Part shown: piece by piece, positions 1-64,000 of the stretch | How the letters are laid out: each line of letters begins with the position of its first letter | How positions within the stretch are numbered: position 1 is the stretch's first letter | Assembly: GCA_019456165.1 (NCBI GenBank) | Contig: VRUJ01000010.1 | Coordinates: 1 to 64,000, forward strand | Length of the DNA: 64,000 nucleotides | Origin: Chloroflexota bacterium | GTDB lineage: Bacteria; Chloroflexota; Anaerolineae; Anaerolineales; UBA11579 | Direction of reading: 5' to 3' | Made by a program: the position numbers and the translations under genes | Notes under the pieces: model-generated | What the model saw: only the letters and a program-made list of their open reading frames with translations | Databases searched by the model: none | Told to the model about the DNA's origin: nothing

Positions 1-137
1 TTCATTCGGAATTCTCCTTGCTATATTTTGCCAGAAAATTCCACTTCCGTTTGGTATTATTTTAGGGGATGCTTACCCGGGGTGAACACGATATGATATT
101 TACACATCCACTTAGTATGTGCTAAACTTTTTGCCAT
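1..137 (-). pseudogene. tnpA: IS200/IS605-family TnpA transposase, N-terminal remnant
   Basis: Reading leftward from an ATG at 137, the first 20 codons give MAKSLAHTKWMCKYHIVFTP, the stereotyped N-terminus of IS200-type Y1 single-strand transposases. After that proline the usual family continuation (KYRRK...) is lost, a stop occurs at 59-57, and the reading continues one base out of phase to the window edge. The copy is therefore frameshifted as well as cut by the window. A good Shine-Dalgarno (AGGAGTG) lies just upstream of the ATG, inside an inverted repeat listed separately. Family identity is recognised from the motif; loss of function is seen directly for this segment only. Confidence 0.75.
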
Positions 138-196
138 GGAAATCACTCCTTGTTTTTTGGCGGCTTGAACTCTGCTATTCTACTGGAGTGATTTCC
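138..196 (-). promoter_or_regulatory. 12-bp inverted repeat in the tnpA leader (RBS-sequestering hairpin)
   Basis: GGAAATCACTCC at 138-149 is perfectly complementary to GGAGTGATTTCC at 185-196, with a 35-base loop. The arm next to the TnpA ATG at 137 contains part of the Shine-Dalgarno/start region. In the IS200 family a leader stem-loop that hides the tnpA ribosome-binding site is established; the same architecture is visible here. Confidence 0.65.
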
Positions 197-216
197 TTTC
201 TGTAAGTCCTTCCCTT

Positions 217-241
217 CCACCCGCTTGGCGGGTGGTTTTTT
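217..241 (+). terminator. rho-independent terminator at the IS200 left end
   Basis: CCACCCGC (217-224), loop TTG, GCGGGTGG (228-235), then six T. It is a strong intrinsic terminator for transcription entering from the left. IS200 left ends are known to carry such terminators, which shield the transposase gene from outside transcription, though the T-run polarity here should be compared with a complete element. Confidence 0.6.
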
Positions 242-268
242 GTTTCGGGGTGCAGGTCATGTTATGAG

Positions 269-1048
269 TTATCTAGAAATATCTAAATCGTGAAGTTTTT
301 TCTTTAGGTTTTCCACCCCAACATTGGTAACCTTTTCACAACCCCGCAACCTCAACTTTGTAAGCTGCCTTAATTTACCCAAATGCAATAAACCCGCATC
401 GCTGATCATTGAACAATAATGCAAATTTAACCAAGTTAACTGGCTCAATTTGCTCACGTGCGCTAACCAAGCATCGCGGATTTGATCACAACCATACAAA
501 ATCAAATAGGTCACCTGATTTAACTTGCTCAAATATGCCAAGCCAACCTCGCTGACCCAATCGCAATCAGTTAAGTCTATCCCAGTAATCCGATTATCAT
601 ATTCAATTTCTTTTGTCAGTATTTCTAGTTCATTATCGCTTTTCAATTTCGATACACGCAGCCCAATCTCATGACCGGCTAATACAACAAATTCTCCCGG
701 AGTCTCTCCCAAAAAACGCCAATTATTTTGTCCCCGTTCACGTGTAAAAACTCTGATCGGCCAGTCGGTTTTGAACACATCATCTTTTTCTATAATTGGG
801 GTTTGGGCAACTGCAGTGATTTTATTCGGTATATCCTTTATAGCATCTTTGGTTTTCTTAGTAATTTTATTCAGCTTGTCCTTATCAACAATGCCTAGAG
901 CGATTGCCCAGGTATCAACTCCCCAATCTGCTGCCGTCTCTGTAAGAAAATATTTGTTTTGTAGTTGTAGCGACAACCTTTTCCGTGATACTTCCCATGA
1001 GCTCTTGTTATTTAAGCTTAGATGTTTTTGTGGGATGCCTGATTTCAA
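269..1048 (-). CDS. Leucine-rich-repeat protein (AMN1/F-box type repeats)
   Basis: The C-terminal half (about residues 150-250) holds three to four cysteine-containing LRRs of the form LSQLTWLNLHYCSMISDAGL, the type found in AMN1/F-box proteins and in many planctomycete and Chloroflexota proteins. These usually act as protein-interaction surfaces. The N-terminal half has no recognisable domain, no signal peptide and no membrane segment. The only start candidate is a TTG at 1048, directly after an in-frame stop, and no ATG follows in the first 70 codons. The 5' end may therefore be missing or degraded. It sits between an IS200 remnant and the convergent remainder of another small gene, so it lies in a rearranged region. 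Function unknown. Confidence 0.6.
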   Translation of the reverse strand: MKSGIPQKHLSLNNKSSWEVSRKRLSLQLQNKYFLTETAADWGVDTWAIALGIVDKDKLNKITKKTKDAIKDIPNKITAVAQTPIIEKDDVFKTDWPIRVFTRERGQNNWRFLGETPGEFVVLAGHEIGLRVSKLKSDNELEILTKEIEYDNRITGIDLTDCDWVSEVGLAYLSKLNQVTYLILYGCDQIRDAWLAHVSKLSQLTWLNLHYCSMISDAGLLHLGKLRQLTKLRLRGCEKVTNVGVENLKKKLHDLDISR

Positions 1049-1227
1049 TTATAGTTCCTGTTGTGGTTGCCTGCGTCGTTTTTTGTTATAACATCATTCC
1101 CCCATTTTTATTGCTGATCGAGGCCCCATTCAATAATCCACCAGAAACGTTTCAGTTATCAGAATTTGTTGGCACATGGGAATCTAACTATATGGTTAGG
1201 GGTCATTTTTTAATAAACTGGCCATGA
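997..1227 (+). pseudogene. Possible truncated small membrane protein (single TM, start of a lipocalin-like domain)
   Basis: From ATG 997 the frame gives a strongly hydrophobic helix (about residues 7-33), then a proline-rich spacer and ETFQLSEFVGTWESNY. The string VGTWE is typical of the first strand of small lipocalin-like domains, but the frame then ends after about ten more codons. No Shine-Dalgarno is obvious and the frame overlaps the 5' end of the LRR gene on the other strand. I read it as the 5' stub of a gene whose 3' part was lost, but it could be a chance frame. Confidence 0.25.
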
Positions 1228-2791
1228 AGTGCGAGCTAAAAACACGAAACCGAGAATGTTCTAAAATGGTTTCAATTCGAGAGAATTTTTTCATAATCCA
1301 CTTTGGGGTGAAATCAGGTAAGAAAAAAAAGTGGCTGACTTGGTCTGACCAACTACCACCAGGAATTATGGGAAGCTTGTTGGATTTTATCCAGAGTTCC
1401 GACCCATCATCAATTTCCTTTACTAAGGGGAAAATGTATCCTACATAAAATTCGAACAGTGGGTTAATTATATTGATTTCATGCAGAAAGAAGATTCCTC
1501 CGGTTTTTAGAACTCGGATGATTTCATTGAAAGTTTCTTGTTGTTCTTCTGGTGTAACTATATGATGAAGCACATTGATGGCCGTGATGAAATCGAAGCT
1601 ATTGCTTTTATATGGTAAACGTTTGCTCATAGCCACAGAAAGCCTATCTTGTATGTTTATATCAATTAAAGTATTTTTGGCTTGAAGAATTTGTTTATAA
1701 GCCAAATCGGATGCAAACATTTCAAAATTCAATTGCGATAAGCGGCGTGAATACCAACCTTGGCCGCAACCTAAATCTAAACCTTTTAATGATTTTCTTC
1801 CCATTTGTAATTTTTGCAAGTATATATTCATCTCGCTTACCTTTCGATCCAATAAGCGATCACGCATATGCTCTGGAATGATATTTTTATAATAAGGAGC
1901 GATATCGTCAAAATGATTTTGTAAATTATTTGAGAAAAGTTTAGCCCTAAGCTCGTTTTTCCAGATTAGAAATGCCAAAACTCCAATGATAAGGGCAAGC
2001 CATGTTGTTCCTATACGGAATATTGAAATAGCAATTACGGCCACCTGAAAATCTATCCCTCCTCCTTGACCTAGAAAGATCGCAGTAGTACCTGTAACAC
2101 CAATTCCTAAGGGAAGATTAGAAAGACCACCAAGAAATGCACTTGTGATAAAAATTTGATTAGCGAGGAGGAATGTGGTATGGGAACCTAAATTGATAAA
2201 AGTAACCCAAAGAGCTGTAATTGGTAACGACCATGCCAAAATAGATAATACAAATGCAAAGCTTGAAATCATTATCGTTCTTGTATTATCTTGTGGTCGT
2301 ATGAGAAATAGGATGATGATAAATCCGAGGGATATAGAGCTTATAAGGAGAATTCTAATCCCCCCAAAAAGTGCTAATGCGAAAAGGAAAATCATTGCTA
2401 ATACATCTAAACTTCTTTCTATGAACCAAACTTTGAGCCCAGCGCTTTTTTCAAGATGATTACCTTTGGAAAGGAATAGGTTTCTAAAAAGCTCTCCTAG
2501 ATATAGAGGAATTGGATTTAAAACTTGTGATGATAAATAATATTTGATAGATAACTTGGCTGGAAGGCGAACTTGACTATGACGCAGGTAAATGGTAAAA
2601 CGGACCCATCTCAAAGTAATATTAAAAATTGTGCTTACTGTAGTGATTAAAATCGAAGTAATAATGGGAATTACATTTTCATAAAAGTAGCTTGGTTTTA
2701 TGTTTATGTTGAACCAAAATACTAATGTAATGATTAGACCCAAGGTGATTGTGAAAAACAAGATGAGATTGATAAGACGTGGCTTGGTCAT
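1196..2791 (-). CDS. Fusion: LPG-synthase-TM/flippase-like membrane domain + SAM methyltransferase
   Basis: Residues 1 to about 290 are a polytopic membrane domain with the features of the LPG_synthase_TM (UPF0104/AglD) family: NPIPLYLGELFRNLF, GLSNLPLGIGVTGTTAIFLG, and about seven hydrophobic segments. That family is linked to lipid and glycolipid flipping or modification. From about residue 300 the chain becomes soluble and carries a class I SAM-dependent methyltransferase: motif I GLDLGCGQGWYSRRL at about 338-352, then LPYKSNSFDFITAINVLHHI and IIRVLKTGGIFFLHE (Methyltransf_11 type). The two domains are in one frame with no internal start signal that I see. The gene stands alone on the minus strand, divergent from the GT87-like pair, suggesting methylation of a lipid-linked sugar or membrane lipid. 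Substrate unknown. Confidence 0.8.
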   Translation of the reverse strand: MTKPRLINLILFFTITLGLIITLVFWFNINIKPSYFYENVIPIITSILITTVSTIFNITLRWVRFTIYLRHSQVRLPAKLSIKYYLSSQVLNPIPLYLGELFRNLFLSKGNHLEKSAGLKVWFIERSLDVLAMIFLFALALFGGIRILLISSISLGFIIILFLIRPQDNTRTIMISSFAFVLSILAWSLPITALWVTFINLGSHTTFLLANQIFITSAFLGGLSNLPLGIGVTGTTAIFLGQGGGIDFQVAVIAISIFRIGTTWLALIIGVLAFLIWKNELRAKLFSNNLQNHFDDIAPYYKNIIPEHMRDRLLDRKVSEMNIYLQKLQMGRKSLKGLDLGCGQGWYSRRLSQLNFEMFASDLAYKQILQAKNTLIDINIQDRLSVAMSKRLPYKSNSFDFITAINVLHHIVTPEEQQETFNEIIRVLKTGGIFFLHEINIINPLFEFYVGYIFPLVKEIDDGSELWIKSNKLPIIPGGSWSDQVSHFFFLPDFTPKWIMKKFSRIETILEHSRFRVFSSHFMASLLKNDP

Positions 2792-3127
2792 ATTGCCTGG
2801 GCAATTTTGCGTTTATTTCCTAAAAGGATTTGGGGGGAAATGTACCTTCAGCATGAAAGGCTTTCTGGCACAGCTGACATTATACACCAGCCACTAGTAA
2901 GGGGTGGGAGGGTGAATAACAAATTGTGCAATGGATTTCCTTAATGTATCTATAAAGCAAAAAATATCAATCAGCTCATAATGAAGATAATTGCAATGTA
3001 TCTCAAAAGCGCCTAACTCTGGGGACTCAAAGACATGCGGCAAGAATTATGCATGATTGACCTTTCTCCTATGAGGATGTATTGTTCTTAGTTACAATTA
3101 CCTTATCTAGCGACAAGAAAGCGAGGT
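2792..3127. other. Gene-free spacer between divergent genes
   Basis: This 336-base AT-rich spacer separates the minus-strand fusion gene from the plus-strand GT87-like genes, so both promoters should lie in it. I see no convincing sigma70 pair, no tRNA and no repeat. A GAGG at 3123-3126 precedes the first downstream ATG. Confidence 0.5.
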
Positions 3128-3139
3128 TTGAAAGTTGTA

Positions 3140-4384
3140 ATGAATAGATTGCGTTGGAAATTTGTGATTTTCCCGTTAATTGTGTTTTATATATTATTTT
3201 TGCGCCAATTGCTTATTTGGTTTGATTTATTTGAATACCTCGGCTATGATTACTATATTTACAGAGAGACAGTTAATGTTGTTCGCGCAGAAGGATTTAC
3301 ACAAGCTTATAAACTCCCTCAAGAGAATGACTCTGAATATCCTTTATCAGACCCCTCAGCAGAAGGATCGGGTCAAGTCACTAATAATACATTCCCCGTC
3401 CCGTACTTGCCAATTTTTGTTATTCCTTTTTGGATATTACTCTCGCTAGATCCAGCGCTTGGATTTATCCTTTATACGATAATCAACATAATATTACTAA
3501 TTGGCTATTTGATTCGCTTCATGCGGGCAATTGACTATAAAGGATCCAACAGTATTCTTCTCCCCATCCTACTTTCTTGGCCCGTCATTTTTACCCTAAT
3601 ATCTGGGTCGGTAAATATTTGGTTATTAATCTTTATGGGAGAAGCGGTCCTTGCATTATCCCAAGGGAATGAGTACCGGTCTGGCATTTGGCTGGCTGGT
3701 CTTTTACTAAAACCACAATCGCTCATACTTTTAGTTCCAGCCATGCTGATAGGTAGAAGATATAAATTGTTCAAAGGGTTTTTAGTGAGCAGCGTGATTA
3801 TTAGCTTTGTTTCATTACTCATAGCCGGAGTTGAAGGAATAAAAAACCTTCTTGAGCTTGTATTTTTATATTCAGGTGGAATTGAGCCCACCTATCCAGA
3901 GATTATGATGAATTTTAGGGCTTTAGCGGTAAACCTTAGCAGATTACTGCCTTCTCAAATATCCTGGGGTATCGCAATCATCGGCATGGCGCTCGCAACG
4001 GTGATAGCTATTGCCTTGTGGAGAATACCTTTGACAACCTCGTCGAAAGAATTCCAAATTGTCTTGCTAGGAACTTATGCTGCCACCGGTGCTGTCACTT
4101 GGCATTCACATACGTATATGGCGCTTCCTATCGTCGTTCTTCTGCTCATTCTCTTCAGGCATGAGTTGTTGTCAGACAATTTATTGTATGCATGGCTGTT
4201 GTTGCCGCCAGTGATATTCTCACTTGGGGCTCTGGCGGAATATTTCAGATTTCAAGGCAACGCCCATATGTGGGTGGGATTAGCCATTCTGGCATTGAAT
4301 GTGTACTTGGTAGTGTGGGCGGAAACGAATCTTAGGAAAAGCCGGGGATGGCGCGGGCAAAAACCAAGTGCGATTAAAGCCTAG
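3140..4384 (+). CDS. GT87-like (DUF2029) polyprenyl-phosphate-sugar-dependent membrane glycosyltransferase, copy 1
   Basis: A membrane protein of about 414 residues with eight or more hydrophobic helices. It has the GT87-like layout: an acidic/tyrosine-rich segment after helix 1 (YLGYDYYIYRETVNVV), a substrate-loop FPVPYLPIFVIPF, and the conserved WLAGLLLKPQSLILLVPAML helix. Members of this GT-C fold family transfer mannose or arabinose from polyprenyl phosphate on the outer face of the membrane. I chose ATG 3140 because GAGG at 3123-3126 is too close to the upstream TTG at 3128. The gene is followed after 14 bases by a clear paralogue of similar length, so the two form a tandem pair. The exact donor and acceptor cannot be told. 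Confidence 0.75.
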   Translation: MNRLRWKFVIFPLIVFYILFLRQLLIWFDLFEYLGYDYYIYRETVNVVRAEGFTQAYKLPQENDSEYPLSDPSAEGSGQVTNNTFPVPYLPIFVIPFWILLSLDPALGFILYTIINIILLIGYLIRFMRAIDYKGSNSILLPILLSWPVIFTLISGSVNIWLLIFMGEAVLALSQGNEYRSGIWLAGLLLKPQSLILLVPAMLIGRRYKLFKGFLVSSVIISFVSLLIAGVEGIKNLLELVFLYSGGIEPTYPEIMMNFRALAVNLSRLLPSQISWGIAIIGMALATVIAIALWRIPLTTSSKEFQIVLLGTYAATGAVTWHSHTYMALPIVVLLLILFRHELLSDNLLYAWLLLPPVIFSLGALAEYFRFQGNAHMWVGLAILALNVYLVVWAETNLRKSRGWRGQKPSAIKA

Positions 4385-4398
4385 GGTTTGAACAAATA

Positions 4399-5592
4399 AT
4401 GATTAGTACGCATCTCTGGAAAACCTCGTATTTTGGTTTGTTTATTTTTTATATTTATTTTGTCACCGTGACAATATCTTCACAAGGATTCTTTGGATAT
4501 ATCGGCAGTGATTATCGTGCTTATCGGGCAGCTGCAATCATATCAAGATCAGATGGTTTTAGTGAAGTATATGATCTCGCCAAACATGATAGTATCCAAC
4601 GCCCCTTGTATGATGTATACGCCGAAGAAGGTAGCCAAATCTCTTACGTAACACTTCCTACCCCCTACTTTCCATTGTTTATTTCGTCTTTTGCAATACT
4701 TTCAATTTTAGATCCCATTCCAAATTTTGTTCTCTACACAGCGTTCAATGTCATCTTACTTGGCAGCTACCTTGTGCGGTTTTTAAAGGCCGTTGACTAT
4801 AAGCGAGGCTACTGGTTTGTCGCCCCTCTAGCACTATCGTTGCCCTCTTTCTTTAACATTCAATTTGGCTCAATGAATGTTTGGCTGCTGATATTCATGG
4901 GAGAGGCAATCATCGCACTATCTCGGGAGAATAACTTTAACGCTGGCATGTGGCTGGGAGGACTGCTGCTCAAACCCCAGACCCTAATTCTATTGGTACC
5001 TGGTATGTTGATTGGCAAGCGCTTTAGAATGTTGGCTGGTTTAACCATCACTGGATTACTTGTATTGTTATTTTCAACATTGATAGCCGGGTTTGACGGA
5101 ATCAGGAATATGGCCGAACTCATTCTACTTTATCCCCGTGATTTTCCTGAGGTAATGATGAACTGGAGAGGATTGGCAGTAAACCTTGATCGTTCCTTGC
5201 CCACTCAATTGTCTTGGGGGATTGCTATAATTGGAATGGTTCTTACCGCAGGGTTGGCATTTTCTCTTTGGCGAGTACCTCTCTCTTCTTCTTCAAAGCA
5301 ATTCCAAATTGTATTATTGGGCACTTATGGTGCCACTGGGGTGGTGACTTGGCATTCCCATGTGTACCTCGCGCTTCCAATAGTGGTTTTGCTTATTTCC
5401 ACTTATGGCAATCATATGTTGCACGCCAGGGTACTTCACCTTTGGGTTTTGGCGCCAGCTGCCATATTCGCTCTAGTGATTATTTCCGGCACTTTTGGAG
5501 ACGCTCATATCTGGGCCGGTATGGCGACGATGTTATTAAATGTGTTCTTAATATTGTGGGCGGCTATGACTTTACGGAAGCCTCAAATTTAG
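4399..5592 (+). CDS. GT87-like membrane glycosyltransferase, copy 2
   Basis: A 397-residue paralogue of the preceding gene, sharing the same order of blocks: GYIGSDYRAYRAAAII after helix 1, LPTPYFPLFISSF, GSMNVWLLIFMGEAIIALS, MWLGGLLLKPQTLILLVPGM, and GATGVVTWHSHVYLALPIVVLL near the end. The two are diverged throughout rather than near-identical, so this is an older duplication than those at 12.8 and 17.0 kb. Fourteen bases separate the genes, which suggests co-transcription. Likely role: adding sugar residues to a lipid-linked glycan on the outer membrane face, by family analogy. The C-terminus ends right before the convergent arylsulfotransferase-like gene. Confidence 0.75.
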   Translation: MISTHLWKTSYFGLFIFYIYFVTVTISSQGFFGYIGSDYRAYRAAAIISRSDGFSEVYDLAKHDSIQRPLYDVYAEEGSQISYVTLPTPYFPLFISSFAILSILDPIPNFVLYTAFNVILLGSYLVRFLKAVDYKRGYWFVAPLALSLPSFFNIQFGSMNVWLLIFMGEAIIALSRENNFNAGMWLGGLLLKPQTLILLVPGMLIGKRFRMLAGLTITGLLVLLFSTLIAGFDGIRNMAELILLYPRDFPEVMMNWRGLAVNLDRSLPTQLSWGIAIIGMVLTAGLAFSLWRVPLSSSSKQFQIVLLGTYGATGVVTWHSHVYLALPIVVLLISTYGNHMLHARVLHLWVLAPAAIFALVIISGTFGDAHIWAGMATMLLNVFLILWAAMTLRKPQI

Positions 5593-5685
5593 GCGCATGA
5601 TTGAGCAGTCCTCAAATGGAATGGCGGGCAAACACAATATTCTTTTGAGGAAGTCTCGAATTCAAGCGGAAGACGGAGAGTTGCC

Positions 5686-7208
5686 TCAATTCTCTCGCTC
5701 CAATTCTATCTCCCCGTTAATGGAAAATATGGGATATACCCGGTATTGGATTGAAATAACATCCGGTTCAGCAAACTTGATCCCTACCTCCCAAACAATA
5801 TCACCTTTTTGGTCAACTTCAACTAGGGTAAAGACGCGCTCGTCCAATGGTTTTGGGTTTTGTAGATCAGCGCCAAAATCTGAACCAAACACAATGACGG
5901 TGTTTCCATTTTCAAGGCGGAATGCGCTGGAGCAGCACAGTGCGAAAAGGTTATCGGGATGCCGGAACTCCCAAACTCTTGTCGCAGTCATTTCCTCGAA
6001 ATCCAACTGAAGTTCAAGCGCCCTCGAATAACCGCCCCCCTCTTCTTCTGGTCTGTCATTCCCATTATCAAAAAGAAGAATATTTCCATTAGGTAGTTCG
6101 CTGACGGTATGTTGGTGATAAAAGCGGTCAATTGGATTTGGAAACGAAAAATCGCTGTTTTCCCCTCCAAGGCGCCATTCTACGGATTGGAAATCAGGAG
6201 CAATGGAAATAATTTGATTCACGTGCCGCATGGATAGCAAAATGTTTCCGTTTAATCCCACATCTAGGGAATTGGCATGAGTCCAATCTTCTAATCCTTC
6301 TACCTCGGGGCAACCATGCCAGAAAAACACTGCGTTTGGGTTGTCCGAGGATGAGGTGCGGTCTTCATGTGGAGAAATGTGGTCAAATACATCAAACAAA
6401 ATGTTCAAATCTGTGCTGTTTTGACGATCCCAAATCCCGATGGAATCGCTAGCCTGAGGCCTGAGGATGTCACCAAAGAATACGTCATGAGTTTCTGTGG
6501 ATAGATAAAGAATGTTACCTTCTAAATCCAAAATCACTTCATGATGAATTCTTCCTAAAATGGGGGTCGTTGTGTTAGGGCAATCTTCTACAAGTTCAGC
6601 AACCGTTTCTCCCAAAGGCGTAACCTCCCGTAGACCAAAGTGACTAGCTACATAAACGAAAGTGTTGTCAGGCGTTTGCCGGATGGCTGATGGGGATAAT
6701 TCCGGGGTTTCGAGATACCAAGCAACATTTGCCTCATTGTCTAAGATCACGTAGCCTCGAAACGCTTGGTCCACATGATCCTTAAGCGCCAAGGGGAAGG
6801 TGGGGCTTCCCTGCGTTACTGTAAAAGAAGCACGAGTTAGACCCAATGGCAGCGAACCGGTTGTGAACGTTCCTTCTGCACCAGAATATTTAGACCCATC
6901 TTCCTTTATGATGAATATCTCATAAGAGTAGGTCATTTCCGCTCTCAGTCTCACCAAAGCGATCTCATGCTGCGTGTCGGCTACTTGTGTCGTTGCTGAG
7001 CGAAATCTTCCAGCATCGGGGTTGTGCTATACTCTATGTAGACTTTTGCAGGGTTATTGAGCACAATTTCAACTTCTGCAATTAAAGCATTGCTCGAGCT
7101 GATACTGGCTTGCTGACTCGTTACGCGTACCGAATTACCCGATTGGCAGCTTGCAAAGACGTGCATGCTCATTAGCACAATAGCCAACAAGATTGCTTTG
7201 TTTTTCAT
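5686..7208 (-). pseudogene. Arylsulfotransferase (ASST)-like lipoprotein, frameshifted
   Basis: Starting at ATG 7208 the protein has a lipoprotein signal (MKNKAILLAIVLMSMHVFAS-C, lipobox VFAS|C), then an Ig/FnIII-like N-terminal domain ending VYIEYSTTPMLED, where the frame runs to a stop at 6983-6981. One base out of phase the domain continues as RFRSATTQVADTQHE and goes on for over 420 residues to a stop at 5686. That part is the beta-propeller typical of PAPS-independent arylsulfotransferases (GRIHHEVILD, WTHANSLDVGLNGNILLSMR, YHQHTVSELPNGNILLFDNG, with HH, H and HQH histidines). The shift lies near 7000-7012. Either the gene is broken or the assembly has a one-base error. ASSTs act in the periplasm or on the cell surface. 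It is convergent with the GT87-like pair. Confidence 0.75.
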
Positions 7209-7329
7209 CTCTAATACGAACGCCTCAAAAAAATTTAGGAATATTTCGTCTGGAAATTCGAGCATTATAATACAGATTCTTTGCCACTCTTCGATTCGTG
7301 ACAGTCCCAAAGATGGTGGGGTTTGAAAA

Positions 7330-7386
7330 TTGAAAGACCTTTTGTATGATGAGAGTTGGTAGAAACTCATCGAAAAGGTCCTTCAA
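7330..7386. repeat. Long imperfect hairpin at the 5' end of the transposase remnant
   Basis: TTGAAAGACCTTTT (7330-7343) pairs with AAAAGGTCCTTCAA (7373-7386) with one mismatch, and the inner arms GATGAG (7348-7353) and CTCATC (7366-7371) extend the stem. The hairpin ends three bases before the transposase ATG at 7389. It may contain the element's terminal repeat, or a leader structure that controls transposase translation. Confidence 0.5.
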
Positions 7387-7388
7387 CC

Positions 7389-8096
7389 ATGATTGGATTA
7401 CAACTTCCGAAAGTTATGCCTAAAACAGAAGCTCGGCCCGGGAAATGTCGGTACTGTAAAGTTAAAACTTTCCAAAGATGGGGAAGTGTGAAGAAACCAG
7501 TCAAAGACACCAAAGTCAGAATAGCCAGAGCATACCGCTACAAATGCACGACCTGCAAGCGCACCTTTCGACATTATCCAGAAGGCGTGCTTCGAGGCAG
7601 TCAAACGGAACGCTTGAAGAAATTGGCAGTCCACTGTTGGAGCTTGTGACTGAATCATCGGTCAGTAAGTTTGAAACTGAGTGGATTTGGAATGAGTTTG
7701 AGTCGGATCAGGGTGTGGTGGGATGTGCAGCAGCAGGCGGAAAGCTTGAGGAAACAAAATAATTGGAAAGGAGTGCGGGTGCTGGGTTTGGATGGGGCCT
7801 GGGTGTTGAGTGGCGGGAAGAAACGCGGTGGGGTCGTAGGAATTGATATGGGAGATGGAAAACCAGTTGCAATCGGGCAGATCATTGAATGGGACGGTTT
7901 CAAGTTGAAGCATTGGCTGCAGCCCTTAGTGCAGCAGATTGGGGTGAGTGTGATCGTCAACGATGATCTCCATATCTACAAGGATGTGGCAGATCGCTTG
8001 GGATTGGAGCATCAAGTGTGTCAGATTCATGTGCCCGCTGGGTCGGTAAGCGATGTTATCAGTTCAAACGCAAGCCTCTTATGTTATACTTTGTGA
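7389..8096 (+). pseudogene. Degenerate IS transposase (zinc-ribbon plus DDE core, ISL3-like)
   Basis: From ATG 7389 the first part has a zinc ribbon (CRYCKVKTFQRWG, then YKCTTCKRTFRHYPEGV) and a helical DNA-binding region. An in-frame TGA at 7647-7649 interrupts it. The same frame resumes LNHRSVSLKLSGFGMSLSRI and goes into a DDE-type core: VRVLGLDGAWVLSGG with the first Asp, then SVIVNDDLHIYKDVADRLGL with the second. After CQIHV a frame change is implied, because RRWVGKR reads in another frame, and homology stops near 8090. No third catalytic acid or 3' end is present. This is a dead, truncated element. ISL3 is the nearest family I can name. Confidence 0.7.
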
Positions 8097-8173
8097 ATTA
8101 AAATTGTTAGAAAAAAGGCAAGCATATTAATACCATAAATTTTTTTCTATTATGAATATTAGGTACGAGATTC

Positions 8174-9034
8174 ATGATGGCTAGTCCTTATAACAGAGCG
8201 GTTTATGATGCTGAGCCCCAGCTACGTCGACCGCTTCTCTTCTTGAGGGGGATGTTCTCCGATATACGTTCCTCGCGAGAGCTGGCCTGGATCCTTTTGA
8301 TGCGTAATTTACGCTCACAATACCGAAAATCTATATTGGGATATGTTTGGGCTGTCTTACCCACACTAGTGACAACGCTAATTTGGGTGTTTCTCAATCA
8401 GGCCAATGTAATGAATGTGGGAGAGACGGACATACCCTACCCAGTTTATGTACTCGTAGGCACAATGCTGTGGCAAGGGTTTGTTGATGCCCTCAATAGT
8501 CCTCTAAGGCAAGTTACCGCCTCTGCTTCCATACTTACCAAGATTAACTTTCCTCGTGAAGCGCTGATTCTGGCTGGATTGGGTGAGACGTTATTTAACT
8601 TTGGCATTCGCCTGGTTCTTGTGCTTCTCCTTTTTGTAATTCTTAGAATTCCAATCCCCTCCAGTATTGTTATGGCTCCGATTGGATTTTTTGCTCTATT
8701 GGGATTTGGCACGACCATTGGTATTTTTATGATACCAATTGGTATTCTTTACTCGGATATTGAGCGAGCCATGGTTTTGCTCACTTCACTATGGTTCTTT
8801 GTCACACCGGTTGTCTATCCATCACCAACAACATGGCCAGCCTCATTATTGGCAAACCTCAACCCGGTAAGTTCATTATTGGTGACTTCTAGAGAGCTTA
8901 TGACCACAGGGAATCTGTCCCAAGTTCTAGATTTTTCTGTAGTCACAATTCTAACGGCGATTCTACTTTTCATGAGCTGGGTGGTATATAAGCTAGCAAT
9001 CCCACACATAACCTCCCGGCTGATGGCCCGATAA
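8174..9034 (+). CDS. wzm: ABC-2 type polysaccharide/glycoconjugate export permease (Wzm/TagG-like)
   Basis: A 286-residue membrane protein with six hydrophobic helices and the ABC-2 permease signature: RELAWILLMRNLRSQYRKSILGYVWAVLPTL at residues about 35-65 (amphipathic interface helix plus TM1) and FFVTPVVYPSPTTWPASLLANLNPVSSLL near the end. Its length is normal for Wzm/RfbA/TagG proteins, which form the channel of exporters for O-antigen, teichoic acid or other lipid-linked glycans. It lies three bases upstream of the matching ATPase. Two ATGs are adjacent (8174 and 8177), so the start is uncertain by one codon. The genes downstream suggest that the cargo is the lipid-linked product of this island. 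Confidence 0.9.
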   Translation: MMASPYNRAVYDAEPQLRRPLLFLRGMFSDIRSSRELAWILLMRNLRSQYRKSILGYVWAVLPTLVTTLIWVFLNQANVMNVGETDIPYPVYVLVGTMLWQGFVDALNSPLRQVTASASILTKINFPREALILAGLGETLFNFGIRLVLVLLLFVILRIPIPSSIVMAPIGFFALLGFGTTIGIFMIPIGILYSDIERAMVLLTSLWFFVTPVVYPSPTTWPASLLANLNPVSSLLVTSRELMTTGNLSQVLDFSVVTILTAILLFMSWVVYKLAIPHITSRLMAR

Positions 9035-9037
9035 ACT

Positions 9038-10288
9038 ATGACAAGAAATACTATCATAAACGTTGATAACCTTTCGAAAAAATTCTCTAAGGATTTGAAG
9101 CGTTCATTGTGGTATGGGGTGCAGGACTTTACAAGTGAACTGATCCCATGGCAGAGAGCAGGTGGGAGCAAATTGCGTCCCAAAGAATTCTGGGCGCTTA
9201 ATGGAATTTCGTTCGATTTACATTCAGGGGAAGCGTTAGGTGTAATCGGGCCAAATGGGGGAGGTAAGAGCACGTTGCTAAAATTACTTTATGGTTTGGT
9301 CAAACCAGACCAGGGCAGAATTACCATAAATGGGCGCGTAGGCGCTTTGATTGAATTGGGAGCAGGCTTCAATCCAATACTAACCGGCCGCGAAAATGTC
9401 CAGGTAAATGCCGCCTTGCTTGGCCTTACAAAGAAACAAGTCAATGCCCGCATGGACGAGATCATAGAATTCTCTGGGATCCGAGATTTTATTGACACGC
9501 CTGTGCAGTATTACAGTTCAGGCATGTGGGTAAGGCTGGGCTTTGCGATCGCAAGTCATATCAAACCTGACATCCTCTTGGTGGATGAGATACTGGCTGT
9601 GGGCGACATGGCATTTCAGCGCAAAAGCTTGCAACACATGCACCAATATCTTCACGATGGCGGCTCATTGGTAATTGTGTCCCACAATATGTTTTTGCTG
9701 CAAGCTATTTGCAACCGATGCTTGCTTCTAGACCAAGGTCAAGTAACCTACGCCGGAGCGACGGTTGATGTCGTTAACAAATATTTTGAGAGAAACCAAG
9801 ATAAGGAGAAGGACACTCCCAGGCTGCGTATGGGAAATCAACCTAACGATGATAATCCGGTCATCATTGATAAAGTGGCAATAACGCCCTCTCAGGGGGA
9901 GGAGATATATTCTGGTCAAAGTATGACCGTAATGTTGAATTACAATGCTCTCAAGGAGATTAATGACGTTTATTGGGGTTTCTCGATTTGGACTGGAGAT
10001 CAATGGGTCAGAATCGCCAGCGGCTATTCAGGCTACCCAAATGGATCACACAAAGTGACCGAGGGAAAAGGACGGCTGAGATGTACGATACCCAATCTGC
10101 CGTTGGTCGCTGGACAATATGCCCTTAGAGGAATAATTGGAGATGGCAAAACCAAAATGCCCTTGGTTTTGTTTGGATGGGAAGACGCAGCCGAATTTTT
10201 TACAGTCAAATCTGTCGCAAGCGAGCTTGATAACTTATATAGGCTTTCAGGAAATTTGGTGAATTTGGAAGTTGAATGGGATACATGA
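9038..10288 (+). CDS. wzt: ABC exporter ATPase with C-terminal cargo-binding domain (Wzt-like)
   Basis: Residues 1 to about 250 form the ATPase: Walker A GPNGGGKST at 71-79, Q-loop region ELGAGFNPILTGRENV, signature YSSGMWVRLGFAIASH, Walker B ILLVDEILAVGD, and switch His in VIVSHNM. The Walker A has Gly where most relatives have Ala (GxNGAGKS). Residues about 270-416 form a beta-rich Wzt_C-type domain (GEEIYSGQSMTVMLNYNA ... GKGRLRCTIPNLPLVAGQY). In O-antigen exporters this domain recognises the modified end of the cargo glycan, so this exporter probably reads a specific terminal decoration. The stop overlaps the next gene, indicating an operon. Confidence 0.92.
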   Translation: MTRNTIINVDNLSKKFSKDLKRSLWYGVQDFTSELIPWQRAGGSKLRPKEFWALNGISFDLHSGEALGVIGPNGGGKSTLLKLLYGLVKPDQGRITINGRVGALIELGAGFNPILTGRENVQVNAALLGLTKKQVNARMDEIIEFSGIRDFIDTPVQYYSSGMWVRLGFAIASHIKPDILLVDEILAVGDMAFQRKSLQHMHQYLHDGGSLVIVSHNMFLLQAICNRCLLLDQGQVTYAGATVDVVNKYFERNQDKEKDTPRLRMGNQPNDDNPVIIDKVAITPSQGEEIYSGQSMTVMLNYNALKEINDVYWGFSIWTGDQWVRIASGYSGYPNGSHKVTEGKGRLRCTIPNLPLVAGQYALRGIIGDGKTKMPLVLFGWEDAAEFFTVKSVASELDNLYRLSGNLVNLEVEWDT

Positions 10289-11403
10289 TGGGCATGATTA
10301 AGATGTGGTTATCTAAAGCTTCCCGGGTTGTTCGCGCGGGAAATTGGTGGTTATATAAGATTCCACCATTATTGTCTATTGCATATTTGGGTTTGCTAAA
10401 AGAGGAGGCGCCACCCGAAATTGGTCTATTGGCTATCTTGGGAGTATTAATTTCCCTCATATCGGTTGCGGCATACGGACATATCATCAACGATGTTTTT
10501 GATATCGATGAGGATCGCCGCGCGGGAAAGCCCAATATCATGGCTGATCGAAACAAATTTGAGCGTGGATTCCTGTCACTGACGTTGCTACTAACAGGAT
10601 TTACACCGTGGCTTTGGATTGATTTTGGACCAGGCGCTGCAGCGGTGCTTGCTGCCAACTATCTGCTGCCCACAATCTACTCGATTCCCCCAGTTCGGCT
10701 GAAGGAAAGAGGAGTGTGGGGAATCATTTCGGATGCTTCGGGGGCACATGCTGTCCCGACGTTATTCATTTTCATTGCGATGATTACAGTGACATCGGCT
10801 TCAATAGATGAGAGTTTCCCTCTAGTTGTGACGGCGACAAGTTGGGCATTTTTTGTCGGCCTTCGGGGAATTCTGCTGCACCAACTTTGGGATCGTGCAA
10901 ATGATATGCGCGCAGGCGCCGAGACACTCGCTGCCAGGCTTAATCCATTGGAGATTCGCCGCTTTGCAGTAGGGGTTATTTTTCCTATTGAAATGCTGGC
11001 ATTCGGCGCGGTTATCTGGGTCATTTCTCCCTTCGCCCCTTGGGCCCTATATACCGTTGTATTATATGCGATATATGATCTATTAAAATATAAATTTATC
11101 TTGAAAATCCCTTTCGATCCTCTTCCTATCTCAACCAGCGCCTATTTTCCCCCACACGGTTTGTACGTGGTGTGGATCCCAATCGTATTAACTGCCTCAT
11201 TGGCAGCCCAAGACCCTCGCTACTTGCTCGTGCTAATTCTGCAGGTCTCGTTATTTTTTAAAGATGTAAAAGCGAGGGGACGAGAGGCGACGAGCATATT
11301 GAAAAAGATTTCTAAGCAGCAAATTGGCAATCTCTTTAATTGGCAGGTATTCGGGCAGCTGGTGAAAAAATTACCGAAAGGGATTCGTGATAAAATTGCC
11401 TAA
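10276..11403 (+). CDS. UbiA-superfamily membrane prenyltransferase (or UbiA-type cyclase)
   Basis: A polytopic protein of 375 residues. The first UbiA motif is clear: N72-D73-x-x-D76-x-x-x-D80 (INDVFDIDEDRRAGKPN). The second aspartate region, after the typical YSIPPVRLKERG, reads ISDASGAHAV with only D153 where prenyltransferases usually have two Asp. UbiA proteins bind a prenyl diphosphate through Mg and transfer it, or in a few described cases cyclise it. The C-terminal 50 residues are a hydrophilic basic tail (ARGREATSILKKISKQQIGN) that also occurs as a duplicated fragment at 12873-13082. GGAAG at 10267-10271 supports ATG 10276; ATG 10285, overlapping the wzt stop, is the alternative. Substrate unknown. 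Confidence 0.8.
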   Translation: MGYMMGMIKMWLSKASRVVRAGNWWLYKIPPLLSIAYLGLLKEEAPPEIGLLAILGVLISLISVAAYGHIINDVFDIDEDRRAGKPNIMADRNKFERGFLSLTLLLTGFTPWLWIDFGPGAAAVLAANYLLPTIYSIPPVRLKERGVWGIISDASGAHAVPTLFIFIAMITVTSASIDESFPLVVTATSWAFFVGLRGILLHQLWDRANDMRAGAETLAARLNPLEIRRFAVGVIFPIEMLAFGAVIWVISPFAPWALYTVVLYAIYDLLKYKFILKIPFDPLPISTSAYFPPHGLYVVWIPIVLTASLAAQDPRYLLVLILQVSLFFKDVKARGREATSILKKISKQQIGNLFNWQVFGQLVKKLPKGIRDKIA

Positions 11404-11551
11404 GATCATTATCTGTCATCCTTTAATAAGCAAACACTTATAACCAATATTTAGATGCATGCTGCAAATCATTGTCATTCATAATTAAGTTGCTTTCACC
11501 AGCTTGGCCAGTTCAATAACAATAGATAAGAATTGCAAAAAGGAGATAAAT

Positions 11552-12763
11552 ATGGTGCAAAAGGATGAGTTCAAACTTTTTTCCAAAGAAAGGATTCGAA
11601 ATCCGTATGGCATCTATACCAAGATGCGACGTGAGGAACCTATATGCCAATACATGGACCCTCAAAATGAGACAAGTATTTGGTATCTCACACGGTTCGA
11701 CGATGTGCACGATGTATTGAAAGACGATAAACGCTTCGTAAGCGATAGGAGGAATGTTTCCACAGAAATTTCCGAAAAAAAACTAGTAAAAGATAAGTAT
11801 GAACGTGTAATACAGAATCATCTTGCAACAAAAGATCCCCCTGACCATACTCGCCTGCGAGATTTGACGAAGAAGGTATTGACGCCGGAATTGGCCGATG
11901 AGTTGGAATCATTCGTACAGGAAACATCAAATCAATTGATCGACAAAGTGGAATCCAAAGGGAAAATGGACTTAATTGAGGATTATGCTATTCCAGTTCC
12001 CCTATCAGTTATTGGAAAGCTTTTAGGTGTCCCCGCAACAGACCACAACAAGTTTCGTCGCTGGACGCAGGTGTATGTGGATCCATCTCAAAGCAGGAAG
12101 TTCAAGAAGCAAATAGGTGAATTTACCTCTTGGGCAAGGAAAAAGGTTGCAGAGCGTCAAGCCGAACCGCAGGACGATTTGATCACATATCTCATCCAAG
12201 CAAGGGAATCTGGTGAAATATTGGACGAGGACGAACTTCTCAGCATGATGTTCCTTATGCTACTGGCTGGCCATGATACCACCACTAACCTTATCGCCAA
12301 CGGCACGCTTATCTTGCTGCGCTATCCAGATTTATGGGAAAAGTTGAAGGACGATCCCACGCTGATGGATACCGCTGTGGAAGAACTTCTGCGCTTTGAA
12401 AGTCCCGTGCAGGGAGCGACCGTGCGATATGCTTCCGAAGACGTTAATATCCGTGGGCATTTGATCAAGCGAGGGGACAAGGTTCAAGTAATGATGGGGG
12501 CAGCAAATTATGACCCAGAACAGTTTCATCTGCCAGAGGAACTGGATCTAAGTCGTAAGCCGAACCGGCACATGGCGTTTGGACATGGCATCCATTTTTG
12601 CTTGGGGGCTCCCTTTGGGCGCATGGAAGGACGTGTAGCATTGAACACACTGATTCAACGGATTCCCAATCTTCGATTGGCGGTATCTGAAGAGAAATTG
12701 AAGTGGAATCCAAGTATCTATATCCGTGGCTTATCAAAACTACCCGTAGCATGGAATAAGTAG
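11552..12763 (+). CDS. Cytochrome P450, copy 1
   Basis: A soluble bacterial P450 of 403 residues with all hallmarks: I-helix LAGHDTTTN (acid-Thr pair), ExxR region EELLRFESPVQGA, and heme loop FGHGIHFCLGAPFGRMEG with the heme-ligating Cys at residue 350. The length and motifs fit three-component class I P450s such as the CYP107-like group. I chose ATG 11552 because AAGGAGA lies just upstream and the paralogue at 13230 starts at the same point. An upstream in-frame ATG exists, but its codons are not conserved in the paralogue. It follows the UbiA gene and probably oxidises the prenyl or cyclised product. No ferredoxin reductase partner lies next to it. Confidence 0.92.
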   Translation: MVQKDEFKLFSKERIRNPYGIYTKMRREEPICQYMDPQNETSIWYLTRFDDVHDVLKDDKRFVSDRRNVSTEISEKKLVKDKYERVIQNHLATKDPPDHTRLRDLTKKVLTPELADELESFVQETSNQLIDKVESKGKMDLIEDYAIPVPLSVIGKLLGVPATDHNKFRRWTQVYVDPSQSRKFKKQIGEFTSWARKKVAERQAEPQDDLITYLIQARESGEILDEDELLSMMFLMLLAGHDTTTNLIANGTLILLRYPDLWEKLKDDPTLMDTAVEELLRFESPVQGATVRYASEDVNIRGHLIKRGDKVQVMMGAANYDPEQFHLPEELDLSRKPNRHMAFGHGIHFCLGAPFGRMEGRVALNTLIQRIPNLRLAVSEEKLKWNPSIYIRGLSKLPVAWNK

Positions 12764-12838
12764 ATCTGATAGCCTTATTACTGAACTTGGAATCCTTTTG
12801 TGATTAGCTACCAAATTTTTTGGAGCGATATAAATGGC

Positions 12839-13082
12839 ATGAATACAGCAATTGATTCCGCGAATGTTAGCAGTCTCATTGGCTGCCCAAGATATTAGGT
12901 ATTTAGTCATCTTAATTCTGCAAGTCTTATTATTTTCGAAGGATGTGAAAGCGAGAGGACGAGAGGCGACGAGCATATTGAAAAAGATTGCCAAGCAGCA
13001 AATTGGCAATCTCTCTAATTGGCAGGCATTCGGGCAGCTGGTGAAAAAATTACCGAAAGGGATTCGTGATCAGATTACCTGA
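12839..13082 (+). pseudogene. Tandem-duplication scar: cyclase 5' stub joined to UbiA 3' fragment
   Basis: From 12839 the first codons read MNTAIDSANVS, matching the start of the cyclase gene at 14516 (MKTATESANFDS), and the preceding TTGGAGCGATAT matches its Shine-Dalgarno leader. At about 12872 this changes abruptly to sequence homologous to the last 70 codons of the UbiA gene (SLAAQDIRYLVILILQVLLF ... GIRDQIT, stop 13080-13082), which is in a different frame. The same UbiA 3' end then leads into P450 copy 2. The structure is what a tandem duplication of [UbiA 3' end - P450 - cyclase 5' end] leaves at its junction. Neither piece should be functional. Confidence 0.85.
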
Positions 13083-13229
13083 AATAAATATGGGCATCAC
13101 TTTTCTCCTGAATCCTTGTGCTTAGTGGTAACTGCTTGATGCATCAAGTTGCCTTGTAGGGCAATTTACCTGCTACGGTTTTCCAGGATAGATATTATCA
13201 AATAGGAATTGCATAAAGAGGAGATAAAC

Positions 13230-14441
13230 ATGATACAAAAAGAAGAGTTCAGATTTTTCTCCAAAGAAAGGGTTCGAAATCCGTATAGCATCTATGCCGA
13301 GATGCGGCGTGAGAAACCCATTTACCAGCACATAGATCCCCAAGATGGGACAAGCACCTGGTTTCTCACACGCTTTGACGATGTGCGCGCCGTAATGAAA
13401 GACGATAAACGCTTCGTAAGCGATTGGACCAATGTTAATAAAGAAATTCCAAAAGAGTTTTTGGTAAAAGAAAAACATGAGCGCGTAATCCAGAATCATC
13501 TTGTAAGAAAAGACCCACCTGACCATACTCGCTTGAGGGAATTGACGAAGAAGGCATTGACGTCGGAATTGGCCGATGAAATGGAAACATTTGTGGTGGA
13601 AACATCAAATCGGTTGCTCGATGAGGTGGAATCCAATGGAAAAATGGACTTAATTGAGGATTATGCTATTCCAGTTCCCCTGTCAGTCATTTCAAAGATT
13701 TTAGGCGTCCCATTAAAGGATCAGGGCAGGTTTCGCCGCTGGACGGAGTGGCATGTCAATCCATTAAAAGGCGAGATGGTCAAGTCAAAAATAGGTGAAT
13801 TTATCTCTTATGCAAGGGAAAAGGTTGCAGAACGGCAAGCCGAACCGCAGGATGATTTGATCACCTATCTCATCCGAGCAATGGAATCTGGTGAAATCCT
13901 GGACGAGGACGAACTTCTCAGCATGATATTCATTATGCTGCTGGCTGGCCACGAGACTACCACTAACCTTATCGCCAACGGCGCCCTTACCTTGATGCGC
14001 CATCCAGATCTTTGGAAAAAGTTGGGAGACGATCCTTCCCTGATGGAAACTGCTGTGGAAGAACTTCTGCGCTTTGAAAGTCCCGTGCAGGGGGCAACCC
14101 TACGCTTTGCTGCCGAAGACGTTAATATCCGCGGGAATTTGATTAAGCAAGGGGATAAGGTTCAGGTGATCTTAGGCGCGGCAAATTATGACTCAGAACA
14201 TTTTCCCTCCCCAGAAAAACTGGTTCTTGATCGCGACCCCAATGGTCACATTGCCTTTGGGCATGGAATCCACTTTTGTTTGGGGGCTCCATTTGGCCGT
14301 ATGGAAGGAAGAATTGCATTGAACACACTGATTCAGCGGATTCCCAATCTTCGTTTGGCTGTACCAGAAGAAAAATTAGAATGGAATCCAAGCATCAATA
14401 TTCGTGGCTTATCAAAACTACTCGTAGCGTGGGATAAGTAG
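13230..14441 (+). CDS. Cytochrome P450, copy 2
   Basis: A 403-residue paralogue of the P450 at 11552, collinear along its whole length. I-helix LAGHETTTN (His-Glu instead of His-Asp), EELLRFESPVQGA, and heme loop FGHGIHFCLGAPFGRMEG with Cys350. GAGGAGA is placed as in copy 1. Differences are spread over the protein and concentrate in substrate-facing stretches such as residues 170-190 (WTEWHVNPLKGEMVKSKIG versus WTQVYVDPSQSRKFKKQIG). After duplication the pair may therefore have taken on different oxidation steps; that is inference. It is the product of the duplication whose scar lies just upstream, and it is followed by the cyclase-like gene. Confidence 0.92.
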   Translation: MIQKEEFRFFSKERVRNPYSIYAEMRREKPIYQHIDPQDGTSTWFLTRFDDVRAVMKDDKRFVSDWTNVNKEIPKEFLVKEKHERVIQNHLVRKDPPDHTRLRELTKKALTSELADEMETFVVETSNRLLDEVESNGKMDLIEDYAIPVPLSVISKILGVPLKDQGRFRRWTEWHVNPLKGEMVKSKIGEFISYAREKVAERQAEPQDDLITYLIRAMESGEILDEDELLSMIFIMLLAGHETTTNLIANGALTLMRHPDLWKKLGDDPSLMETAVEELLRFESPVQGATLRFAAEDVNIRGNLIKQGDKVQVILGAANYDSEHFPSPEKLVLDRDPNGHIAFGHGIHFCLGAPFGRMEGRIALNTLIQRIPNLRLAVPEEKLEWNPSINIRGLSKLLVAWDK

Positions 14442-14515
14442 ATCTGATAGCTCCAATTCTAAGTATGAGTTCCTTTCGAAATTATCAGTAAATATATTGG
14501 AGAGATATCATAGGC

Positions 14516-15661
14516 ATGAAAACAGCAACAGAATCCGCGAATTTTGACAGCTACGATAAGAAGATTGCCGCGATAATTGATTATCTACATGAACAACAGA
14601 AACCGAATGGTGGGTTTAGAACATTGCAGTTTTTTAGATTCGCATATCTCCTTAAAGATTTGGGCGTACCCACTGAGTATGAAGATTGGTATGAATTAGA
14701 TTATTCCATCTGGTGTACTTCTATCTTGTTATACCATCTGCATGAAATCGACGATATAAAGATTGCAGAAATAAAGAAAAAGGGAAGTGATTACCTCGAG
14801 AAGGTGGTAGAAAATGGGGTGGTCAGGTACTTACCTGGCTATAAAATGGCTATCTGGCCAACTGACGTTGATGATACCGGTATCGTGTTTGCGGTATTGC
14901 GCCAGAATGGCTATCAAACCTATTGCAATGAAGACATGATCTTCGCAAACCACGATGGAAAGGGGAATTTATACACTTGGTTTGTGCCCCGTATTAGGCA
15001 CCTGCGCCATCTGAAAAATTTCTTCTGGCTTGCAAAGGATTATTTGGTCAACAATGTAGGATATTCCAAACAATTTGGATTTAGCGTAAAGCAAATGCTA
15101 AAAATTGCCAAAGAATATCATTCTTCAACTGAATCAGCCATCACAGCAAATGTGTTCCTTTATTTGGGAGTTGACGAACGCACTGAGATTTTCCTAAAGA
15201 CCATGATTCAGCACATCGAAAAAGACGATGCCCCTATACAATATTATCCAGACCTCTTATCGCTGTATTTCCAGGTAGCCCGATTGTATGCTACTGGGGT
15301 CAAAGAAATCGAATCTCTAAAAGATAAAATCGTCAATTATGTTGAGGGGCGGCAGGACCCGGATGGATCGGTGGGCGGGCCATTTGATACAGCCATCGCT
15401 GCCCTTACGTTAATCTACTTTCAATGTTGGAACCGCAGCTCTTTGAATAAAGCAGTGAACTATATTGCGAATCATGAGATGCATGCGCAAGGCTGGAAAC
15501 CCTTCCACGCCTGCAACGACATCGATGATACCGTCCACTTTGGAGGGCCAGAGTTGACTGCGACCATGTATCTTGAGATCCTATACAGGTATCAAAGGCA
15601 TCTTCTTGAGGGGCATACGGACTCTGCACACCAAACTGATGAGTATATAAAAGAGGCATGA
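14516..15661 (+). CDS. DxDD-containing terpene-cyclase-like protein (squalene-cyclase/prenyltransferase alpha-barrel)
   Basis: A soluble 381-residue all-alpha protein. Residues 114-132 read IWPTDVDDTGIVFAVLRQN: the DxDD motif (D117, D119, D120) followed by the FxxLRxxGY pattern typical of class II terpene cyclases such as copalyl diphosphate synthases. A second, similar motif CNDIDDTVHFGGPEL (D335-D338) lies near the C-terminus, and NGG and DPDGSVGGPF turns resemble QW-type repeats. In class II enzymes the middle Asp protonates an alkene or epoxide to start cyclisation. The protein is shorter than known bacterial class II diterpene cyclases (about 500), so it may be a single barrel with another role. 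TTGGAGAG precedes the ATG. The stop overlaps the next start (ATGA), giving tight coupling to the sulfotransferase. Confidence 0.7.
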   Translation: MKTATESANFDSYDKKIAAIIDYLHEQQKPNGGFRTLQFFRFAYLLKDLGVPTEYEDWYELDYSIWCTSILLYHLHEIDDIKIAEIKKKGSDYLEKVVENGVVRYLPGYKMAIWPTDVDDTGIVFAVLRQNGYQTYCNEDMIFANHDGKGNLYTWFVPRIRHLRHLKNFFWLAKDYLVNNVGYSKQFGFSVKQMLKIAKEYHSSTESAITANVFLYLGVDERTEIFLKTMIQHIEKDDAPIQYYPDLLSLYFQVARLYATGVKEIESLKDKIVNYVEGRQDPDGSVGGPFDTAIAALTLIYFQCWNRSSLNKAVNYIANHEMHAQGWKPFHACNDIDDTVHFGGPELTATMYLEILYRYQRHLLEGHTDSAHQTDEYIKEA

Positions 15662-16590
15662 GCAAATTCATTTTGCATATCGGTTACGCCAAGGCGGGAT
15701 CGACCTTCCTGCAAAATTGGTTTCAAATACACCCACAGCTTCAATTCACGCCAATGGGTATTGCCGGATTCAGCTCCGTAATTGATATTTCTGTGAAGGC
15801 GATCTTCGACGCGAAACCAGCCCCAAAATATTATGTAACCAGCCACGAATCTATTAGCACTGGAATGGCAATTGGTAACGATTTTGTCAATTTGGAATTT
15901 ATAGTATTGGAATCTCAGAACAAAGACAAAAAGGAAGTGAGGCGGAATCAGGCTAGAATATGTGAAACACTTCACCGCATTTTCCCCGATAGTCAGGTTA
16001 TCATCGTAACCCGAGGCTTTGAGAGCATCTTGCTATCCAGCTACTCTGAATATATCAAGCGGGGTGGAGGGCTGGATTTAGAAACATTTCTCGAGTACTA
16101 TCGCATTTTCAATGTACAATGGCTCGATATTAATCACCTAATCAACCTTTATGGCGAAGCCTTTGGAGAGGCGAACCTAATTGTGCTTCCATACGAGCTG
16201 TTACGCGATAATCAAAGCAAATTCCTAAGCTTTCTTGAACAGCGGCTGGAAATAGATCACTGCGAGGTGGACCCTGGAAATCCCAATCCTTCTCTAAATC
16301 CTGATGAACTCTTTTGGTACACTAAGATGACGAAATTTGGCATCACTCCTCTCGCGAAACTACTCGGAAAAAAGGCTGGGTATGCTTTATATAGAAAATA
16401 TATATTGCACATCGTCCTGCCGAATAGATTGCGCTCCTTCATCCGACTACCAACTCTTTTCTTGGGGGAAAGAAAAGTGAGCGATAAAATCCCCCCTGAG
16501 CATTTGGATGAATATAAGGCACGGGGAACAATTTTAGCACGGAATCCCTTTTATACTGATTACTTATCAGATTACCTTCTGGACAGTTGA
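15658..16590 (+). CDS. Sulfotransferase A, copy 1
   Basis: A 310-residue cytosolic protein starting MSKFILHIGYAKAGSTFLQ, where GYAKAGSTF (residues 9-17) is the 5'-phosphosulfate-binding loop of PAPS-dependent sulfotransferases. DSQVIIVTRGFESILLSSYS at about 115-134 carries the Arg and Ser that bind the 3'-phosphate of PAPS. The ATG overlaps the cyclase stop. The C-terminal basic helices (KKAGYALYRKYILHIVLPNR) look amphipathic and may contact the membrane. It has a close paralogue at 17128. Probable role: sulfating a hydroxyl on the product made by the upstream genes, such as one placed by a P450 or carried by a sugar. The acceptor is unknown. Confidence 0.8.
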   Translation: MSKFILHIGYAKAGSTFLQNWFQIHPQLQFTPMGIAGFSSVIDISVKAIFDAKPAPKYYVTSHESISTGMAIGNDFVNLEFIVLESQNKDKKEVRRNQARICETLHRIFPDSQVIIVTRGFESILLSSYSEYIKRGGGLDLETFLEYYRIFNVQWLDINHLINLYGEAFGEANLIVLPYELLRDNQSKFLSFLEQRLEIDHCEVDPGNPNPSLNPDELFWYTKMTKFGITPLAKLLGKKAGYALYRKYILHIVLPNRLRSFIRLPTLFLGERKVSDKIPPEHLDEYKARGTILARNPFYTDYLSDYLLDS

Positions 16591-16594
16591 ACAA

Positions 16595-17131
16595 ATGTCT
16601 AAGAGACTGATTATGGTCATGGGAGTTCAAAGATCTGGTACCACGGCGCTCTTCCAATCCCTTTCGCGCGACCTAAACTTAATATCCTTTAATGAGAGCC
16701 AAAATAGTGAGATATTCAACAATTTTCTCTTAAGCCCCGAACCCAAAATCAGGCCCACACTGATTAGTGTTGCCGATCCTGTACTTTTGAAGCCGATCAG
16801 TGAAACCAAAAAACGAACGGTTACAGATCTCTTTAAAGAGTTCAAGGATTATGATCTTCAGATCGTTTGGATTTACCGGGACCCCGCAAATGTATTTTAT
16901 TTTATGACTCAGATGGGATGCCAGCGGCCAAACAGAGTCACTGCAAAATTCTTTGCCCACGATTGGAACCGTAGAAATCGATTTCTCCTTGAGGGCCTAT
17001 CAGAATATCCATTTGGAATAATGGTTGTAAGATATGAGGATCTTGAGGTCCTATACAGGTATCAAAGGCATATTCTCGAGGAGCATACGGACTCTGCACA
17101 CCAAACTGATGAGTTAATAAAAGAGGCATGA
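16595..17131 (+). pseudogene. Chimeric sulfotransferase B copy 1, fused to the cyclase C-terminus
   Basis: Residues 1 to about 150 are sulfotransferase B: PAPS 5' loop GVQRSGTTALFQ (residues 10-21) and 3'-phosphate region LQIVWIYRDPANVFYFMTQM. At about 17041-17047 the frame changes from VVRYEDL into EVLYRYQRHILEEHTDSAHQ, which is the C-terminal tail of the DxDD cyclase (LEILYRYQRHLLEGHTDSAHQ). It ends with the same ATGA overlap to the next gene. Compared with copy 2, about 350 residues are missing. This is the junction of a tandem duplication. The core PAPS-binding half is intact, so a short folded protein is possible, but full activity is unlikely. Confidence 0.85.
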
Positions 17132-18054
17132 GCAAATTCATTTTACATATAGGTTACGCTAAGGCGGGATCGACCTTCCTGCAAAATTGGTTTCAAATGC
17201 ACCCACAGCTTCAATTCACGCCAATGGGTATTGCCGGCTTCCGCTCCGTAATTGATATTTCTGAGAAGGCGATCTTCGACACGAAACCTGCCCCAAAGTA
17301 TTATGTAACCAGCCACGAACTAATTGGCGCTGGATTAGCAATTGGTAGAGATGTTGCCAGGGTGGAATTTAAAGCAGAGGAATTTCAGGACGAAAAGGAA
17401 GTGATTCGAAACCAGTCCAAAATATGTGAAGCGCTTCGCAGTCTTTTCCCAGATAGTCAGGTTATCATCGTAACCCGAGGATATGAGAGCATCTTGTTAT
17501 CCGGATATTCTGAATATATAAAGGGGGGTGGTGAGCTGGATTCAAAAACAAGATTCGAGGTCAATCATAATTTCAATCTTCAATGGCTCGATATTAATCA
17601 GCTCATTAACCTTTATAGTAAAGCCTTTGGAGAGACGAACCTAATTGTGCTCCCATACGAGATCTTACGCGATAATAAAAGTAAATTCCTAAGAATTCTT
17701 GAACAGCGGCTGGGAATAGATCATTATGAGTTGAACCCTGGAAATCCCAATCCCTCTCTAAATACGCATGAACTCTTTTGGTACGCTAGGATAACGAAAT
17801 TTGGCATCACTCCTCTTGCGAATCTACTCGGAAAAAAGACTGGACATGCTTTATATAGGAAATACGCATTGCACATCGTCCGGCCGAATAGATTGCGCCC
17901 TATCATCCGGCTAATAGCTCAACGGTTTCCAGAAAAAAAAGAGAGCGATAAAGTCCCTCCTGAGCATTTAAACGAATATAAGGAAGTGGGGACAATTTTA
18001 GCGCAAAATCCCCTTTATACTGATTACTTATCAGATTACCTGTTGGACGATTGA
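17128..18054 (+). CDS. Sulfotransferase A, copy 2
   Basis: A 308-residue paralogue of the gene at 15658: MSKFILHIGYAKAGSTFLQN with the same 5' PAPS loop, DSQVIIVTRGYESILLSGYS for the 3' site, and the same ending YTDYLSDYLLD. The first 45 codons are almost unchanged between copies, while the middle (residues 60-90 and 135-150) has diverged, with a two-residue length change. It begins inside the duplicated cyclase tail and keeps the same overlapping start. The copies may sulfate different positions or be redundant. A convergent substitution pattern cannot be judged by eye. Confidence 0.8.
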   Translation: MSKFILHIGYAKAGSTFLQNWFQMHPQLQFTPMGIAGFRSVIDISEKAIFDTKPAPKYYVTSHELIGAGLAIGRDVARVEFKAEEFQDEKEVIRNQSKICEALRSLFPDSQVIIVTRGYESILLSGYSEYIKGGGELDSKTRFEVNHNFNLQWLDINQLINLYSKAFGETNLIVLPYEILRDNKSKFLRILEQRLGIDHYELNPGNPNPSLNTHELFWYARITKFGITPLANLLGKKTGHALYRKYALHIVRPNRLRPIIRLIAQRFPEKKESDKVPPEHLNEYKEVGTILAQNPLYTDYLSDYLLDD

Positions 18055-18058
18055 ACAC

Positions 18059-19582
18059 ATGCGTATGAGACTGATTATGGTCATGGGCGTTCAAAGATCG
18101 GGTACGACAGCGCTTTTCCAATCCTTTTCCCGTGATTTGAGCTTGGTGTCTTTTAATGAGAGTAAAGCGAGTGAGGTATTCAACAATTTTATGTTAAGGC
18201 CTGAACCCAAAATCAGGCCCACGCTGCTAAGTGCTCCCGGACAAGTGCTTTTGAAGCCGATCAGTGAAACTAAAAAACGAACGGTAACAGATCTCTTTGA
18301 AGAATTCACGGATTATGATCTTCAGATCGTATGGACTTACCGGGACCCCGTAAATGTATTTTATTCTATGACTCAGATGGGGTGGCGGCGGCAAAACAGA
18401 GTCAGTTCAAAATTTTTTTCCCGAGATTGGAACCGTCGGAATCGATTTCTCCTTGAGGCCATATCAGAATACCGCTCTGGATTAATGCTTGTAAGATATG
18501 AGGACCTTGCAGCCAATCCGGCGGTATTTGATCAATTGTGTTTAGCCCTTAATATTAAGGGGAAATATTTATATCGCCCCGATTCCTCGGTCGCTCGGAA
18601 AGAATTGTCAGGAAATCTAATCGCCCAAATTGATAGGGATACCAACGATATTCTTTCTGAGCTATATCGACAACGAAGTTACAAACCCGCGGAATTTGAA
18701 CATCAACCTGTAAATTTTAAGTCTATTTCTCCAAAGGAAATTACATCTAAGCAGGAAGAAAAGCAAACCATAGCCGCGAAGGAAATCTTGCCATCCAAAA
18801 TAAACAATCTGTATCTTTGGTTAAAACCAGAAGACCTATCAGACCACCCCGAGGGTGAAGCAATATCGGATTGGAAAGATGCTGGACCAAATAATTTTAG
18901 CATCGTCCAAGGTAATTCGAATCCTCAGTATACGAAAAACAGTGCAAATAACCTACCCTCATTGCATTTTATGAATATTCCCGCGGACAATTCATCAAAG
19001 TATATTGAATTCGGTACCTCCGATGATTGGAGATTCCTGTACGATGGCGGTGAATTTACGGTTTTCGTGGTATTTAAGCCTTCCAGTCTCACTGAATATG
19101 ATTGGAATCAACACTTATGGACGACAATACTAACCACAATGAATGTTCAAGGAAGGGGTCCTGGGTTACAGATCTTATGGGCAAAAGAATATCTTTCCAG
19201 TGTCGTAATGTTGGTGCCGCAACTGAAAACAAAGATGAGCGCAATCTCTCAATCTGTGGTTTCGGCAATTTGTCCGGTGAACTTGCACCCGCTCGGAGAA
19301 TGGCATATATTAGTTTGCAATCACAAACAAACTGTAGACCATAAGAATTTGACTGTTTACGTAGACAACCAACTAGCTGAAATCGGGTCGCAAAATCCCA
19401 ATTATAAGTATGCGAAGAATAGTCAAATAGACGGCGGTTTGATTTTAGGAGCAAATCTATCGCAACCCGAAACGCCATTTAATGGGCAGATGGCAGAAGT
19501 TATTGTATTTAGTGAAGCGCTGAACAATGAATTTCGGCTAGGGGTGACCCGCTATTTGAAAAAGAAATATGATATCCAGTAG
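18059..19582 (+). CDS. Sulfotransferase B with C-terminal LamG/concanavalin-like domain
   Basis: Residues 1 to about 215 are a PAPS-dependent sulfotransferase: MGVQRSGTTALFQSFSRD (P-loop-like 5' site) and LQIVWTYRDPVNVFYSMTQ (3' site). After a charged linker (KQEEKQTIAAKEILPSK), residues about 248-507 form a beta-sandwich of the LamG/ConA-like type: NNLYLWLKPEDLSDHPEGEA, WKDAGPNN, and the closing FNGQMAEVIVFSEALN ... VTRYLKKKYDIQ. Such domains are usually extracellular carbohydrate-binding modules, yet there is no signal peptide here. The domain may hold a glycan acceptor near the active site. It is the only full-length type-B sulfotransferase left after the duplication. Its end overlaps the next gene by 14 bases. 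Confidence 0.82.
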   Translation: MRMRLIMVMGVQRSGTTALFQSFSRDLSLVSFNESKASEVFNNFMLRPEPKIRPTLLSAPGQVLLKPISETKKRTVTDLFEEFTDYDLQIVWTYRDPVNVFYSMTQMGWRRQNRVSSKFFSRDWNRRNRFLLEAISEYRSGLMLVRYEDLAANPAVFDQLCLALNIKGKYLYRPDSSVARKELSGNLIAQIDRDTNDILSELYRQRSYKPAEFEHQPVNFKSISPKEITSKQEEKQTIAAKEILPSKINNLYLWLKPEDLSDHPEGEAISDWKDAGPNNFSIVQGNSNPQYTKNSANNLPSLHFMNIPADNSSKYIEFGTSDDWRFLYDGGEFTVFVVFKPSSLTEYDWNQHLWTTILTTMNVQGRGPGLQILWAKEYLSSVVMLVPQLKTKMSAISQSVVSAICPVNLHPLGEWHILVCNHKQTVDHKNLTVYVDNQLAEIGSQNPNYKYAKNSQIDGGLILGANLSQPETPFNGQMAEVIVFSEALNNEFRLGVTRYLKKKYDIQ

Positions 19583-20915
19583 CCGATTTCCCGAGATCAA
19601 AGATCTTCCCGTGATAGTTGCCTCCACCTATTGGACGGTCAACGGTGTTAATATTTTTTCCACGAATTTGGTGCACGGTTTGCAAGAGCGCGGGTTTGAT
19701 GCCCATATCCTTCTAACAATGCAGGGATCAAAAATGTTCTCTCCCCCACACACAGATTCCGCTTTACCTATGCCTGAGAACATCCAGGTAAATAATCTGC
19801 CTGTAAATGCCTATGCCAGTTGGCCGATGCACTGGGCGGCTATGAGCCGCTACCTTGAGGAACATAAACCTTGCATCTATATCCCCAACCATGATTGGTG
19901 GCACTCTTGCGTTAGCCCCAAAGCGCCAGAGGAAGTCATTATTGTCGGGACTCTCCATAACAATGACCAACACCAGCACAATTATGTTTCTGCTCTAGGT
20001 AAATACTGGAACGCTGTTGTGGCTGTTAGCGGAGAAATCGCAAAGCAGGTGGTGGCGCATAACCCTGGACTTGAAGATAGAGTCGTTACCATCCCAAATG
20101 GCGTGATGATTCCTTCCAACCTCCCTCTAAGAGCGAGAAAAGAGAACGCACCGTTGCGGATCGTCTACGCAGGCAGGCTCGTACAACATCAGAAGCGCAT
20201 TCACGACCTTCCCAAAATTGTTTCCGCCCTCGTTGAGCGAGGGGTGCCGCTGGAACTCACAATTATCGGTGGCGATCCCCCTCAATTGCTGCTGGACGAG
20301 TCGAGTGAATACACCAAGCAAAAAAAGGTGAGGTTCACAGGGGCATTGCCGAATAGTGAAGTTATTGAGATATTCTCCAAAAGTGATGCCTTCATACTCA
20401 CTTCTGAATTTGAAGGCCTCCCGCTAAGTTTGTTGGAGGCGATGGGTCAGGGATGTGTTCCGGTAGTGACCGACATCCCCAGCGGAATTCCAGAAGTAGT
20501 TATTGATGGAGAAAATGGCTTCTTAATACCGGTTGGGGATATTGATACATTCGCAAGTCGCTTATCTCGATTGCAAAATGACCCCTCTTTCCGACGCGAG
20601 ATGTCAAAGAAAGCTTATCAAAAAGTTCATGCTGGGAAATACGGAATTGAAAACATGGTTGAGAATTATATTAATCTTTTTCACCGTGTTGCTAATGATT
20701 CAAGCGATGGTGTCTACATTCGTTCAAATGGAAGGATAGCCCCCCCTAAATCTTTGGGAGGGAAACGACCGCTAAAACGGAGGGTTTTTGCCATTGAGGT
20801 ATTGTTAGCGGAACTCTCTTATTCGTGGATGAGTCCTATAATTGCGGTCATCCTTGAAATGCTTCAATTAATTAGGTATAAGAGAAAATGGATTCGTTCT
20901 CGCCCTACAGCCTAG
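19569..20915 (+). CDS. GT4-family glycosyltransferase, copy 1
   Basis: A GT-B fold retaining glycosyltransferase of 448 residues. The N-terminal domain begins IVASTYWTVNGVNIFSTNLV. The donor domain carries LRIVYAGRLVQHQKRIHDLP and the EX7E region SEFEGLPLSLLEAMGQGCVP, VVTDIPSGIPEVV, the signature of GT4 enzymes that use nucleotide sugars. The C-terminus adds about 60 residues with a basic, partly hydrophobic helix (IIAVILEMLQLIRYKRKWIR) that may touch the membrane. The ATG at 19569 overlaps the sulfotransferase stop. A diverged paralogue follows after four bases. Likely role: adding sugar residues in the same pathway. Confidence 0.85.
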   Translation: MISSSRFPEIKDLPVIVASTYWTVNGVNIFSTNLVHGLQERGFDAHILLTMQGSKMFSPPHTDSALPMPENIQVNNLPVNAYASWPMHWAAMSRYLEEHKPCIYIPNHDWWHSCVSPKAPEEVIIVGTLHNNDQHQHNYVSALGKYWNAVVAVSGEIAKQVVAHNPGLEDRVVTIPNGVMIPSNLPLRARKENAPLRIVYAGRLVQHQKRIHDLPKIVSALVERGVPLELTIIGGDPPQLLLDESSEYTKQKKVRFTGALPNSEVIEIFSKSDAFILTSEFEGLPLSLLEAMGQGCVPVVTDIPSGIPEVVIDGENGFLIPVGDIDTFASRLSRLQNDPSFRREMSKKAYQKVHAGKYGIENMVENYINLFHRVANDSSDGVYIRSNGRIAPPKSLGGKRPLKRRVFAIEVLLAELSYSWMSPIIAVILEMLQLIRYKRKWIRSRPTA

Positions 20916-20919
20916 CCTT

Positions 20920-22155
20920 ATGACCAAAGACAACAAAAATTCGCGAAATCGGGTAATTATTGCATCCACTAATGGCAGGCTCAGTGGGGTGGATATATTT
21001 TCAGTCAATTTAGTGCGCGGCCTCTTGAGGTTGGGGATTCCTGCACACGTCCTCCTCACAAAACATTACCAAGTTCCTCGAGACCCCCTGCGATTTCCAT
21101 CTGATATTCCGGTAAGAAAGTTACCGGTAAATCAGGAAAATAGTTGGCCTGCTCGTTGGCAAACACTGATTGGCTACTTGGAAGAACACGCGCCGTGTAT
21201 CTATATCCCCAACTATGATTGGGATCATTCCTGTGTTAGTCCCGCACTTTCTGAAAGGGTTGGAATTGTTGGGGTCGTGCACAGCGATGATCCCAAACAC
21301 TATGATCATGTATCTCGGCTAGGGCGTTACTGGAATGCAATTGTAGCAGTTAGCGACGCGATTGCCCACCGTATCAATCAGCTGGATACTGATCTTCCAG
21401 GGCGGTTGGTCACCATTCCGAATGGAGTCGAGATCCCTCCAAAAATGATCCGCCGAGATTCAAATGACGTTGACCCCCTGCGTGTCATTTATGCCGGCCG
21501 CCTGGTCCAATATCAGAAACGCATTTTCGATCTTGTAAAAATTGTCAAACTCTCAGCAAACGAAGGGATCCCGATCGAACTTACCGTCATTGGCGGTGGA
21601 TCAGCCCAGAAAAAGTTTCGAACCGCGCTTTCGGCCTATATTGACCAGAAATCCGTGAAATTATTAGGTATACTTCCCAATCAAAAAGTTCTTGACAAAT
21701 TTGCTGAGAGTGAAGTATTCATAATGACATCGGACTTTGAAGGTCTTCCGATGGGATTGCTGGAAGCGATGGGACGTGGGTGTGTCCCAGTTGTAACCGA
21801 TATCCGCAGTGGCATCCCAGAATTAGTACAAGATGGCGTGAACGGCTACCGAGTATCTGTAGGTGACATTGAAGCGTTCGTAGACCGGCTTGATAAACTT
21901 CAGCGAAATCAGAATCTGAGAGAGGACCTTGGGCTGAAAGCGTACCAAACAATTCGTGACGGAGGCTATCGAGTTGAAGATATGGCCCAGAAGTACTCTA
22001 CACTGTTCGAAAACGTTTGGAAAAACATTGACGATGGCTCTTACCGACGTCCACACGGAATTATCACAACGCCCCCATCTCTGGCCTGGAGAGCTCACAT
22101 GCCTACCGCCGTGCGAAGAATATACCGGGTTGCCAAGCGCCTTTTGTATTCCTAA
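20920..22155 (+). CDS. GT4-family glycosyltransferase, copy 2
   Basis: A 411-residue paralogue of the preceding gene, with VIIASTNGRLSGVDIFSVNL at the N-terminus, LRVIYAGRLVQYQKRIFDLV, and the donor-site block SDFEGLPMGLLEAMGRGCVP followed by VVTDIRSGIPELV. The two copies share the same block order and the peculiar ACIYIPNYDWDHSCVSP / PCIYIPNHDWWHSCVSP segment, so they arose from one gene, though they are clearly diverged. A basic C-terminal helix is shared. It is probably co-transcribed with the genes upstream. Donor and acceptor are unknown. Confidence 0.85.
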   Translation: MTKDNKNSRNRVIIASTNGRLSGVDIFSVNLVRGLLRLGIPAHVLLTKHYQVPRDPLRFPSDIPVRKLPVNQENSWPARWQTLIGYLEEHAPCIYIPNYDWDHSCVSPALSERVGIVGVVHSDDPKHYDHVSRLGRYWNAIVAVSDAIAHRINQLDTDLPGRLVTIPNGVEIPPKMIRRDSNDVDPLRVIYAGRLVQYQKRIFDLVKIVKLSANEGIPIELTVIGGGSAQKKFRTALSAYIDQKSVKLLGILPNQKVLDKFAESEVFIMTSDFEGLPMGLLEAMGRGCVPVVTDIRSGIPELVQDGVNGYRVSVGDIEAFVDRLDKLQRNQNLREDLGLKAYQTIRDGGYRVEDMAQKYSTLFENVWKNIDDGSYRRPHGIITTPPSLAWRAHMPTAVRRIYRVAKRLLYS

Positions 22156-22261
22156 GGCACATTGACAATGCAACATAAACTTTTCTCAGGCTCAAAACAA
22201 GAACCTGTATAATGTCTGACACCTGGTATACAGCAAATACCATGAACAACTTAATCCCAAT

Positions 22262-23239
22262 ATGAAAATATTCCTGACTGGCGGCGCCGGATACATTGGG
22301 TCTGTCACCGCGGATGGATTGCTTCGTGCCGGCCATGAGGTCACAATTTATGACTCGTTGATTACGGGACATCGCGCCGCTGTGCCAAATGGGGTGAACT
22401 TTGTCCACGCCGAATTAAGCGACCGAGCAACTTTGGCCGAGGCATTAATGGATCAAGGATTTGATGCAGTTCTACATATGGCCGCTTCTACCGATGTGGG
22501 CGCGAGCATGCACGTTCCCGGAGATTACTTTCAGAATAATGTGATAAATTCTCTTTCGTTAATAGAGCGTGCACACCAAGCTGGTATCGGGCGATTTGTT
22601 TTTTCCTCTACTTACTCTATCTATCACAGCTCGAAGGATCCCCTCCAGGAAGATTCCGTCAAAGATCCCAAAAGCGTCTACAGCCAGGGAAAACTTATGG
22701 TTGAACAAGCCCTAAACTGGTACCATTCTATATTTGGTTTGGGGGTCGCCATTCTTCGCTATTCCAATGCTGCCGGATCTACGGAACACCGTGGCGAAGA
22801 CCATACGCCGGAACCGCATATGATCCCACGCATCCTCCAAGTGGCCATGAACAAGCGGGCCAAATTCGTGATAAATGGTAACGACCACCCCACCCAAGAT
22901 GGCACGCCTATTCGAGATTTCGTTCATATTGAGGATCTAGCCTTAGCCAATAAGCTTGCCCTGGAAAACCTGGAAAAGGAAAGCAGGATGGTCTATAACG
23001 TTGGTAATGGCATTGGTACTTCTATTCAGGAAGTTATTACAGCAGCCCGTAACATTTCTGGACACCCTATTCCGGTAGTTTTCCGGGCGCGGCGTCCTGG
23101 TGATCCTAGCATCCTGGTTGCATCATCTCAGCGTATTCGCCAGTCGCTTGGCTGGAAACCCAAATTTGATAACCTGGAGCAAATCGTCGCCAGCGCTTGG
23201 AATTGGCTAGTGGCTAACCCCGAGGGGTATTCTAATTAA
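22262..23239 (+). CDS. galE: UDP-glucose 4-epimerase (GalE-like extended SDR)
   Basis: An NAD-dependent extended short-chain dehydrogenase of 325 residues. GGAGYIGS at 7-14 binds NAD, Ser116 in VFSSTYSIY and the Tyr140-x-x-x-Lys144 pair (VYSQGKLMVEQ) form the catalytic set, and NAAGSTEHRGEDHTPEPHMI is the GalE substrate-loop signature. It would interconvert UDP-Glc/UDP-Gal or the N-acetyl forms and so supply sugar donor for the neighbouring GT4 enzymes. The 106-base spacer before it contains a TATAAT at about 22211 but no well-placed -35 box. Length is normal for the family. Confidence 0.9.
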   Translation: MKIFLTGGAGYIGSVTADGLLRAGHEVTIYDSLITGHRAAVPNGVNFVHAELSDRATLAEALMDQGFDAVLHMAASTDVGASMHVPGDYFQNNVINSLSLIERAHQAGIGRFVFSSTYSIYHSSKDPLQEDSVKDPKSVYSQGKLMVEQALNWYHSIFGLGVAILRYSNAAGSTEHRGEDHTPEPHMIPRILQVAMNKRAKFVINGNDHPTQDGTPIRDFVHIEDLALANKLALENLEKESRMVYNVGNGIGTSIQEVITAARNISGHPIPVVFRARRPGDPSILVASSQRIRQSLGWKPKFDNLEQIVASAWNWLVANPEGYSN

Positions 23240-23292
23240 GGAATTATTCTGATTTGGCAAGTCTCGACGATTGCTTTTCACGACCGCTTCGC

Positions 23293-24405
23293 TCACCTAA
23301 ACCCCATCACCTCTAGGTTATCTCGCATTATTTTCTCCAGTGAATACTTTTCTAACCAAGCATCATCAATTTTCTTTGCATCTCCCGATAAAACTTTCAA
23401 CATTGCCTTGGCTAAAGCTTGCACGTCTCTTATAGGAACCAATTCGCCATACTTACCTCCCTCAAGAATCTCCTTCGGGCCGCTTGGACAATTGGTGCTA
23501 ACCACTGGACAATCTACTCCCAATGCTTCTATAAGAACACTTGGCAACCCCTCCCAAATAGAGGACAAGACAAACACATCTGCATTTTCCATATACTTCA
23601 ACGGATTTTTCACGATGCCTGGTAAGGACACATACTTCTCAATTTGAAGGTCACTGATCAGCATTTCAAGAGACCTGCGCTGTGACCCTTCCCCAAGAAT
23701 GATTAAATGAGATGGATGCTCCTCATGGACAATTGCAAAAGCCCGTAGAAGCGTAGGAAAGTCTTTTTGTTCCTCCAGACGTCCTACACCTAATACAAGA
23801 CTTAGATTGCCGGATTCCTGCCAAATATCATGTATGTGATCTTCTTCTGGTTGTTGAAATAGTCGCGATAGCATTGGGTTAGGGATGACATGTATCTGGC
23901 TTACAGAGTTGCGAGTGTATTCCGACAAATCTCTGGCCACACCTTGAGAAACCGCAATAACAGCATCCGCCCAAGGGTAGATCGCCGTGAGCATCAACCG
24001 TTCAATTATTTTCTTCAGGAGTGCTCTTTTATGGATCGAAACTGTGTTTTGTATGCTGATTACAAAGCGTGTAGATACCCTAGAAAACCTTTTGGCGATC
24101 AATGCCATGAGATTAGTAAGATCCAGCGCCGAATAGAATACGTCTGGCTTTTCCCGATTCAAGTAGGCTATTAGTTTTGGTAGACTCGTATACGTGCTTT
24201 TGGATTTCAGATCAATGATTCGTATTTCAGGGGCAACAAGCGAGAGAAAATCCCCCACAGAGGTATCCAGTACCACATCAACCTGAAAACCGAGTTTGGC
24301 GAGTTCCGCTGACAAAATCAGCATAGCTCTTTCGGCGCCGCCCACACCTAGTTTAGGTAAGTAAAACGAAACTTTTTGGGCAGAATTCTCGGGGGATTTT
24401 TCCAT
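23293..24405 (-). CDS. GT4-family glycosyltransferase
   Basis: A 370-residue GT-B enzyme with the classic start VSFYLPKLGVGGAERAMLIL (GGAER motif), SLVLGVGRLEEQKDFPTLLRAF at the start of the donor domain, and SSIWEGLPSVLIEALGVDCP, VVSTNCPSGPKEIL at the nucleotide-sugar site. It resembles the WaaG/PimB-like and capsule GT4 enzymes, and is only distantly related to the tandem GT4 pair upstream. It is convergent with the GalE-like gene, so it belongs to a separate transcription unit, and it ends the intact part of the glycan island. Confidence 0.88.
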   Translation of the reverse strand: MEKSPENSAQKVSFYLPKLGVGGAERAMLILSAELAKLGFQVDVVLDTSVGDFLSLVAPEIRIIDLKSKSTYTSLPKLIAYLNREKPDVFYSALDLTNLMALIAKRFSRVSTRFVISIQNTVSIHKRALLKKIIERLMLTAIYPWADAVIAVSQGVARDLSEYTRNSVSQIHVIPNPMLSRLFQQPEEDHIHDIWQESGNLSLVLGVGRLEEQKDFPTLLRAFAIVHEEHPSHLIILGEGSQRRSLEMLISDLQIEKYVSLPGIVKNPLKYMENADVFVLSSIWEGLPSVLIEALGVDCPVVSTNCPSGPKEILEGGKYGELVPIRDVQALAKAMLKVLSGDAKKIDDAWLEKYSLEKIMRDNLEVMGFR

Positions 24406-24743
24406 ATTGAACTTTCCGGCGATTCCTAGGGAAAAAACAACTACTCCCTAGGAGTAGCAGTGACCACAACTCGTTGGCCGGAAAATTTCATTGCGCAGTT
24501 CTGAATAACCTTCCACATGTCACTCCTCATTCTCATTTAATAAATTCCCGAATCACATCACTACCCTAATCCCAATTTTCAGCTCGCCCTAACATGCGAT
24601 TTTTAGGCACACATCAAGTATACTCCTGGTTGCCCACTATTTCCATTTTCGAAAGTGACTTGACCCCATTATATTTACCACCTTTTATGTGATTAGCATA
24701 GACTGGGGAGTGACAAAATACTTGTACATGGTAAACTGGTAAT
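24406..24743. other. Gene-free spacer with a small inverted repeat
   Basis: No coding frame is supported in this 338-base stretch upstream of the minus-strand GT4 gene. A short inverted repeat CCTAGGG ... CCCTAGG lies at about 24426-24452, close to the GT4 start. The rest is AT-rich and runs to the outer end of an IS3 remnant at 24744. I see no RNA gene in it. Confidence 0.5.
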
Positions 24744-24920
24744 TGACCTGCACCCTAATTTATGTACTACCTAGAATTGGACTCTAACCGGGTCTGGATG
24801 ATCTGACAAGGGGATCTGGGCATGGTGGGCGGCGAAAGTTGCTGGTGCTAAGTATCCCAGGGCACTATGGGGTCGATAGTGATTATACTCCTCACGCCAA
24901 TCATCGATGATGCTTCTGGT
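24744..24920 (-). mobile_element. IS3-family remnant: terminal repeat and OrfB C-terminus
   Basis: TGACCTGCACCC at 24744-24755 is an IS3-type terminal inverted repeat. Reading leftward from about 24920 to a stop at 24771-24773, the frame encodes RSIIDDWREEYNHYRPHSAL and then GYLAPATF, the C-terminal end of the IS3 OrfB integrase (third catalytic Glu region and RPHSxLGY motif). Everything upstream of this in OrfB, all of OrfA and the other terminal repeat are missing. The inner edge abuts a decapitated glycosyltransferase, so the deletion that removed the element also removed that gene's 5' end. Confidence 0.8.
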
Positions 24921-25587
24921 TGCTAGTCTCATAGTATTTCGGCTCACTGATAAGAAAAATATTACGATCCCTTTTGTTTTTCTAAATTATTTGTCTTACT
25001 TACTATTTTTTTCCTTTTTATTCGACCGGTTCTACCAGACCCGCTATGGGATTTTTGTAAATTATTGGTACATTGTAGTAGTAGCCGTTGGTATTTTTGT
25101 GATTTATTCTGCTCTCCACCAACTTCTAAACAACAGACTCAAATATGTGGTTAATTTGATTGTGTTGCTGCTATTCTTTAACTGGAATCAAGTTTTACTC
25201 CCAGCTCTAAGGAACGCAAATGGTGTTCATCCAATAACGGACGAATTTCACTACGAGATGGAAGCAGCTGCACAATACCTATTGGAACATTCTAAAGAGG
25301 GAGACGTGTTAGTTGCAACTAACATTGATGAATTCTTGTTTCTGTATTATGAGACCGATCTTTTAGAATTTGAGAAAGTTTTTAGATACTTCATATTGGA
25401 CTCTGAGAAAGAGAAGGTTATCAATCAAGCCGTCCTCAATTATGACCAGGGATGGATAGTACTTGATTATCAGCAGGGGTTCCTATGGGAGCAACCCCTA
25501 CCATTCGAGGATTTTGAATTGGGAGCGAAAACTGTCATTTATCATGGCAGATTCGGCGATCAGTTTATATACCATTGGGGAGAATGA
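24921..25587 (+). pseudogene. Membrane glycosyltransferase (GT39/PMT_2-like), C-terminal fragment
   Basis: The frame starts inside the IS3 remnant and becomes a genuine membrane protein at about 24930 (VFRLTDKKNITIPFVFLNYL). It has three to four hydrophobic helices, then a soluble tail of about 110 residues (EMEAAAQYLLEHSKEGDVLV ... FGDQFIYHWGE). That layout matches the C-terminal third of GT39/PMT_2-like GT-C enzymes, which transfer sugars from lipid carriers outside the membrane. The catalytic N-terminal loops are absent, so the fragment should be inactive. The first codons now present derive from the IS edge. Confidence 0.6.
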
Positions 25588-25726
25588 TTTGGGCCAAGAA
25601 AAACCCAGTGTTGAATGGGGACATCAGCAATACGGCCGAAATTGTTTTAGTTCATCTAGCTGACCTGCCCTGTTAGGTATAGTAGACAGTAAGTACTGAA
25701 AAAGGGTAGAACAGAAATAGTGACAC

Positions 25727-25885
25727 CACTCACTTTCTGGTCTACTTCAATTGAAGATCGGTCATTTCCTGGATGAGAAAAGACAAATCATAAGTCGATT
25801 TTGGATCAAGGAACAAAAGCGTGGTAAGCGCCACGAGATTGCCGTCAACCAAAGCATTCGAGGTGCTCTTACCGAATATCTAACT
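25727..25885 (+). pseudogene. Tyrosine recombinase core fragment
   Basis: In the plus frame this short stretch reads SGLLQLKIGHFLDEK, then ISRFWIKEQKRGKRHEIAVN and QSIRGALTEYL. This matches the central part of tyrosine recombinases, from just after the first catalytic Arg to the beta-hairpin with the catalytic Lys (GKRHEI). No start, no R/H/R-Y C-terminal box and no extension are present. It meets another integrase fragment in the opposite orientation at about 25885, so the region is an inverted or rearranged integrase graveyard. Confidence 0.5.
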
Positions 25886-26308
25886 GTACTTGCACACATG
25901 AAGCAACGCCTCAATCTCATCCTTCGTGTATGGGTGAACTGGTTTTTTCTCAAATTTAGTTGCTGGAACTTTTTTCATAGGGTTAACGGTCTGGAATTCT
26001 TCACTAAACCAACGGAAGAAAGAGGACAATGTGACCCAATGGTTTCTAATATTTTTTTTCGAAAGTGGGTCAGTATTGCCATTGAAACGTTGGGGAGAAT
26101 ACTCAGTACGCAACCATGCAATGTAATTCGTAAGATCCCCCGAGGTTACCTTCCCCACATCTTCAACCCCAGAATGTTCGTGCCAGAGCTTCAAATCGCG
26201 CCGATAACTTACGATGGATCTTGGGCTCAAACCCTCGGCAATTTTATATTGCAAAAACCCCTGAATCGCCTTTTCGAGAATCAAAAAGCCCGATGGTGTA
26301 CGGTTCAT
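25880..26308 (-). pseudogene. Tyrosine recombinase/integrase, N-terminal fragment
   Basis: From ATG 26308 (MNRTPSGFLILEKAIQGFLQ) the frame gives the SAM-like core-binding domain of phage-type integrases: FLQYKIAEGLSPRSIVSYRR, RNHWVTLSSFFRWFSEEFQT, NPMKKV, then the start of the catalytic domain HPYTKDEIEALLHVCKYS and a stop. The whole catalytic domain is missing. The gene began about 90 bases from the 3' end of the initiator tRNA gene and is oriented away from it, the normal arrangement for an island integrase next to its tRNA attachment site. Confidence 0.65.
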
Positions 26309-26361
26309 AACAAGCCTCCTATTTTGGCCCGGCTCTTGCAACCATACATCGTAGGGCTAGT

Positions 26362-26392
26362 AAAAAACCGCAGGCCTGATGGTCTACGGTTT
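26362..26392 (-). terminator. Rho-independent terminator of the tRNA-fMet unit
   Basis: On the minus strand AAACCGTAGACC, loop ATCA, then GGCCTGCGGTTT pair over 12 positions with one mismatch and one wobble, followed by a run of T (26367-26362 region). It begins nine bases after the tRNA 3' end, so it should end the tRNA transcript. Confidence 0.7.
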
Positions 26393-26400
26393 GCGAAAGG

Positions 26401-26472
26401 TAGCGGGGGGAGGACTCGAACCTCCGACCTTCGGGTTATGAGCCCGACGAGCTGCCACTGCTCCACCCCGCG
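26401..26472 (-). tRNA. tRNA-fMet (anticodon CAT), initiator
   Basis: The minus strand begins CGCGGGGTGGAGCAG and has the anticodon arm TCGGG-CTCATAA-CCCGA with anticodon CAT. The T arm is GGAGG-TTCGAGT-CCTCC. The first base C faces a T at the end of the acceptor stem, an unpaired 1-72 position, and three G-C pairs close the anticodon stem; both are hallmarks of bacterial initiator tRNA. The 3' CCA is not encoded (CCT follows). Integrase debris lies just beyond its 3' end. Confidence 0.93.
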
Positions 26473-26518
26473 TTAAGTTTTTTGAGCAGCAGGATTATAG
26501 CATGCACGAAAATGAGCG

Positions 26519-26902
26519 TCAAGGTTCACGATTGAATAACCACGCCATCCATATCTGCCAGTTGGTCAACGGCATTGGTGTTGGAGTAACCAATGAAGGA
26601 GCTTCCGGAGTAAATGCTTCCGGTGTCAATGGAACAATTGAATAATCCCCCGGACGGACCATGTCACCTTCTTCCCTCGCCCAATCCTCAACTGCGGGCA
26701 CCGAGGTCGCGTAGTCAATATCAGATTCAAGGCCGATTACTGTTTCAGTTAAGGCGGCCAATTGCTGTTCGTCATTCGCATGTTGCGCCGTTAAGCGTGT
26801 TAATTCAGTCATGCGATTATTAAAATCAGTCACAAGGAGAATCAATACGATCAAACCAGCAAATATGAAAACCCGCTTTAGGAGAACTACTAGACTATCC
26901 AT
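26519..26902 (-). CDS. FtsB/DivIC-like septum formation protein
   Basis: A 127-residue bitopic protein: a short cytoplasmic N-terminus, one TM helix (residues 10-25, RVFIFAGLIVLILLVTDF), a heptad-rich coiled coil (RMTELTRLTAQHANDEQQLA), then a conserved-type segment VPAVEDWAREEGDMVRPGD and a Pro/Thr-rich tail. The TM-coiled-coil-AREELGMVxPGE pattern is that of FtsB/DivIC, which bridge FtsL and FtsQ in the divisome; here the segment reads AREEGDMVRPGD. It sits between two tRNA genes on the same strand and may share their transcript. Confidence 0.75.
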   Translation of the reverse strand: MDSLVVLLKRVFIFAGLIVLILLVTDFNNRMTELTRLTAQHANDEQQLAALTETVIGLESDIDYATSVPAVEDWAREEGDMVRPGDYSIVPLTPEAFTPEAPSLVTPTPMPLTNWQIWMAWLFNREP

Positions 26903-26972
26903 ACCAAAATATTACCCCAGCCTAACACCTGGCGCAAGAGTGAAAACCAAACCTGACAAGGTAATGGATGAG

Positions 26973-27057
26973 TGCCGAAGGTGGGAGTCGAACCCACATG
27001 GGCATAAAGCCCACTACGCCCTGAACGTAGCGCGTCTGCCTGTTCCGCCACTTCGGC
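26973..27057 (-). tRNA. tRNA-Leu (anticodon CAG)
   Basis: The minus strand gives GCCGAAG at the acceptor 5' side and CTTCGGC at the 3' side with discriminator A. The anticodon arm is CTACG-TTCAGGG-CGTAG (anticodon CAG), and the T arm is GTGGG-TTCGACT-CCCAC. A long variable arm (TGGGCTTTATGCCCA) makes it a class II tRNA, as expected for Leu. It has 85 nucleotides without CCA. Confidence 0.95.
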
Positions 27058-27115
27058 TCGCGCGGTATTTTACCGTGTATTATTGCTTTGTCAACCTCTT
27101 TCTCCTGAAATTGTA

Positions 27116-27145
27116 TTGATAGTTATCTAATCTGCATGCTATAAT
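27116..27145 (+). promoter_or_regulatory. Sigma70-type promoter for the sensor kinase gene
   Basis: TTGATA at 27116-27121 and TATAAT at 27140-27145 are separated by 18 bases, and the ATG follows at 27171. GAGAGG at 27153-27158 is a plausible ribosome-binding site slightly far from the ATG. The match to the consensus is strong; activity is inferred. Confidence 0.6.
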
Positions 27146-27170
27146 TCCGCTTGAGAGGTTATTTTGATCC

Positions 27171-29615
27171 ATGTCTTCATTTTTCCAGGAAGTATTTAAT
27201 TTACTAACAGTTCCCCCTGGGAATCTTGTTTACCATTTAATCCTAACATTTTCGATTGTTGGTTCGTTACAGGTTGCCTTTTTTTATTGGCGGAAAAGTG
27301 AAGACCCCAATGGGAGACGAATAGTAATTGGCCTGGTCAGTCTTTTAGTTTTTCGGTTGCTAGTTTTCTTGTATGCCGGTCTCGCCTGGCAAGGAATTAG
27401 CAATCCTCTTTTAATTCTACCACCTGTTGATCGGGCTGTTAATTTTATTAGCCTAATTATTCTCATATGGTTATGGTCTTTTCCGGAGTCTTTCCGAATT
27501 GCGGATATCGGTGCGATACTTGGGGGTTTCATCTCAGTAATATTAGGAATTCTTACGCTAACTTTTTTGGCCGGCCAGGACTCACCCGGTAATTTCAATT
27601 CATCACTACTTGATTTAAGCTGGGTTATGATTTCTCTCGCCATAGGTCTATTTGGAGGGATAATTTTAGTTCTCCGCAAACCAGAGGGCTGGGGTTATGG
27701 GTTAGTTTTCTTAGCCATACTCTTCTTAGCTGATTTTTTCCACATTTTCAGCAACTTTGAAAGTGATTTCTCGGGAGCTGCCCGAGTCGGTCAAATTGCT
27801 GCTTATCCTCTTCTATTTGCCCTTACCCAACGAATTGAATTTTTGTCTAAGCAAGAGGAAGATGACGACGACTACGCGTATGCGGATTACGATAACGATA
27901 AAGAACCAGAAGATGGTGAAACTAAACCATCCGCATCAGAGATCAAAAGACAAAATGCTCTGCTGCAGCAAGAAGTAACCGATTCCAACATATTTATGAC
28001 TTATCTAAGCCTTGCAGTAGAAAACGATCCAGAAGAAATTTGCATGCTAGTTACCCAAGCGCTCGGCAAAACAATTGTAGGAGATTTAAGTTTGTTACTC
28101 GCCCCACAAGAAAATACCGATCAAATTATCCTCCTGGGTGGATACGACCTCATTAGAGAAGAAAGTTTAGGCGGAATGTCAATCGATGCAAGTGTAATTC
28201 CCAGACTGTCAAGCGCTATTCGTAGAAACAAACCACTCAGGCTGCCTGCCAGCAGCAAATCTCAAGATATGCAAGGTTTAGCTCAATCACTAGGGCTCCC
28301 AGAAATTGGTAGTTTATTAGCTGTCCCCATTCAAACAAAAGACAACGTAGTCATCGCGGCCTTAGTACTGCTGACACCATATTCAAAACGCGGGTGGACG
28401 CAGGAAGATCAAGCCTATCTTGAAAAATCTACGCCAGCACTAGCACAAATTCTTCAAAGGCCACAAACTCACTTCAATGCCGAAGAAGCACAAATTCACG
28501 CCCCAGAGGGCAATTTTGAAGATTTAATTCAAAAAAATGAAGCATTACAACTTGAGCTTGAGGAAAAAAGTGAACAGTTAAAACTACAGCAAACTCTGGT
28601 TGCAAATTACGAATCTACAGCCGCTGAGGGAGATGAGACCGAAAATACCTTTCGAAAATTAGAAACGGAAAATATTAAGCTGTTAGAAACCATCGAAATG
28701 CTTGAAGAGACCAAACAAACTCCAATTGCTGGTGTGAAAGAAAACTCCACAACCGATAAGGAACTTAGCGAAGCCATCGCACAAGTGCAAACCCTCCAAG
28801 ACGCGATTGCAACAGCGAATAAAAAAATTACAAAACTTCAATCATCCCCGGTAAATGAACCAAGACTTTCGGATGACCACGCAGAAGTGATCGCCTCAAT
28901 TGCCCAGGAATTGCGGCAGCCCATGTCTTCGATCTCAGGATACACTGACCTGTTATTAAGCGAATCCGTGGGAATTCTCGGGGCCTTACAACGAAAATTT
29001 TTAGACCGCGTTAAAACTTCCACTGATCGCGTTGCTTCTATGATCGATCAAATAGTCCAGATCACAACGATGGAAACAGGCAGTTTGAAGTTAACCCCAG
29101 AACCTGTCAGTTTAAGTGTTGTGATTGATGATACGATAAACTCTACTAGTAATCAGATGCGCGAAAAGGAAATCATCCTGCGCGTTGACCTACCTGAAGA
29201 GCTTCCTAGTTTGAACACCGATAGAGATGCACTCCAGCAAATTCTTCTACATCTCTTCCAAAACGCTGGAGCGGCTACCCCAGTGGATGGAGAGATCAGT
29301 GTGCGTGCTGTGGTCGATGACGATAAAAATGCTGGGGATGAATACGTCTTGGTCCAAGTTACTGATTCGGGTGGAGGTATTCCAGAAGAAGAACTACCTA
29401 GAGTTTTCTCTCGTTTATATAGGGCGGATAATCCCTTAATACAAGGCGTAGGAGATACCGGAGTAGGACTCTCGATCGCCAAGACCCTTACAGAAGCATT
29501 GGGGGGAAGAATTTGGGTAGACTCTGAAATCGGGTATGGAGCTACCTTTAGCATATTGCTGCCGGTCTCTCAGCAAGAAAATACCTTCAACGGTCGCGGA
29601 GAAACCCTCGAGTGA
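27171..29615 (+). CDS. Membrane sensor histidine kinase homologue lacking the phospho-accepting His
   Basis: An 814-residue protein. Residues 1 to about 225 form about seven hydrophobic helices (7TMR-type sensor). An acidic linker (DDDDYAYADYDNDKE) leads to a GAF-like domain at about 270-420, a coiled coil at about 450-560, and a HisKA/HATPase module at 570-805. The ATPase boxes are intact: N box LHLFQNAGAA, G1 DSGGGIP, G2 GDTGVGLSIAKTL. The H box reads SIAQELRQPMSSISGYTDLL, with Gln579 (codon CAG at 28905-28907) where the phosphorylated His should be. Unless it uses another residue, it is a pseudokinase that binds ATP or controls a partner. It has its own promoter and precedes two LCP genes. 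Confidence 0.88.
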   Translation: MSSFFQEVFNLLTVPPGNLVYHLILTFSIVGSLQVAFFYWRKSEDPNGRRIVIGLVSLLVFRLLVFLYAGLAWQGISNPLLILPPVDRAVNFISLIILIWLWSFPESFRIADIGAILGGFISVILGILTLTFLAGQDSPGNFNSSLLDLSWVMISLAIGLFGGIILVLRKPEGWGYGLVFLAILFLADFFHIFSNFESDFSGAARVGQIAAYPLLFALTQRIEFLSKQEEDDDDYAYADYDNDKEPEDGETKPSASEIKRQNALLQQEVTDSNIFMTYLSLAVENDPEEICMLVTQALGKTIVGDLSLLLAPQENTDQIILLGGYDLIREESLGGMSIDASVIPRLSSAIRRNKPLRLPASSKSQDMQGLAQSLGLPEIGSLLAVPIQTKDNVVIAALVLLTPYSKRGWTQEDQAYLEKSTPALAQILQRPQTHFNAEEAQIHAPEGNFEDLIQKNEALQLELEEKSEQLKLQQTLVANYESTAAEGDETENTFRKLETENIKLLETIEMLEETKQTPIAGVKENSTTDKELSEAIAQVQTLQDAIATANKKITKLQSSPVNEPRLSDDHAEVIASIAQELRQPMSSISGYTDLLLSESVGILGALQRKFLDRVKTSTDRVASMIDQIVQITTMETGSLKLTPEPVSLSVVIDDTINSTSNQMREKEIILRVDLPEELPSLNTDRDALQQILLHLFQNAGAATPVDGEISVRAVVDDDKNAGDEYVLVQVTDSGGGIPEEELPRVFSRLYRADNPLIQGVGDTGVGLSIAKTLTEALGGRIWVDSEIGYGATFSILLPVSQQENTFNGRGETLE

Positions 29616-29755
29616 ATTCAGTTTGTGATGAAACAGAGCTGATTTTAGATTCCCCAATCGGCCAACCACCTCCTACCCCTACTACACGCCACCCGCTAAT
29701 GGGTACAGGGAATCAACGAGCCATTAAACCCCTAACTATAAAATAATCTCTTGGC

Positions 29756-30865
29756 ATGCCGACCCGCAATTTTATTAACCTGCAAGTAATTTTATTATTC
29801 CTTTCCGCCTGTAGTGCTTTTAGCAACCCACAGGGGAACCCACCTCTGAACCAATCAGACGCAATCCAACCAGCTTCCTTGATAGTTGCCCCCCCTGACT
29901 CAACCGCAACCCCGACACCCTTCCAACCCTTAGCTCCCTCACCTACTTTTATTCCCACTGATTATCTAAATCCAATTAGTTCCGCAGGACCGACATTAGA
30001 TGCCATTGCCACTTCAGCAACATTCCCCATAACCTGGGTAGGATATCCCGGACCAACTATATACCCTCCTATTGCTATCCCACCACCTATGGGTATTTGG
30101 GATCAACCAGCGAATCAAATAAACATTCTTTTAATGGGCTCAGATCAAAGACCATACGAGGGTGGATTCCGCACAGATGTACTCTTACTCGCTACATTAA
30201 ACACCAATTTGGGTACAGTCTCGTTAACATCCTTCCCGCGTGATTTATTTGTTTATATACCTGGCTGGACAATGGAAAGAATAAATACAGCTCACGCGAG
30301 AGGTGGCTTCCAGCTCACAGAATTGACGTTCGAATACAATTTTGGAGTGCGGCCAGATTATTGGGTAATGATTAACTTTAACGGTTTTTTAACCATGATT
30401 GATGCTTTGGGAGGGATTGACGTGCAGGTCGGTCGAACTCTCAGCGACCAACGAGATAAATTTGGAGTGTACACAGTCCTTGCAGGTATTGTTCACATGG
30501 ATGGTGAAACTACACTTTGGTATGTCCGCTCGCGTGGCACGAGTAGTGATTTCGACCGTACTCGCCGACAACAGGAAGTCTTACAAGCTATTTTTTTTAA
30601 AACTCTCAGTTTAGATGGTGTAACTAGAGCGCCCCAACTATACCAACAATACATCGAAACAGTGCTCACGAATCTAACCTTGGATGATATATTGCCACTC
30701 TTATCCTTGGCACCCCAATTAGCTAACGGCAATGGCTTTTCCCGATATGCTGTAGGCCCCAATCAAGTGACCCCGTGGGTAAACCCCTTTAACGGCGCCC
30801 AGGTATTATTGCCAAATCAGGAAGCAGTGCGGGCAATAATGAATCAGGCCTTAAATATCCCTTGA
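29756..30865 (+). CDS. LytR-CpsA-Psr (LCP) family lipoprotein, copy 1
   Basis: A 369-residue protein with a lipoprotein signal (lipobox LLFLSA|C at residues about 14-20), a Pro/Thr/Ser-rich linker to about residue 115, and an LCP domain: NILLMGSDQRPYEGGFRTDV, SLTSFPRDLFVYIPGW with the Arg-Asp pair, and IDALGGIDVQV. LCP proteins transfer undecaprenyl-linked glycopolymers (teichoic acid, capsule, arabinogalactan) to peptidoglycan or other acceptors outside the membrane. The C-terminal segment ending NPFNGAQVLLPNQEAVRAIM is found again in copy 2. It overlaps the next gene by four bases (ATGA), so the pair is co-translated. Confidence 0.88.
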   Translation: MPTRNFINLQVILLFLSACSAFSNPQGNPPLNQSDAIQPASLIVAPPDSTATPTPFQPLAPSPTFIPTDYLNPISSAGPTLDAIATSATFPITWVGYPGPTIYPPIAIPPPMGIWDQPANQINILLMGSDQRPYEGGFRTDVLLLATLNTNLGTVSLTSFPRDLFVYIPGWTMERINTAHARGGFQLTELTFEYNFGVRPDYWVMINFNGFLTMIDALGGIDVQVGRTLSDQRDKFGVYTVLAGIVHMDGETTLWYVRSRGTSSDFDRTRRQQEVLQAIFFKTLSLDGVTRAPQLYQQYIETVLTNLTLDDILPLLSLAPQLANGNGFSRYAVGPNQVTPWVNPFNGAQVLLPNQEAVRAIMNQALNIP

Positions 30866-32271
30866 AAACTAGATTTTTTATCAGACTACTTCTATTGCTC
30901 CCTATATTCATCAGTTGCAGCCTGCCTTACAACGACGGCCAACCTTTCATATTTCCTACGAGAGATAATATTTTCCCAACCCTAACCGCCTCACCAACTT
31001 CTCCGTCTCCTTCGATCACATTAGCCCCCCCACCCCCGACACCCACGGCTCGGACTTGGCCCCCACCGTATTTTGGGAGTCCAGGACCAACACCGGTCAC
31101 GCAAGTACCCACCCCGTACACCCTGATTAGTAATCCTGAAAGTATTAATTTTCTTTTGATCGGCTCAGATACACGCACGGGCAGTTCATTTCGTACCGAT
31201 ACATTAATTGTTGTTAGCTTCCAACCAGCCACCAATTTGGTTACCTTGATTTCAATACCTCGTGATTTGTACGTCTATATCCCCGGTTGGACAATGCAGC
31301 GCATAAATGCTGCATACTTGCACGGCGAATTGGGATATTATCCTGGAGGTGGCCCCGAACTACTCAAAGACACAATCCTTTACAACTTCGGTATCCAGAT
31401 TGACCATTTTGCGATGGTGAATTTTGAGGGGTTTAAACAGATAATAGATACTCTCGGAGGCATTGATCTTCCCATTTCCTGCGCTTTCACTGAATGGCAC
31501 ATAATAAACCCAAATGGCGACCCCCAAGACGAAGACAATTGGGAACTAATTACCATAGGCCCAGGTGTTGTTCACATGGATGGTGATTTGGCGCTCTGGT
31601 ATGCGCGCTCACGAATTCGCTCCAGTGACTTTGACCGCGGCCGCCGGCAGCAAGAAGTTCTGCGTGCCATTTACAGTCAGGCTCTTCAAATTGGCATGAT
31701 TGCCCGAATGCCCGAATTATATTCCCAACTGAACAGCACTATCACAACTGATATTGGTTTAGATGATGTAATCAACTTCGCACCATATGCTGGTAATCTT
31801 TCAGCTGCAAAAATTCGAAGTTACTTCATTAACCTTGATCGAGTTTCCGGCTGGCGGACGCCATTACAAAATGCAAGTGTACTATTGCCCAACGGACGCG
31901 CGATATACGATATGCTGCAGGAAGCCTTGGGTCCGCCAAATCTTGCTGAAGAAATCCACATAGAAAGCATCGTAGAAATTTGGAATGGCACTAATAACCT
32001 CGACTGGGATCAGTTGGCTGCAGAGAGGCTTCACTTTGGTGGTTTTGATACCCAAATCGCTTTAGCCGATCAGCGCAATTATTCCCAGACCAAGCTTTTC
32101 GATTTCACACCCGAACAAGATCCAGAACAAAGCGCCGCCATCTTGAACACATTAGGTTTACAAAGCTCAAATTTGGTTGGGGACCCAAATCCGTCCAGCA
32201 CAGTTGATTATAGATTGGTAATAGGAGCCGATTACCGTCCTTGTTTTGATCCTGCCGATATTTCCCGGTAA
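30862..32271 (+). CDS. LytR-CpsA-Psr (LCP) family lipoprotein with C-terminal extension, copy 2
   Basis: A 469-residue paralogue. Lipoprotein signal with lipobox PIFIS|C, a Pro-rich linker (ITLAPPPPTPTARTWPPPYF), and the LCP domain INFLLIGSDTRTGSSFRTDT, LISIPRDLYVYIPGWTMQRI, IDTLGGIDLPI. After the domain about 110 residues resemble an LytR_C-type module (IHIESIVEIWNGTNNLDWDQ, then VDYRLVIGADYRPCF), which often follows LCP domains. It starts inside the end of copy 1 and very likely works with it in attaching a surface polymer. Whether that polymer is the island's product is unknown. Confidence 0.88.
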   Translation: MKTRFFIRLLLLLPIFISCSLPYNDGQPFIFPTRDNIFPTLTASPTSPSPSITLAPPPPTPTARTWPPPYFGSPGPTPVTQVPTPYTLISNPESINFLLIGSDTRTGSSFRTDTLIVVSFQPATNLVTLISIPRDLYVYIPGWTMQRINAAYLHGELGYYPGGGPELLKDTILYNFGIQIDHFAMVNFEGFKQIIDTLGGIDLPISCAFTEWHIINPNGDPQDEDNWELITIGPGVVHMDGDLALWYARSRIRSSDFDRGRRQQEVLRAIYSQALQIGMIARMPELYSQLNSTITTDIGLDDVINFAPYAGNLSAAKIRSYFINLDRVSGWRTPLQNASVLLPNGRAIYDMLQEALGPPNLAEEIHIESIVEIWNGTNNLDWDQLAAERLHFGGFDTQIALADQRNYSQTKLFDFTPEQDPEQSAAILNTLGLQSSNLVGDPNPSSTVDYRLVIGADYRPCFDPADISR

Positions 32272-32800
32272 CTATCTCATGCTATAAGTTAAATACCTTT
32301 GATAATCGCGCAATTTATCTGGGGAAAAATTAGAATGTGCTTTGCCCCTAAGTCCCTGAAGCAATTTAACCTCCAAATAAAATTAAAATACCGATCCATT
32401 TTTCTATATAATAATAATCACAACATTTTAATTGTGCAAGTTATTTTTATTTCAGTTACTTAAAAGATTGCAAGGTGTTTGTAACGGAGCTTATCTGGAC
32501 AAAGGTCGTTAATAATGCCATAATAATTGTCAATGTTTAATAAACTACCAAAATCCTCTAAACTCCTATCCCCGCTGCAAGCAACGGGGTATTACGGAGT
32601 TTAGCCCCCACGGGTACGGATTTTGGAAAAACATGGAACCCTCGTAGCAAGCTACGGGGTATTCAGCAAGAATAAAGCGCGAAGTTCAAAAGCTCTCTTT
32701 ATCATCAATATTGTAGAGTTAAATACAGTTTTAAATGAATGAAAAACACTTTTTGCCTGTATTCAAGGTATTCAATCAATAACATAAACAGGCCAGCTAG
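32272..32800. other. Gene-free spacer, AT-rich, carrying a palindrome pair
   Basis: This 529-base stretch between the LCP genes and the large kinase has no supported gene. Its left half is very AT-rich. Its right half carries two GC-rich palindromes listed separately (32558-32659). A promoter for the kinase gene must lie downstream of them, but I see no strong box pair. Confidence 0.55.
32558..32659. repeat. Pair of REP-like palindromes
   Basis: The first is nested: CTAAACTCC (32558-32566) pairs with GGAGTTTAG (32596-32604), enclosing CCCCG...CGGGG (32570-32589). The second is CCCTCGTAGCAAGCTACGGGG (32639-32659, core CGTAGC/GCTACG). Both share the plan CCCCG-xxGCAAGCxx-CGGGGTATT, and both are followed by GTATT. 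Such paired palindromes resemble REP elements that are mobilised by Y1 (RAYT) transposases. They could also act as terminators or mRNA-stabilising structures after the LCP genes, but no T-run follows. Confidence 0.55.
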
Positions 32801-35800
32801 ATGAATAATCAACTCAAAGTATTAATCCTGGATGACAATCCAGAATCAGTTAATTTACTTTCCCCCGAATTACACCAAGCGGGATATGAACCAGAATGGA
32901 TACGCATTGATAAGAAGAAAGACTATCATAAAACCTTTAGCGATCCTCCTGACCTCATACTTGCGAAATACGATCTTCCAAAATTAGATGCGCCCAGCGC
33001 CCTAAAAACTTTGCAAAATAAGGGGTTAAACATCCCTTTTATAGTAATTTCTGAATCATCCAACGAAAAAGAAGCCATCGAGTGCGTGTGGCAAGGTGCA
33101 GATAATTACGTTCTCAGAGACCACTTGGCGCGGCTTGGGCCAGCCATTTCACAAGCTCTAGATAAAAAATCTATTCGTGAGGATAAACACAAGATCGAAC
33201 AAGCTAGTGTCGCGAGTGAAGGTCAATATCGCAGCTTATTCGATAGTGTTCCTATTGGTTTATATCGCTCTACACCAGAAGGGAAAATTGTTGATGCTAA
33301 TCCCGCCTTAGTCGAAATACTTGGTTTCCCAAATACAGAAGCTTTGCTGGCTGCTGATGTTATATCATTATACTTAGACCCAAAAGATCGGGATTTTTTA
33401 AAGAACGCTTTAGAAAAAGAAGGGGTTTTACATAATCATGAATTCCAACAAAAAGATTATCATGGAAAAATTATTTGGGTCGAAGAGAATTCCAGGACGG
33501 TTTATGATGAAGATGGTAATATTCAGTTTTATGAAGGCAGTATAAAAGACATCACCGAGCGGAAACGGGTCGAACAAGCTCTCCAAACCAGCGAAGAACA
33601 TTTTCGTTCAGTAGTAGAATCCGCTCTCATCGCCATTGTATCAATAAACAGTTCGGGGAGGATCGTCTTCTGGAATAAGGCTGCCGAAATCACCTTTGGC
33701 TACACCGCGGCTGAAATTATCGGTAAACCGCTTACAGAAATAATGCCAGAAAAATTTATAAAATCCTTTAGAATTGCATTTGAACGTGCAGCTAAAAAGG
33801 GGAATTTGAAATCACCAAATAAAACTTTTTCTATAATGGGGATCAGAAAGTCTGGTGAAGAATTTCCTGTAGAGTTTAGTCTTGCTAATTGGGAATCGAG
33901 AGGCGAGGTTTTCTTTACTGCAATTATCAAGGATATCACGGAGCGCACCGAAGCCGATCGCGCCCTGCTTGAAAGCGAAGAAAAATATCGAACAATTTTC
34001 GATAGTTCAAGAGCTGCAATTTACCTAAGTTCTCACGAGCGCATTATTCTAGATTCAAACCAGTCAATGGTAGAAATGTTTGGCTTTAGTAAAACCGAAC
34101 TCCGAAATCTTGATTTTACCGAATTGTTCATATACGCAAAAGACGCTGTAATGTTCGATGAGCAAGTAAAATCCAGGGGTTTTGTCAACGATTTCCAGGT
34201 CAAATTTGTCAGGAAAGATAAGTCCCAATTTGATGCAGAAATTACTTCTACGATTAGAAGAAATGAATCTGGGGAAATAATTGGATACCAAGGCATCATC
34301 CGAGATGTGACCGCAAGAAAGCTCGGAGAGCGTGAACTTGAAGCCATGGTGAACGTCAGCGCTGCCCTGCGGAAAGCTGGCGGACATTCTGATCTGCTGC
34401 CAATCATACTCGACCAAGTCTTAGAAATCGTGGAGGCTGATGGCGCTGCCTTAGCACTTATAGATGCTATTACTGGAGACATTGTTGTTGAGCAAGCGCG
34501 CGGTCGATGGAAAGAATGGAGTAGGCAAGATTTTGAGTCAATAAATCAAATTTCCAACCAAATACTCGCAAAAGGGAAACCTTTTTCCAACAGTAATATT
34601 AGCAAAGATCCATTGCTAAAAAAAATTAGTGCATTCAAGGGGGTCAATGCTGTGGCCTGCACTCCTTTGATAGCGCAAGAAAATCGTGTAGGATTGATTT
34701 GGATTGGGTGCGAAACGAATTTTTCAGAAGAGGCTTTAAGACTAGTGACAGTGATCGGTACTATTGTTGCCAATGCATTACACCGTTCAACACTTTTGGA
34801 AAATTTGGAAAGAGCCTTAAATGAGAGCCGGGCAATAGCTGAAATTGGCCGAGAACTTATTCGTACCTTGAACTTGAAGAAAATCTTTAAACTAATTGTG
34901 AACGCTGCTGTTAACATCATCCCAAATGTTAACCGGTCAATTATCCATATTTTCAATGAAAATAGTCAATTATTACATCCAGTAGCAATCAGCAGCAACG
35001 ACCCATCCTTTACACCAATAACATTTCCTGAAATTAAGGTGTCAGAGATGGGGGAATTCAATTTTGATGTCCTAGGTCCGACTGATTTGAGAGCCTCAAG
35101 CATGAGTATTGGAAAGGGCATTGCTGGGAACGTAATATCTGAAGGAAAGACCATTATCGTAAATGATACTCAGAATGACCCCCGCTATATGACATCATCC
35201 AGCACTTCTGATATCAATGCGATGATAGTTGTTCCTGTATTAAGCGGAGAAAAACGGCTTGGCACCTTGAGTGTTATGGGCCAAATCCCAAACTCTTTTA
35301 CCCCTGAGGATCAAAACTTGCTGGAACAGTTAAGTGTCCAGGCTACAACCGCCATCGTGAACGCTCGTTTATATGAAGCAGAGAGGATCCAACGAGAATT
35401 GACTGAAGCCCAGGCTGAAATCGCTTCAGCAATCAATAGAAGCATTGAACTTGATGACGTACTCAACCTTATCTTGGAACAGACTCAACGAGTAGTTCCT
35501 TGCGAGGCCGCTAATATAATGCTGCTTGAAGAATATTCGACTCGCACGGTGGGTCACATAGGCCATGAAGATGGCACAAGTATCACCAAATATGGTCCGG
35601 GGGCATACGAAAAAGCATTGTCAGATATCACGCCAATCCTATCAGAAATGATTTCCACTCGGCAGCCGATTATAGTAAATGACACATCAGAAGATCCGCG
35701 CTGGATAACCAACAAAGAGCTGCTTTGGGTCAGTTCCTACGCTGGAATTCCTTTAATCGTCGGTGACCAACTTTTAGGATTCCTAAATTTAGATCATAAT

Positions 35801-36649
35801 ATCCCAAATTTTTTCGCTGATCGAACCGTCCAACGATTACAAGCTTTTGCAGATGATGCCGCTATCGCGGTAAACAATGCCCGCTTATATAGGGAGATTG
35901 AAAATAATCTAAAACAAGAGCAGGCTACGCGAGTACAACTTTTGCAAGCTGATAAGTTAGCTGGAATGGGCCGAATGGTTGCCTCTGTAGCCCATGAATT
36001 GAACAACCCTTTACAAACCATAAAAAATTGTCTATTCTTACTTGAGCAAGACATGACAATGGTTGAAAACGCCGATTTGTTTGGTACTGCATTATCAGAA
36101 GTTGAGCGATTATCCAATATTGTTCACAGATTGCGAGAGGTATATCGTCCAAAATCAGAAGACACTGTTGAGTCTATTACTATCAAAAATCTACTCGCGG
36201 ATGTTCAGATGTTAATTGAAATACATTTGCGACGAAAAAATGTGATCTGGATCCAAGATAAAACAAAAAAAAGTTTTATCATCTCTGGGATTACAGACCA
36301 ACTAAAACAAGTCATGATAAATTTAAGTCTCAATGCTATAGAGGCCATGCAACCGGATGGCGGCAATCTCACGGTAAAAGTGTTTCCCTCGGAAGATGAG
36401 GAACAAATCGGAATATCATTTAATGACTCTGGTCCGGGAATTTCGCCTGATTTTATCCAATACGTATTCGACCCTTTCTTCACAACCAAAGAGACCGGGA
36501 TGGGGCTAGGCTTATCAATATGTTATGACATTGTGCAGAATCACAATGGAAAAATTACTATAGAAAGCGATCAGTCGAAGGGAGCTACTTTCACAGTCTG
36601 GTTACCTTTATTGGCAATAGATGAGTTGGATGTTATCACAGGAGATTAA
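32801..36649 (+). CDS. Large hybrid PAS/GAF sensor histidine kinase with degenerate N-terminal receiver
   Basis: A cytosolic 1282-residue kinase with no TM segment. Order: receiver-like domain (1-125), three PAS domains (about 145-255, 265-380, 385-510, each ending in a PAC-type IxDITERK), three GAF domains (about 520-670, 690-860, 880-1040), then HisKA with H1065 in SVAHELNNPLQTIKNC, and HATPase (N box NLSLNAIEAM, G2 TGMGLGLSICYDI). The receiver keeps the acidic pair D11-D12, but the phospho-acceptor position is Lys56 (DLILAKYDLP), so it cannot be phosphorylated in the usual way. The gene ends three bases before a response regulator gene, its obvious partner. Confidence 0.9.
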   Translation: MNNQLKVLILDDNPESVNLLSPELHQAGYEPEWIRIDKKKDYHKTFSDPPDLILAKYDLPKLDAPSALKTLQNKGLNIPFIVISESSNEKEAIECVWQGADNYVLRDHLARLGPAISQALDKKSIREDKHKIEQASVASEGQYRSLFDSVPIGLYRSTPEGKIVDANPALVEILGFPNTEALLAADVISLYLDPKDRDFLKNALEKEGVLHNHEFQQKDYHGKIIWVEENSRTVYDEDGNIQFYEGSIKDITERKRVEQALQTSEEHFRSVVESALIAIVSINSSGRIVFWNKAAEITFGYTAAEIIGKPLTEIMPEKFIKSFRIAFERAAKKGNLKSPNKTFSIMGIRKSGEEFPVEFSLANWESRGEVFFTAIIKDITERTEADRALLESEEKYRTIFDSSRAAIYLSSHERIILDSNQSMVEMFGFSKTELRNLDFTELFIYAKDAVMFDEQVKSRGFVNDFQVKFVRKDKSQFDAEITSTIRRNESGEIIGYQGIIRDVTARKLGERELEAMVNVSAALRKAGGHSDLLPIILDQVLEIVEADGAALALIDAITGDIVVEQARGRWKEWSRQDFESINQISNQILAKGKPFSNSNISKDPLLKKISAFKGVNAVACTPLIAQENRVGLIWIGCETNFSEEALRLVTVIGTIVANALHRSTLLENLERALNESRAIAEIGRELIRTLNLKKIFKLIVNAAVNIIPNVNRSIIHIFNENSQLLHPVAISSNDPSFTPITFPEIKVSEMGEFNFDVLGPTDLRASSMSIGKGIAGNVISEGKTIIVNDTQNDPRYMTSSSTSDINAMIVVPVLSGEKRLGTLSVMGQIPNSFTPEDQNLLEQLSVQATTAIVNARLYEAERIQRELTEAQAEIASAINRSIELDDVLNLILEQTQRVVPCEAANIMLLEEYSTRTVGHIGHEDGTSITKYGPGAYEKALSDITPILSEMISTRQPIIVNDTSEDPRWITNKELLWVSSYAGIPLIVGDQLLGFLNLDHNIPNFFADRTVQRLQAFADDAAIAVNNARLYREIENNLKQEQATRVQLLQADKLAGMGRMVASVAHELNNPLQTIKNCLFLLEQDMTMVENADLFGTALSEVERLSNIVHRLREVYRPKSEDTVESITIKNLLADVQMLIEIHLRRKNVIWIQDKTKKSFIISGITDQLKQVMINLSLNAIEAMQPDGGNLTVKVFPSEDEEQIGISFNDSGPGISPDFIQYVFDPFFTTKETGMGLGLSICYDIVQNHNGKITIESDQSKGATFTVWLPLLAIDELDVITGD

Positions 36650-36652
36650 AGA

Positions 36653-37456
36653 ATGACAAAAAACGGAACCATCCTGATCGTTGATGATGAGAAAAATCTC
36701 AGAAATACTCTTTCTAAGGTACTCCAGAAGGAAAATTTTTCGGTTACCGGAGCTTCGAATGCCCAAGAAGCATTGCAATACCTCCAGGCTGGATCGTTTG
36801 ATATTACTTTCTTGGATTTGATGCTTCCTGGCATGGATGGCCTCACCTTATTAGCAAAAATCCGTGAGATGTATCCTGAAATGCCTGTACTGATCTTGAC
36901 CGCAAACGCTTCACTAGAATCAGCCATAGAAGCCGTTAGGAAAGGAGCGCGTGATTACCTGCTAAAACCAGTGGATCCCCCGCGCATAATTGCCAGGATA
37001 AATGACATTTTGAAAGAACAGCTTCAGCCCAAAAGACAACGGGAGATCGTTGGCCAAATCCAGACCTTAGTTGGCGAGCTACAGCACTTAAGAGGGGATG
37101 TTCATCTATCAGCGGAATTGCTCACCACGCTTCCCCCGACCGACCCAGCTCGTTTTTTGAAACGCGGGTCCTTTACACTTGATCTTCACGCCAGGCACGT
37201 AACCCTCGACGGAAAACTGATCCCCCTATCCCCCACAAACTTTGATTACCTCACCACTCTCATCCGCCATTGCCCTGATCCTGTCTCGTATGTAGAACTG
37301 GTTAAGGAATCCCAAGGCTACGAATTAACCCGTATTGAAGCTCAGGAAATGACCCGCTGGCGCATCCACGAACTTCGCAAAGCCATCGAACCAGAACCTA
37401 AAAAACCTCAGAATATAATCACTGTTCGAGGACAGGGATACCGCATCGTAGTTTAA
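36653..37456 (+). CDS. Response regulator, receiver plus winged-helix DNA-binding domain
   Basis: A 267-residue protein. The N-terminal receiver has IVDDEKN (acidic pair), FLDLMLPGMDG with the phospho-acceptor Asp, LTAN, and the Lys in DYLLKPVDP. A helical linker (about 125-165) leads to a C-terminal OmpR/PhoB-like winged helix (LDLHARHVTLDGKLIPLSPT ... ITVRGQGYRIVV). It starts three bases after the large PAS/GAF kinase gene, so the two almost certainly form one signalling pair that controls transcription. The DNA-binding domain is somewhat longer than standard between helices 2 and 3. Targets are unknown. Confidence 0.9.
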   Translation: MTKNGTILIVDDEKNLRNTLSKVLQKENFSVTGASNAQEALQYLQAGSFDITFLDLMLPGMDGLTLLAKIREMYPEMPVLILTANASLESAIEAVRKGARDYLLKPVDPPRIIARINDILKEQLQPKRQREIVGQIQTLVGELQHLRGDVHLSAELLTTLPPTDPARFLKRGSFTLDLHARHVTLDGKLIPLSPTNFDYLTTLIRHCPDPVSYVELVKESQGYELTRIEAQEMTRWRIHELRKAIEPEPKKPQNIITVRGQGYRIVV

Positions 37457-37508
37457 TAAAACAGTCCTCCAGCTAAGGAAATACATTATCGCGTATTTAC
37501 AAACCACA

Positions 37509-38207
37509 ATGACATCGTCACTGAACCTACCAGAGATTAGCAAAGTTTTTGAATCTACCACACCGCAAGATATCCTATCTTGGGCTGGGAAAGAGTTTAA
37601 TCCAAAATTAACCATAAGTTCATCATTCCAAACCCAAAGCGTGCCATTACTACACTTTGTTTCCCAAACTATTCCGGATACTCCGGTATTATTCGTGGAT
37701 ACTGGTTATCATTTTCCGGGAACTTTGGAATTCCGTGATCATTTAACAAAACTATTCAAGCTCAATTTAGTGATTGTCAAGCCGAAACTGACTAAAAAAG
37801 AATTTGAAGAGCAGTTCGGGCTAATACAATATAAAGACCCAGACACGTGTTGTTTGGAAAATAAAGTAAAACCTATTCAGGAGGCCTTAAAAGGTTTTGA
37901 CGCCTGGATTAGCGGGATCAGGAGAGACCAAACTCCCCAACGCAGTCAAATTCCGATAATTTCCCAAAGTCCGTTCCAATCCATATATAAAATTTGCCCT
38001 CTCGCTAATTGGACCATTCAGGATGTTCAAAGATACATTTTAGATAACAATCTTCCACAGCACCCACTTCAAGACCACGGTTTCAAGAGCATTGGTTGTT
38101 ATCCTTGCACAGATCCGGTGCTCAATGGGCAAAACGAACGCTCGGGTCGTTGGGCTTGGACAGATAAAACGGAATGTGGGCTGCATATCCAATTTGGTAA
38201 AAATTAA
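37509..38207 (+). CDS. cysH: Phosphoadenylyl/adenylyl-sulfate reductase
   Basis: A 232-residue enzyme of the PAPS/APS reductase family. SSSFQTQSVPLLHFV is the PP-loop-like nucleotide site, LFVDTGYHFPGTLEFRD the conserved sulfate region, and KTECGLH carries the catalytic Cys near the C-terminus. The pairs CC in DTCCLENKVKP and CYPC in SIGCYPCTDP are the four ligands of a [4Fe-4S] cluster, which favours APS as substrate over PAPS. It reduces activated sulfate to sulfite in sulfate assimilation. No other sulfate-assimilation gene is adjacent. It is interesting beside an island with several PAPS-using sulfotransferases, but linkage may be chance. Confidence 0.92.
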   Translation: MTSSLNLPEISKVFESTTPQDILSWAGKEFNPKLTISSSFQTQSVPLLHFVSQTIPDTPVLFVDTGYHFPGTLEFRDHLTKLFKLNLVIVKPKLTKKEFEEQFGLIQYKDPDTCCLENKVKPIQEALKGFDAWISGIRRDQTPQRSQIPIISQSPFQSIYKICPLANWTIQDVQRYILDNNLPQHPLQDHGFKSIGCYPCTDPVLNGQNERSGRWAWTDKTECGLHIQFGKN

Positions 38208-38315
38208 CGTTTTCTATCACAAAATCTCACCCATAATTAAGTTGACAATCTGATTTCTATCGACTAAACTTCAATAAGTAAATATTGGCTATGCGCAATA
38301 ATGTTGGAGGTATTC

Positions 38316-39224
38316 ATGTCATCCGAATCTTCAAGTTCCATCAGTCACATCACAGCAAAGACACCCCTCACTCCAACTATCAATGCTTGGAAAATTTACC
38401 TTGATGATCAGGGCAGTTCTATCCATACCATTAAGGCTTTTTCTGCTGATGTAAAATTACTGGCGTCATACCTGCCTCCAGATCGTCAAGTCGGAGCTAT
38501 CACAACAAAAGAACTGAACGATTTTTTAAATTGGATGAAAACTGGGCGCGGTGTGCCCTGCAGCCCAAAAACACTTTCCCGCAGGATTACATCCCTAAAA
38601 TCATTTTTTCGTTGGCTCCAAAACAACGGAATAGTTTTGGTTGATCCTGCCGAGAAAGTAATTCAAAAATCAGTGCTGAGTCCTTTGCCAAGTGTTCTAA
38701 CTGAAGAAGAAGTTCACGCAGTCCTTGAAACCGCAGACCGGCATCGGCACGGCCCAAAACCAGATTCCCGGCCGTTTACATTGGTAGAGTTATTACTGCA
38801 TACCGGAATAAAGAAGGGTGAATGCCTAGCGATCAGCCCCAACCACATTGATCTGGAAACTTCTGGGGGACCTTTATTATTTGTGCGTTATGCTAGCCCT
38901 CAACACCGCTACAAAGAGAGAAAAATCCCCCTTTCGGAAAGTTGGGTCAATGCTTATAGTGAATATGAAAACCAATATGAGATCAACGACCGTTTATTCC
39001 CTTGGTCTCCCCGGCGGTTAGAATATATATTAGAAGACATAAGCAAGGAAGCTGGTTTGGAGAAACACCTATCTTTCCTTATGTGCCGCTGGACTTCTGC
39101 ATTGACCGATCTAAATAATGAAATAGAGCCAAATAAGATTAGGCAAAAATTAGGGATTTCCGAAATTCAATGGCGCGAGGTTCGCATGAAACTCCAACTC
39201 TTAGCAGGTGACGAGATCAGTTAA
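38316..39224 (+). CDS. Tyrosine-recombinase homologue with degraded catalytic residues
   Basis: An integrase-fold protein of 302 residues. The N-terminal core-binding domain is clear (AWKIYLDDQGSSIHTIKAFS, TLSRRITSLKSFFRWLQNNG, DPAEKV), and the catalytic domain follows (LPSVLTEEEVHAVLETADRH, FTLVELLLHTGIKKGECLAI, RYKERKIPLSESW). The expected first Arg (TGLR) is Lys here, the HxxRH box is reduced to SFLMCRWTSAL, and no Tyr occurs at the nucleophile position (ISEIQWREVRMKLQLL). The fold is kept but recombination should be impossible. GGAGG before ATG 38316 sets the start; an ATG at 38301 lies upstream of it. It may be a DNA-binding regulator derived from an integrase. Confidence 0.75.
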   Translation: MSSESSSSISHITAKTPLTPTINAWKIYLDDQGSSIHTIKAFSADVKLLASYLPPDRQVGAITTKELNDFLNWMKTGRGVPCSPKTLSRRITSLKSFFRWLQNNGIVLVDPAEKVIQKSVLSPLPSVLTEEEVHAVLETADRHRHGPKPDSRPFTLVELLLHTGIKKGECLAISPNHIDLETSGGPLLFVRYASPQHRYKERKIPLSESWVNAYSEYENQYEINDRLFPWSPRRLEYILEDISKEAGLEKHLSFLMCRWTSALTDLNNEIEPNKIRQKLGISEIQWREVRMKLQLLAGDEIS

Positions 39225-39357
39225 CCTTGAATTCGCCGGAAATTAAATTATCTTGTCAGAAACAAAAGTGAGAAATAAATGATTGGATCTAAGTTTTAGA
39301 TCTCAATACTGGAAAGATTCGTTGGAACCACTACCCAGCTCAAGAAAGTTCATTCCC

Positions 39358-39981
39358 TCACATCCATTTCACAACGATATCCCCAATCACGTTAGCAGCT
39401 TCATCCCCTCTGTCGGCCGCGTTTGATAAGTGGCGGTAAATCTCACGCAGCTTTAATATTTCCATTATCCCATCCAAACTTTCTGGTTTTACAAAAAGAT
39501 GCGCCAAAGCCTCTCGGTAGACTTGTTCAACTCGATTTTCCAAAGCTTTCGCTCGGACAGCATGATCGTTGGCCACACCGGGGTGATCTTCCAGGCGTAA
39601 TACCCCGCGATAAATTTCAGTTGCCGCATCCGCTAATAACGAGACCATACGATCAATATAGTTGTTGGGTTCAACCTGGAACATATTTAGTTCATCAACC
39701 GTAGTATCTGCGTAATCTAATACATCATCAATATTCAAGGATAAGGCAAAGATATCCTCACGGTCGAAAGGTGTAACAAAAGTACGGTTTAGTTCATCAA
39801 TCAATATTCGCCGCACTTCATCTGCTTCTTTCTCTATTTTTGAGACCCTAGAAGCAAGACTCTCATCCGGTTGGCGTACATATTCCCTCAATGCTTCCAT
39901 CCCTTCAACCGCATACTCTGCTTGCTGTAGCAATAATTCTAAAAATCGATTGGGTTTCTTCTTCCGAGAAAACAAGCCCAT
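39358..39981 (-). CDS. DUF47 (PhoU-like) protein
   Basis: A 207-residue all-helical protein starting MGLFSRKKKPNRFLELLLQQ, with the characteristic ESLASRVSKIEKEADEVRRI, FVTPFDREDIFALSLNIDDV and LDYADTTVDELNMF blocks of the DUF47/TIGR00153 family. These are PhoU-like and bind metal through E/DxxxD motifs. They are commonly paired with phosphate transporters and thought to gate them or modulate their use. Here it follows a tungstate/phosphate-type ABC system on the same strand with a 26-base gap. It may serve that transporter instead of a Pit carrier. Confidence 0.85.
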   Translation of the reverse strand: MGLFSRKKKPNRFLELLLQQAEYAVEGMEALREYVRQPDESLASRVSKIEKEADEVRRILIDELNRTFVTPFDREDIFALSLNIDDVLDYADTTVDELNMFQVEPNNYIDRMVSLLADAATEIYRGVLRLEDHPGVANDHAVRAKALENRVEQVYREALAHLFVKPESLDGIMEILKLREIYRHLSNAADRGDEAANVIGDIVVKWM

Positions 39982-40007
39982 GAGATTACCTCTAAATTAA
40001 TTTTATA

Positions 40008-40730
40008 TCAGTATACCATCTGGCCGCGAACAAATGCCAGGGCGCGTTCGTCATCCGGATTATCAAAAAATTTGTCGACATTAGATACTTCCACCAATTC
40101 TCCGTTCAGCAATAACCCAACCCGGTCGGCTAAGCGGCGAGCCTGAAATACATTGTGAGTTATCATCAAAATTGTGGTTCCATCTTGGTGGAGTTCACGG
40201 ATGATTGTTTCAATGAGTTCAACATTATACGGGTCCAGATTTGCAGTAGGCTCATCCAACAGCAAGACCTCTGGCTCAACCACTAAGAGTCGTGCAAAAG
40301 CTACCCGCTGCACTTCGCCACCCGATAATGTATGGCTTGGCGAATCTGCTAATGAGACCAAATCCAAGCGCTTGAGAGTCTCATCTATTATTGAACCATC
40401 ATTTATACCGCGTAACCTAAGTGGAAATGCGATGTTCTGACGAACAGTCCCCGAGAGTAGTTCAGTGCGTTGAAAAACCATCCCTATTCTTCGCCGCAAA
40501 TTAATATCCATGGGCAAAGTTATTGGCTCTCCATAGAAAAAAACCTGGCCTGAAGAAGGAGCTTCTAAGAAATCACATATGCGCAATAGAGTGGATTTTC
40601 CAGCACCGCTTGGTCCAACCACAGCGAACAGCTCACCCGCCGGCAAATTGAGTATATCAATATTTAATATCCTGCGCTCACCAAAGCTTTTTGTAACCTT
40701 CTCCAAATTGTATAGCGTAGAAACACTCAT
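40008..40730 (-). CDS. ABC transporter ATPase for tungstate-type oxyanion uptake (TupC-like)
   Basis: A 240-residue ATPase with Walker A GPSGAGKST, Q-loop MVFQRTELL, signature LSGGEVQRVAFARLLVVEPE, Walker B VLLLDEPTANLDP, and switch His MITHN. The short length without a C-terminal TOBE domain matches TupC/PstB-type importers rather than ModC. ATG 40730 overlaps the stop of the fused binding protein-permease gene (ATGA), so the two are translationally coupled. It powers uptake by its fused partner, probably of tungstate and less likely of molybdate or phosphate. Confidence 0.85.
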   Translation of the reverse strand: MSVSTLYNLEKVTKSFGERRILNIDILNLPAGELFAVVGPSGAGKSTLLRICDFLEAPSSGQVFFYGEPITLPMDINLRRRIGMVFQRTELLSGTVRQNIAFPLRLRGINDGSIIDETLKRLDLVSLADSPSHTLSGGEVQRVAFARLLVVEPEVLLLDEPTANLDPYNVELIETIIRELHQDGTTILMITHNVFQARRLADRVGLLLNGELVEVSNVDKFFDNPDDERALAFVRGQMVY

Positions 40731-42349
40731 TTCGCCCACCTACCTTCGTAGCGCATCGCAAAAGAATTGGTGAGCAAAGCAATCCCTAGCAAGACCAAAC
40801 CTAAAGCGAGAGCCAGGTCAAACACACCTTGCCTTGTCTCTAATACGATCGCGGTGCTAAGAACGCGAGTCCGCCCAGCGATATTTCCTCCCACTAACAT
40901 AACCGCCCCAACCTCAGAAATTATGCGGCCCAAAGCTGCTAAAACTGCCGCAAGTATTCCTCGCCGCGCCTGCTTTATAATAGTCCTGCGTTCCTGTCCT
41001 AGTGTTGCGCCCAGAGAACGAATTTGGATCGTTAGATCATCCGGGACTGCTGCAACTGCTGCTGCAGTTAAACCTGCCGCCAACGGAAAAGCCAAAATAG
41101 TTTGAGCCAAGATCATTCCAGATGGTGTGAATAACCAATTTAATATACCTAAAGGACCTTCATTCGATAGCAGTAAGAACACTATCAAACCTATCACGAC
41201 CGGGGGCATTCCCATGCCTGTATTAATAAGGAGTTGGAACAATCGTTTACCTGGAAAGTTTTCTAATGCCAAGATCATTCCCACCGGAATACCGAATAAA
41301 CATGCTAAGAGGAGGGCAGTCCCGCTGACTCGTAAAGTCATCAAGATGATTTCAAGGAAGCGCGAATCTCCTTGAAATATTAATTTAATTGCTTCCCAAA
41401 GCCCCGAATTGGATGTCTCAGGCTCATCGATTTCTTGGTTTGTAACTCCATCTCCTGCCGTGCTTGCATGCCATTCCTCAGAGTTTGGATAAAATAGAGG
41501 CTGCCCATATTGCTCTACGCCAAAACCAAACATGGTTTCTTGAACTTGAAGCGATGTGATCCAATCTACAAATAAATTTGAGAGTTCTATTTCAATATTC
41601 GGGTGTTTATCTGGATTGACCGGTATCACTGAATAGTAATTTAATAAGCTCGGGTCAGGGTTGGTCTCTATATCTTCTCCACCAAATAAGATCTCAAGAT
41701 CAGGTAAATTTTCTTTCTGGGCTAAAAATGTTCCCCGGTCTGATAGAGTATAAGCGGCTTGCTGGTTTGAAAAATTTAATGTCGATCCCATCCCCTGCCC
41801 GACAGAAAAATACCAAACCGCATCGCCCTCGGGCACAATCCCCGCTTTTTCCCATAGCGCTAATTCCATATTGTATGTCCCAGAATTATCCCCGCGGGAA
41901 ACAAATAGCGATTGGGTATCCGCAATTAGCACTAGACCGGCAGCAGCATCGGGGGCTGATGCAATTCCAGCGGGATCGTCTGGTGGGCCGACGAGAACAA
42001 AATCGTTGTACATAACTGCATAACGAGCAATTCCATCTCCAGACTCTATAAAAGCTTCTTCTAATGCTGGGGCATGAACCAAAATTACATCCACATCCCC
42101 GCGCTCGCCTAACGCGATTGCCTGGCCTGTCCCCACAGCGATTACGGCTACTTCAACCTGGTATTCATTCTCAAAACTAGGCAGGATTTTGTCCAAAAGA
42201 CCAGAATCATTGACACTGGTAGTAGTGCCAAGGTGCAAAATCGGTAAATCTGGCTGGGATTGTGAGCAGGCTGCCAATGAGAAAAATGCTAACCCAAGTA
42301 AAGCCTTCCACCAGAAATGAAATTTATTTTGTTTATGTGGGGTTGGCAT
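40727..42349 (-). CDS. Fused tungstate-binding lipoprotein and permease (TupA-TupB fusion)
   Basis: A 540-residue protein. It has a lipoprotein signal (LAFFSLAA|C), then a TupA-type oxyanion-binding domain at about 35-300: LHLGTTTSVNDSGLLDKILP, VIAVGTGQAIALGERGDVDV, MYNDFVLVGPPDDPAG. From about residue 320 a five- or six-helix TupB/ModB-type permease follows (FLEIILMTLRVSGTALLLAC, and the EAA-like loop SLGATLGQERRTIIKQARRG). In other bacteria these are two proteins; here one chain carries both, anchoring the receptor directly to its channel. The TTTS and GTGQ motifs point to tungstate. Substrate choice between tungstate and molybdate is inference. Confidence 0.85.
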   Translation of the reverse strand: MPTPHKQNKFHFWWKALLGLAFFSLAACSQSQPDLPILHLGTTTSVNDSGLLDKILPSFENEYQVEVAVIAVGTGQAIALGERGDVDVILVHAPALEEAFIESGDGIARYAVMYNDFVLVGPPDDPAGIASAPDAAAGLVLIADTQSLFVSRGDNSGTYNMELALWEKAGIVPEGDAVWYFSVGQGMGSTLNFSNQQAAYTLSDRGTFLAQKENLPDLEILFGGEDIETNPDPSLLNYYSVIPVNPDKHPNIEIELSNLFVDWITSLQVQETMFGFGVEQYGQPLFYPNSEEWHASTAGDGVTNQEIDEPETSNSGLWEAIKLIFQGDSRFLEIILMTLRVSGTALLLACLFGIPVGMILALENFPGKRLFQLLINTGMGMPPVVIGLIVFLLLSNEGPLGILNWLFTPSGMILAQTILAFPLAAGLTAAAVAAVPDDLTIQIRSLGATLGQERRTIIKQARRGILAAVLAALGRIISEVGAVMLVGGNIAGRTRVLSTAIVLETRQGVFDLALALGLVLLGIALLTNSFAMRYEGRWAK

Positions 42350-42350
42350 A

Positions 42351-43784
42351 TTAATCTTTTTTTATTTTCTCCAAACTGAGCTTGACAACCTGTTGGGTAG
42401 AATCCGTCAGTCTAAAATCATGACCTATGCGAAAACCTGGAACCCATAATATTTCATCCTTGAAAAAAATTACGGGCCATGCTCCACGAGCACGGCGAGG
42501 AATTTTAACATTAATGAAATATTTTGCAAGCTTAATCGAATGGCCATCCATTCCTAGAGGCTGAAAACGGTCTCCAGGCTGCCTTCTGCGAACCGATAGA
42601 GGGAATTCAAATTTATCCGCAGACAACCATGCAATAAATGGATCGGTATTTGCATAAGCCTCTTGTTTGGCAAGCTCAACATCAGCGGCGTAATCAGCGA
42701 CCAAGCGCCACTTATCACCAAACTCTAATATTGCAGGAACGTCAAAGAGTAAACTCTCCTCTGGGATTATTGGCCAATCAGAAGAAGGTAAATCCGCTTC
42801 CCAAGCAGCCAGAAAGACACGCTTTCCTTCAATCTGGATGCGCAGTCCAGCTATCAAATCTTGCTGTTTCGTTTTAGTCGGTTGGGAAACAAATTCAAGG
42901 GCTCTTTCAACAGCTCCAAAATCAATATCTCGTAACCCCGGACGTAGATAAGTAAACGCTTTTCGCACGATGCCACGTTGTAATCCAAGAGATTGAGTGA
43001 GAAAATTCGGCGCAGAAAATGAAACGAATCCCTCCCCTAACTCTGGGGCACAAATCTTCCAGGCATCTTCTGTTGCAGCCGCTAGTACTACCTGGTCTGC
43101 GGCGAGTGTTTGGGACATTCGCCAAATAACTTTCCGAAATTGGGGATTGTAGCTCTCCAATTCGGGTATCAACTTTTGACGAATTCGGTTACGAAAGTAA
43201 GTTGTGTCTTGATTGCTTCTATCGAAAACCGGTTCTAGATCATGATACGAACAGTATGTTAAGATTTCTTGTCGCCAGGTGTTTAGCAGCGGTCGCACTA
43301 ACGAGATTTCGGTACTCCACTCCGAAAGTAGTATGTGCGGTTGCATACCTTTCAACCCAGAAATTCCAGCCCCGCGCAGTAAATGCATAACGATAGATTC
43401 TACCTGATCATCAGCATTATGCCCCACAACCACAGCCTGAGCATTGGCAAGCTTGGCTTCCTGGAATAAAAAGCGATAACGCAAAATTCGGGCGGCTTCC
43501 TCAATCGAAATGCTGTTGGCATCCGAATAAGCCTTTACATCCTCCTGGCCTAATCGAAATGGTTTATTTAATTTAACGGAAAATTTTCGGACAGTCTCGG
43601 AATCGGATCTAGCTTCTTTCCGGATGCCGTGATTAAGGTGCGCAATCACCAGTGAAAAACCCAAACTAGATAGCATGTGGGCTAAACATAAGCTATCTGG
43701 CCCGCCAGAAACCCCGACTAATAGCGGTTTTTCAAGCTTTAGCATACATTCTTCAGTAAGAAATTCTTTCATATCTTCAAACAT
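42351..43784 (-). CDS. tilS: tRNA(Ile)-lysidine synthase
   Basis: A 477-residue enzyme that converts the wobble cytidine of tRNA-Ile(CAU) to lysidine. The ATP-pyrophosphatase P-loop LVGVSGGPDSLCLAHML lies near the N-terminus, then VVGHNADDQVESIVMHLLRG and the downstream NRIRQKLIPEL motif (TYFRNRIRQK). C-terminal substrate-binding blocks follow (LSVRRRQPGDRFQPLGMDGH, KLAKYFINVKIPRRAR, PVIFFKDEILWVPGFRIG), the last resembling the usual WVPGxRID. ATG 43784 is preferred because it is the first ATG; an upstream start at 43793 would be non-ATG. It lies one base upstream of the tungstate transporter gene, so they may share a transcript. Confidence 0.93.
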   Translation of the reverse strand: MFEDMKEFLTEECMLKLEKPLLVGVSGGPDSLCLAHMLSSLGFSLVIAHLNHGIRKEARSDSETVRKFSVKLNKPFRLGQEDVKAYSDANSISIEEAARILRYRFLFQEAKLANAQAVVVGHNADDQVESIVMHLLRGAGISGLKGMQPHILLSEWSTEISLVRPLLNTWRQEILTYCSYHDLEPVFDRSNQDTTYFRNRIRQKLIPELESYNPQFRKVIWRMSQTLAADQVVLAAATEDAWKICAPELGEGFVSFSAPNFLTQSLGLQRGIVRKAFTYLRPGLRDIDFGAVERALEFVSQPTKTKQQDLIAGLRIQIEGKRVFLAAWEADLPSSDWPIIPEESLLFDVPAILEFGDKWRLVADYAADVELAKQEAYANTDPFIAWLSADKFEFPLSVRRRQPGDRFQPLGMDGHSIKLAKYFINVKIPRRARGAWPVIFFKDEILWVPGFRIGHDFRLTDSTQQVVKLSLEKIKKD

Positions 43785-43930
43785 GCCAACCAATTATAGC
43801 ATTTTGGGATAAATTTATCGTCTAGGGTTATGCACGGACTGATAAAGAATTCTTGAGTCAACTCCCCCTTGCCCGGAAATCAGCTTTATGCTAGACTGAA
43901 AGAAATATTGGATAATTTCAAGGAGCCTTT

Positions 43931-45097
43931 ATGGAAGGGAAAATACTAATCGTAGATGACGACATAGACACCTTGCAACTGGTTGGTACGATGTTGGAAA
44001 GGCAAGGTTTTAAAATCGCCGCGGCAAATAATGGCGAGAAAGCATTAGAACTTGCCCAACAAGAGGTTCCTGATCTCATCCTCTTGGATATTATGATGCC
44101 GGGTATGGATGGGTATGAAGTTACACGTCGATTAAGGTCTATTGAAAAAACCGCATACATTCCAATTGTTATGTTTACTGCCAAGGCTCAGGTGGATGAT
44201 AAAGTGGAAGGGTTTGAGGCTGGCGCGGATGATTACTTAACCAAACCAACACATCCAGCTGAATTGATCGCACGGGTACGCACAATTTTAAGCCGTCCGA
44301 AGACGGGATCATTGGTATTAGATGAGGCTGTCGAGGGGCTTCAAAAAGGCCAAGTCATAGGCGTCCTTTCAACCAAAGGCGGATTGGGTGCCTCAACATT
44401 AGCCTTAAATATAGGCGTAAGTATACACCAACAGGTTAAAGAATATGTCACAGTTGCAGAAGTTCGCCCCGGCCAAGGGGGTATCGGAATTTTTTTGGGT
44501 TATTCGCAATCTGATGGATTGAACAAATTGCTTCGGAAGAACGCGTCAGAAATCTCATTACAAGATGTCGAAGATGAGTTAATCACCCACGGCTCTGGAA
44601 TTCAACTCATGTTGTCTTCCTATAATCCTAGTGACGCTAGTTTAATGAGTGCGGTGGAAGAATTCAAAGTAATCATCAAACATTTAAGCTACATCAACCC
44701 ATATCTAATTATTGACATGGGTGTTGGATTACCCGAAGCTAATAAAGAGATTCTTAATTCGTGTGACGATCTCATAGTCATTATTGAGCCAACAATTTAT
44801 AATATTATCCAGACAAAAGCATTATTACAAAATCTTACAGAAAGACAGTACGAAAGCAAAAGTGTTCATCTTGTGATGTTAAATCGAATCCGAATGGAAA
44901 TCACTTTACCAACAACCGAGGTAGAGCAAGAATTAGGGCACAAGCTTGCTGGGGTCGTTACACCAGCCCCAGAACTTGCTTACCAGGCAACCATCAGACA
45001 ACAACCTTTGGTCATACATCAACCTGATAGTCTTCCAGCACAACAAATAAATAAATTGGCCAAAGCTATCGCAAATCCTGTAAAAAAGCCAGCTTAG
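43931..45097 (+). CDS. Receiver-MinD/CpaE-like ATPase fusion
   Basis: A 388-residue protein. Residues 1-120 are a complete receiver domain (ILIVDDDIDT, LILLDIMMPGMDG with the phospho-acceptor Asp, FTAKA, DDYLTKPTHP). From about 140 a ParA/MinD-type ATPase follows: deviant Walker A VLSTKGGLGASTLALN, a switch region VAEVRPGQGGIGIFLG, and PYLIIDMGVGLP. This is the architecture of CpaE-like proteins, which place pilus assembly machinery, and of related localisation ATPases. The canonical Asp after Walker A' (DxDxxxGxx) is replaced by EVRPGQGG, so ATPase behaviour may differ. GGAGCC precedes the ATG. No pilus genes are adjacent. Confidence 0.85.
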   Translation: MEGKILIVDDDIDTLQLVGTMLERQGFKIAAANNGEKALELAQQEVPDLILLDIMMPGMDGYEVTRRLRSIEKTAYIPIVMFTAKAQVDDKVEGFEAGADDYLTKPTHPAELIARVRTILSRPKTGSLVLDEAVEGLQKGQVIGVLSTKGGLGASTLALNIGVSIHQQVKEYVTVAEVRPGQGGIGIFLGYSQSDGLNKLLRKNASEISLQDVEDELITHGSGIQLMLSSYNPSDASLMSAVEEFKVIIKHLSYINPYLIIDMGVGLPEANKEILNSCDDLIVIIEPTIYNIIQTKALLQNLTERQYESKSVHLVMLNRIRMEITLPTTEVEQELGHKLAGVVTPAPELAYQATIRQQPLVIHQPDSLPAQQINKLAKAIANPVKKPA

Positions 45098-45129
45098 TTA
45101 TTGAAACATCCCCCACCAGCAGTGCATCA

Positions 45130-45879
45130 ATGTCAATATTAAAAGCCGCTGAGCTGCTTCGAAACTCAAAGAGCACCACAATCCTTAGTGGAGCAGGAAT
45201 ATCTACACCTTCAGGAATCCCCGATTTCCGCTCCAACAAAAACGGGCTGTGGAATAAAGTAGACCCGATGGAAGTAGCCTCATTAACCGCTTTCCGGTTA
45301 CAACCAGAAAAATTTTTTAGTTTTATTAAACCATTGGTTGGAGATATTTTAAAGGCAGAACCAAATCCCGCACACTCTGCCTTAGCTCAACTTGAGGATG
45401 CAGGTTATATACGCGCAATCATTACCCAAAATATTGACGGCCTCCATCAAAAAGCCGGTTCGAAAAACGTTTACGAAATACACGGCACTTTCAGCACACT
45501 CACATGTGTGAGCTGTTTCAAACAATATAAGACGGCTCAATTTACAGATATGCTTCTCGATCTAAGTAAAATTCCAACTTGTCCGGATTGTGGGAGTATT
45601 CTAAAGCCAGATGCGATCTTGTTTGGGGAACAATTACCGGTACAAGTCTGGCAGGATTCAGAAAAAGCCGCCCGGGCTTGCGAACTAATGTTCGTGTTGG
45701 GATCTTCCCTGGAAGTTGTTCCAGTTGCCGGATTGCCAATCCTCGCACTGAATAACGGCGCGAAGCTTATCGTAATCAACGAATCTCCAACCTATATAGA
45801 TCAACGGGCTGATGTAGTGCTTAACCAAGATGTTGCAGTAGCGCTACCAGAAATTGCGAAATATGTCACCAGAAATTAA
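45130..45879 (+). CDS. NAD-dependent protein deacylase, Sir2 family
   Basis: A 249-residue sirtuin with every motif: ILSGAGISTPSGIPDFRS (NAD loop), ITQNIDGLHQKAGS, catalytic His in EIHGTF, and a zinc site CVSC ... CPDC. LFGEQLP, FVLGSSLEVVPV and INESPT complete the Rossmann core. It removes acyl groups from lysines using NAD, typically controlling acetyl-CoA synthetase and similar enzymes. Its end overlaps the start of the GAF kinase gene downstream, so the two are likely co-expressed. Confidence 0.93.
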   Translation: MSILKAAELLRNSKSTTILSGAGISTPSGIPDFRSNKNGLWNKVDPMEVASLTAFRLQPEKFFSFIKPLVGDILKAEPNPAHSALAQLEDAGYIRAIITQNIDGLHQKAGSKNVYEIHGTFSTLTCVSCFKQYKTAQFTDMLLDLSKIPTCPDCGSILKPDAILFGEQLPVQVWQDSEKAARACELMFVLGSSLEVVPVAGLPILALNNGAKLIVINESPTYIDQRADVVLNQDVAVALPEIAKYVTRN

Positions 45880-47068
45880 AACCACACCTCTAGCTCTCCA
45901 TAAACGTTACTTGAAGTTGATAGAAATTACCAATGATCTCGCTTCTACCTTAGACCTGGATATCCTCTTGGATAGAATAGTGGAAGCAGCGGTGGATGTA
46001 ACCAACTCTATGGCTGCATCAATCCTGCTTTACGACGAAGCCAGCAATGAGCTTTATTTCCAGTATTCTACAAGTTTAGATTCCCCGCTGATGAAGGGCT
46101 TGGTTGTACCGGTCGAAGGAAGCATCGCGGGAGCTATTGTTACTAATCGAGAACCGATTATTGTCTCTAACGTACCAGACGATCCCCGCCATTTCGGAGC
46201 CATCGGCAAAACTACAGAAATAGAGATTGAGTCATTACTTGGCGTCCCACTTATAACCCAGGATAAAGTCGTTGGAGTGTTAGAAGCAATTAATAAAAAA
46301 ATTGGGGAGTTTACCGAAGACGATCAGGATCTACTGACCACGCTTGGATCTCAAGCGGCTGTGGCTATCGTGAACGCGCGCTTATTCCAACAATCGGACC
46401 TTATCGCTGAAATGGTGCATGAATTGCGCACACCATTAGCATCTATAAGTACCGCATCCCACCTTTTGATGCGTCCAGAGATATCTGAAATGCAACGGAC
46501 AAACATGGCAGAAACGATTGAGAGAGAGACACGCAGACTTTCAGATATGACTAGCAGTTTTCTGGACCTTGCTCGCTTAGAATCAGGCCGCTCCCAATTC
46601 AAAGTCCAGCAGGTCGATCTAATCAACCTACTGGAAGAGGCTCGAGAAATTATGGGCGGCCAGATTGAAGCTCAAGGGTTAGATCTAGAGTGGGATGTTC
46701 CAAAGCAGCTGCCCACCTTCCAAGGTGATCAGGACAAAATAAAACAAGTGATCCTCAACTTATTGAGCAATGCAATTAAATACAACCGCTCTAACGGTTC
46801 AATAATTGTGAACGCTTTTTCTACAAGAAAATGGATCACTTTCTCAGTAAGCGATACTGGTCGAGGCATAAAGCCCGAACATGTTGACTCGTTATTCCAA
46901 AAATTCTTTCGCGTGCCTGGATCAGATAAAGTCGCCCAGGGCACAGGCTTGGGGTTATCGATCACTAAAAAGATAGTCGAATCTCATGGGGGGAATATTG
47001 AAGTCGGAAGTACTGCAGGGGCAGGCACAACCTTTATAGTAAACCTACCGCTGGATCCCGGCAGTTAA
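45863..47068 (+). CDS. GAF-domain sensor histidine kinase
   Basis: A cytosolic 401-residue kinase: GAF domain at about 20-170 (STLDLDILLDRIVEAAVDVT, LVVPVEGSIAGAIVTNREPI), HisKA with intact His in IAEMVHELRTPLASIS, and HATPase with N box NLLSNAIKYNRSNG, G1 DTGRGIKPEH, F box FFRVPG and G2 GTGLGLSITKKI. The last in-frame alternative start is a TTG at 45854; I chose ATG 45863. It overlaps the sirtuin gene by 17 bases. No response regulator is adjacent, so its partner is elsewhere, or perhaps the receiver-MinD fusion two genes upstream; that is inference. Confidence 0.9.
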   Translation: MSPEIKTTPLALHKRYLKLIEITNDLASTLDLDILLDRIVEAAVDVTNSMAASILLYDEASNELYFQYSTSLDSPLMKGLVVPVEGSIAGAIVTNREPIIVSNVPDDPRHFGAIGKTTEIEIESLLGVPLITQDKVVGVLEAINKKIGEFTEDDQDLLTTLGSQAAVAIVNARLFQQSDLIAEMVHELRTPLASISTASHLLMRPEISEMQRTNMAETIERETRRLSDMTSSFLDLARLESGRSQFKVQQVDLINLLEEAREIMGGQIEAQGLDLEWDVPKQLPTFQGDQDKIKQVILNLLSNAIKYNRSNGSIIVNAFSTRKWITFSVSDTGRGIKPEHVDSLFQKFFRVPGSDKVAQGTGLGLSITKKIVESHGGNIEVGSTAGAGTTFIVNLPLDPGS

Positions 47069-47079
47069 ACCTGTAATAT

Positions 47080-48846
47080 CTAGCGTGCGCCTTTTCGCCC
47101 AAATTGACGTTCGAGTAAGTCTATTGAAAGATGTATCATCGTCGGCCGTCCATGTGGACATGTCCTTGGCGCTGTGCACACTTCTAAGTCACTTAATAAG
47201 GCGCGCTGTTCTTCAACTGAGAGAGATTGCCCCGTTTTCACAGCCGCTCGTTTGCAAACACGGGCAACAATTTTCGCTTCAATCTCCTCCTGCAGCGGAG
47301 TTTCATCCTCCTCAAAATCTTCGACAACCACGCGCAAAGCGATTTCTGGATCGGTTCCGATCAAAATTGATGGGATCGCCCTGATAATGAATGCTTTTGG
47401 CCCAAATTCCTCAACTTGAAAACCAAGGTTACCCAAGATATCTAATTGTTCCGATAGCAGGCTGGCTTGGTCAGCGCCCAATTCTACTGTCACAGGTTCG
47501 AGTAAAGCCTGAGATGGAATTTCAGCTTGACGCTGAGCCATAAAGCGCTCAAACAGGATACGTTCGTGTGCCGCGTGTTGGTCAACAAGATACAGCCCAT
47601 CCGGGCCTTCTGCCACCAGATACGCGGCCCCTATTTGGCCGACCAAGCGCAGCAAAGGCACTCCAGATTCAGGCAATCGAGTTTGAGGTTTATCTTGGGT
47701 GGATTCGTTAGAGCTTGGATCTCCTAGAGATTCAGGAACGCCATCAACCATAGCGTCAGATTCTGCACTTGCTTTCCAATTTGTACTCGTTGTTTTATTT
47801 CCAGTATCACCTGAAAGGGAGGTCGCCCAACTTATTTGAGTATTCACTTTTGGGACAGGGGTATGCGCCAACATCGCCCGTCGGACAGAACTTTGAATCC
47901 CACTAAAGACCTGTTTTTTCTCCCTAAAGCGCACTTCGGTTTTCGCCGGGTGCACATTGACATCTATTTTCTCATGCGGCATCGATAGCAGTAATACAAC
48001 CAGAGGGAAGCGGCCGACCATAAGCATGGTGTGATATGCCTGCACCACAGCTGTATTCAAACCAGAATCTTGCACCCAGCGACCGTTTATGAAGAAGGTG
48101 ATTTCACGGCGGCTGGCACGTGTTAGGCTGGTTGGACTAATAAACCCTTGGACACGCAGCTCTTCATATTGAGTGTTTACTTCCAGCATCTGCCTGGCAA
48201 TTTCCGAATTATATAAGGAGGCTAAAACTTCGCGTCTGTCTCCATTTCCGCTGGTTTGGAATTTAGTTTTGCCTGCTTGTATCAATTGGAATCGTACGTC
48301 AGGATAAGCTAAAGCATACCGGATCACAAAAGACGTTATATGACGTCTTTCTGTTGAATCTTTTTTAAGGAATTTTAACCGCGCAGGAACTTTATAAAAA
48401 AGATCTTCAACGCGCACAACCGTTCCAACCGGAGCGCCAATGGGGTTTACTTTTCCTTGTTGACCGCCTTCGATGATCACACGGGCCGCGCTCTCTGCAT
48501 CTATCGGCCGGGAGGTGATCGTCAAACGGGAAACAGATCCAATTGAAGCTAAAGCTTCGCCGCGGAAGCCGAGAGTTGAGATGTGGAAGAGGTCTTCAGC
48601 CGTGCTTAGTTTACTTGTGGAATGCCGTGCAACAGACAAAGCTAATTCATCAGATGGAATTCCAATCCCATCATCAGCCACTTCGATTAGTTTCCGCCCT
48701 GCATCCACAATTGTTACAATTATATGGCTGGCAGCAGCATCTAAAGAATTCTCAAGTAGTTCTTTAACTACCGATGCAGGTCTTTCTACCAGTTCTCCTG
48801 CGGCAATTTGTGAGGCGACGTCATGGGGGAGAACACGAATTGACAT
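47080..48846 (-). CDS. mutL: DNA mismatch repair protein MutL
   Basis: A 588-residue GHKL ATPase. The N-terminal half has IRVLPHDVASQIAAGELVER, ASVVKELLENSLDA, DDGIGI and FRGEALASIGSVS. The C-terminal half has the endonuclease metal site DQHAAHERILFERF, the zinc-linked motif CTAPRTCPHGRPT, and FGPKAFIIRAIPSIL. Presence of the DQHA(x)2E(x)4E motif shows the nicking type used by bacteria without MutH. I chose ATG 48846 (MSIRVLPHD) because conservation begins there. It is a single-gene minus-strand unit here, convergent with the GAF kinase, and no mutS is adjacent. Confidence 0.95.
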   Translation of the reverse strand: MSIRVLPHDVASQIAAGELVERPASVVKELLENSLDAAASHIIVTIVDAGRKLIEVADDGIGIPSDELALSVARHSTSKLSTAEDLFHISTLGFRGEALASIGSVSRLTITSRPIDAESAARVIIEGGQQGKVNPIGAPVGTVVRVEDLFYKVPARLKFLKKDSTERRHITSFVIRYALAYPDVRFQLIQAGKTKFQTSGNGDRREVLASLYNSEIARQMLEVNTQYEELRVQGFISPTSLTRASRREITFFINGRWVQDSGLNTAVVQAYHTMLMVGRFPLVVLLLSMPHEKIDVNVHPAKTEVRFREKKQVFSGIQSSVRRAMLAHTPVPKVNTQISWATSLSGDTGNKTTSTNWKASAESDAMVDGVPESLGDPSSNESTQDKPQTRLPESGVPLLRLVGQIGAAYLVAEGPDGLYLVDQHAAHERILFERFMAQRQAEIPSQALLEPVTVELGADQASLLSEQLDILGNLGFQVEEFGPKAFIIRAIPSILIGTDPEIALRVVVEDFEEDETPLQEEIEAKIVARVCKRAAVKTGQSLSVEEQRALLSDLEVCTAPRTCPHGRPTMIHLSIDLLERQFGRKGAR

Positions 48847-48949
48847 AGTGGTTAAGCCTATATTGGAAACCAATTTTCGTCAAGTAAACCAAAACTTGAG
48901 GGGCCAGAGATGAATTCTTAGCAAATATGTGAACTATAATATCTATCTT

Positions 48950-49471
48950 ATGAAGTCTACGTTTACAGCCATACTCCTTTGTTTAGTAATTGCCGCCTGC
49001 GGGCAGACTGAAACTGCCACCCCACCAACAACCCCGCAATCAACCATTGGTGTGGAGGAAACTCCTGAGCCAATTATTTCACCGTCGCCGACCACTTCTC
49101 CCGCCTCCCCCCCAACAGAACTTCCATTTAGCGGTGCGATTAGGTTTGCCAACGACGCAGAGGCAACAGGAGGCACCGCGGGTGAGACGATTGATATCTA
49201 CGTTACACTGGAAGCTGAAAGCCCGTTTGGAGAAATAACCCAAATGCGCGTTGCAGGTATATATGGTGGAGGTTGTCTTTTAGAGGAAGATTTAACCAAA
49301 TTTTCTTGGGAGCCATTTACAGAGGAGAAGAGATTCTCGGTCGGACTGGCAATTAACTGGATAGGTTTTTACGTTACTGCGCAATTTGCAGACGAACACG
49401 GCAACGCATCCCCCATTTACTGCGCAGATATTTCAGTTGAAGGCATGCCATCATTAACTCCGAGTGACTAG
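48950..49471 (+). CDS. Small lipoprotein of unknown function
   Basis: A 173-residue protein with a lipoprotein signal (MKSTFTAILLCLVIAA-C), a Thr/Pro/Ser-rich spacer of about 45 residues, and a compact domain of about 110 residues (SGAIRFANDAEATGGTAGET ... GNASPIYCADISVEG) that looks like a single beta-sandwich with two cysteines that could form a disulfide (GGGCLLEED and YCAD). TATAAT lies 20 bases upstream of the ATG. An upstream non-ATG start is possible but would spoil the signal peptide. Surface anchored; function unknown. Confidence 0.7.
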   Translation: MKSTFTAILLCLVIAACGQTETATPPTTPQSTIGVEETPEPIISPSPTTSPASPPTELPFSGAIRFANDAEATGGTAGETIDIYVTLEAESPFGEITQMRVAGIYGGGCLLEEDLTKFSWEPFTEEKRFSVGLAINWIGFYVTAQFADEHGNASPIYCADISVEGMPSLTPSD

Positions 49472-49639
49472 ATGGGCCATCTCACCGAATAACTCTTTTT
49501 ATAGGAGATAAAAATGGATATCCGAGTGGTTTCATTTCAAGAAAGAGTGTTTATTTTTGATTGAGTCTATCCCTTCGCTGGAGAGGTTATTGGAACTCAA
49601 TAATAAGTAATCCATTATCATTTCAAAGATTTATTGGTT

Positions 49640-51082
49640 CTAACTAATAATTCCACCCTCGGTCAATTTACGCAAGTCGCTTAGAGCCGCGTTGATCTCC
49701 TCGGGAGAGACTGGACGATCTTCGTGGATATGCTTTAGTTTCCCTGCCTCGGCTCGCTCCACAGCAACCTCGCTAATCCGTCTATTATCAGCTATAGCTT
49801 CTTTAACTAAAGCTGCCCCAGCGGAATAGCCAATCAGGGGGTTAAGTGCAGTAACCACGATTGCATTCTTAGATAACCAAGCCTCGGCTTTTACTGGGTT
49901 GGCTTCAATCCCAAGCACACATTTATTGGAGAATGCGCGCAAAGAACCGATCAGTACCTGCATCATTTCGAACAGGTTATGAGCGATGATGGGCATCATC
50001 ACATTGAGTTCTAGTTGTCCAGCCTGAGCAGCCAAAGAGACAGTAAGATCGTTACCCTGTACGTGAAACATGGCCATGTTAGTCATTTCCGCCATAACGG
50101 GGTTAACCTTCCCCGGCATGATACTCGATCCGGGTTGCACAATAGGCAATTTAATTTCATCCAATCCCGTGGAGGGACCTGAGGTGAGCAGACGAAAATC
50201 ATTTGCGATGCGCGTCATGGTGATAGCCAAAGTTCGCATTGTACCGGAAAAATCGGACATATCTGCCATAGATTGCATACTCTCAAACAGGTTATCCGAG
50301 GTGAATAACTCCAATCCAATCGACTTAGAAAGCTTATTTATCATTTTTGCATGATAGTCAGGATGGGCGTTTAGTCCACTGCCAGCAGCCGTACCTCCGA
50401 TGCCCAGGCGCTTTAATCCTTCAGCAGACCGTCTGATGCGTTCGGCATCCCTTTTGACGGCCAAAGCATAAGCACTAAATTCCTGGCCTAAACGCACTGG
50501 TACAGCGTCTTGCAGATGCGTGCGCCCAGATTTCACCACATTGTCAAATTCTTCCGCCTTATCAGCCAAAGCCGCGCTTAAGGCCTCGACCACTCCCAAA
50601 AGTTCATCCAGTCGCCATAGGCAGCCCAAACGGATAGCAGTAGGGATGGTGTCATTTGTGGATTGGGCCATATTTACGTGGTCGTTGGGGTGTACGAGGT
50701 ATTCGCCCAACTTTCCCCCTAATATTTGAGTCGCCCGGTTAGCGATGACCTCGTTTGCATTCATATTGTGGCTGGTCCCAGCCCCAGCTTGGAAAGGATC
50801 GACTACGAAATGATCATCCCATTTTCCATCCATAGTTTCGAGGCCAGCCTGGGATATCGCGCTGGCAATATCCTTATCCAATAATCCCAGCTCATGATTG
50901 ACATTTGCTGCTGAAGTTTTAATAGCGGCCATAGCCCAAATGAAAGCCCGCCAAGGACGCAGCCCAGATATTGGGAAGTTGATCACGGCGCGTTGGGTTT
51001 GAGCTCCCCAGAGTGCCTCTCTCGGAACTTCCACTACGCCCATGGAATCCATTTCATTTCTATATGAATTTGGTGGTTTCAT
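49640..51082 (-). CDS. Aspartate ammonia-lyase / class II fumarase family lyase
   Basis: A 480-residue member of the aspartase/fumarase superfamily. GSSIMPGKVNPVMAEMTNM is the family signature with the catalytic Ser, GAGTSHNMNANEVIANRA is the substrate loop, and GRTHLQDAVPVRLGQEF lies in the middle. GAGTS-NMNANEVIANRA is closer to aspartase (AspA) than to FumC, and the genome already has a class I fumarase two genes away, so aspartase is my preferred reading: aspartate to fumarate plus ammonia. Fumarase activity cannot be excluded. Length fits either. It is a single-gene minus-strand unit. Confidence 0.8.
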   Translation of the reverse strand: MKPPNSYRNEMDSMGVVEVPREALWGAQTQRAVINFPISGLRPWRAFIWAMAAIKTSAANVNHELGLLDKDIASAISQAGLETMDGKWDDHFVVDPFQAGAGTSHNMNANEVIANRATQILGGKLGEYLVHPNDHVNMAQSTNDTIPTAIRLGCLWRLDELLGVVEALSAALADKAEEFDNVVKSGRTHLQDAVPVRLGQEFSAYALAVKRDAERIRRSAEGLKRLGIGGTAAGSGLNAHPDYHAKMINKLSKSIGLELFTSDNLFESMQSMADMSDFSGTMRTLAITMTRIANDFRLLTSGPSTGLDEIKLPIVQPGSSIMPGKVNPVMAEMTNMAMFHVQGNDLTVSLAAQAGQLELNVMMPIIAHNLFEMMQVLIGSLRAFSNKCVLGIEANPVKAEAWLSKNAIVVTALNPLIGYSAGAALVKEAIADNRRISEVAVERAEAGKLKHIHEDRPVSPEEINAALSDLRKLTEGGIIS

Positions 51083-51212
51083 TTCAACCTCGGTATCACG
51101 TTTGAATCCAGCGATATAATAATTCTCAATTTACAGACTAATTTCGGCATGCTTTCATTACTGGTATTATATAGTAGCATGATGAAATTTGGATAATATT
51201 AGGAGATTATTT

Positions 51213-52376
51213 ATGTCAATGACCCAGCGTGAAAGGGTACTTGCAACCATAAATCACCAAGAACCAGACCGAGTGCCTATTGTAATTGGGGCAAGCAATG
51301 CGACCGGAATTAAGATGAAGCCTTATCAAGGGTTGAAGAAATTACTTGGGGTAGATTCGGATGACGAATATATTTATGACTGGCCTGAACTTGGTACCGC
51401 CAGAATTGATGAACAAACAATGCTGCGCTTACACAGCGATGTGCGCGGGGTTTTAGACCGGCATCCAACATCAACTTATGTGCGCAATCGCAAACGTGAA
51501 ACCCACAGCCCATTCATTGATTCGTGGGGTTCTGGGCAGAAGGAAATCTCACCTGGAGAATGGTATCCAGGAATACACCCTTTGGCGGAAGCACAAACTA
51601 TCGACGAAATTGAAAATTACCCCTGGCCAGACATGGACGATCCAAGTCGGGTGACCCACGTCAAGGCACAGGCCAAAAGATTAGCAAATGAAAACCAATT
51701 CGCCATCATGGCTACGCCTTGGCTGCTCTTCCCCCTGGAGCGCGCTTTCGCCATGCAAGGGATGGATAAATTCTTAAAGAATTTGGCAAAATCGCCGGAT
51801 TTCGCCCAAGCGCTCTTACACAAGATCGCTGACTTATGCAAAACCTTAATGGGTCATTTTCTCGCAGAATTAGGGGATAGCGTTGATATTATCAAAATTG
51901 GTGATGACCTCGGGACCCAATCAAGTTTAATGATTTCGCCAACCATGTACCGCAAAATTCTCAAACCCATCCATGCGGATTACATCCAATTTATCAAAGA
52001 GCGAACTAAGGCTAAAGTCTTTTTCCACACAGATGGAGATGTTTTTCCACTAATCGATGACTTCATCGAGATTGGGGTGGATATTCTCAACCCGATCCAA
52101 ACTTCGGCTGGAAAAATGGCAAATCTCGAGGAATTGAAACTCCGTTTTGGGAAGAAGATAGTATTTTGTGGAGGCATCGACACACACCAATTATTACCCC
52201 ATGGCAGCCCAAAAGAGATTCGGGAAGAAGTCCGTCGAGTGATCAATATTTTAGCTCCCGGCGGCGGCTATATGGTAGCGGCAGTCCACACGATTATGGA
52301 TGATGTTCCACCAGATAATATCTTAGCGATGGTGGATGCCGTGGAGGAGTTTGGCTATTACCCGTTGAATTCCTAG
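51213..52376 (+). CDS. Uroporphyrinogen decarboxylase (URO-D) family protein, methyltransferase-like
   Basis: A TIM-barrel protein of 387 residues starting MSMTQRERVLATINHQEPDRVP, the hallmark opening of URO-D family proteins related to MtaA/MtbA and corrinoid-dependent methyltransferases rather than true HemE. Internal blocks: IKIGDDLGTQSSLMISPTMY, KVFFHTDGDVFPLIDDFIEI, KIVFCGGIDTHQLLPHGSPK. The His in FHTDG and Cys in FCGGID resemble zinc ligands of the methyltransferase group. I chose ATG 51213 because AGGAGA lies 9 bases upstream. A catabolic demethylation role is plausible but no corrinoid protein gene is adjacent. Confidence 0.8.
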   Translation: MSMTQRERVLATINHQEPDRVPIVIGASNATGIKMKPYQGLKKLLGVDSDDEYIYDWPELGTARIDEQTMLRLHSDVRGVLDRHPTSTYVRNRKRETHSPFIDSWGSGQKEISPGEWYPGIHPLAEAQTIDEIENYPWPDMDDPSRVTHVKAQAKRLANENQFAIMATPWLLFPLERAFAMQGMDKFLKNLAKSPDFAQALLHKIADLCKTLMGHFLAELGDSVDIIKIGDDLGTQSSLMISPTMYRKILKPIHADYIQFIKERTKAKVFFHTDGDVFPLIDDFIEIGVDILNPIQTSAGKMANLEELKLRFGKKIVFCGGIDTHQLLPHGSPKEIREEVRRVINILAPGGGYMVAAVHTIMDDVPPDNILAMVDAVEEFGYYPLNS

Positions 52377-52433
52377 TTGGTATCGACCAAACCCTATTGT
52401 CGTTAGGAGCGATACCAACGAGCGAAGAATCTC

Positions 52434-53051
52434 TTAAGCAAGCAGGCTATCTAAGATTTTCTTAGACTTCTGGTCAACCTCATCGTGAATGCTGCTGCCG
52501 TGGCTGTCCATAGTTACCACTACCGGGAATTCCTCGACTTGCAGAACCCAGATAGCTTCAGGTACTCCGAAATCCAACTTGTGCACACCCAACACTTCTT
52601 TGACAGATTGGGCGATTAATGTCGCAGCCCCCCCTATGGCGTGAAAATACACTCCGGGGACATCTCTGCACGCCGCCAACGTGTTTCCTGCCATACCGCC
52701 TTTACCAATAACGCCTTTGAGATTGAAATGCTGCATCACGCGTGCCTGGTAGGGCTCTTCGCGGGTGCTGGTGGTCGGTCCTGCTGCTACGAATTTGTAA
52801 TCTCCGCTGTCTAATCCGGCAACCACCGGACCACAGTGATAGATCACACCGCCTTCCAAAATTTGCTTAATAGCCTCGTAAACTTCCTGGTCGTCACCTT
52901 CTGGAGCGCGCTTCTTCTCGATAAATGTGTCGAAAATCCATTTGTGGACTGCATCCCGCCCGGTTAACATCGTACCATTGAGAGTTACTGAATCACCCAC
53001 CTTCAAGCTGCGGATGTGATCGTCACTTATAGGTATGGTTAATTTTTGCAT
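52434..53051 (-). CDS. Class I fumarate hydratase, beta subunit
   Basis: A 205-residue protein equivalent to the C-terminal half of class I fumarases: TIPISDDHIRSLKVGDSVTL, LTGRDAVHKWIFDTF, YHCGPVVAGLDSGDYKFVAA, GPTTSTREEPYQARVM, GKGGMAGNTLAACRDVPGVY and the closing EAIWVLQVEEFPVVVTMDSH. It supplies substrate-binding residues to the iron-sulfur alpha subunit. It lies 11 bases downstream of the alpha-subunit gene on the same strand. Together they interconvert fumarate and malate. The tartrate dehydratase subunits are close relatives, so substrate should be confirmed, but fumarase is the more common role. Confidence 0.9.
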   Translation of the reverse strand: MQKLTIPISDDHIRSLKVGDSVTLNGTMLTGRDAVHKWIFDTFIEKKRAPEGDDQEVYEAIKQILEGGVIYHCGPVVAGLDSGDYKFVAAGPTTSTREEPYQARVMQHFNLKGVIGKGGMAGNTLAACRDVPGVYFHAIGGAATLIAQSVKEVLGVHKLDFGVPEAIWVLQVEEFPVVVTMDSHGSSIHDEVDQKSKKILDSLLA

Positions 53052-53062
53052 TTTAGCTCCAA

Positions 53063-53935
53063 TTATGCGTATATAACATTATCACCAATTACCGTCATCT
53101 TCCGGCGGCGGTAAGCCCAGCACATGTAAGAAATGGATACAAAATAGCTGGCCGGCAGCCTATGCACGGCTTTAACTTTGGCACCCAAAACGGTTGTCTC
53201 ACCCCCAAAACCCATCGGTCCGATGCCCAGCTGGTTGGCTTGCTCAAACAAGGTATCTTCCAACGCTGCGAGTTCAGCATCAGGATTCTTATCATCTAGT
53301 TGGCGTAGCAGAGTTTCTTTGGAAGCAATGAAAGAAGAGCCGCGGTCGCCGCCAATTGCCACTCCCAATATGCCCGGTGCACAGCCTTTTCCCTGTGCCT
53401 GGTAAACCGCATCTAACACAACTCTACGCACGCCTTCCAGGTCGCGCCCGGCATCCAATTTGCTGTTCGGCAGTTTGTATTGTGCACCCACGTTTTCGCA
53501 GCCGCCCCCCTTGAGCATCAGATCTACAGACAATGTATTCCCTTCCATTTCTTCGAAATGGATCGTGGGGTAGTGTTCGTCTCCTGTATTGTCTCCGGTA
53601 TTCTTGCCAGTCACCGAGTTTACGGCATTTGGCCGCAAATATGTCAGCTTCGTAGCTTCAACAACCGCCTCCCGTATCTGAGCTTTCAGTTCAATTGTGC
53701 TCCAGCCCTGAGGATAATGTACGTAAAAGATTGGTGTGCCGGTATCCTGACATATGGGCGTGGATTTCTCACGTGCCAGCTCCACATTTTTCAATATCGT
53801 TTCCAAAGCTCCTCGGGATGCCGAGCTTGGCTCTTCCTTCTCCACTGATTCCCTCAAAGCTTTTTCCACATCCGGTGGCAAACTGGTAGCAGCCAAACGT
53901 ACTAATTCTAAAAATTTATCAGTCAAATTAAGCAT
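53063..53935 (-). CDS. Class I fumarate hydratase, alpha subunit (4Fe-4S)
   Basis: A 290-residue protein with the three cysteines expected to hold the [4Fe-4S] cluster: ICQDTGTPIFYVHYPQG, GGGCENVGAQYKL and GKGCAPGILGVAIGGDRGSS. PTIHFEEMEG and GPMGFGGETTVLGAKVKAV complete the catalytic set. The oxygen-sensitive cluster activates water for addition to fumarate. The split alpha/beta form is typical of anaerobes and many Chloroflexota. It is first in a two-gene operon; a purine-rich GGAGA lies a few bases upstream of the ATG. Confidence 0.92.
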   Translation of the reverse strand: MLNLTDKFLELVRLAATSLPPDVEKALRESVEKEEPSSASRGALETILKNVELAREKSTPICQDTGTPIFYVHYPQGWSTIELKAQIREAVVEATKLTYLRPNAVNSVTGKNTGDNTGDEHYPTIHFEEMEGNTLSVDLMLKGGGCENVGAQYKLPNSKLDAGRDLEGVRRVVLDAVYQAQGKGCAPGILGVAIGGDRGSSFIASKETLLRQLDDKNPDAELAALEDTLFEQANQLGIGPMGFGGETTVLGAKVKAVHRLPASYFVSISYMCWAYRRRKMTVIGDNVIYA

Positions 53936-54121
53936 AAAAAAAATCTCCTAAAACATATCTTAAGATGATAAATAGCATACATTGATCATATATGGTAATT
54001 GTTGACCAAGGATAATATATTTTCCAACAAATAAATAGTTACATCTGTCCTAAGATTTCAGAGGATATGGTCACATCCTTATTATAAGTTCACTATCTGC
54101 TCCAATATCTAATAATTGTCG

Positions 54122-54153
54122 AAAAAAAAAGGAGGAAGCCGGGGGCTTCCTCC
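54122..54153 (-). terminator. Rho-independent terminator of the ferredoxin gene
   Basis: GGAGGAAGCC (54131-54140) and GGCTTCCTCC (54144-54153) form a perfect 10-bp stem with a three-base loop, and the minus-strand transcript continues with nine U (54130-54122). It lies 29 bases after the ferredoxin stop codon. This is a very strong intrinsic terminator. Confidence 0.9.
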
Positions 54154-54181
54154 TCCACTCAAACTATATTTGACGGTCTAT

Positions 54182-54610
54182 TTAACCGCTTACGGCCTCT
54201 TCCCATCCATCCCAATATCCAGGGCCATCTTCAAAGAAATCGTAATTCGGTTTTGTGTCTGCGGTCAAATCAACGGCCTCACCAGCTTCCAATACTTTGG
54301 TACTGGCAAGTTTTACCGTCTGACCGTGATGGTTTTCACCTTCCCAGGGGGTATCAAATCCGGCAGTGCCTGCTGGCATGCTCTGGACTTCGTCACCCAT
54401 GGCTTCAAATGCATCGGGAACTTCGTCTTCGGTGAAGATTGCCTCGTAAGGACATTCAGGGATGCACGCGCCGCAGTCGATGCAGGTATCCGGGTCGATG
54501 TAATACCAGGGCCACTTGTCTTGTGGGTTTCCCGGAACTATACATTCAACCGGGCAAACATCCACGCAACCACCGTCACGCAAGCACAGGCTGGTAATAA
54601 TATAGGTCAT
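54182..54610 (-). CDS. Ferredoxin with two Fe-S sites and a C-terminal extension
   Basis: A 142-residue protein. The N-terminal half resembles seven-iron ferredoxins: C9-x5-C15-x3-C19-P with C23, then DTCIDCGACIPECPYEAIF with the CxxCxxCxxxCP site. Compared with Azotobacter FdI the first motif lacks the second Cys, which suggests a [3Fe-4S] plus [4Fe-4S] arrangement. An acidic tail of about 75 residues (EGENHHGQTVKLASTKVLEA ... DGWEEAVSG) has no known fold that I recognise. It is strongly terminated and stands alone upstream of superoxide dismutase in the same direction. It could donate electrons to the island P450s, but nothing in the sequence shows this. Confidence 0.85.
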   Translation of the reverse strand: MTYIITSLCLRDGGCVDVCPVECIVPGNPQDKWPWYYIDPDTCIDCGACIPECPYEAIFTEDEVPDAFEAMGDEVQSMPAGTAGFDTPWEGENHHGQTVKLASTKVLEAGEAVDLTADTKPNYDFFEDGPGYWDGWEEAVSG

Positions 54611-54653
54611 AATGTGTTCCTCCGTAGTAATCTATGATATTAGTATTTTATTA

Positions 54654-55259
54654 TTAACCATCAAATCGCTGGGCGACCTCGTCCCAATTGACAACGTTCC
54701 ACCAAGCTGAGATGTAATCTCCGCGGCGATTTTGGTAATTCAAATAATATGCATGCTCCCAAACATCCAAGCCTAGGAGCGGGGTTAGGCCGTCTGACAA
54801 AGGACTATCCTGGTTAGGAGTCGAGCCAACTGTCAAAGTACCGTCGGAATCTTTGCTCAACCAGGCCCAACCGCTACCAAAACGGGTAGCTGCAGCCTTG
54901 GCGAACTTTTCTTTGAAACCAGCATAATCTCCGAATGCAGATTTGATGGCGTCCGCTAATGCTCCGGAGGGTTCTCCTCCGCCATCTGGAGACATACTTG
55001 TCCAAAACAATCCATGATTTACAAATCCCCCGCCATTGTTGCGTACTGCTGTGCGGACTTCAGATGGAAGACTTTCGAGGGTTTGGAGCAATTCCTCGGC
55101 AGATTTTCCAGCTAAATCGCTGTGATTTTCAAGTGCAGCGTTCAGGTTGTTTGTATACCCCTGGTGATGCTTGCTGTGATGAATCTCCATTGTGCGTGCA
55201 TCGATGTGTGGTTCTAATGCATGATATGCGTAAGGTAGGTTTGGTAGGCTAAAAACCAT
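54654..55259 (-). CDS. Superoxide dismutase, Fe/Mn family
   Basis: A 201-residue SOD. Metal ligands are visible as His27 region ([12 protein letters not shown]), His in FVNHGLFW, and the [19 protein letters not shown] Asp/His block. NNGGGFVNH and the Gln/Asp pattern later in the chain favour the Mn or cambialistic type, but metal choice cannot be settled by eye. It destroys superoxide in the cytoplasm. The gene lies 43 bases upstream of the ferredoxin gene on the same strand, so they may share a promoter with the ferredoxin terminator closing the unit. Confidence 0.95.
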
Positions 55260-55392
55260 TGATTCTCACCTCATTATGGATGGATATTCGGCAAGGGAGT
55301 GAATGAATAACGAATCCCTTGCTGTAGGATATAATTCTGGCTGGATTCTAGCCTCCCTAGCGATGTTTGTCAAGAAAGCATAAAGATTACGC

Positions 55393-56331
55393 ATGGATAC
55401 TAAAATTAAACCCCCACGAATACCGCCTCTGCTGGCGATAATGGTCGGTATCTTTGCGGCTTCAACTGCCTCAATTTTTATTCGATATGCTCAAGACCTC
55501 GGTAATTCGCTGGTTATCGCGGCTTACAGATTATCCATCGCAACTCTAGTGCTATCCCCGATTGCCTTAACAAAGTACCGCTGGGAATTAAGAAAAATAT
55601 CACTTAGGAACTTTCTGCTAGGAATACTCTCTGGGGTTTTCCTAGCCTTGCACTTCGCAGCGTGGATCTCTTCACTCGAATATACTACCGTAGCCAGTTC
55701 TGTGGTGTTTGTTTCCACTGCTCCACTATGGGTGGTATTGGTTTCAATAATTACCCTGCGCGAATCGGTTTCACAAGAAGTGGTGGTAGGCTTAATGATT
55801 GCTATGCTGGGCAGTTTGGTTGTTGGGATTAGTGATTCGTGTAATATCTCTGATCTGGGTATAACTTGCCCTCCTTTAGCAGAGTTCATTCGAGGTGAAG
55901 CATTTCTGGGAGATATATTAGCTCTAATTGGGGCAGTCATGGCTGCAGGATATTTAATTATCGGAAGGAATTTACGCGCCAAAACATCTTTGATCCCCTA
56001 CATCTTCATTGTGTATGGCATTGCCGCTTTGACTCTAGTCACTTTAGCAGTCGGCTCAGGCCAGCCACTAACCGGTTATCCAGGAAACTTTTATGTGTGG
56101 GTGATCCTGCTCGCATTGATACCTCAACTATTGGGGCATACTACCTATAATTGGGCTTTGCGATACCTTTCTGCAGCCATTGTCTCGATAACATTACTGA
56201 GTGAGCCAATTGGATCTACAGTTTTAGCTTACTTTTTCCTGCACGAAGCTCCTACCATTTTGAAGCTGTTTGGTGCTATACTCATCTTGGTAGGAATCTA
56301 CGTTGCCTCGAGAAAACAAAGCAAATATTAA
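55393..56331 (+). CDS. EamA/DMT-family transporter
   Basis: A 312-residue protein with ten hydrophobic helices in two EamA repeats: the first includes ASTASIFIRYAQDLGNSLVI and the second ALIGAVMAAGYLIIGRNLRA, with YNWALRYLSAAIVSITLLSE near the end. The family exports metabolites such as amino acids, sugars or drugs. It has TATAAT at about 55330 upstream. The next gene follows after 32 bases with a GGAGAT, so co-transcription is possible. Substrate unknown. Confidence 0.88.
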   Translation: MDTKIKPPRIPPLLAIMVGIFAASTASIFIRYAQDLGNSLVIAAYRLSIATLVLSPIALTKYRWELRKISLRNFLLGILSGVFLALHFAAWISSLEYTTVASSVVFVSTAPLWVVLVSIITLRESVSQEVVVGLMIAMLGSLVVGISDSCNISDLGITCPPLAEFIRGEAFLGDILALIGAVMAAGYLIIGRNLRAKTSLIPYIFIVYGIAALTLVTLAVGSGQPLTGYPGNFYVWVILLALIPQLLGHTTYNWALRYLSAAIVSITLLSEPIGSTVLAYFFLHEAPTILKLFGAILILVGIYVASRKQSKY

Positions 56332-56363
56332 GTATTGAAAACGTATACTATTAGGAGATTACT

Positions 56364-56846
56364 ATGCAAATCCGCTGCTATAAATGCCACACTCCTTTTG
56401 ATTTCAAAAAGGATGAGATCCACGCAGCATTAGACGAGATCACATCAAAGGGGCATAAATATTACAATGCCCATTGCCCGCGCTGCCGCAGAGTAAATAA
56501 ACTGCCAAAGAAACAGCTTCGACGTTGGGCACCGACCTGGAAACCATCCCAAAAACCGCTAGCGGCGAAAGCCAGGATTGAGAAAAAAGTTGTTAAACCG
56601 AAAGTATCCACTGCAAAAGCAACCAAAGAGAAGAAACCCAAAACAACTAAAACAAAGACAGCCAAAAGCAAGTCGGCAAAACCTAAAACCAAAAAAGCCC
56701 CTGCTAAATCCAATAAAACACCGGCAAAATCGACTACGACCAAAACAGAGGATAAAAAGGCAGCCAAGGCAAAGACTACTAAAACTAAAACCACCAAGAA
56801 AAAGACAAAGAAATCAGCGAAACCAAAAACCAAGGCGAAGAAGTAA
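56364..56846 (+). CDS. Zinc-ribbon protein with histone-H1-like Lys/Ala/Thr tail
   Basis: A 160-residue protein. The first 55 residues form a small zinc ribbon with two CxxC pairs (RCYKCHTPFDF and HCPRCRRVNKL). From about residue 65 the chain is almost only Lys, Thr, Ala, Pro and Ser in repeats of the type KTKTAKSKSAKPKTK and TPAKSTTTKTEDKKAAK, extremely basic and disordered, like the C-terminal tail of histone H1 and bacterial H1-like proteins (HctB, AlgP). Likely binds DNA or RNA non-specifically while the ribbon adds a specific contact. GGAGAT at 56353-56358 sets the ATG. Confidence 0.75.
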   Translation: MQIRCYKCHTPFDFKKDEIHAALDEITSKGHKYYNAHCPRCRRVNKLPKKQLRRWAPTWKPSQKPLAAKARIEKKVVKPKVSTAKATKEKKPKTTKTKTAKSKSAKPKTKKAPAKSNKTPAKSTTTKTEDKKAAKAKTTKTKTTKKKTKKSAKPKTKAKK

Positions 56847-56887
56847 ACATTACCTTATCAGGTTTGAAGATTTATTTAGAGAACAAC

Positions 56888-57490
56888 ATGACCAAAGACG
56901 ATGGGAATAACCAGGATAGTCTGAAACCGAACGAGATCCTGATCGCCGAATTTGAATACAGTTCAAATGTCACCCTGCAATCTAATGAAGAGTTCAGCAG
57001 AGTGACTAATCTCTACCTGGTTGCTTTAGGAAGTGTTGTGGTGGGAATATTGGGATTGAATACCGACAACTTCAATATTGATTATCTTAATCGTGGACTA
57101 TCATTAATTGCTGGATTCTTCAGTTTATTCAGTCTTCTTATTATTGCCCAGTTAGCCAGGGTGCGATTTACCTGGTTTGATAGCATCGAGGCGATGAAAA
57201 AGATCAAGGAGTATTACCTGGAAGAACACCCCGAGCTTAATCAAGCCTTCCATTGGAATGATTTACCCAAAAAATCTAGGCTTGGGAACAGTTCATCTTT
57301 GTGGGCAATTTTTATTTCAATCATAGGCAGTGTAACTGCTATGTTCAGTGTCTTTTTCGCGAGCATAAGCGACGAAAATCGGGAGTTCCTGCCCGGGATA
57401 ATTGCAGGTGTAATATTCTTAATTGTTCAGATAATTGTTTATATCATTGGGTTGCGCGATAAAAAATCTACAGTTGAAAATTCAAGGTAG
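56888..57490 (+). CDS. Four-helix membrane protein of unknown function
   Basis: A 200-residue protein. A soluble N-terminus (NEILIAEFEYSSNVTLQSNE) is followed by two hydrophobic helices (VTNLYLVALGSVVVGILGL and SLIAGFFSLFSLLIIAQL), a charged loop with two aromatic-acid stretches (RFTWFDSIEAMKKIKEYYLE), and two more helices (LWAIFISIIGSVTAMFSVFF, IIAGVIFLIVQIIVYIIGL). The pattern of two helical hairpins around a central cytosolic loop recalls SLATT-like proteins, but no family motif is certain. ATG 56888 is preferred over a TTG 24 bases upstream. Function unknown. Confidence 0.65.
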   Translation: MTKDDGNNQDSLKPNEILIAEFEYSSNVTLQSNEEFSRVTNLYLVALGSVVVGILGLNTDNFNIDYLNRGLSLIAGFFSLFSLLIIAQLARVRFTWFDSIEAMKKIKEYYLEEHPELNQAFHWNDLPKKSRLGNSSSLWAIFISIIGSVTAMFSVFFASISDENREFLPGIIAGVIFLIVQIIVYIIGLRDKKSTVENSR

Positions 57491-57582
57491 TATTGGTCTA
57501 ATCAAAACAAAGACTTAAATGCGGGATTAACCAAACAGGGTTTAACATCGCTACTAGGATCAATATAACCAGAGGAAGAACG

Positions 57583-60465
57583 ATGCCTGATCTTAATAAT
57601 TCTGAAGCTATCGACATCTTGCTGCGCAAACTAGAATCTAAAGAAGCCGCCACCAGATTTAAGGCCATAGAAGAGCTTGGCAAAATGGATAGCAGCAGGT
57701 ATGAAATTGTGCGCGGATTAGAAAATATTGCCATCCATGATAAGAGCAAAAAGGTCCGTGACTCTGCAATTTCGGCGCTGGCCTCACAGGCCAACCGAAG
57801 CTTAATCCAGCAAAGTTCCACCGTATCCAGGCATTACCGGGAATTAATTATTGCCCACATGAAACGCTGGGAGGCGGATGGGCTGATAAGTCCCGAACAA
57901 TCAATTGTGCTCCAGGGGCGTTACAATTTCGACCTTCAACCAAGTCTCGGTAAATCTAAGGTACCCATCCAAACTATCAGCCAGAAACCACCACAAGCCA
58001 AACAAAGTATTGGGGAAATATTACTAAGCGAATCCACGATCAAGACTGCATTATATCTGGGAGCGTTTTTCGTTATCGCCGCCTCCTTCATCTTCGCGGC
58101 TGTAATTGAGAACTTGAGGATTCCAATTCTCCTTGGAAATACGGCCATATTCTTGGGAGCATCAATAGCCCTGCGCAAAAGGCTGCCACAGGCTAGTTTT
58201 GTTCTGTTTATAATTTTTTCATTCATGCTGATTACCGATGCCTCGGTGATTGAAGAAGCCCTCAATTTGTCACCCAGCCAGGATGCGCCATATTGGTTTT
58301 TCGTGACTGTATTTCTAGCAATCATATGGGGGGCCAGCACGATTGGTTTTCAATCTCCCTTTTTCAGCTTAGCCGCGCTCGCTGCCCTCAGCTTTACCGG
58401 AATTCATCTTGGGAACTGGACGAATGGCTCTAGCCATGTGACGCACCTATTTTTGATCTTGATCGCATACGTAGGTCTATTCGGTAGCCGTTGGTTGCAA
58501 AGTTGGAAAGACAGCGCTTTTGCTAGACCGTTATTTCTTTTAACCCAACTTCAAATTTGGCTGACAATGTTGGTTTCTCTAATTAGTGTGGCGGCTTTCG
58601 CTGCTGGTCGAACAAATTTGGCAGACACCTGGTGGTTGCTGGTCAGCTTGAATTGGTTACTTGCCGCTGGTTTTTTCGTGGCGAGCAATATCATCTTCCC
58701 GGCAAAGATTCTCGCATATTTCGCAGTCGCCAGCTTACTTCCTGTCGCCTGGTACTTCATGAGTACTTTTTCTCCCAATGATACAACCGTAATGATCTTT
58801 ACCTGGGTTTGGGCAAGTCTTTTCGCACTGAGCAGCGAATTTGTTCGGAACATTAAACGCGTCGTGGGGGAAGTGTATTCGCGTCCATTATTAATTGCCA
58901 CCGCACCGCTATATTTTTACTCAATCGGTTTGGCAAGTTCTTCAGGATCGTCGGTTTCCCTTTTCTCAACTTTTTTAGTTATTGCTATGGTTTATGCTTG
59001 GCTCCACTTCCGAAGGCCGCGGCATATTATTTGGTTTTCTAGTCTGTTTTTGTCATTTCTCGCGTATCTAATATTTTTTACCTTACCAATAATGGATAAC
59101 CTTATATTTTTTCCGGGGTTCGTACTCTTATGGCCCACTCCTGTATTCCTGGCAATTGACATCGCAGCCAGAAAATCATTTCAGTTGGGTCCAGTCTGGT
59201 ATATTTCTCCTCGCGTAATGGGTGTTTTCATAGGCGCAATAAATTTATTAGTATTAGTTATTGACGGGTCTTACGATCCGATGAGGGTGGGGTTTGCTTA
59301 TCTAATCTATGCTGCTGTGGTATATGTTTATGCGATCTTAGACAAGACTCCAAAGCTAGGTTATTTGGCTTCAGCCATTCTAACAATTTCAACGCTTTAT
59401 TTCCTGGATTATTTTGGGGAGACAGCTTTGATGGCTTACCTGATCAGCCTGGCAAGCATCTACTACGTAACCGGCATCTTCCTCGGCGCGCGTCTAAAAG
59501 TTACCAATTGGGCGGAGGTCTTGCGCCAGAGTGGTCTAGCATTGGCATTATTGGTCTCGGTCTTGGCACCTGCCATTGGAGGCCTTGCCAGCATCGTTAG
59601 TATCGCCCTGACAGCATTATTATTCGCTGCTGAGGCTTTTTCACAGCGCAAGGATTGGGCTGGTTTTGCCGCTCAATTGCTGCTATTAGGCGCTTATTTC
59701 CGCGCCTTATTTGAATATGATGAAACTGAGCTGATTTTCTTCGCGGTGGGAATATTCATTTATTATCTGTTGGGATTCATACCTATAAGATTGAGAAGGC
59801 CAGAAAGATGGTCTGATTTGATGCGCGCCAGCGGTTTAACCTTTGGTGTAATTCTTTCACTCATAGCTCTGTTTTACGGAGGAGTAGGGGCAATAGTGAG
59901 CGTAACACTTGTTGCCGCAGCCTTCACCATCGAGGCTTTTTACCGTAAGGATGTAATGTTTGGATTTCCTGCCAATCTTTTTTATCTTGAAGCGTACTTC
60001 CTGGCTCTTTCCGCTATGGATATCTCGCAACCACAATTTTATTCGATAGGAGCGGCGAGCTTGGGAATCGTCATGCATTACCTCCTTGCAAAGAGGAAAA
60101 TTAATACTGCCGCGTTCATTACTGGAATGCTCTCACAGCTCATCTTATTGAGCACAACATATCTTCAAATGATCTCTACCGGAGAATTCCAATACTTCTT
60201 TATCCTATTCTTCCAATCTTTGGCCGTGATAGCTTATGGAACTATATTGCGTTCTCGCAGTTTGGTCTTCACGCCGGGTGCATTCTTAGTTTTAGCCGTC
60301 GTGAGTATTATCTTTGACGCTCTTTCAGATTTGGGATCTTTATTTATCATATGCGGAACCGGATTTTCATTGTTGGCATTTGGTATTATTGCCCTGACTC
60401 TACGAGAGCGATTTTCAAAACTTAAGGAAGACATTGAAGAAAAAACTGGAGATTGGCAAGCTTGA
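57583..60465 (+). CDS. Giant polytopic membrane protein with N-terminal HEAT-like repeats
   Basis: A 960-residue protein. Residues 1-75 look like two HEAT/PBS-type helical repeats (LLRKLESKEAATRFKAIEEL, then RDSAISALASQANR). A short cytosolic linker (to about 145) includes a segment YRELIIAHMKRWEADGLISP typical of the DUF2157 N-terminus, with VLQGRYNFD. The rest holds more than twenty hydrophobic helices, as in DUF2157/DUF2339-type proteins of unknown function. The combination of HEAT-like repeats and this membrane domain is not one I recognise. GGAAGAACG precedes the ATG. It may be a scaffold or envelope-stress protein; that is a guess. Confidence 0.7.
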   Translation: MPDLNNSEAIDILLRKLESKEAATRFKAIEELGKMDSSRYEIVRGLENIAIHDKSKKVRDSAISALASQANRSLIQQSSTVSRHYRELIIAHMKRWEADGLISPEQSIVLQGRYNFDLQPSLGKSKVPIQTISQKPPQAKQSIGEILLSESTIKTALYLGAFFVIAASFIFAAVIENLRIPILLGNTAIFLGASIALRKRLPQASFVLFIIFSFMLITDASVIEEALNLSPSQDAPYWFFVTVFLAIIWGASTIGFQSPFFSLAALAALSFTGIHLGNWTNGSSHVTHLFLILIAYVGLFGSRWLQSWKDSAFARPLFLLTQLQIWLTMLVSLISVAAFAAGRTNLADTWWLLVSLNWLLAAGFFVASNIIFPAKILAYFAVASLLPVAWYFMSTFSPNDTTVMIFTWVWASLFALSSEFVRNIKRVVGEVYSRPLLIATAPLYFYSIGLASSSGSSVSLFSTFLVIAMVYAWLHFRRPRHIIWFSSLFLSFLAYLIFFTLPIMDNLIFFPGFVLLWPTPVFLAIDIAARKSFQLGPVWYISPRVMGVFIGAINLLVLVIDGSYDPMRVGFAYLIYAAVVYVYAILDKTPKLGYLASAILTISTLYFLDYFGETALMAYLISLASIYYVTGIFLGARLKVTNWAEVLRQSGLALALLVSVLAPAIGGLASIVSIALTALLFAAEAFSQRKDWAGFAAQLLLLGAYFRALFEYDETELIFFAVGIFIYYLLGFIPIRLRRPERWSDLMRASGLTFGVILSLIALFYGGVGAIVSVTLVAAAFTIEAFYRKDVMFGFPANLFYLEAYFLALSAMDISQPQFYSIGAASLGIVMHYLLAKRKINTAAFITGMLSQLILLSTTYLQMISTGEFQYFFILFFQSLAVIAYGTILRSRSLVFTPGAFLVLAVVSIIFDALSDLGSLFIICGTGFSLLAFGIIALTLRERFSKLKEDIEEKTGDWQA

Positions 60466-60507
60466 TTGTGGGGCTTGAGGTTTTAGGGTTGGTGGTATAC
60501 TCTTTCA

Positions 60508-61841
60508 ATGACCAGCAGTGCTGAGGCATATTCCCCAACCACCCCAAACCTAACCCAAAAACGTATCTTAATCTACTGGCTGCCACTCGCTGCCAGTTGG
60601 CTGCTGATGGCTACTGAGGGGCCTGTCATCAATGGCGCTTTAGCGCGCATGTTTGATGCCGAGCTAATGATTGCAGCTTTCGGGATCGTGGTCTCGTTGA
60701 GCATCACCATTGAAAGTCCGGTGATCCCTTTGCTGTCTACCAGCACGGCCCTCTCCCGCAGCCGGCAGAGTTATCTGCAATTAAGGCGCTTCACGCTACA
60801 CTTGATGGTTATTACAACCATCATCCACGCCTTGATGGGTTGGACTGTTTTATTTGATATCATCGTAGATGACCTAATGGGGATTCCGGAAAAGCTCCTA
60901 GAGTCGATCCGTTTGGGGATGCGTTATATGCTATTTTGGAGTGCAGCTATTGCGTGGAGACGCTTCAAGCAAGGGGTGTTGATTCGGCATGGAAAAACTC
61001 GTTTTGTCGGCCAAGGAACCGCGGTAAGATTGACCAGCATAGCTGCAACAGTCATTCTCCTGGCTTTCATAGGGCAGATTCAAGGTGTCATAGTCGGAGC
61101 GCTTGCACTCAACGTCGGTGTAATCGCCGAGGCGCTATATGCCCAGTGGGCGGCGAGTAAATTAATTGCGGAAAAATTCAGCCAGGAAAATCAGCGGAAA
61201 AACGACTCCGAATTGAAATATTTCGACCTGGTCAAATTCCACTCACCGCTGGCTGCCAGTATGCTGCTCTTCTTGCTCATGCAGCCATTAATCGGTCCGC
61301 GCTGGCGCGAAACCCCAATCCAGAAAATACCCTGGCTGCCTGGCCCATTTTATCTAGCCTCTTATTTTTCGTGCGCTCACCTACGGTCGCGCTCCCTGAA
61401 GCTATCATCGCACTTAGTGAAGAAAAAAACAGCCAAAAACCTCTTCAAACTTTCAGCTTTCGTGTAGGATTGGTGTGTTTATTAATCTTAGGATTTGTAG
61501 TTTTTACCCCATTTTCCCAGTTCTATTTTCGCACACTGATAGGACTCTCACAAGAATTAACAAATTTAGCTGTCATTGGTGGACGTATTGGTCTTCTAAT
61601 TCCCATAATCTCCGCAGGAGTCTTCTTTTTCCGTGGACTCCTTACCGCCAGAGGAGCTACGATACCGGTGACTAGCGCTATGATAATCAATTTGATATCA
61701 ATGCTGATTGTTTTATTTTTTGGGGTTTCATTCAGAGCACCCGGAATAGCTCTTGCAGCTATTGCACTGACGATTGCCTGGTTTTTCGAGGCTTTTAGCC
61801 TGGCAATTTCTTTTAGACGAACGAGGTTAATACAACAATGA
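60508..61841 (+). pseudogene. MATE/polysaccharide-flippase-like transporter, frameshifted
   Basis: The first frame (to 61467) gives eight or so helices with APS-free MATE-like character: YWLPLAASWLLMATEGPVIN, GIVVSLSITIESPVIPLLST. After MQPLIG at about 61293 it turns into an unlikely Arg/Ser/Lys-rich tail. One base out of phase the membrane protein continues smoothly (ALARNPNPENTLAAWPILSS, LLFFVRSPTVALPEAIIALS) and runs through the remaining helices to a stop at 61841. A single one-base loss near 61293-61302 explains both. The rebuilt protein has about 444 residues. Either a recent mutation or an assembly error; the 3' part still overlaps the next gene correctly (ATGA). Confidence 0.75.
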
Positions 61842-62698
61842 TCTTTAAAACTTTGATTCCGGTTGACCTATTAGCCGATCAATTCAATAACCCTGATTGG
61901 GCCATAATTGATTGTCGATTTTCTCTAACGGACACCTCGCTCGGGAGAAAACAATACGAGCATGCACATATCCCTGGCGCTGTTTACGCCAACCTAGATG
62001 AGCATTTATCCGGTCAGGTAATTCCTGGAAAAACCAGCCGCCACCCTTTGCCCCCCATAGAGACCTTTGCAGGCAAATTATCTGCCTGGGGAATTGGCGA
62101 AACCACCCAGGTTGTTGTCTACGATGATGCTAGTGGCGCAATAGCTGCACGTCTCTGGTGGATGCTAGGCTGGCTTGGACATGAAGCCGTTGCGGTTTTA
62201 GACGGTGGTTGGCAGCATTGGTTGAAAAACAATCAACCCACCAAAAATGGTGTAGAAAACAGGCCGAGCCAAGATTTTAATCCGCGTCCGAATGCACACT
62301 TGATCATCGAAGTTGATCAGGTTTTGGCTATGCGCAACAACCCAGATATGCTCCTGGTCGATTCACGCAGTCCTGAACGCTTCCGTGGAGAAGAGGAACC
62401 ATACGATAGCATTGCTGGGCATATCCCCGGTGCATTGAACCTCCCTTTCAAGCAGAATCTAAATAATGCTGGTCTATTCATAGAACAGGAAGAATTGCGC
62501 ACCCATTTCGAAAATATTCTAGGCGAAGTAAATGCAAAACAAACCGTGTTTTACTGCGGTTCAGGGGTAACCGCAGCACATAATATTTTAGCTCTGGTTC
62601 ATGCTGGTTTAGGCCAAGCTCTACTTTACCCCGGTTCGTGGAGCGAGTGGATCACTGATCCTAGTAGACCAATCGAAAAATCCGATCAGCCAGGTTGA
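61838..62698 (+). CDS. Thiosulfate/3-mercaptopyruvate sulfurtransferase (two rhodanese domains)
   Basis: A 286-residue tandem rhodanese. The first, inactive repeat has WAIIDCRFSLTDTSLGRKQY, HIPGAVYANLDEHLSG and VVVYDDASGAIAARLWWML. The second has LLVDSRSPERFRGEEEPYDS, IAGHIPGALNLPF and the active loop FYCGSGVTAAHNIL with the catalytic Cys. CGSGVTA matches the 3-mercaptopyruvate sulfurtransferase type (SseA) rather than classical rhodanese (CRKGVT). It moves sulfane sulfur to thiophiles in the cytosol. It overlaps the preceding transporter gene by four bases. Confidence 0.92.
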   Translation: MIFKTLIPVDLLADQFNNPDWAIIDCRFSLTDTSLGRKQYEHAHIPGAVYANLDEHLSGQVIPGKTSRHPLPPIETFAGKLSAWGIGETTQVVVYDDASGAIAARLWWMLGWLGHEAVAVLDGGWQHWLKNNQPTKNGVENRPSQDFNPRPNAHLIIEVDQVLAMRNNPDMLLVDSRSPERFRGEEEPYDSIAGHIPGALNLPFKQNLNNAGLFIEQEELRTHFENILGEVNAKQTVFYCGSGVTAAHNILALVHAGLGQALLYPGSWSEWITDPSRPIEKSDQPG

Positions 62699-62730
62699 TC
62701 AGATAAATAGTTAACCTTGGAGGTTACACG

Positions 62731-63702
62731 ATGGAATTTACACAATTAGGACGCAGCGGTTTGAAGGTCAGCCGGTTGTGTTTAGGTACGATGAATTATG
62801 GTACAGAAACCGAAGAAAAAGACAGCTTTAACCAGATGGATAAGGCCCTTGACCTGGGAATCAACTTTTTCGATACCGCGAATGTATACGGCTGGAAAAT
62901 GGGGGAAGGCATCACAGAAAATATCATCGGCCGCTGGTTGGCAAAAGGAGATGGTAGGCGCGAAAAAATCGTTTTAGCCACGAAAGCTTATGGGCAAATG
63001 GGGGAAGGTGAAAATGAAAGACGTCTGTCCGCTTACCATATCAAGCAAGCTTGCGAGGCCAGCTTGAAACGCATGCAAACCGACCACATCGACCTCTACC
63101 AGATGCACCACATCGACCGTTTAACCCCCTGGGAAGAAATCTGGCAGGCGATGGAACAATTGGTCAGGGAAGGAAAAGTATTATATGTTGGAAGCAGCAA
63201 CTTTGCAGCCTGGAATATCGCCCAAGCACAAGGAGAAGCCAAAGCCCGCTATTTCATGGGATTGGTTTCCGAACAAAGCTTGTATAACCTCAGCTCGCGC
63301 ACGGTTGAACTAGAAGTTATCCCAGCTTGCCGCGAATTTGGTCTGGGATTGATTCCCTGGAGTCCGTTGAGCGGGGGCATGCTTGGAGGAGCTTTGAAGA
63401 AATTTACTAAAGGCCGCAGGGCTTCTGATTACCAGAAAGAAAAGATCGAAGAAAGTAAAACACAACTGGAAGCATATGAGGATTTCTGCAATGAATTAGG
63501 GGAAAGTCCTGGGGATGTAGCTTTAGCCTGGCTGCTTAACAATCCGATTGTAACCGCTCCGATTATTGGCCCGCGTACAATGAAACAGCTTGAGGGCAGT
63601 CTTCACGCCTTGGAAATCATACTTGATGAAGATAGTTTGAAGAAATTAGATGAAATCTGGCCAGGGCCAGGAGGCCAAGCCCCCGAAGCCTATGCCTGGT
63701 AG
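62731..63702 (+). CDS. Aldo/keto reductase
   Basis: A 323-residue TIM-barrel oxidoreductase of the AKR superfamily (YajO/PdxI-like). MEFTQLGRSGLKVSRLCLGT is the typical start, followed by INFFDTANVYGW with catalytic Asp and Tyr, VLATKAYG with Lys, and IDLYQMHHIDRLTPWEEIWQ with the His. NADPH-binding residues lie in IIGPRTMKQLEGSLHAL. It reduces aldehydes or ketones with NADPH; the substrate cannot be predicted. TTGGAGG precedes the ATG. It is 32 bases after the sulfurtransferase gene, so it is probably in the same transcript. Confidence 0.92.
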   Translation: MEFTQLGRSGLKVSRLCLGTMNYGTETEEKDSFNQMDKALDLGINFFDTANVYGWKMGEGITENIIGRWLAKGDGRREKIVLATKAYGQMGEGENERRLSAYHIKQACEASLKRMQTDHIDLYQMHHIDRLTPWEEIWQAMEQLVREGKVLYVGSSNFAAWNIAQAQGEAKARYFMGLVSEQSLYNLSSRTVELEVIPACREFGLGLIPWSPLSGGMLGGALKKFTKGRRASDYQKEKIEESKTQLEAYEDFCNELGESPGDVALAWLLNNPIVTAPIIGPRTMKQLEGSLHALEIILDEDSLKKLDEIWPGPGGQAPEAYAW

Positions 63703-63712
63703 GGCTATCAAA

Positions 63713-63807
63713 AGACCCTAAGGGTCTCCTAATAAGAACTAAACAGTAATCGGTATTGTTTTGAATTTACCAACTTCGTAAACAAGCTCTACAGACCCTT
63801 AGGGTCT
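63713..63807. repeat. Repeated 15-bp palindrome AGACCCTAAGGGTCT
   Basis: AGACCCTAAGGGTCT at 63713-63727 and AGACCCTTAGGGTCT at 63793-63807 are the same near-perfect palindrome, 80 bases apart, between the aldo/keto reductase and the next gene. No T-run follows the first, so simple termination is unlikely. They could bind a dimeric regulator or be small repetitive elements. Confidence 0.5.
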
Positions 63808-63869
63808 AATTGCTACATCTAGATACAATATGTAATAATATACCTTTAATATTATCAAAGGATTCACTC

Positions 63870-64000
63870 ATGGCGAAGAAAATGCATAATGCGATCACGG
63901 ATGTCCCTGGAATTAAAGTGGGACAAGCCCAGGACGATGAAGCATTAACCGGCTGCACAGTTATCATGTGTGAAAAGGGCGCGGTGGCCGGCGTTGACCA
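63870..64000 (+). CDS. P1/DmpA-family peptidase (S58), N-terminal part cut by window end
   Basis: From ATG 63870 the 43 visible codons read MAKKMHNAITDVPGIKVGQA and then DDEALTGCTVIMCEKGAVAG. ITDVPGIKVGHxxD...TGCTVI is the conserved opening of the DmpA/P1 family (L-aminopeptidase D-Ala-esterase), Ntn-type self-cleaving peptidases. The rest is beyond the window. No strong Shine-Dalgarno is seen (AAAGGAT at 63857-63863 is the best). Confidence 0.85.
   Translation, partial: MAKKMHNAITDVPGIKVGQAQDDEALTGCTVIMCEKGAVAGVD

Follow-up and report, generated by a model that had tools for sequence, protein, structure and literature searches.

A run of 13 genes, all on the forward strand and spanning about 15 kb (8174–23239), was found in the analyzed window, a 64,000-nucleotide stretch of a Chloroflexota genome. 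The genes named in an earlier, sequence-only reading of this DNA were all recovered at the positions assigned to them and on the same strand. Its description of tight junctions with looser spacers around the cytochrome P450 genes was borne out by the measured gaps: 3 bp (wzm/wzt), 100 bp (UbiA/P450 a), 445 bp (P450 a/P450 b), 74 bp (P450 b/cyclase), 4 bp (STA1/STB1, STA2/STB2, and GTa/GTb), and 106 bp (GTb/epimerase), with overlaps of 13 bp (wzt/UbiA), 4 bp (cyclase/STA1 and STB1/STA2), and 14 bp (STB2/GTa). Intrinsic terminators and promoters had fewer matches within the run than in shuffled sequence. GT87 genes, an ASST-like gene, and a third GT4 gene were located just outside the run.

Exporter, tailoring, and sugar genes

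The run began with a gene encoding a divergent Wzm-type ABC exporter permease (8174–9034), which matched the NCBIfam profiles of galactan Wzm (E 1.7e-8) and KpsM (9e-6) and no Pfam family up to E 10. It demonstrated 35–49% identity with the Wzm of other cyclase clusters (L032, L075, L030, L037, L065, L048, and L043). The adjacent Wzt ATPase (9038–10288; ABC_tran 2.5e-23, Wzt_C 1e-5, the latter below the cut-off) consisted of a nucleotide-binding part (residues 1–250) and a carbohydrate-binding cargo domain (about 256–416). The best Foldseek match of the AF2 model of the cargo domain (pLDDT 87) was the Aquifex Wzt carbohydrate-binding domain (8dku/8dky), with 5hno and 2r5o also found; the ATPase and C-terminal carbohydrate-binding domain expected of the Wzt of an O-antigen-type exporter were thus both present. 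Full-length Wzt was 40–50% identical to the Wzt of related clusters. Cargo-domain similarity did not cleanly follow the presence of the sulfotransferase, and this idea was dropped.

A UbiA-superfamily membrane prenyltransferase (or UbiA-type cyclase) was encoded at 10276–11403 (UbiA, 7.4e-14, above the Pfam cut-off), followed by cytochromes P450 a (11504–12763; p450, 1.2e-34) and P450 b (13209–14441; p450, 3.2e-33). The start of P450 a, as listed, was TTG; the true start may be downstream. The two P450 proteins were 75% identical, and self-comparison matched 11188–12868 to 12867–14545 with 79.7% DNA identity over 1690 positions. The 445-bp spacer between them (12764–13208) derives from the UbiA 3′ end and the leader, which were copied in the tandem duplication and have since decayed.

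Downstream of the terpene cyclase gene (14516–15661), four sulfotransferase reading frames of two tandemly duplicated types were located, the region 15570–17045 matching 17040–18509 at 85%. Type A was represented by STA1 (15658–16590; Sulfotransfer_3, 1.1e-4, below the cut-off) and STA2 (17128–18054; 75% identical to STA1). STA residues H7, G9, K12, G14, and S15 and the pair R119/S127, invariant in 13 sequences, correspond to the 5′ phosphosulfate loop and the 3′ R...S motif of PAPS sulfotransferases; the STA alignment profile matched sulfotransferase 3rnl in the PDB (6.4e-5). STB1 (16595–17131) was a remnant, in which the first 150 amino acids of type B were joined to the last 29 amino acids of a cyclase copy. 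STB2 (18059–19582; Sulfotransfer_3, 3.8e-8; Sulfotransfer_1, 3.5e-5) carried a C-terminal LamG-type domain (Laminin_G_3, 3.1e-7) and had no homologue in the related loci. The additional P450, the additional sulfotransferases, and the odd P450 spacer stem from two local tandem duplications. The two P450s and the two sulfotransferase types of the sequence-only reading were all present; two of the P450 and sulfotransferase genes are duplication products and not separate steps.

Two GT4 glycosyltransferases, GTa (19569–20915; Glycos_transf_1, 2.7e-33) and GTb (20920–22155; 49% to GTa), and a GalE-like NAD-dependent sugar-nucleotide epimerase (22262–23239; Epimerase, 1.6e-50) completed the run. GTa was 41% identical to a double-length GT4 of cluster L030, and epimerase homologues of 37–39% were found in clusters L034 and L048. 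Three polyprenyl synthases and APS kinase were encoded in the source genome.

Cyclase and UbiA protein

The DxDD protein consisted of 381 amino acids in one domain. It had no Pfam match above the cut-off and was below the NCBIfam cut-off as well. The profile of the cyclase alignment matched AsDMS (3.5e-22), SHC (5.7e-11), AstC (8.6e-10), and MstE (1e-4) in the PDB. The AF2 model (pLDDT 88, pTM 0.89) was predicted to have the beta-domain alpha/alpha-barrel fold of SHC/CPS type, with Foldseek matches to AsDMS (1.2e-9), MstE (3.3e-8), SHC, SsDMS, and ent-CPS spanning E values from 1e-9 to 1e-4.

The general-acid motif DxDD/DxDT was present as DVDD (D117xD119D120); D117 and D119, equivalent to AsDMS D331 and D333, were invariant in 48 of 48 relatives. 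The Asn and Tyr that position the general acid (N324/Y361 in AstC and Y427 in AsDMS; PMC12365925 for the AsDMS roles) were represented by N212 (AsDMS N388; 45/48) and Y244 (AsDMS Y427; 42/48), and the position of the cation-stabilizing AsDMS F281 was aromatic in 47 of the 48. The AsDMS pyrophosphate site was not retained: its binding residues Y373, R378, and Y426 (PMC12365925) corresponded to W155, H202, and Y243 in the window cyclase; across the 48 relatives, Y373 was always replaced by Trp or Phe, and R380 was replaced by Asp in 40. The N-terminal HAD phosphatase domain of the HAD-fused drimane synthases was also absent from the protein. A second DIDD near residue 335 was considered as a diphosphate site and rejected, being not conserved in the nearest relative, from L030. 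Fold and active site verify the protein as a monodomain class II terpene cyclase, whose cyclization activity is inferred. An unrelated known role of this protein would have refuted the proposal of a single pathway; no such role was found.

The UbiA motifs N72D73xxD76xxxD80 and D206xxxD210, which define the superfamily, were invariant across 51 relatives. The UbiA profile matched chlorophyll synthase (4.6e-9) and DGGGP synthase (3.6e-7), and DPPR synthase (8j8j) at only 0.009; an arabinogalactan-type reading of UbiA with Wzm/Wzt was rejected on these scores.

Occurrence in other phyla

Single-sequence searches with the cyclase gave no match in the PDB or genome contigs, none in 150 sampled relatives, and three weak matches in 400 genomes of the phylum; the first lead to relatives was a Nostoc fusion found by tblastn of plasmids. 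With the UbiA subfamily as the query, 79 usable loci were gathered. The cyclase was present in 39 of them (40 including the L031 fusion), together with wzm and/or wzt in 17, and it occurred in 10 of the 11 loci carrying the STA subfamily. Loci of about nine other phyla combine these families as well, and the linkage is therefore more than coincidental. Locus L075 (wzm-P450-P450-wzt-cyclase-STA-polyprenyl synthase, beside UbiA and glycosyltransferases) is a near-complete equivalent, as are L037, L033, L043, L048, L065, L030, and L016/L093; a short operon, ABC-GT4-GT2-cyclase-UbiA, was found in Bacteroidota. Polyprenyl synthase lies within clusters L015, L034, L075, and L085. Fusions joined PhyH, UbiA, and cyclase (cyanobacteria), UbiA and cyclase (L095), cyclase and P450 (L031), PhyH and cyclase (L034), and UbiA and GT4 (L032).

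Pairwise distances were correlated between UbiA and cyclase (0.77) and between STA and cyclase (0.88), although shared species history is not accounted for by the shuffles. Two points weigh against the proposed pathway: the window cyclase was only 17–38% identical to the other members of the cyclase alignment, and it branched with the L030 cyclase, separately from the main clade of UbiA-linked cyclases, with its deeper placement unresolved. Some Bacteroidota members lacked the third Asp of DxDD. Other cyclase-like proteins examined in Chloroflexota had different gene contexts.

Separation of wzm/wzt from the UbiA-P450-cyclase-sulfotransferase block in relatives would have spoken against one pathway; the block was found linked instead. 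The suggestion that this combination was undescribed in Chloroflexota-like bacteria holds in that no description was found, while the core is no speciality of this phylum: the cyclase was absent from the 150 sampled relatives, and the contexts of the other cyclase-like proteins examined there differ. Our literature search, which left out most subscription journals, retrieved no paper on a prenyltransferase, a terpene cyclase, and Wzt together, nor on the combination in Bacteroidota or Acidobacteria.

Proposed pathway and comparison with known systems

Co-localization across phyla, four kinds of fusion, correlated divergence, and the verified fold and active site of the cyclase back the inference that the genes act in one pathway. 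We estimate at about 60% the probability that the product of the cluster is an exported isoprenoid, ring-closed, sulfated, and glycosylated, that is made by a prenylation-first route; product, substrate, and expression data are lacking. At the membrane, UbiA would transfer a farnesyl or geranylgeranyl chain, supplied by a housekeeping polyprenyl synthase, to a small acceptor, which remains unnamed because the cluster has no acceptor-making gene. D119 of the cyclase would then protonate the chain end, with D117, held by N212 and Y244, as partner or base, and the chain would fold up into rings resembling those of drimanes or labdanes. The P450s may hydroxylate the rings, and the ring hydroxyls would be sulfated by the PAPS sulfotransferases and glycosylated by the two GT4 enzymes with sugar supplied through the epimerase. 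Finally, the carbohydrate-binding domain of Wzt would read the sugar cap, and the amphipathic product would be moved across the membrane. The analysis shows the gene families, the folds of the cargo domain and the cyclase, the active site of the latter, the conserved linkage, and the fusions. Which substrate is used, in what order the steps run, and that the product is sulfated and leaves through Wzm/Wzt are inferences. The product is probably a meroterpenoid cyclized after prenyl transfer. This order is favored because the pyrophosphate clamp of AsDMS is lost while the catalytic residues are kept.

The reverse order is possible but unlikely: the cyclase would convert free FPP or GGPP to a drimenyl- or copalyl-type diphosphate, and UbiA would follow, either as a class I terpene cyclase of the UbiA type, like PtmT1 of platensimycin, or in transferring the ring system, before P450 action, sulfation, glycosylation, and export. 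The closest solved relatives (AsDMS, AstC, and ent-CPS) use free diphosphates, and the fusion of UbiA to the cyclase is reminiscent of drimenol synthases, in which a HAD partner fused to the cyclase handles the diphosphate end; such an order needs no acceptor-making gene and suits the Bacteroidota operon. Against it stand the non-conserved pyrophosphate residues and the proximity of the UbiA profile to acceptor-using enzymes, in a comparison that contained no UbiA-type cyclase structure.

It appears improbable that a sulfated surface polysaccharide is what the exporter and glycosyltransferases produce, with UbiA, cyclase, and P450s either an unrelated terpenoid set lying between them by chance or the source of no more than a lipid anchor or terminal cap. 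The O-antigen type of the exporter and the genes flanking the run agree with it, and in mycobacteria DPPR synthase, a UbiA enzyme, shares the arabinogalactan region with Wzm/Wzt. Yet in unrelated phyla, UbiA and cyclase recur beside glycosyltransferases and an ABC exporter, either Wzm/Wzt or another, UbiA is fused to GT4 in L032, the UbiA profile is not DPPR-synthase-like, and none of the genes in the block was identified as a polymerase type. A point against the prenylation-first reading is that the Wzt domain could serve an unrelated glycan, although Wzt is conserved over its full length along with the cluster. We give very little credence to a non-catalytic alpha/alpha-toroid in a cluster making a linear prenylated glycolipid; the missing Pfam match, the loss of the third Asp in some Bacteroidota, and the unconserved second DIDD would fit it, whereas the two Asp on which AsDMS and AstC depend never vary, the Asn, Tyr, and aromatic residues that support them are present as well, and these two enzymes are themselves of the DxDT type.

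Tentatively, and at slightly less than even odds, we propose that cyclic-terpenoid glycoconjugates, often sulfated and either secreted or displayed on the surface, form a widespread class of bacterial molecules that has not been described, with a UbiA and cyclase core and Wzm/Wzt or MsbA-type export, in about ten phyla. If so, they are neither ordinary hopanoids nor ordinary O-antigens, and the compact core marks out a family of terpenoid glycosides destined for export, which gene-family scans miss because the cyclase is below the Pfam and NCBIfam cut-offs. The cluster joins class II terpene cyclization and polysaccharide-type export, fields usually studied apart, and through the cyclase, new ring systems on unusual head groups may be reached. 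Owing to the fusions, the logic of the pathway can be tested in the cultured strains Pedobacter cryoconitis, Chitinophaga ginsengisoli, Nostoc sp. C052, Sphingomonas sp. QA11, and Novosphingobium sp. RL4, the last two of which carry UbiA, cyclase, STA, and Wzm/Wzt.

Among known systems, platensimycin-type diterpenoid pathways likewise bring together a DxDD cyclase, P450s, and an enzyme of the UbiA fold; we know of none with a sulfotransferase/GT4/Wzm-Wzt set. The window UbiA shares both Asp-rich motifs and a YSxPPxRLK-type motif with chlorophyll and DGGGP synthases but forms a distinct subfamily with GLRGILxHQxxDxxND. AsDMS and AstC, HAD-fused beta-domain drimane synthases (PMC9128629, PMC12365925, PMC13244436), are the nearest solved structures by profile and fold; the window cyclase has the same catalytic residues (two Asp, one Asn, and one Tyr) and agrees with them at the main aromatic positions but has UbiA as its partner in place of the HAD domain, does not keep the pyrophosphate residues, and belongs to clusters that include glycosyltransferases and an ABC exporter. 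MstE, the monodomain class II merosterolic acid synthase of Scytonema (6SBB–6SBG), acts on a prenylated aromatic acid (PDB titles; PMC12365925); the window cyclase is likewise a single beta domain of similar length, with 11–12% identity. The window Wzt shares its C-terminal fold and ATPase class with the O-antigen exporter of Aquifex aeolicus (8dku, 7k2t), whereas its permease is too divergent for Pfam and is tied to terpenoid genes, not to a glycan-polymer locus.

Cluster organization and tandem duplications

The segment 8174–23239 contained 13 genes, all rightward: wzm, wzt, ubiA, two P450 genes, the gene of a DxDD protein (14516–15661, +), four sulfotransferase ORFs, two GT4 genes, and a GalE-like epimerase gene. 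The sequence-only reading had described a tightly spaced run with loose spacers at the P450 genes; gene calls and junction lengths bore this out, since the junctions from wzm to the second GT4 gene measured −14 to +4 bases, except for 100, 445, and 74 bases around the P450 genes.

Part of the gene count is accounted for by two tandem duplications inferred from DNA self-matches. In the first (11188–12868 against 12867–14545; 80%, 1690 bp), the ubiA tail and one P450 gene were copied; thus, the P450s form a paralogous pair (75%) separated by a decayed ubiA tail, which makes up the long 445-base spacer. In the second (15570–17045 against 17040–18509; 85%, 1476 bp), the cyclase tail, the PAPS-type sulfotransferase A gene, and the start of the second-type sulfotransferase B gene were copied. 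The 178-aa ORF at 16595 was a broken type-B sulfotransferase ending in 29 residues of the cyclase C-terminus.

Just upstream of wzm and divergent from it, an ASST arylsulfotransferase (PF05935) was encoded (5686–6957, −); it might act outside the cytoplasm, with sulfate esters as its substrates or its products. Other neighbors were two successive GT87 mannosyltransferase-like genes (3128–5592, +), a fusion of a methyltransferase with a membrane domain of the LPG-synthase type (1196–2791, −), and, about 6 kb downstream, two neighboring LytR-CpsA-Psr proteins of the glycopolymer ligase family (29756–32271, +).

Identity of the DxDD protein

The DxDD protein had no assignment in Pfam or NCBIfam, and neither the PDB nor 150 relatives yielded a match in single-sequence searches. 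A tblastn search of plasmids retrieved one relative (28% identity), which forms the C-terminal portion of a protein from Nostoc sp. C052 and is preceded there by a UbiA domain. Searching plasmids with UbiA added loci in Oscillatoria, Methylomagnum, and Novosphingobium; the locus of Novosphingobium sp. RL4 combined UbiA, Wzm, and Wzt with a DVDDT protein and a sulfotransferase.

The profile of a 38-sequence alignment, including most homologues from the UbiA-subfamily loci described below, matched in the PDB AsDMS drimenol synthase (3.5e-22), squalene-hopene cyclase (5.7e-11), AstC (8.6e-10), and MstE (1e-4). Foldseek with the AlphaFold2 model (pLDDT 88) matched AsDMS, MstE, single-domain squalene-hopene cyclases, and diterpene cyclases. 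With residue roles taken from PMC12365925 and PMC13244436, the AsDMS catalytic positions D331 and D333 were kept in 48/48 relatives, N388 in 45/48, and Y427 in 42/48; the F281 position was aromatic in 47/48. We concluded from alignment and model that the DxDD protein functions as a class II cyclase of the beta-domain type, its cyclization activity itself being inferred.

Distribution of related loci

When the UbiA alignment was used to scan 84,980 species genomes, 80 loci were obtained, 79 of which were counted. The cyclase was present in 39 (40 with the L031 fusion), a GT4-profile match in 65 (this profile also catches GT2 enzymes), an MsbA-like ABC exporter in 35, wzt in 26, and wzm in 21; 17 combined the cyclase with wzm and/or wzt. 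Ten of 11 sulfotransferase A subfamily loci held the cyclase. Pairwise distances correlated at 0.77 for UbiA/cyclase and 0.88 for sulfotransferase/cyclase, values never equalled in 2000 label shufflings, a control that leaves shared species history in.

In Acidobacteria (L075), a near-equivalent comprised wzm, two P450 genes, wzt, cyclase, sulfotransferase A, and polyprenyl synthase, with UbiA and two GTs alongside. Further near-equivalents occurred in Gemmatimonadota (L033), Brevundimonas (L043, L048), Sphingomonas (L065), Melioribacteraceae (L030), Novosphingobium (L016/L093), and at locus L037. Fusions were PhyH-UbiA-cyclase-TPR (cyanobacteria), UbiA-cyclase (L095), cyclase-P450 (L031), PhyH-cyclase (L034), and UbiA-GT4 (L032). 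In the cyclase tree, the window protein paired with that of L030 (support 1.0) outside the main UbiA-linked clade, deeper placement being unresolved.

Set against its frequency at these UbiA-subfamily loci, the cyclase family was rare in the window's phylum, matching below 1e-5 in only 8/400 genomes, the window's own included. None of the strong cyclase-like relatives examined there (L123–L128) adjoined this UbiA/Wzm/Wzt set, so the window cluster is isolated in its phylum, which fits patchy inheritance. One of them (L124:9412–10761, −) carried an N-terminal NHLP RiPP leader domain (TIGR03793; residues 23–90, E 5.8e-11, under the curated cut-off) and adjoined NHLM-type peptide-export ABC transporters (11000–16152, −); apparently, it is a terpene-cyclase fold dressed as a RiPP precursor. 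Another (L123:4199–10537, −) had a LanM lanthipeptide synthetase and a precursor gene with an NHLP leader in its vicinity.

Bacteroidota UbiA/cyclase operons (L036:736–2182; likewise L040, L042, L069, L084) had FdtA- and DegT-aminotransferase-like genes upstream, suggesting a product bearing an aminodeoxysugar. Actinomycetota contigs (L050, L053, L054, L056, L074, L076, L081, L087) combined the UbiA subfamily with asparagine-synthase-like and radical SAM genes, several adding wzm/wzt and PhyH, mostly with no cyclase in reach; perhaps this is a sister pathway.

Proposed pathway and known systems

With families, folds, active sites, and linkage observed, and substrate, step order, product sulfation, and cargo inferred, the most likely course is the following: UbiA would prenylate a small acceptor, the cyclase would then close rings by protonation, the P450s would hydroxylate, the sulfotransferases and GT4 enzymes would decorate the product, and Wzm/Wzt would export the sugar-capped amphiphile. 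Polyprenyl synthases and PAPS capacity were encoded in the genome. Wzt was 40–50% identical along its whole length to that of related clusters, and Foldseek matched the fold of its modeled C-terminal domain to carbohydrate-binding domains known from Wzt proteins; the inferred cargo should therefore carry sugar.

The main rival to this course is the reverse order, with the cyclase acting first and UbiA second. Both Asp-rich motifs of UbiA were invariant in 51 relatives. In the cyclase family, the pyrophosphate-binding residues of AsDMS were not conserved (Trp/Phe for Y373 in 48/48, Asp for R380 in 40/48), and we infer that the head group of the substrate is unlikely to be a pyrophosphate bound in the AsDMS manner. 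An arabinogalactan analogy for UbiA with Wzm/Wzt was disfavored, because the UbiA profile was closest to chlorophyll synthase and DGGGP synthase and distant from DPPR synthase. The gene combination was not found in the literature searched, with most subscription journals, MIBiG, and antiSMASH outside its scope. Every enzyme kind in the cluster is already known; given the limited scope of that search, there is a fair chance that the product represents an undescribed class.
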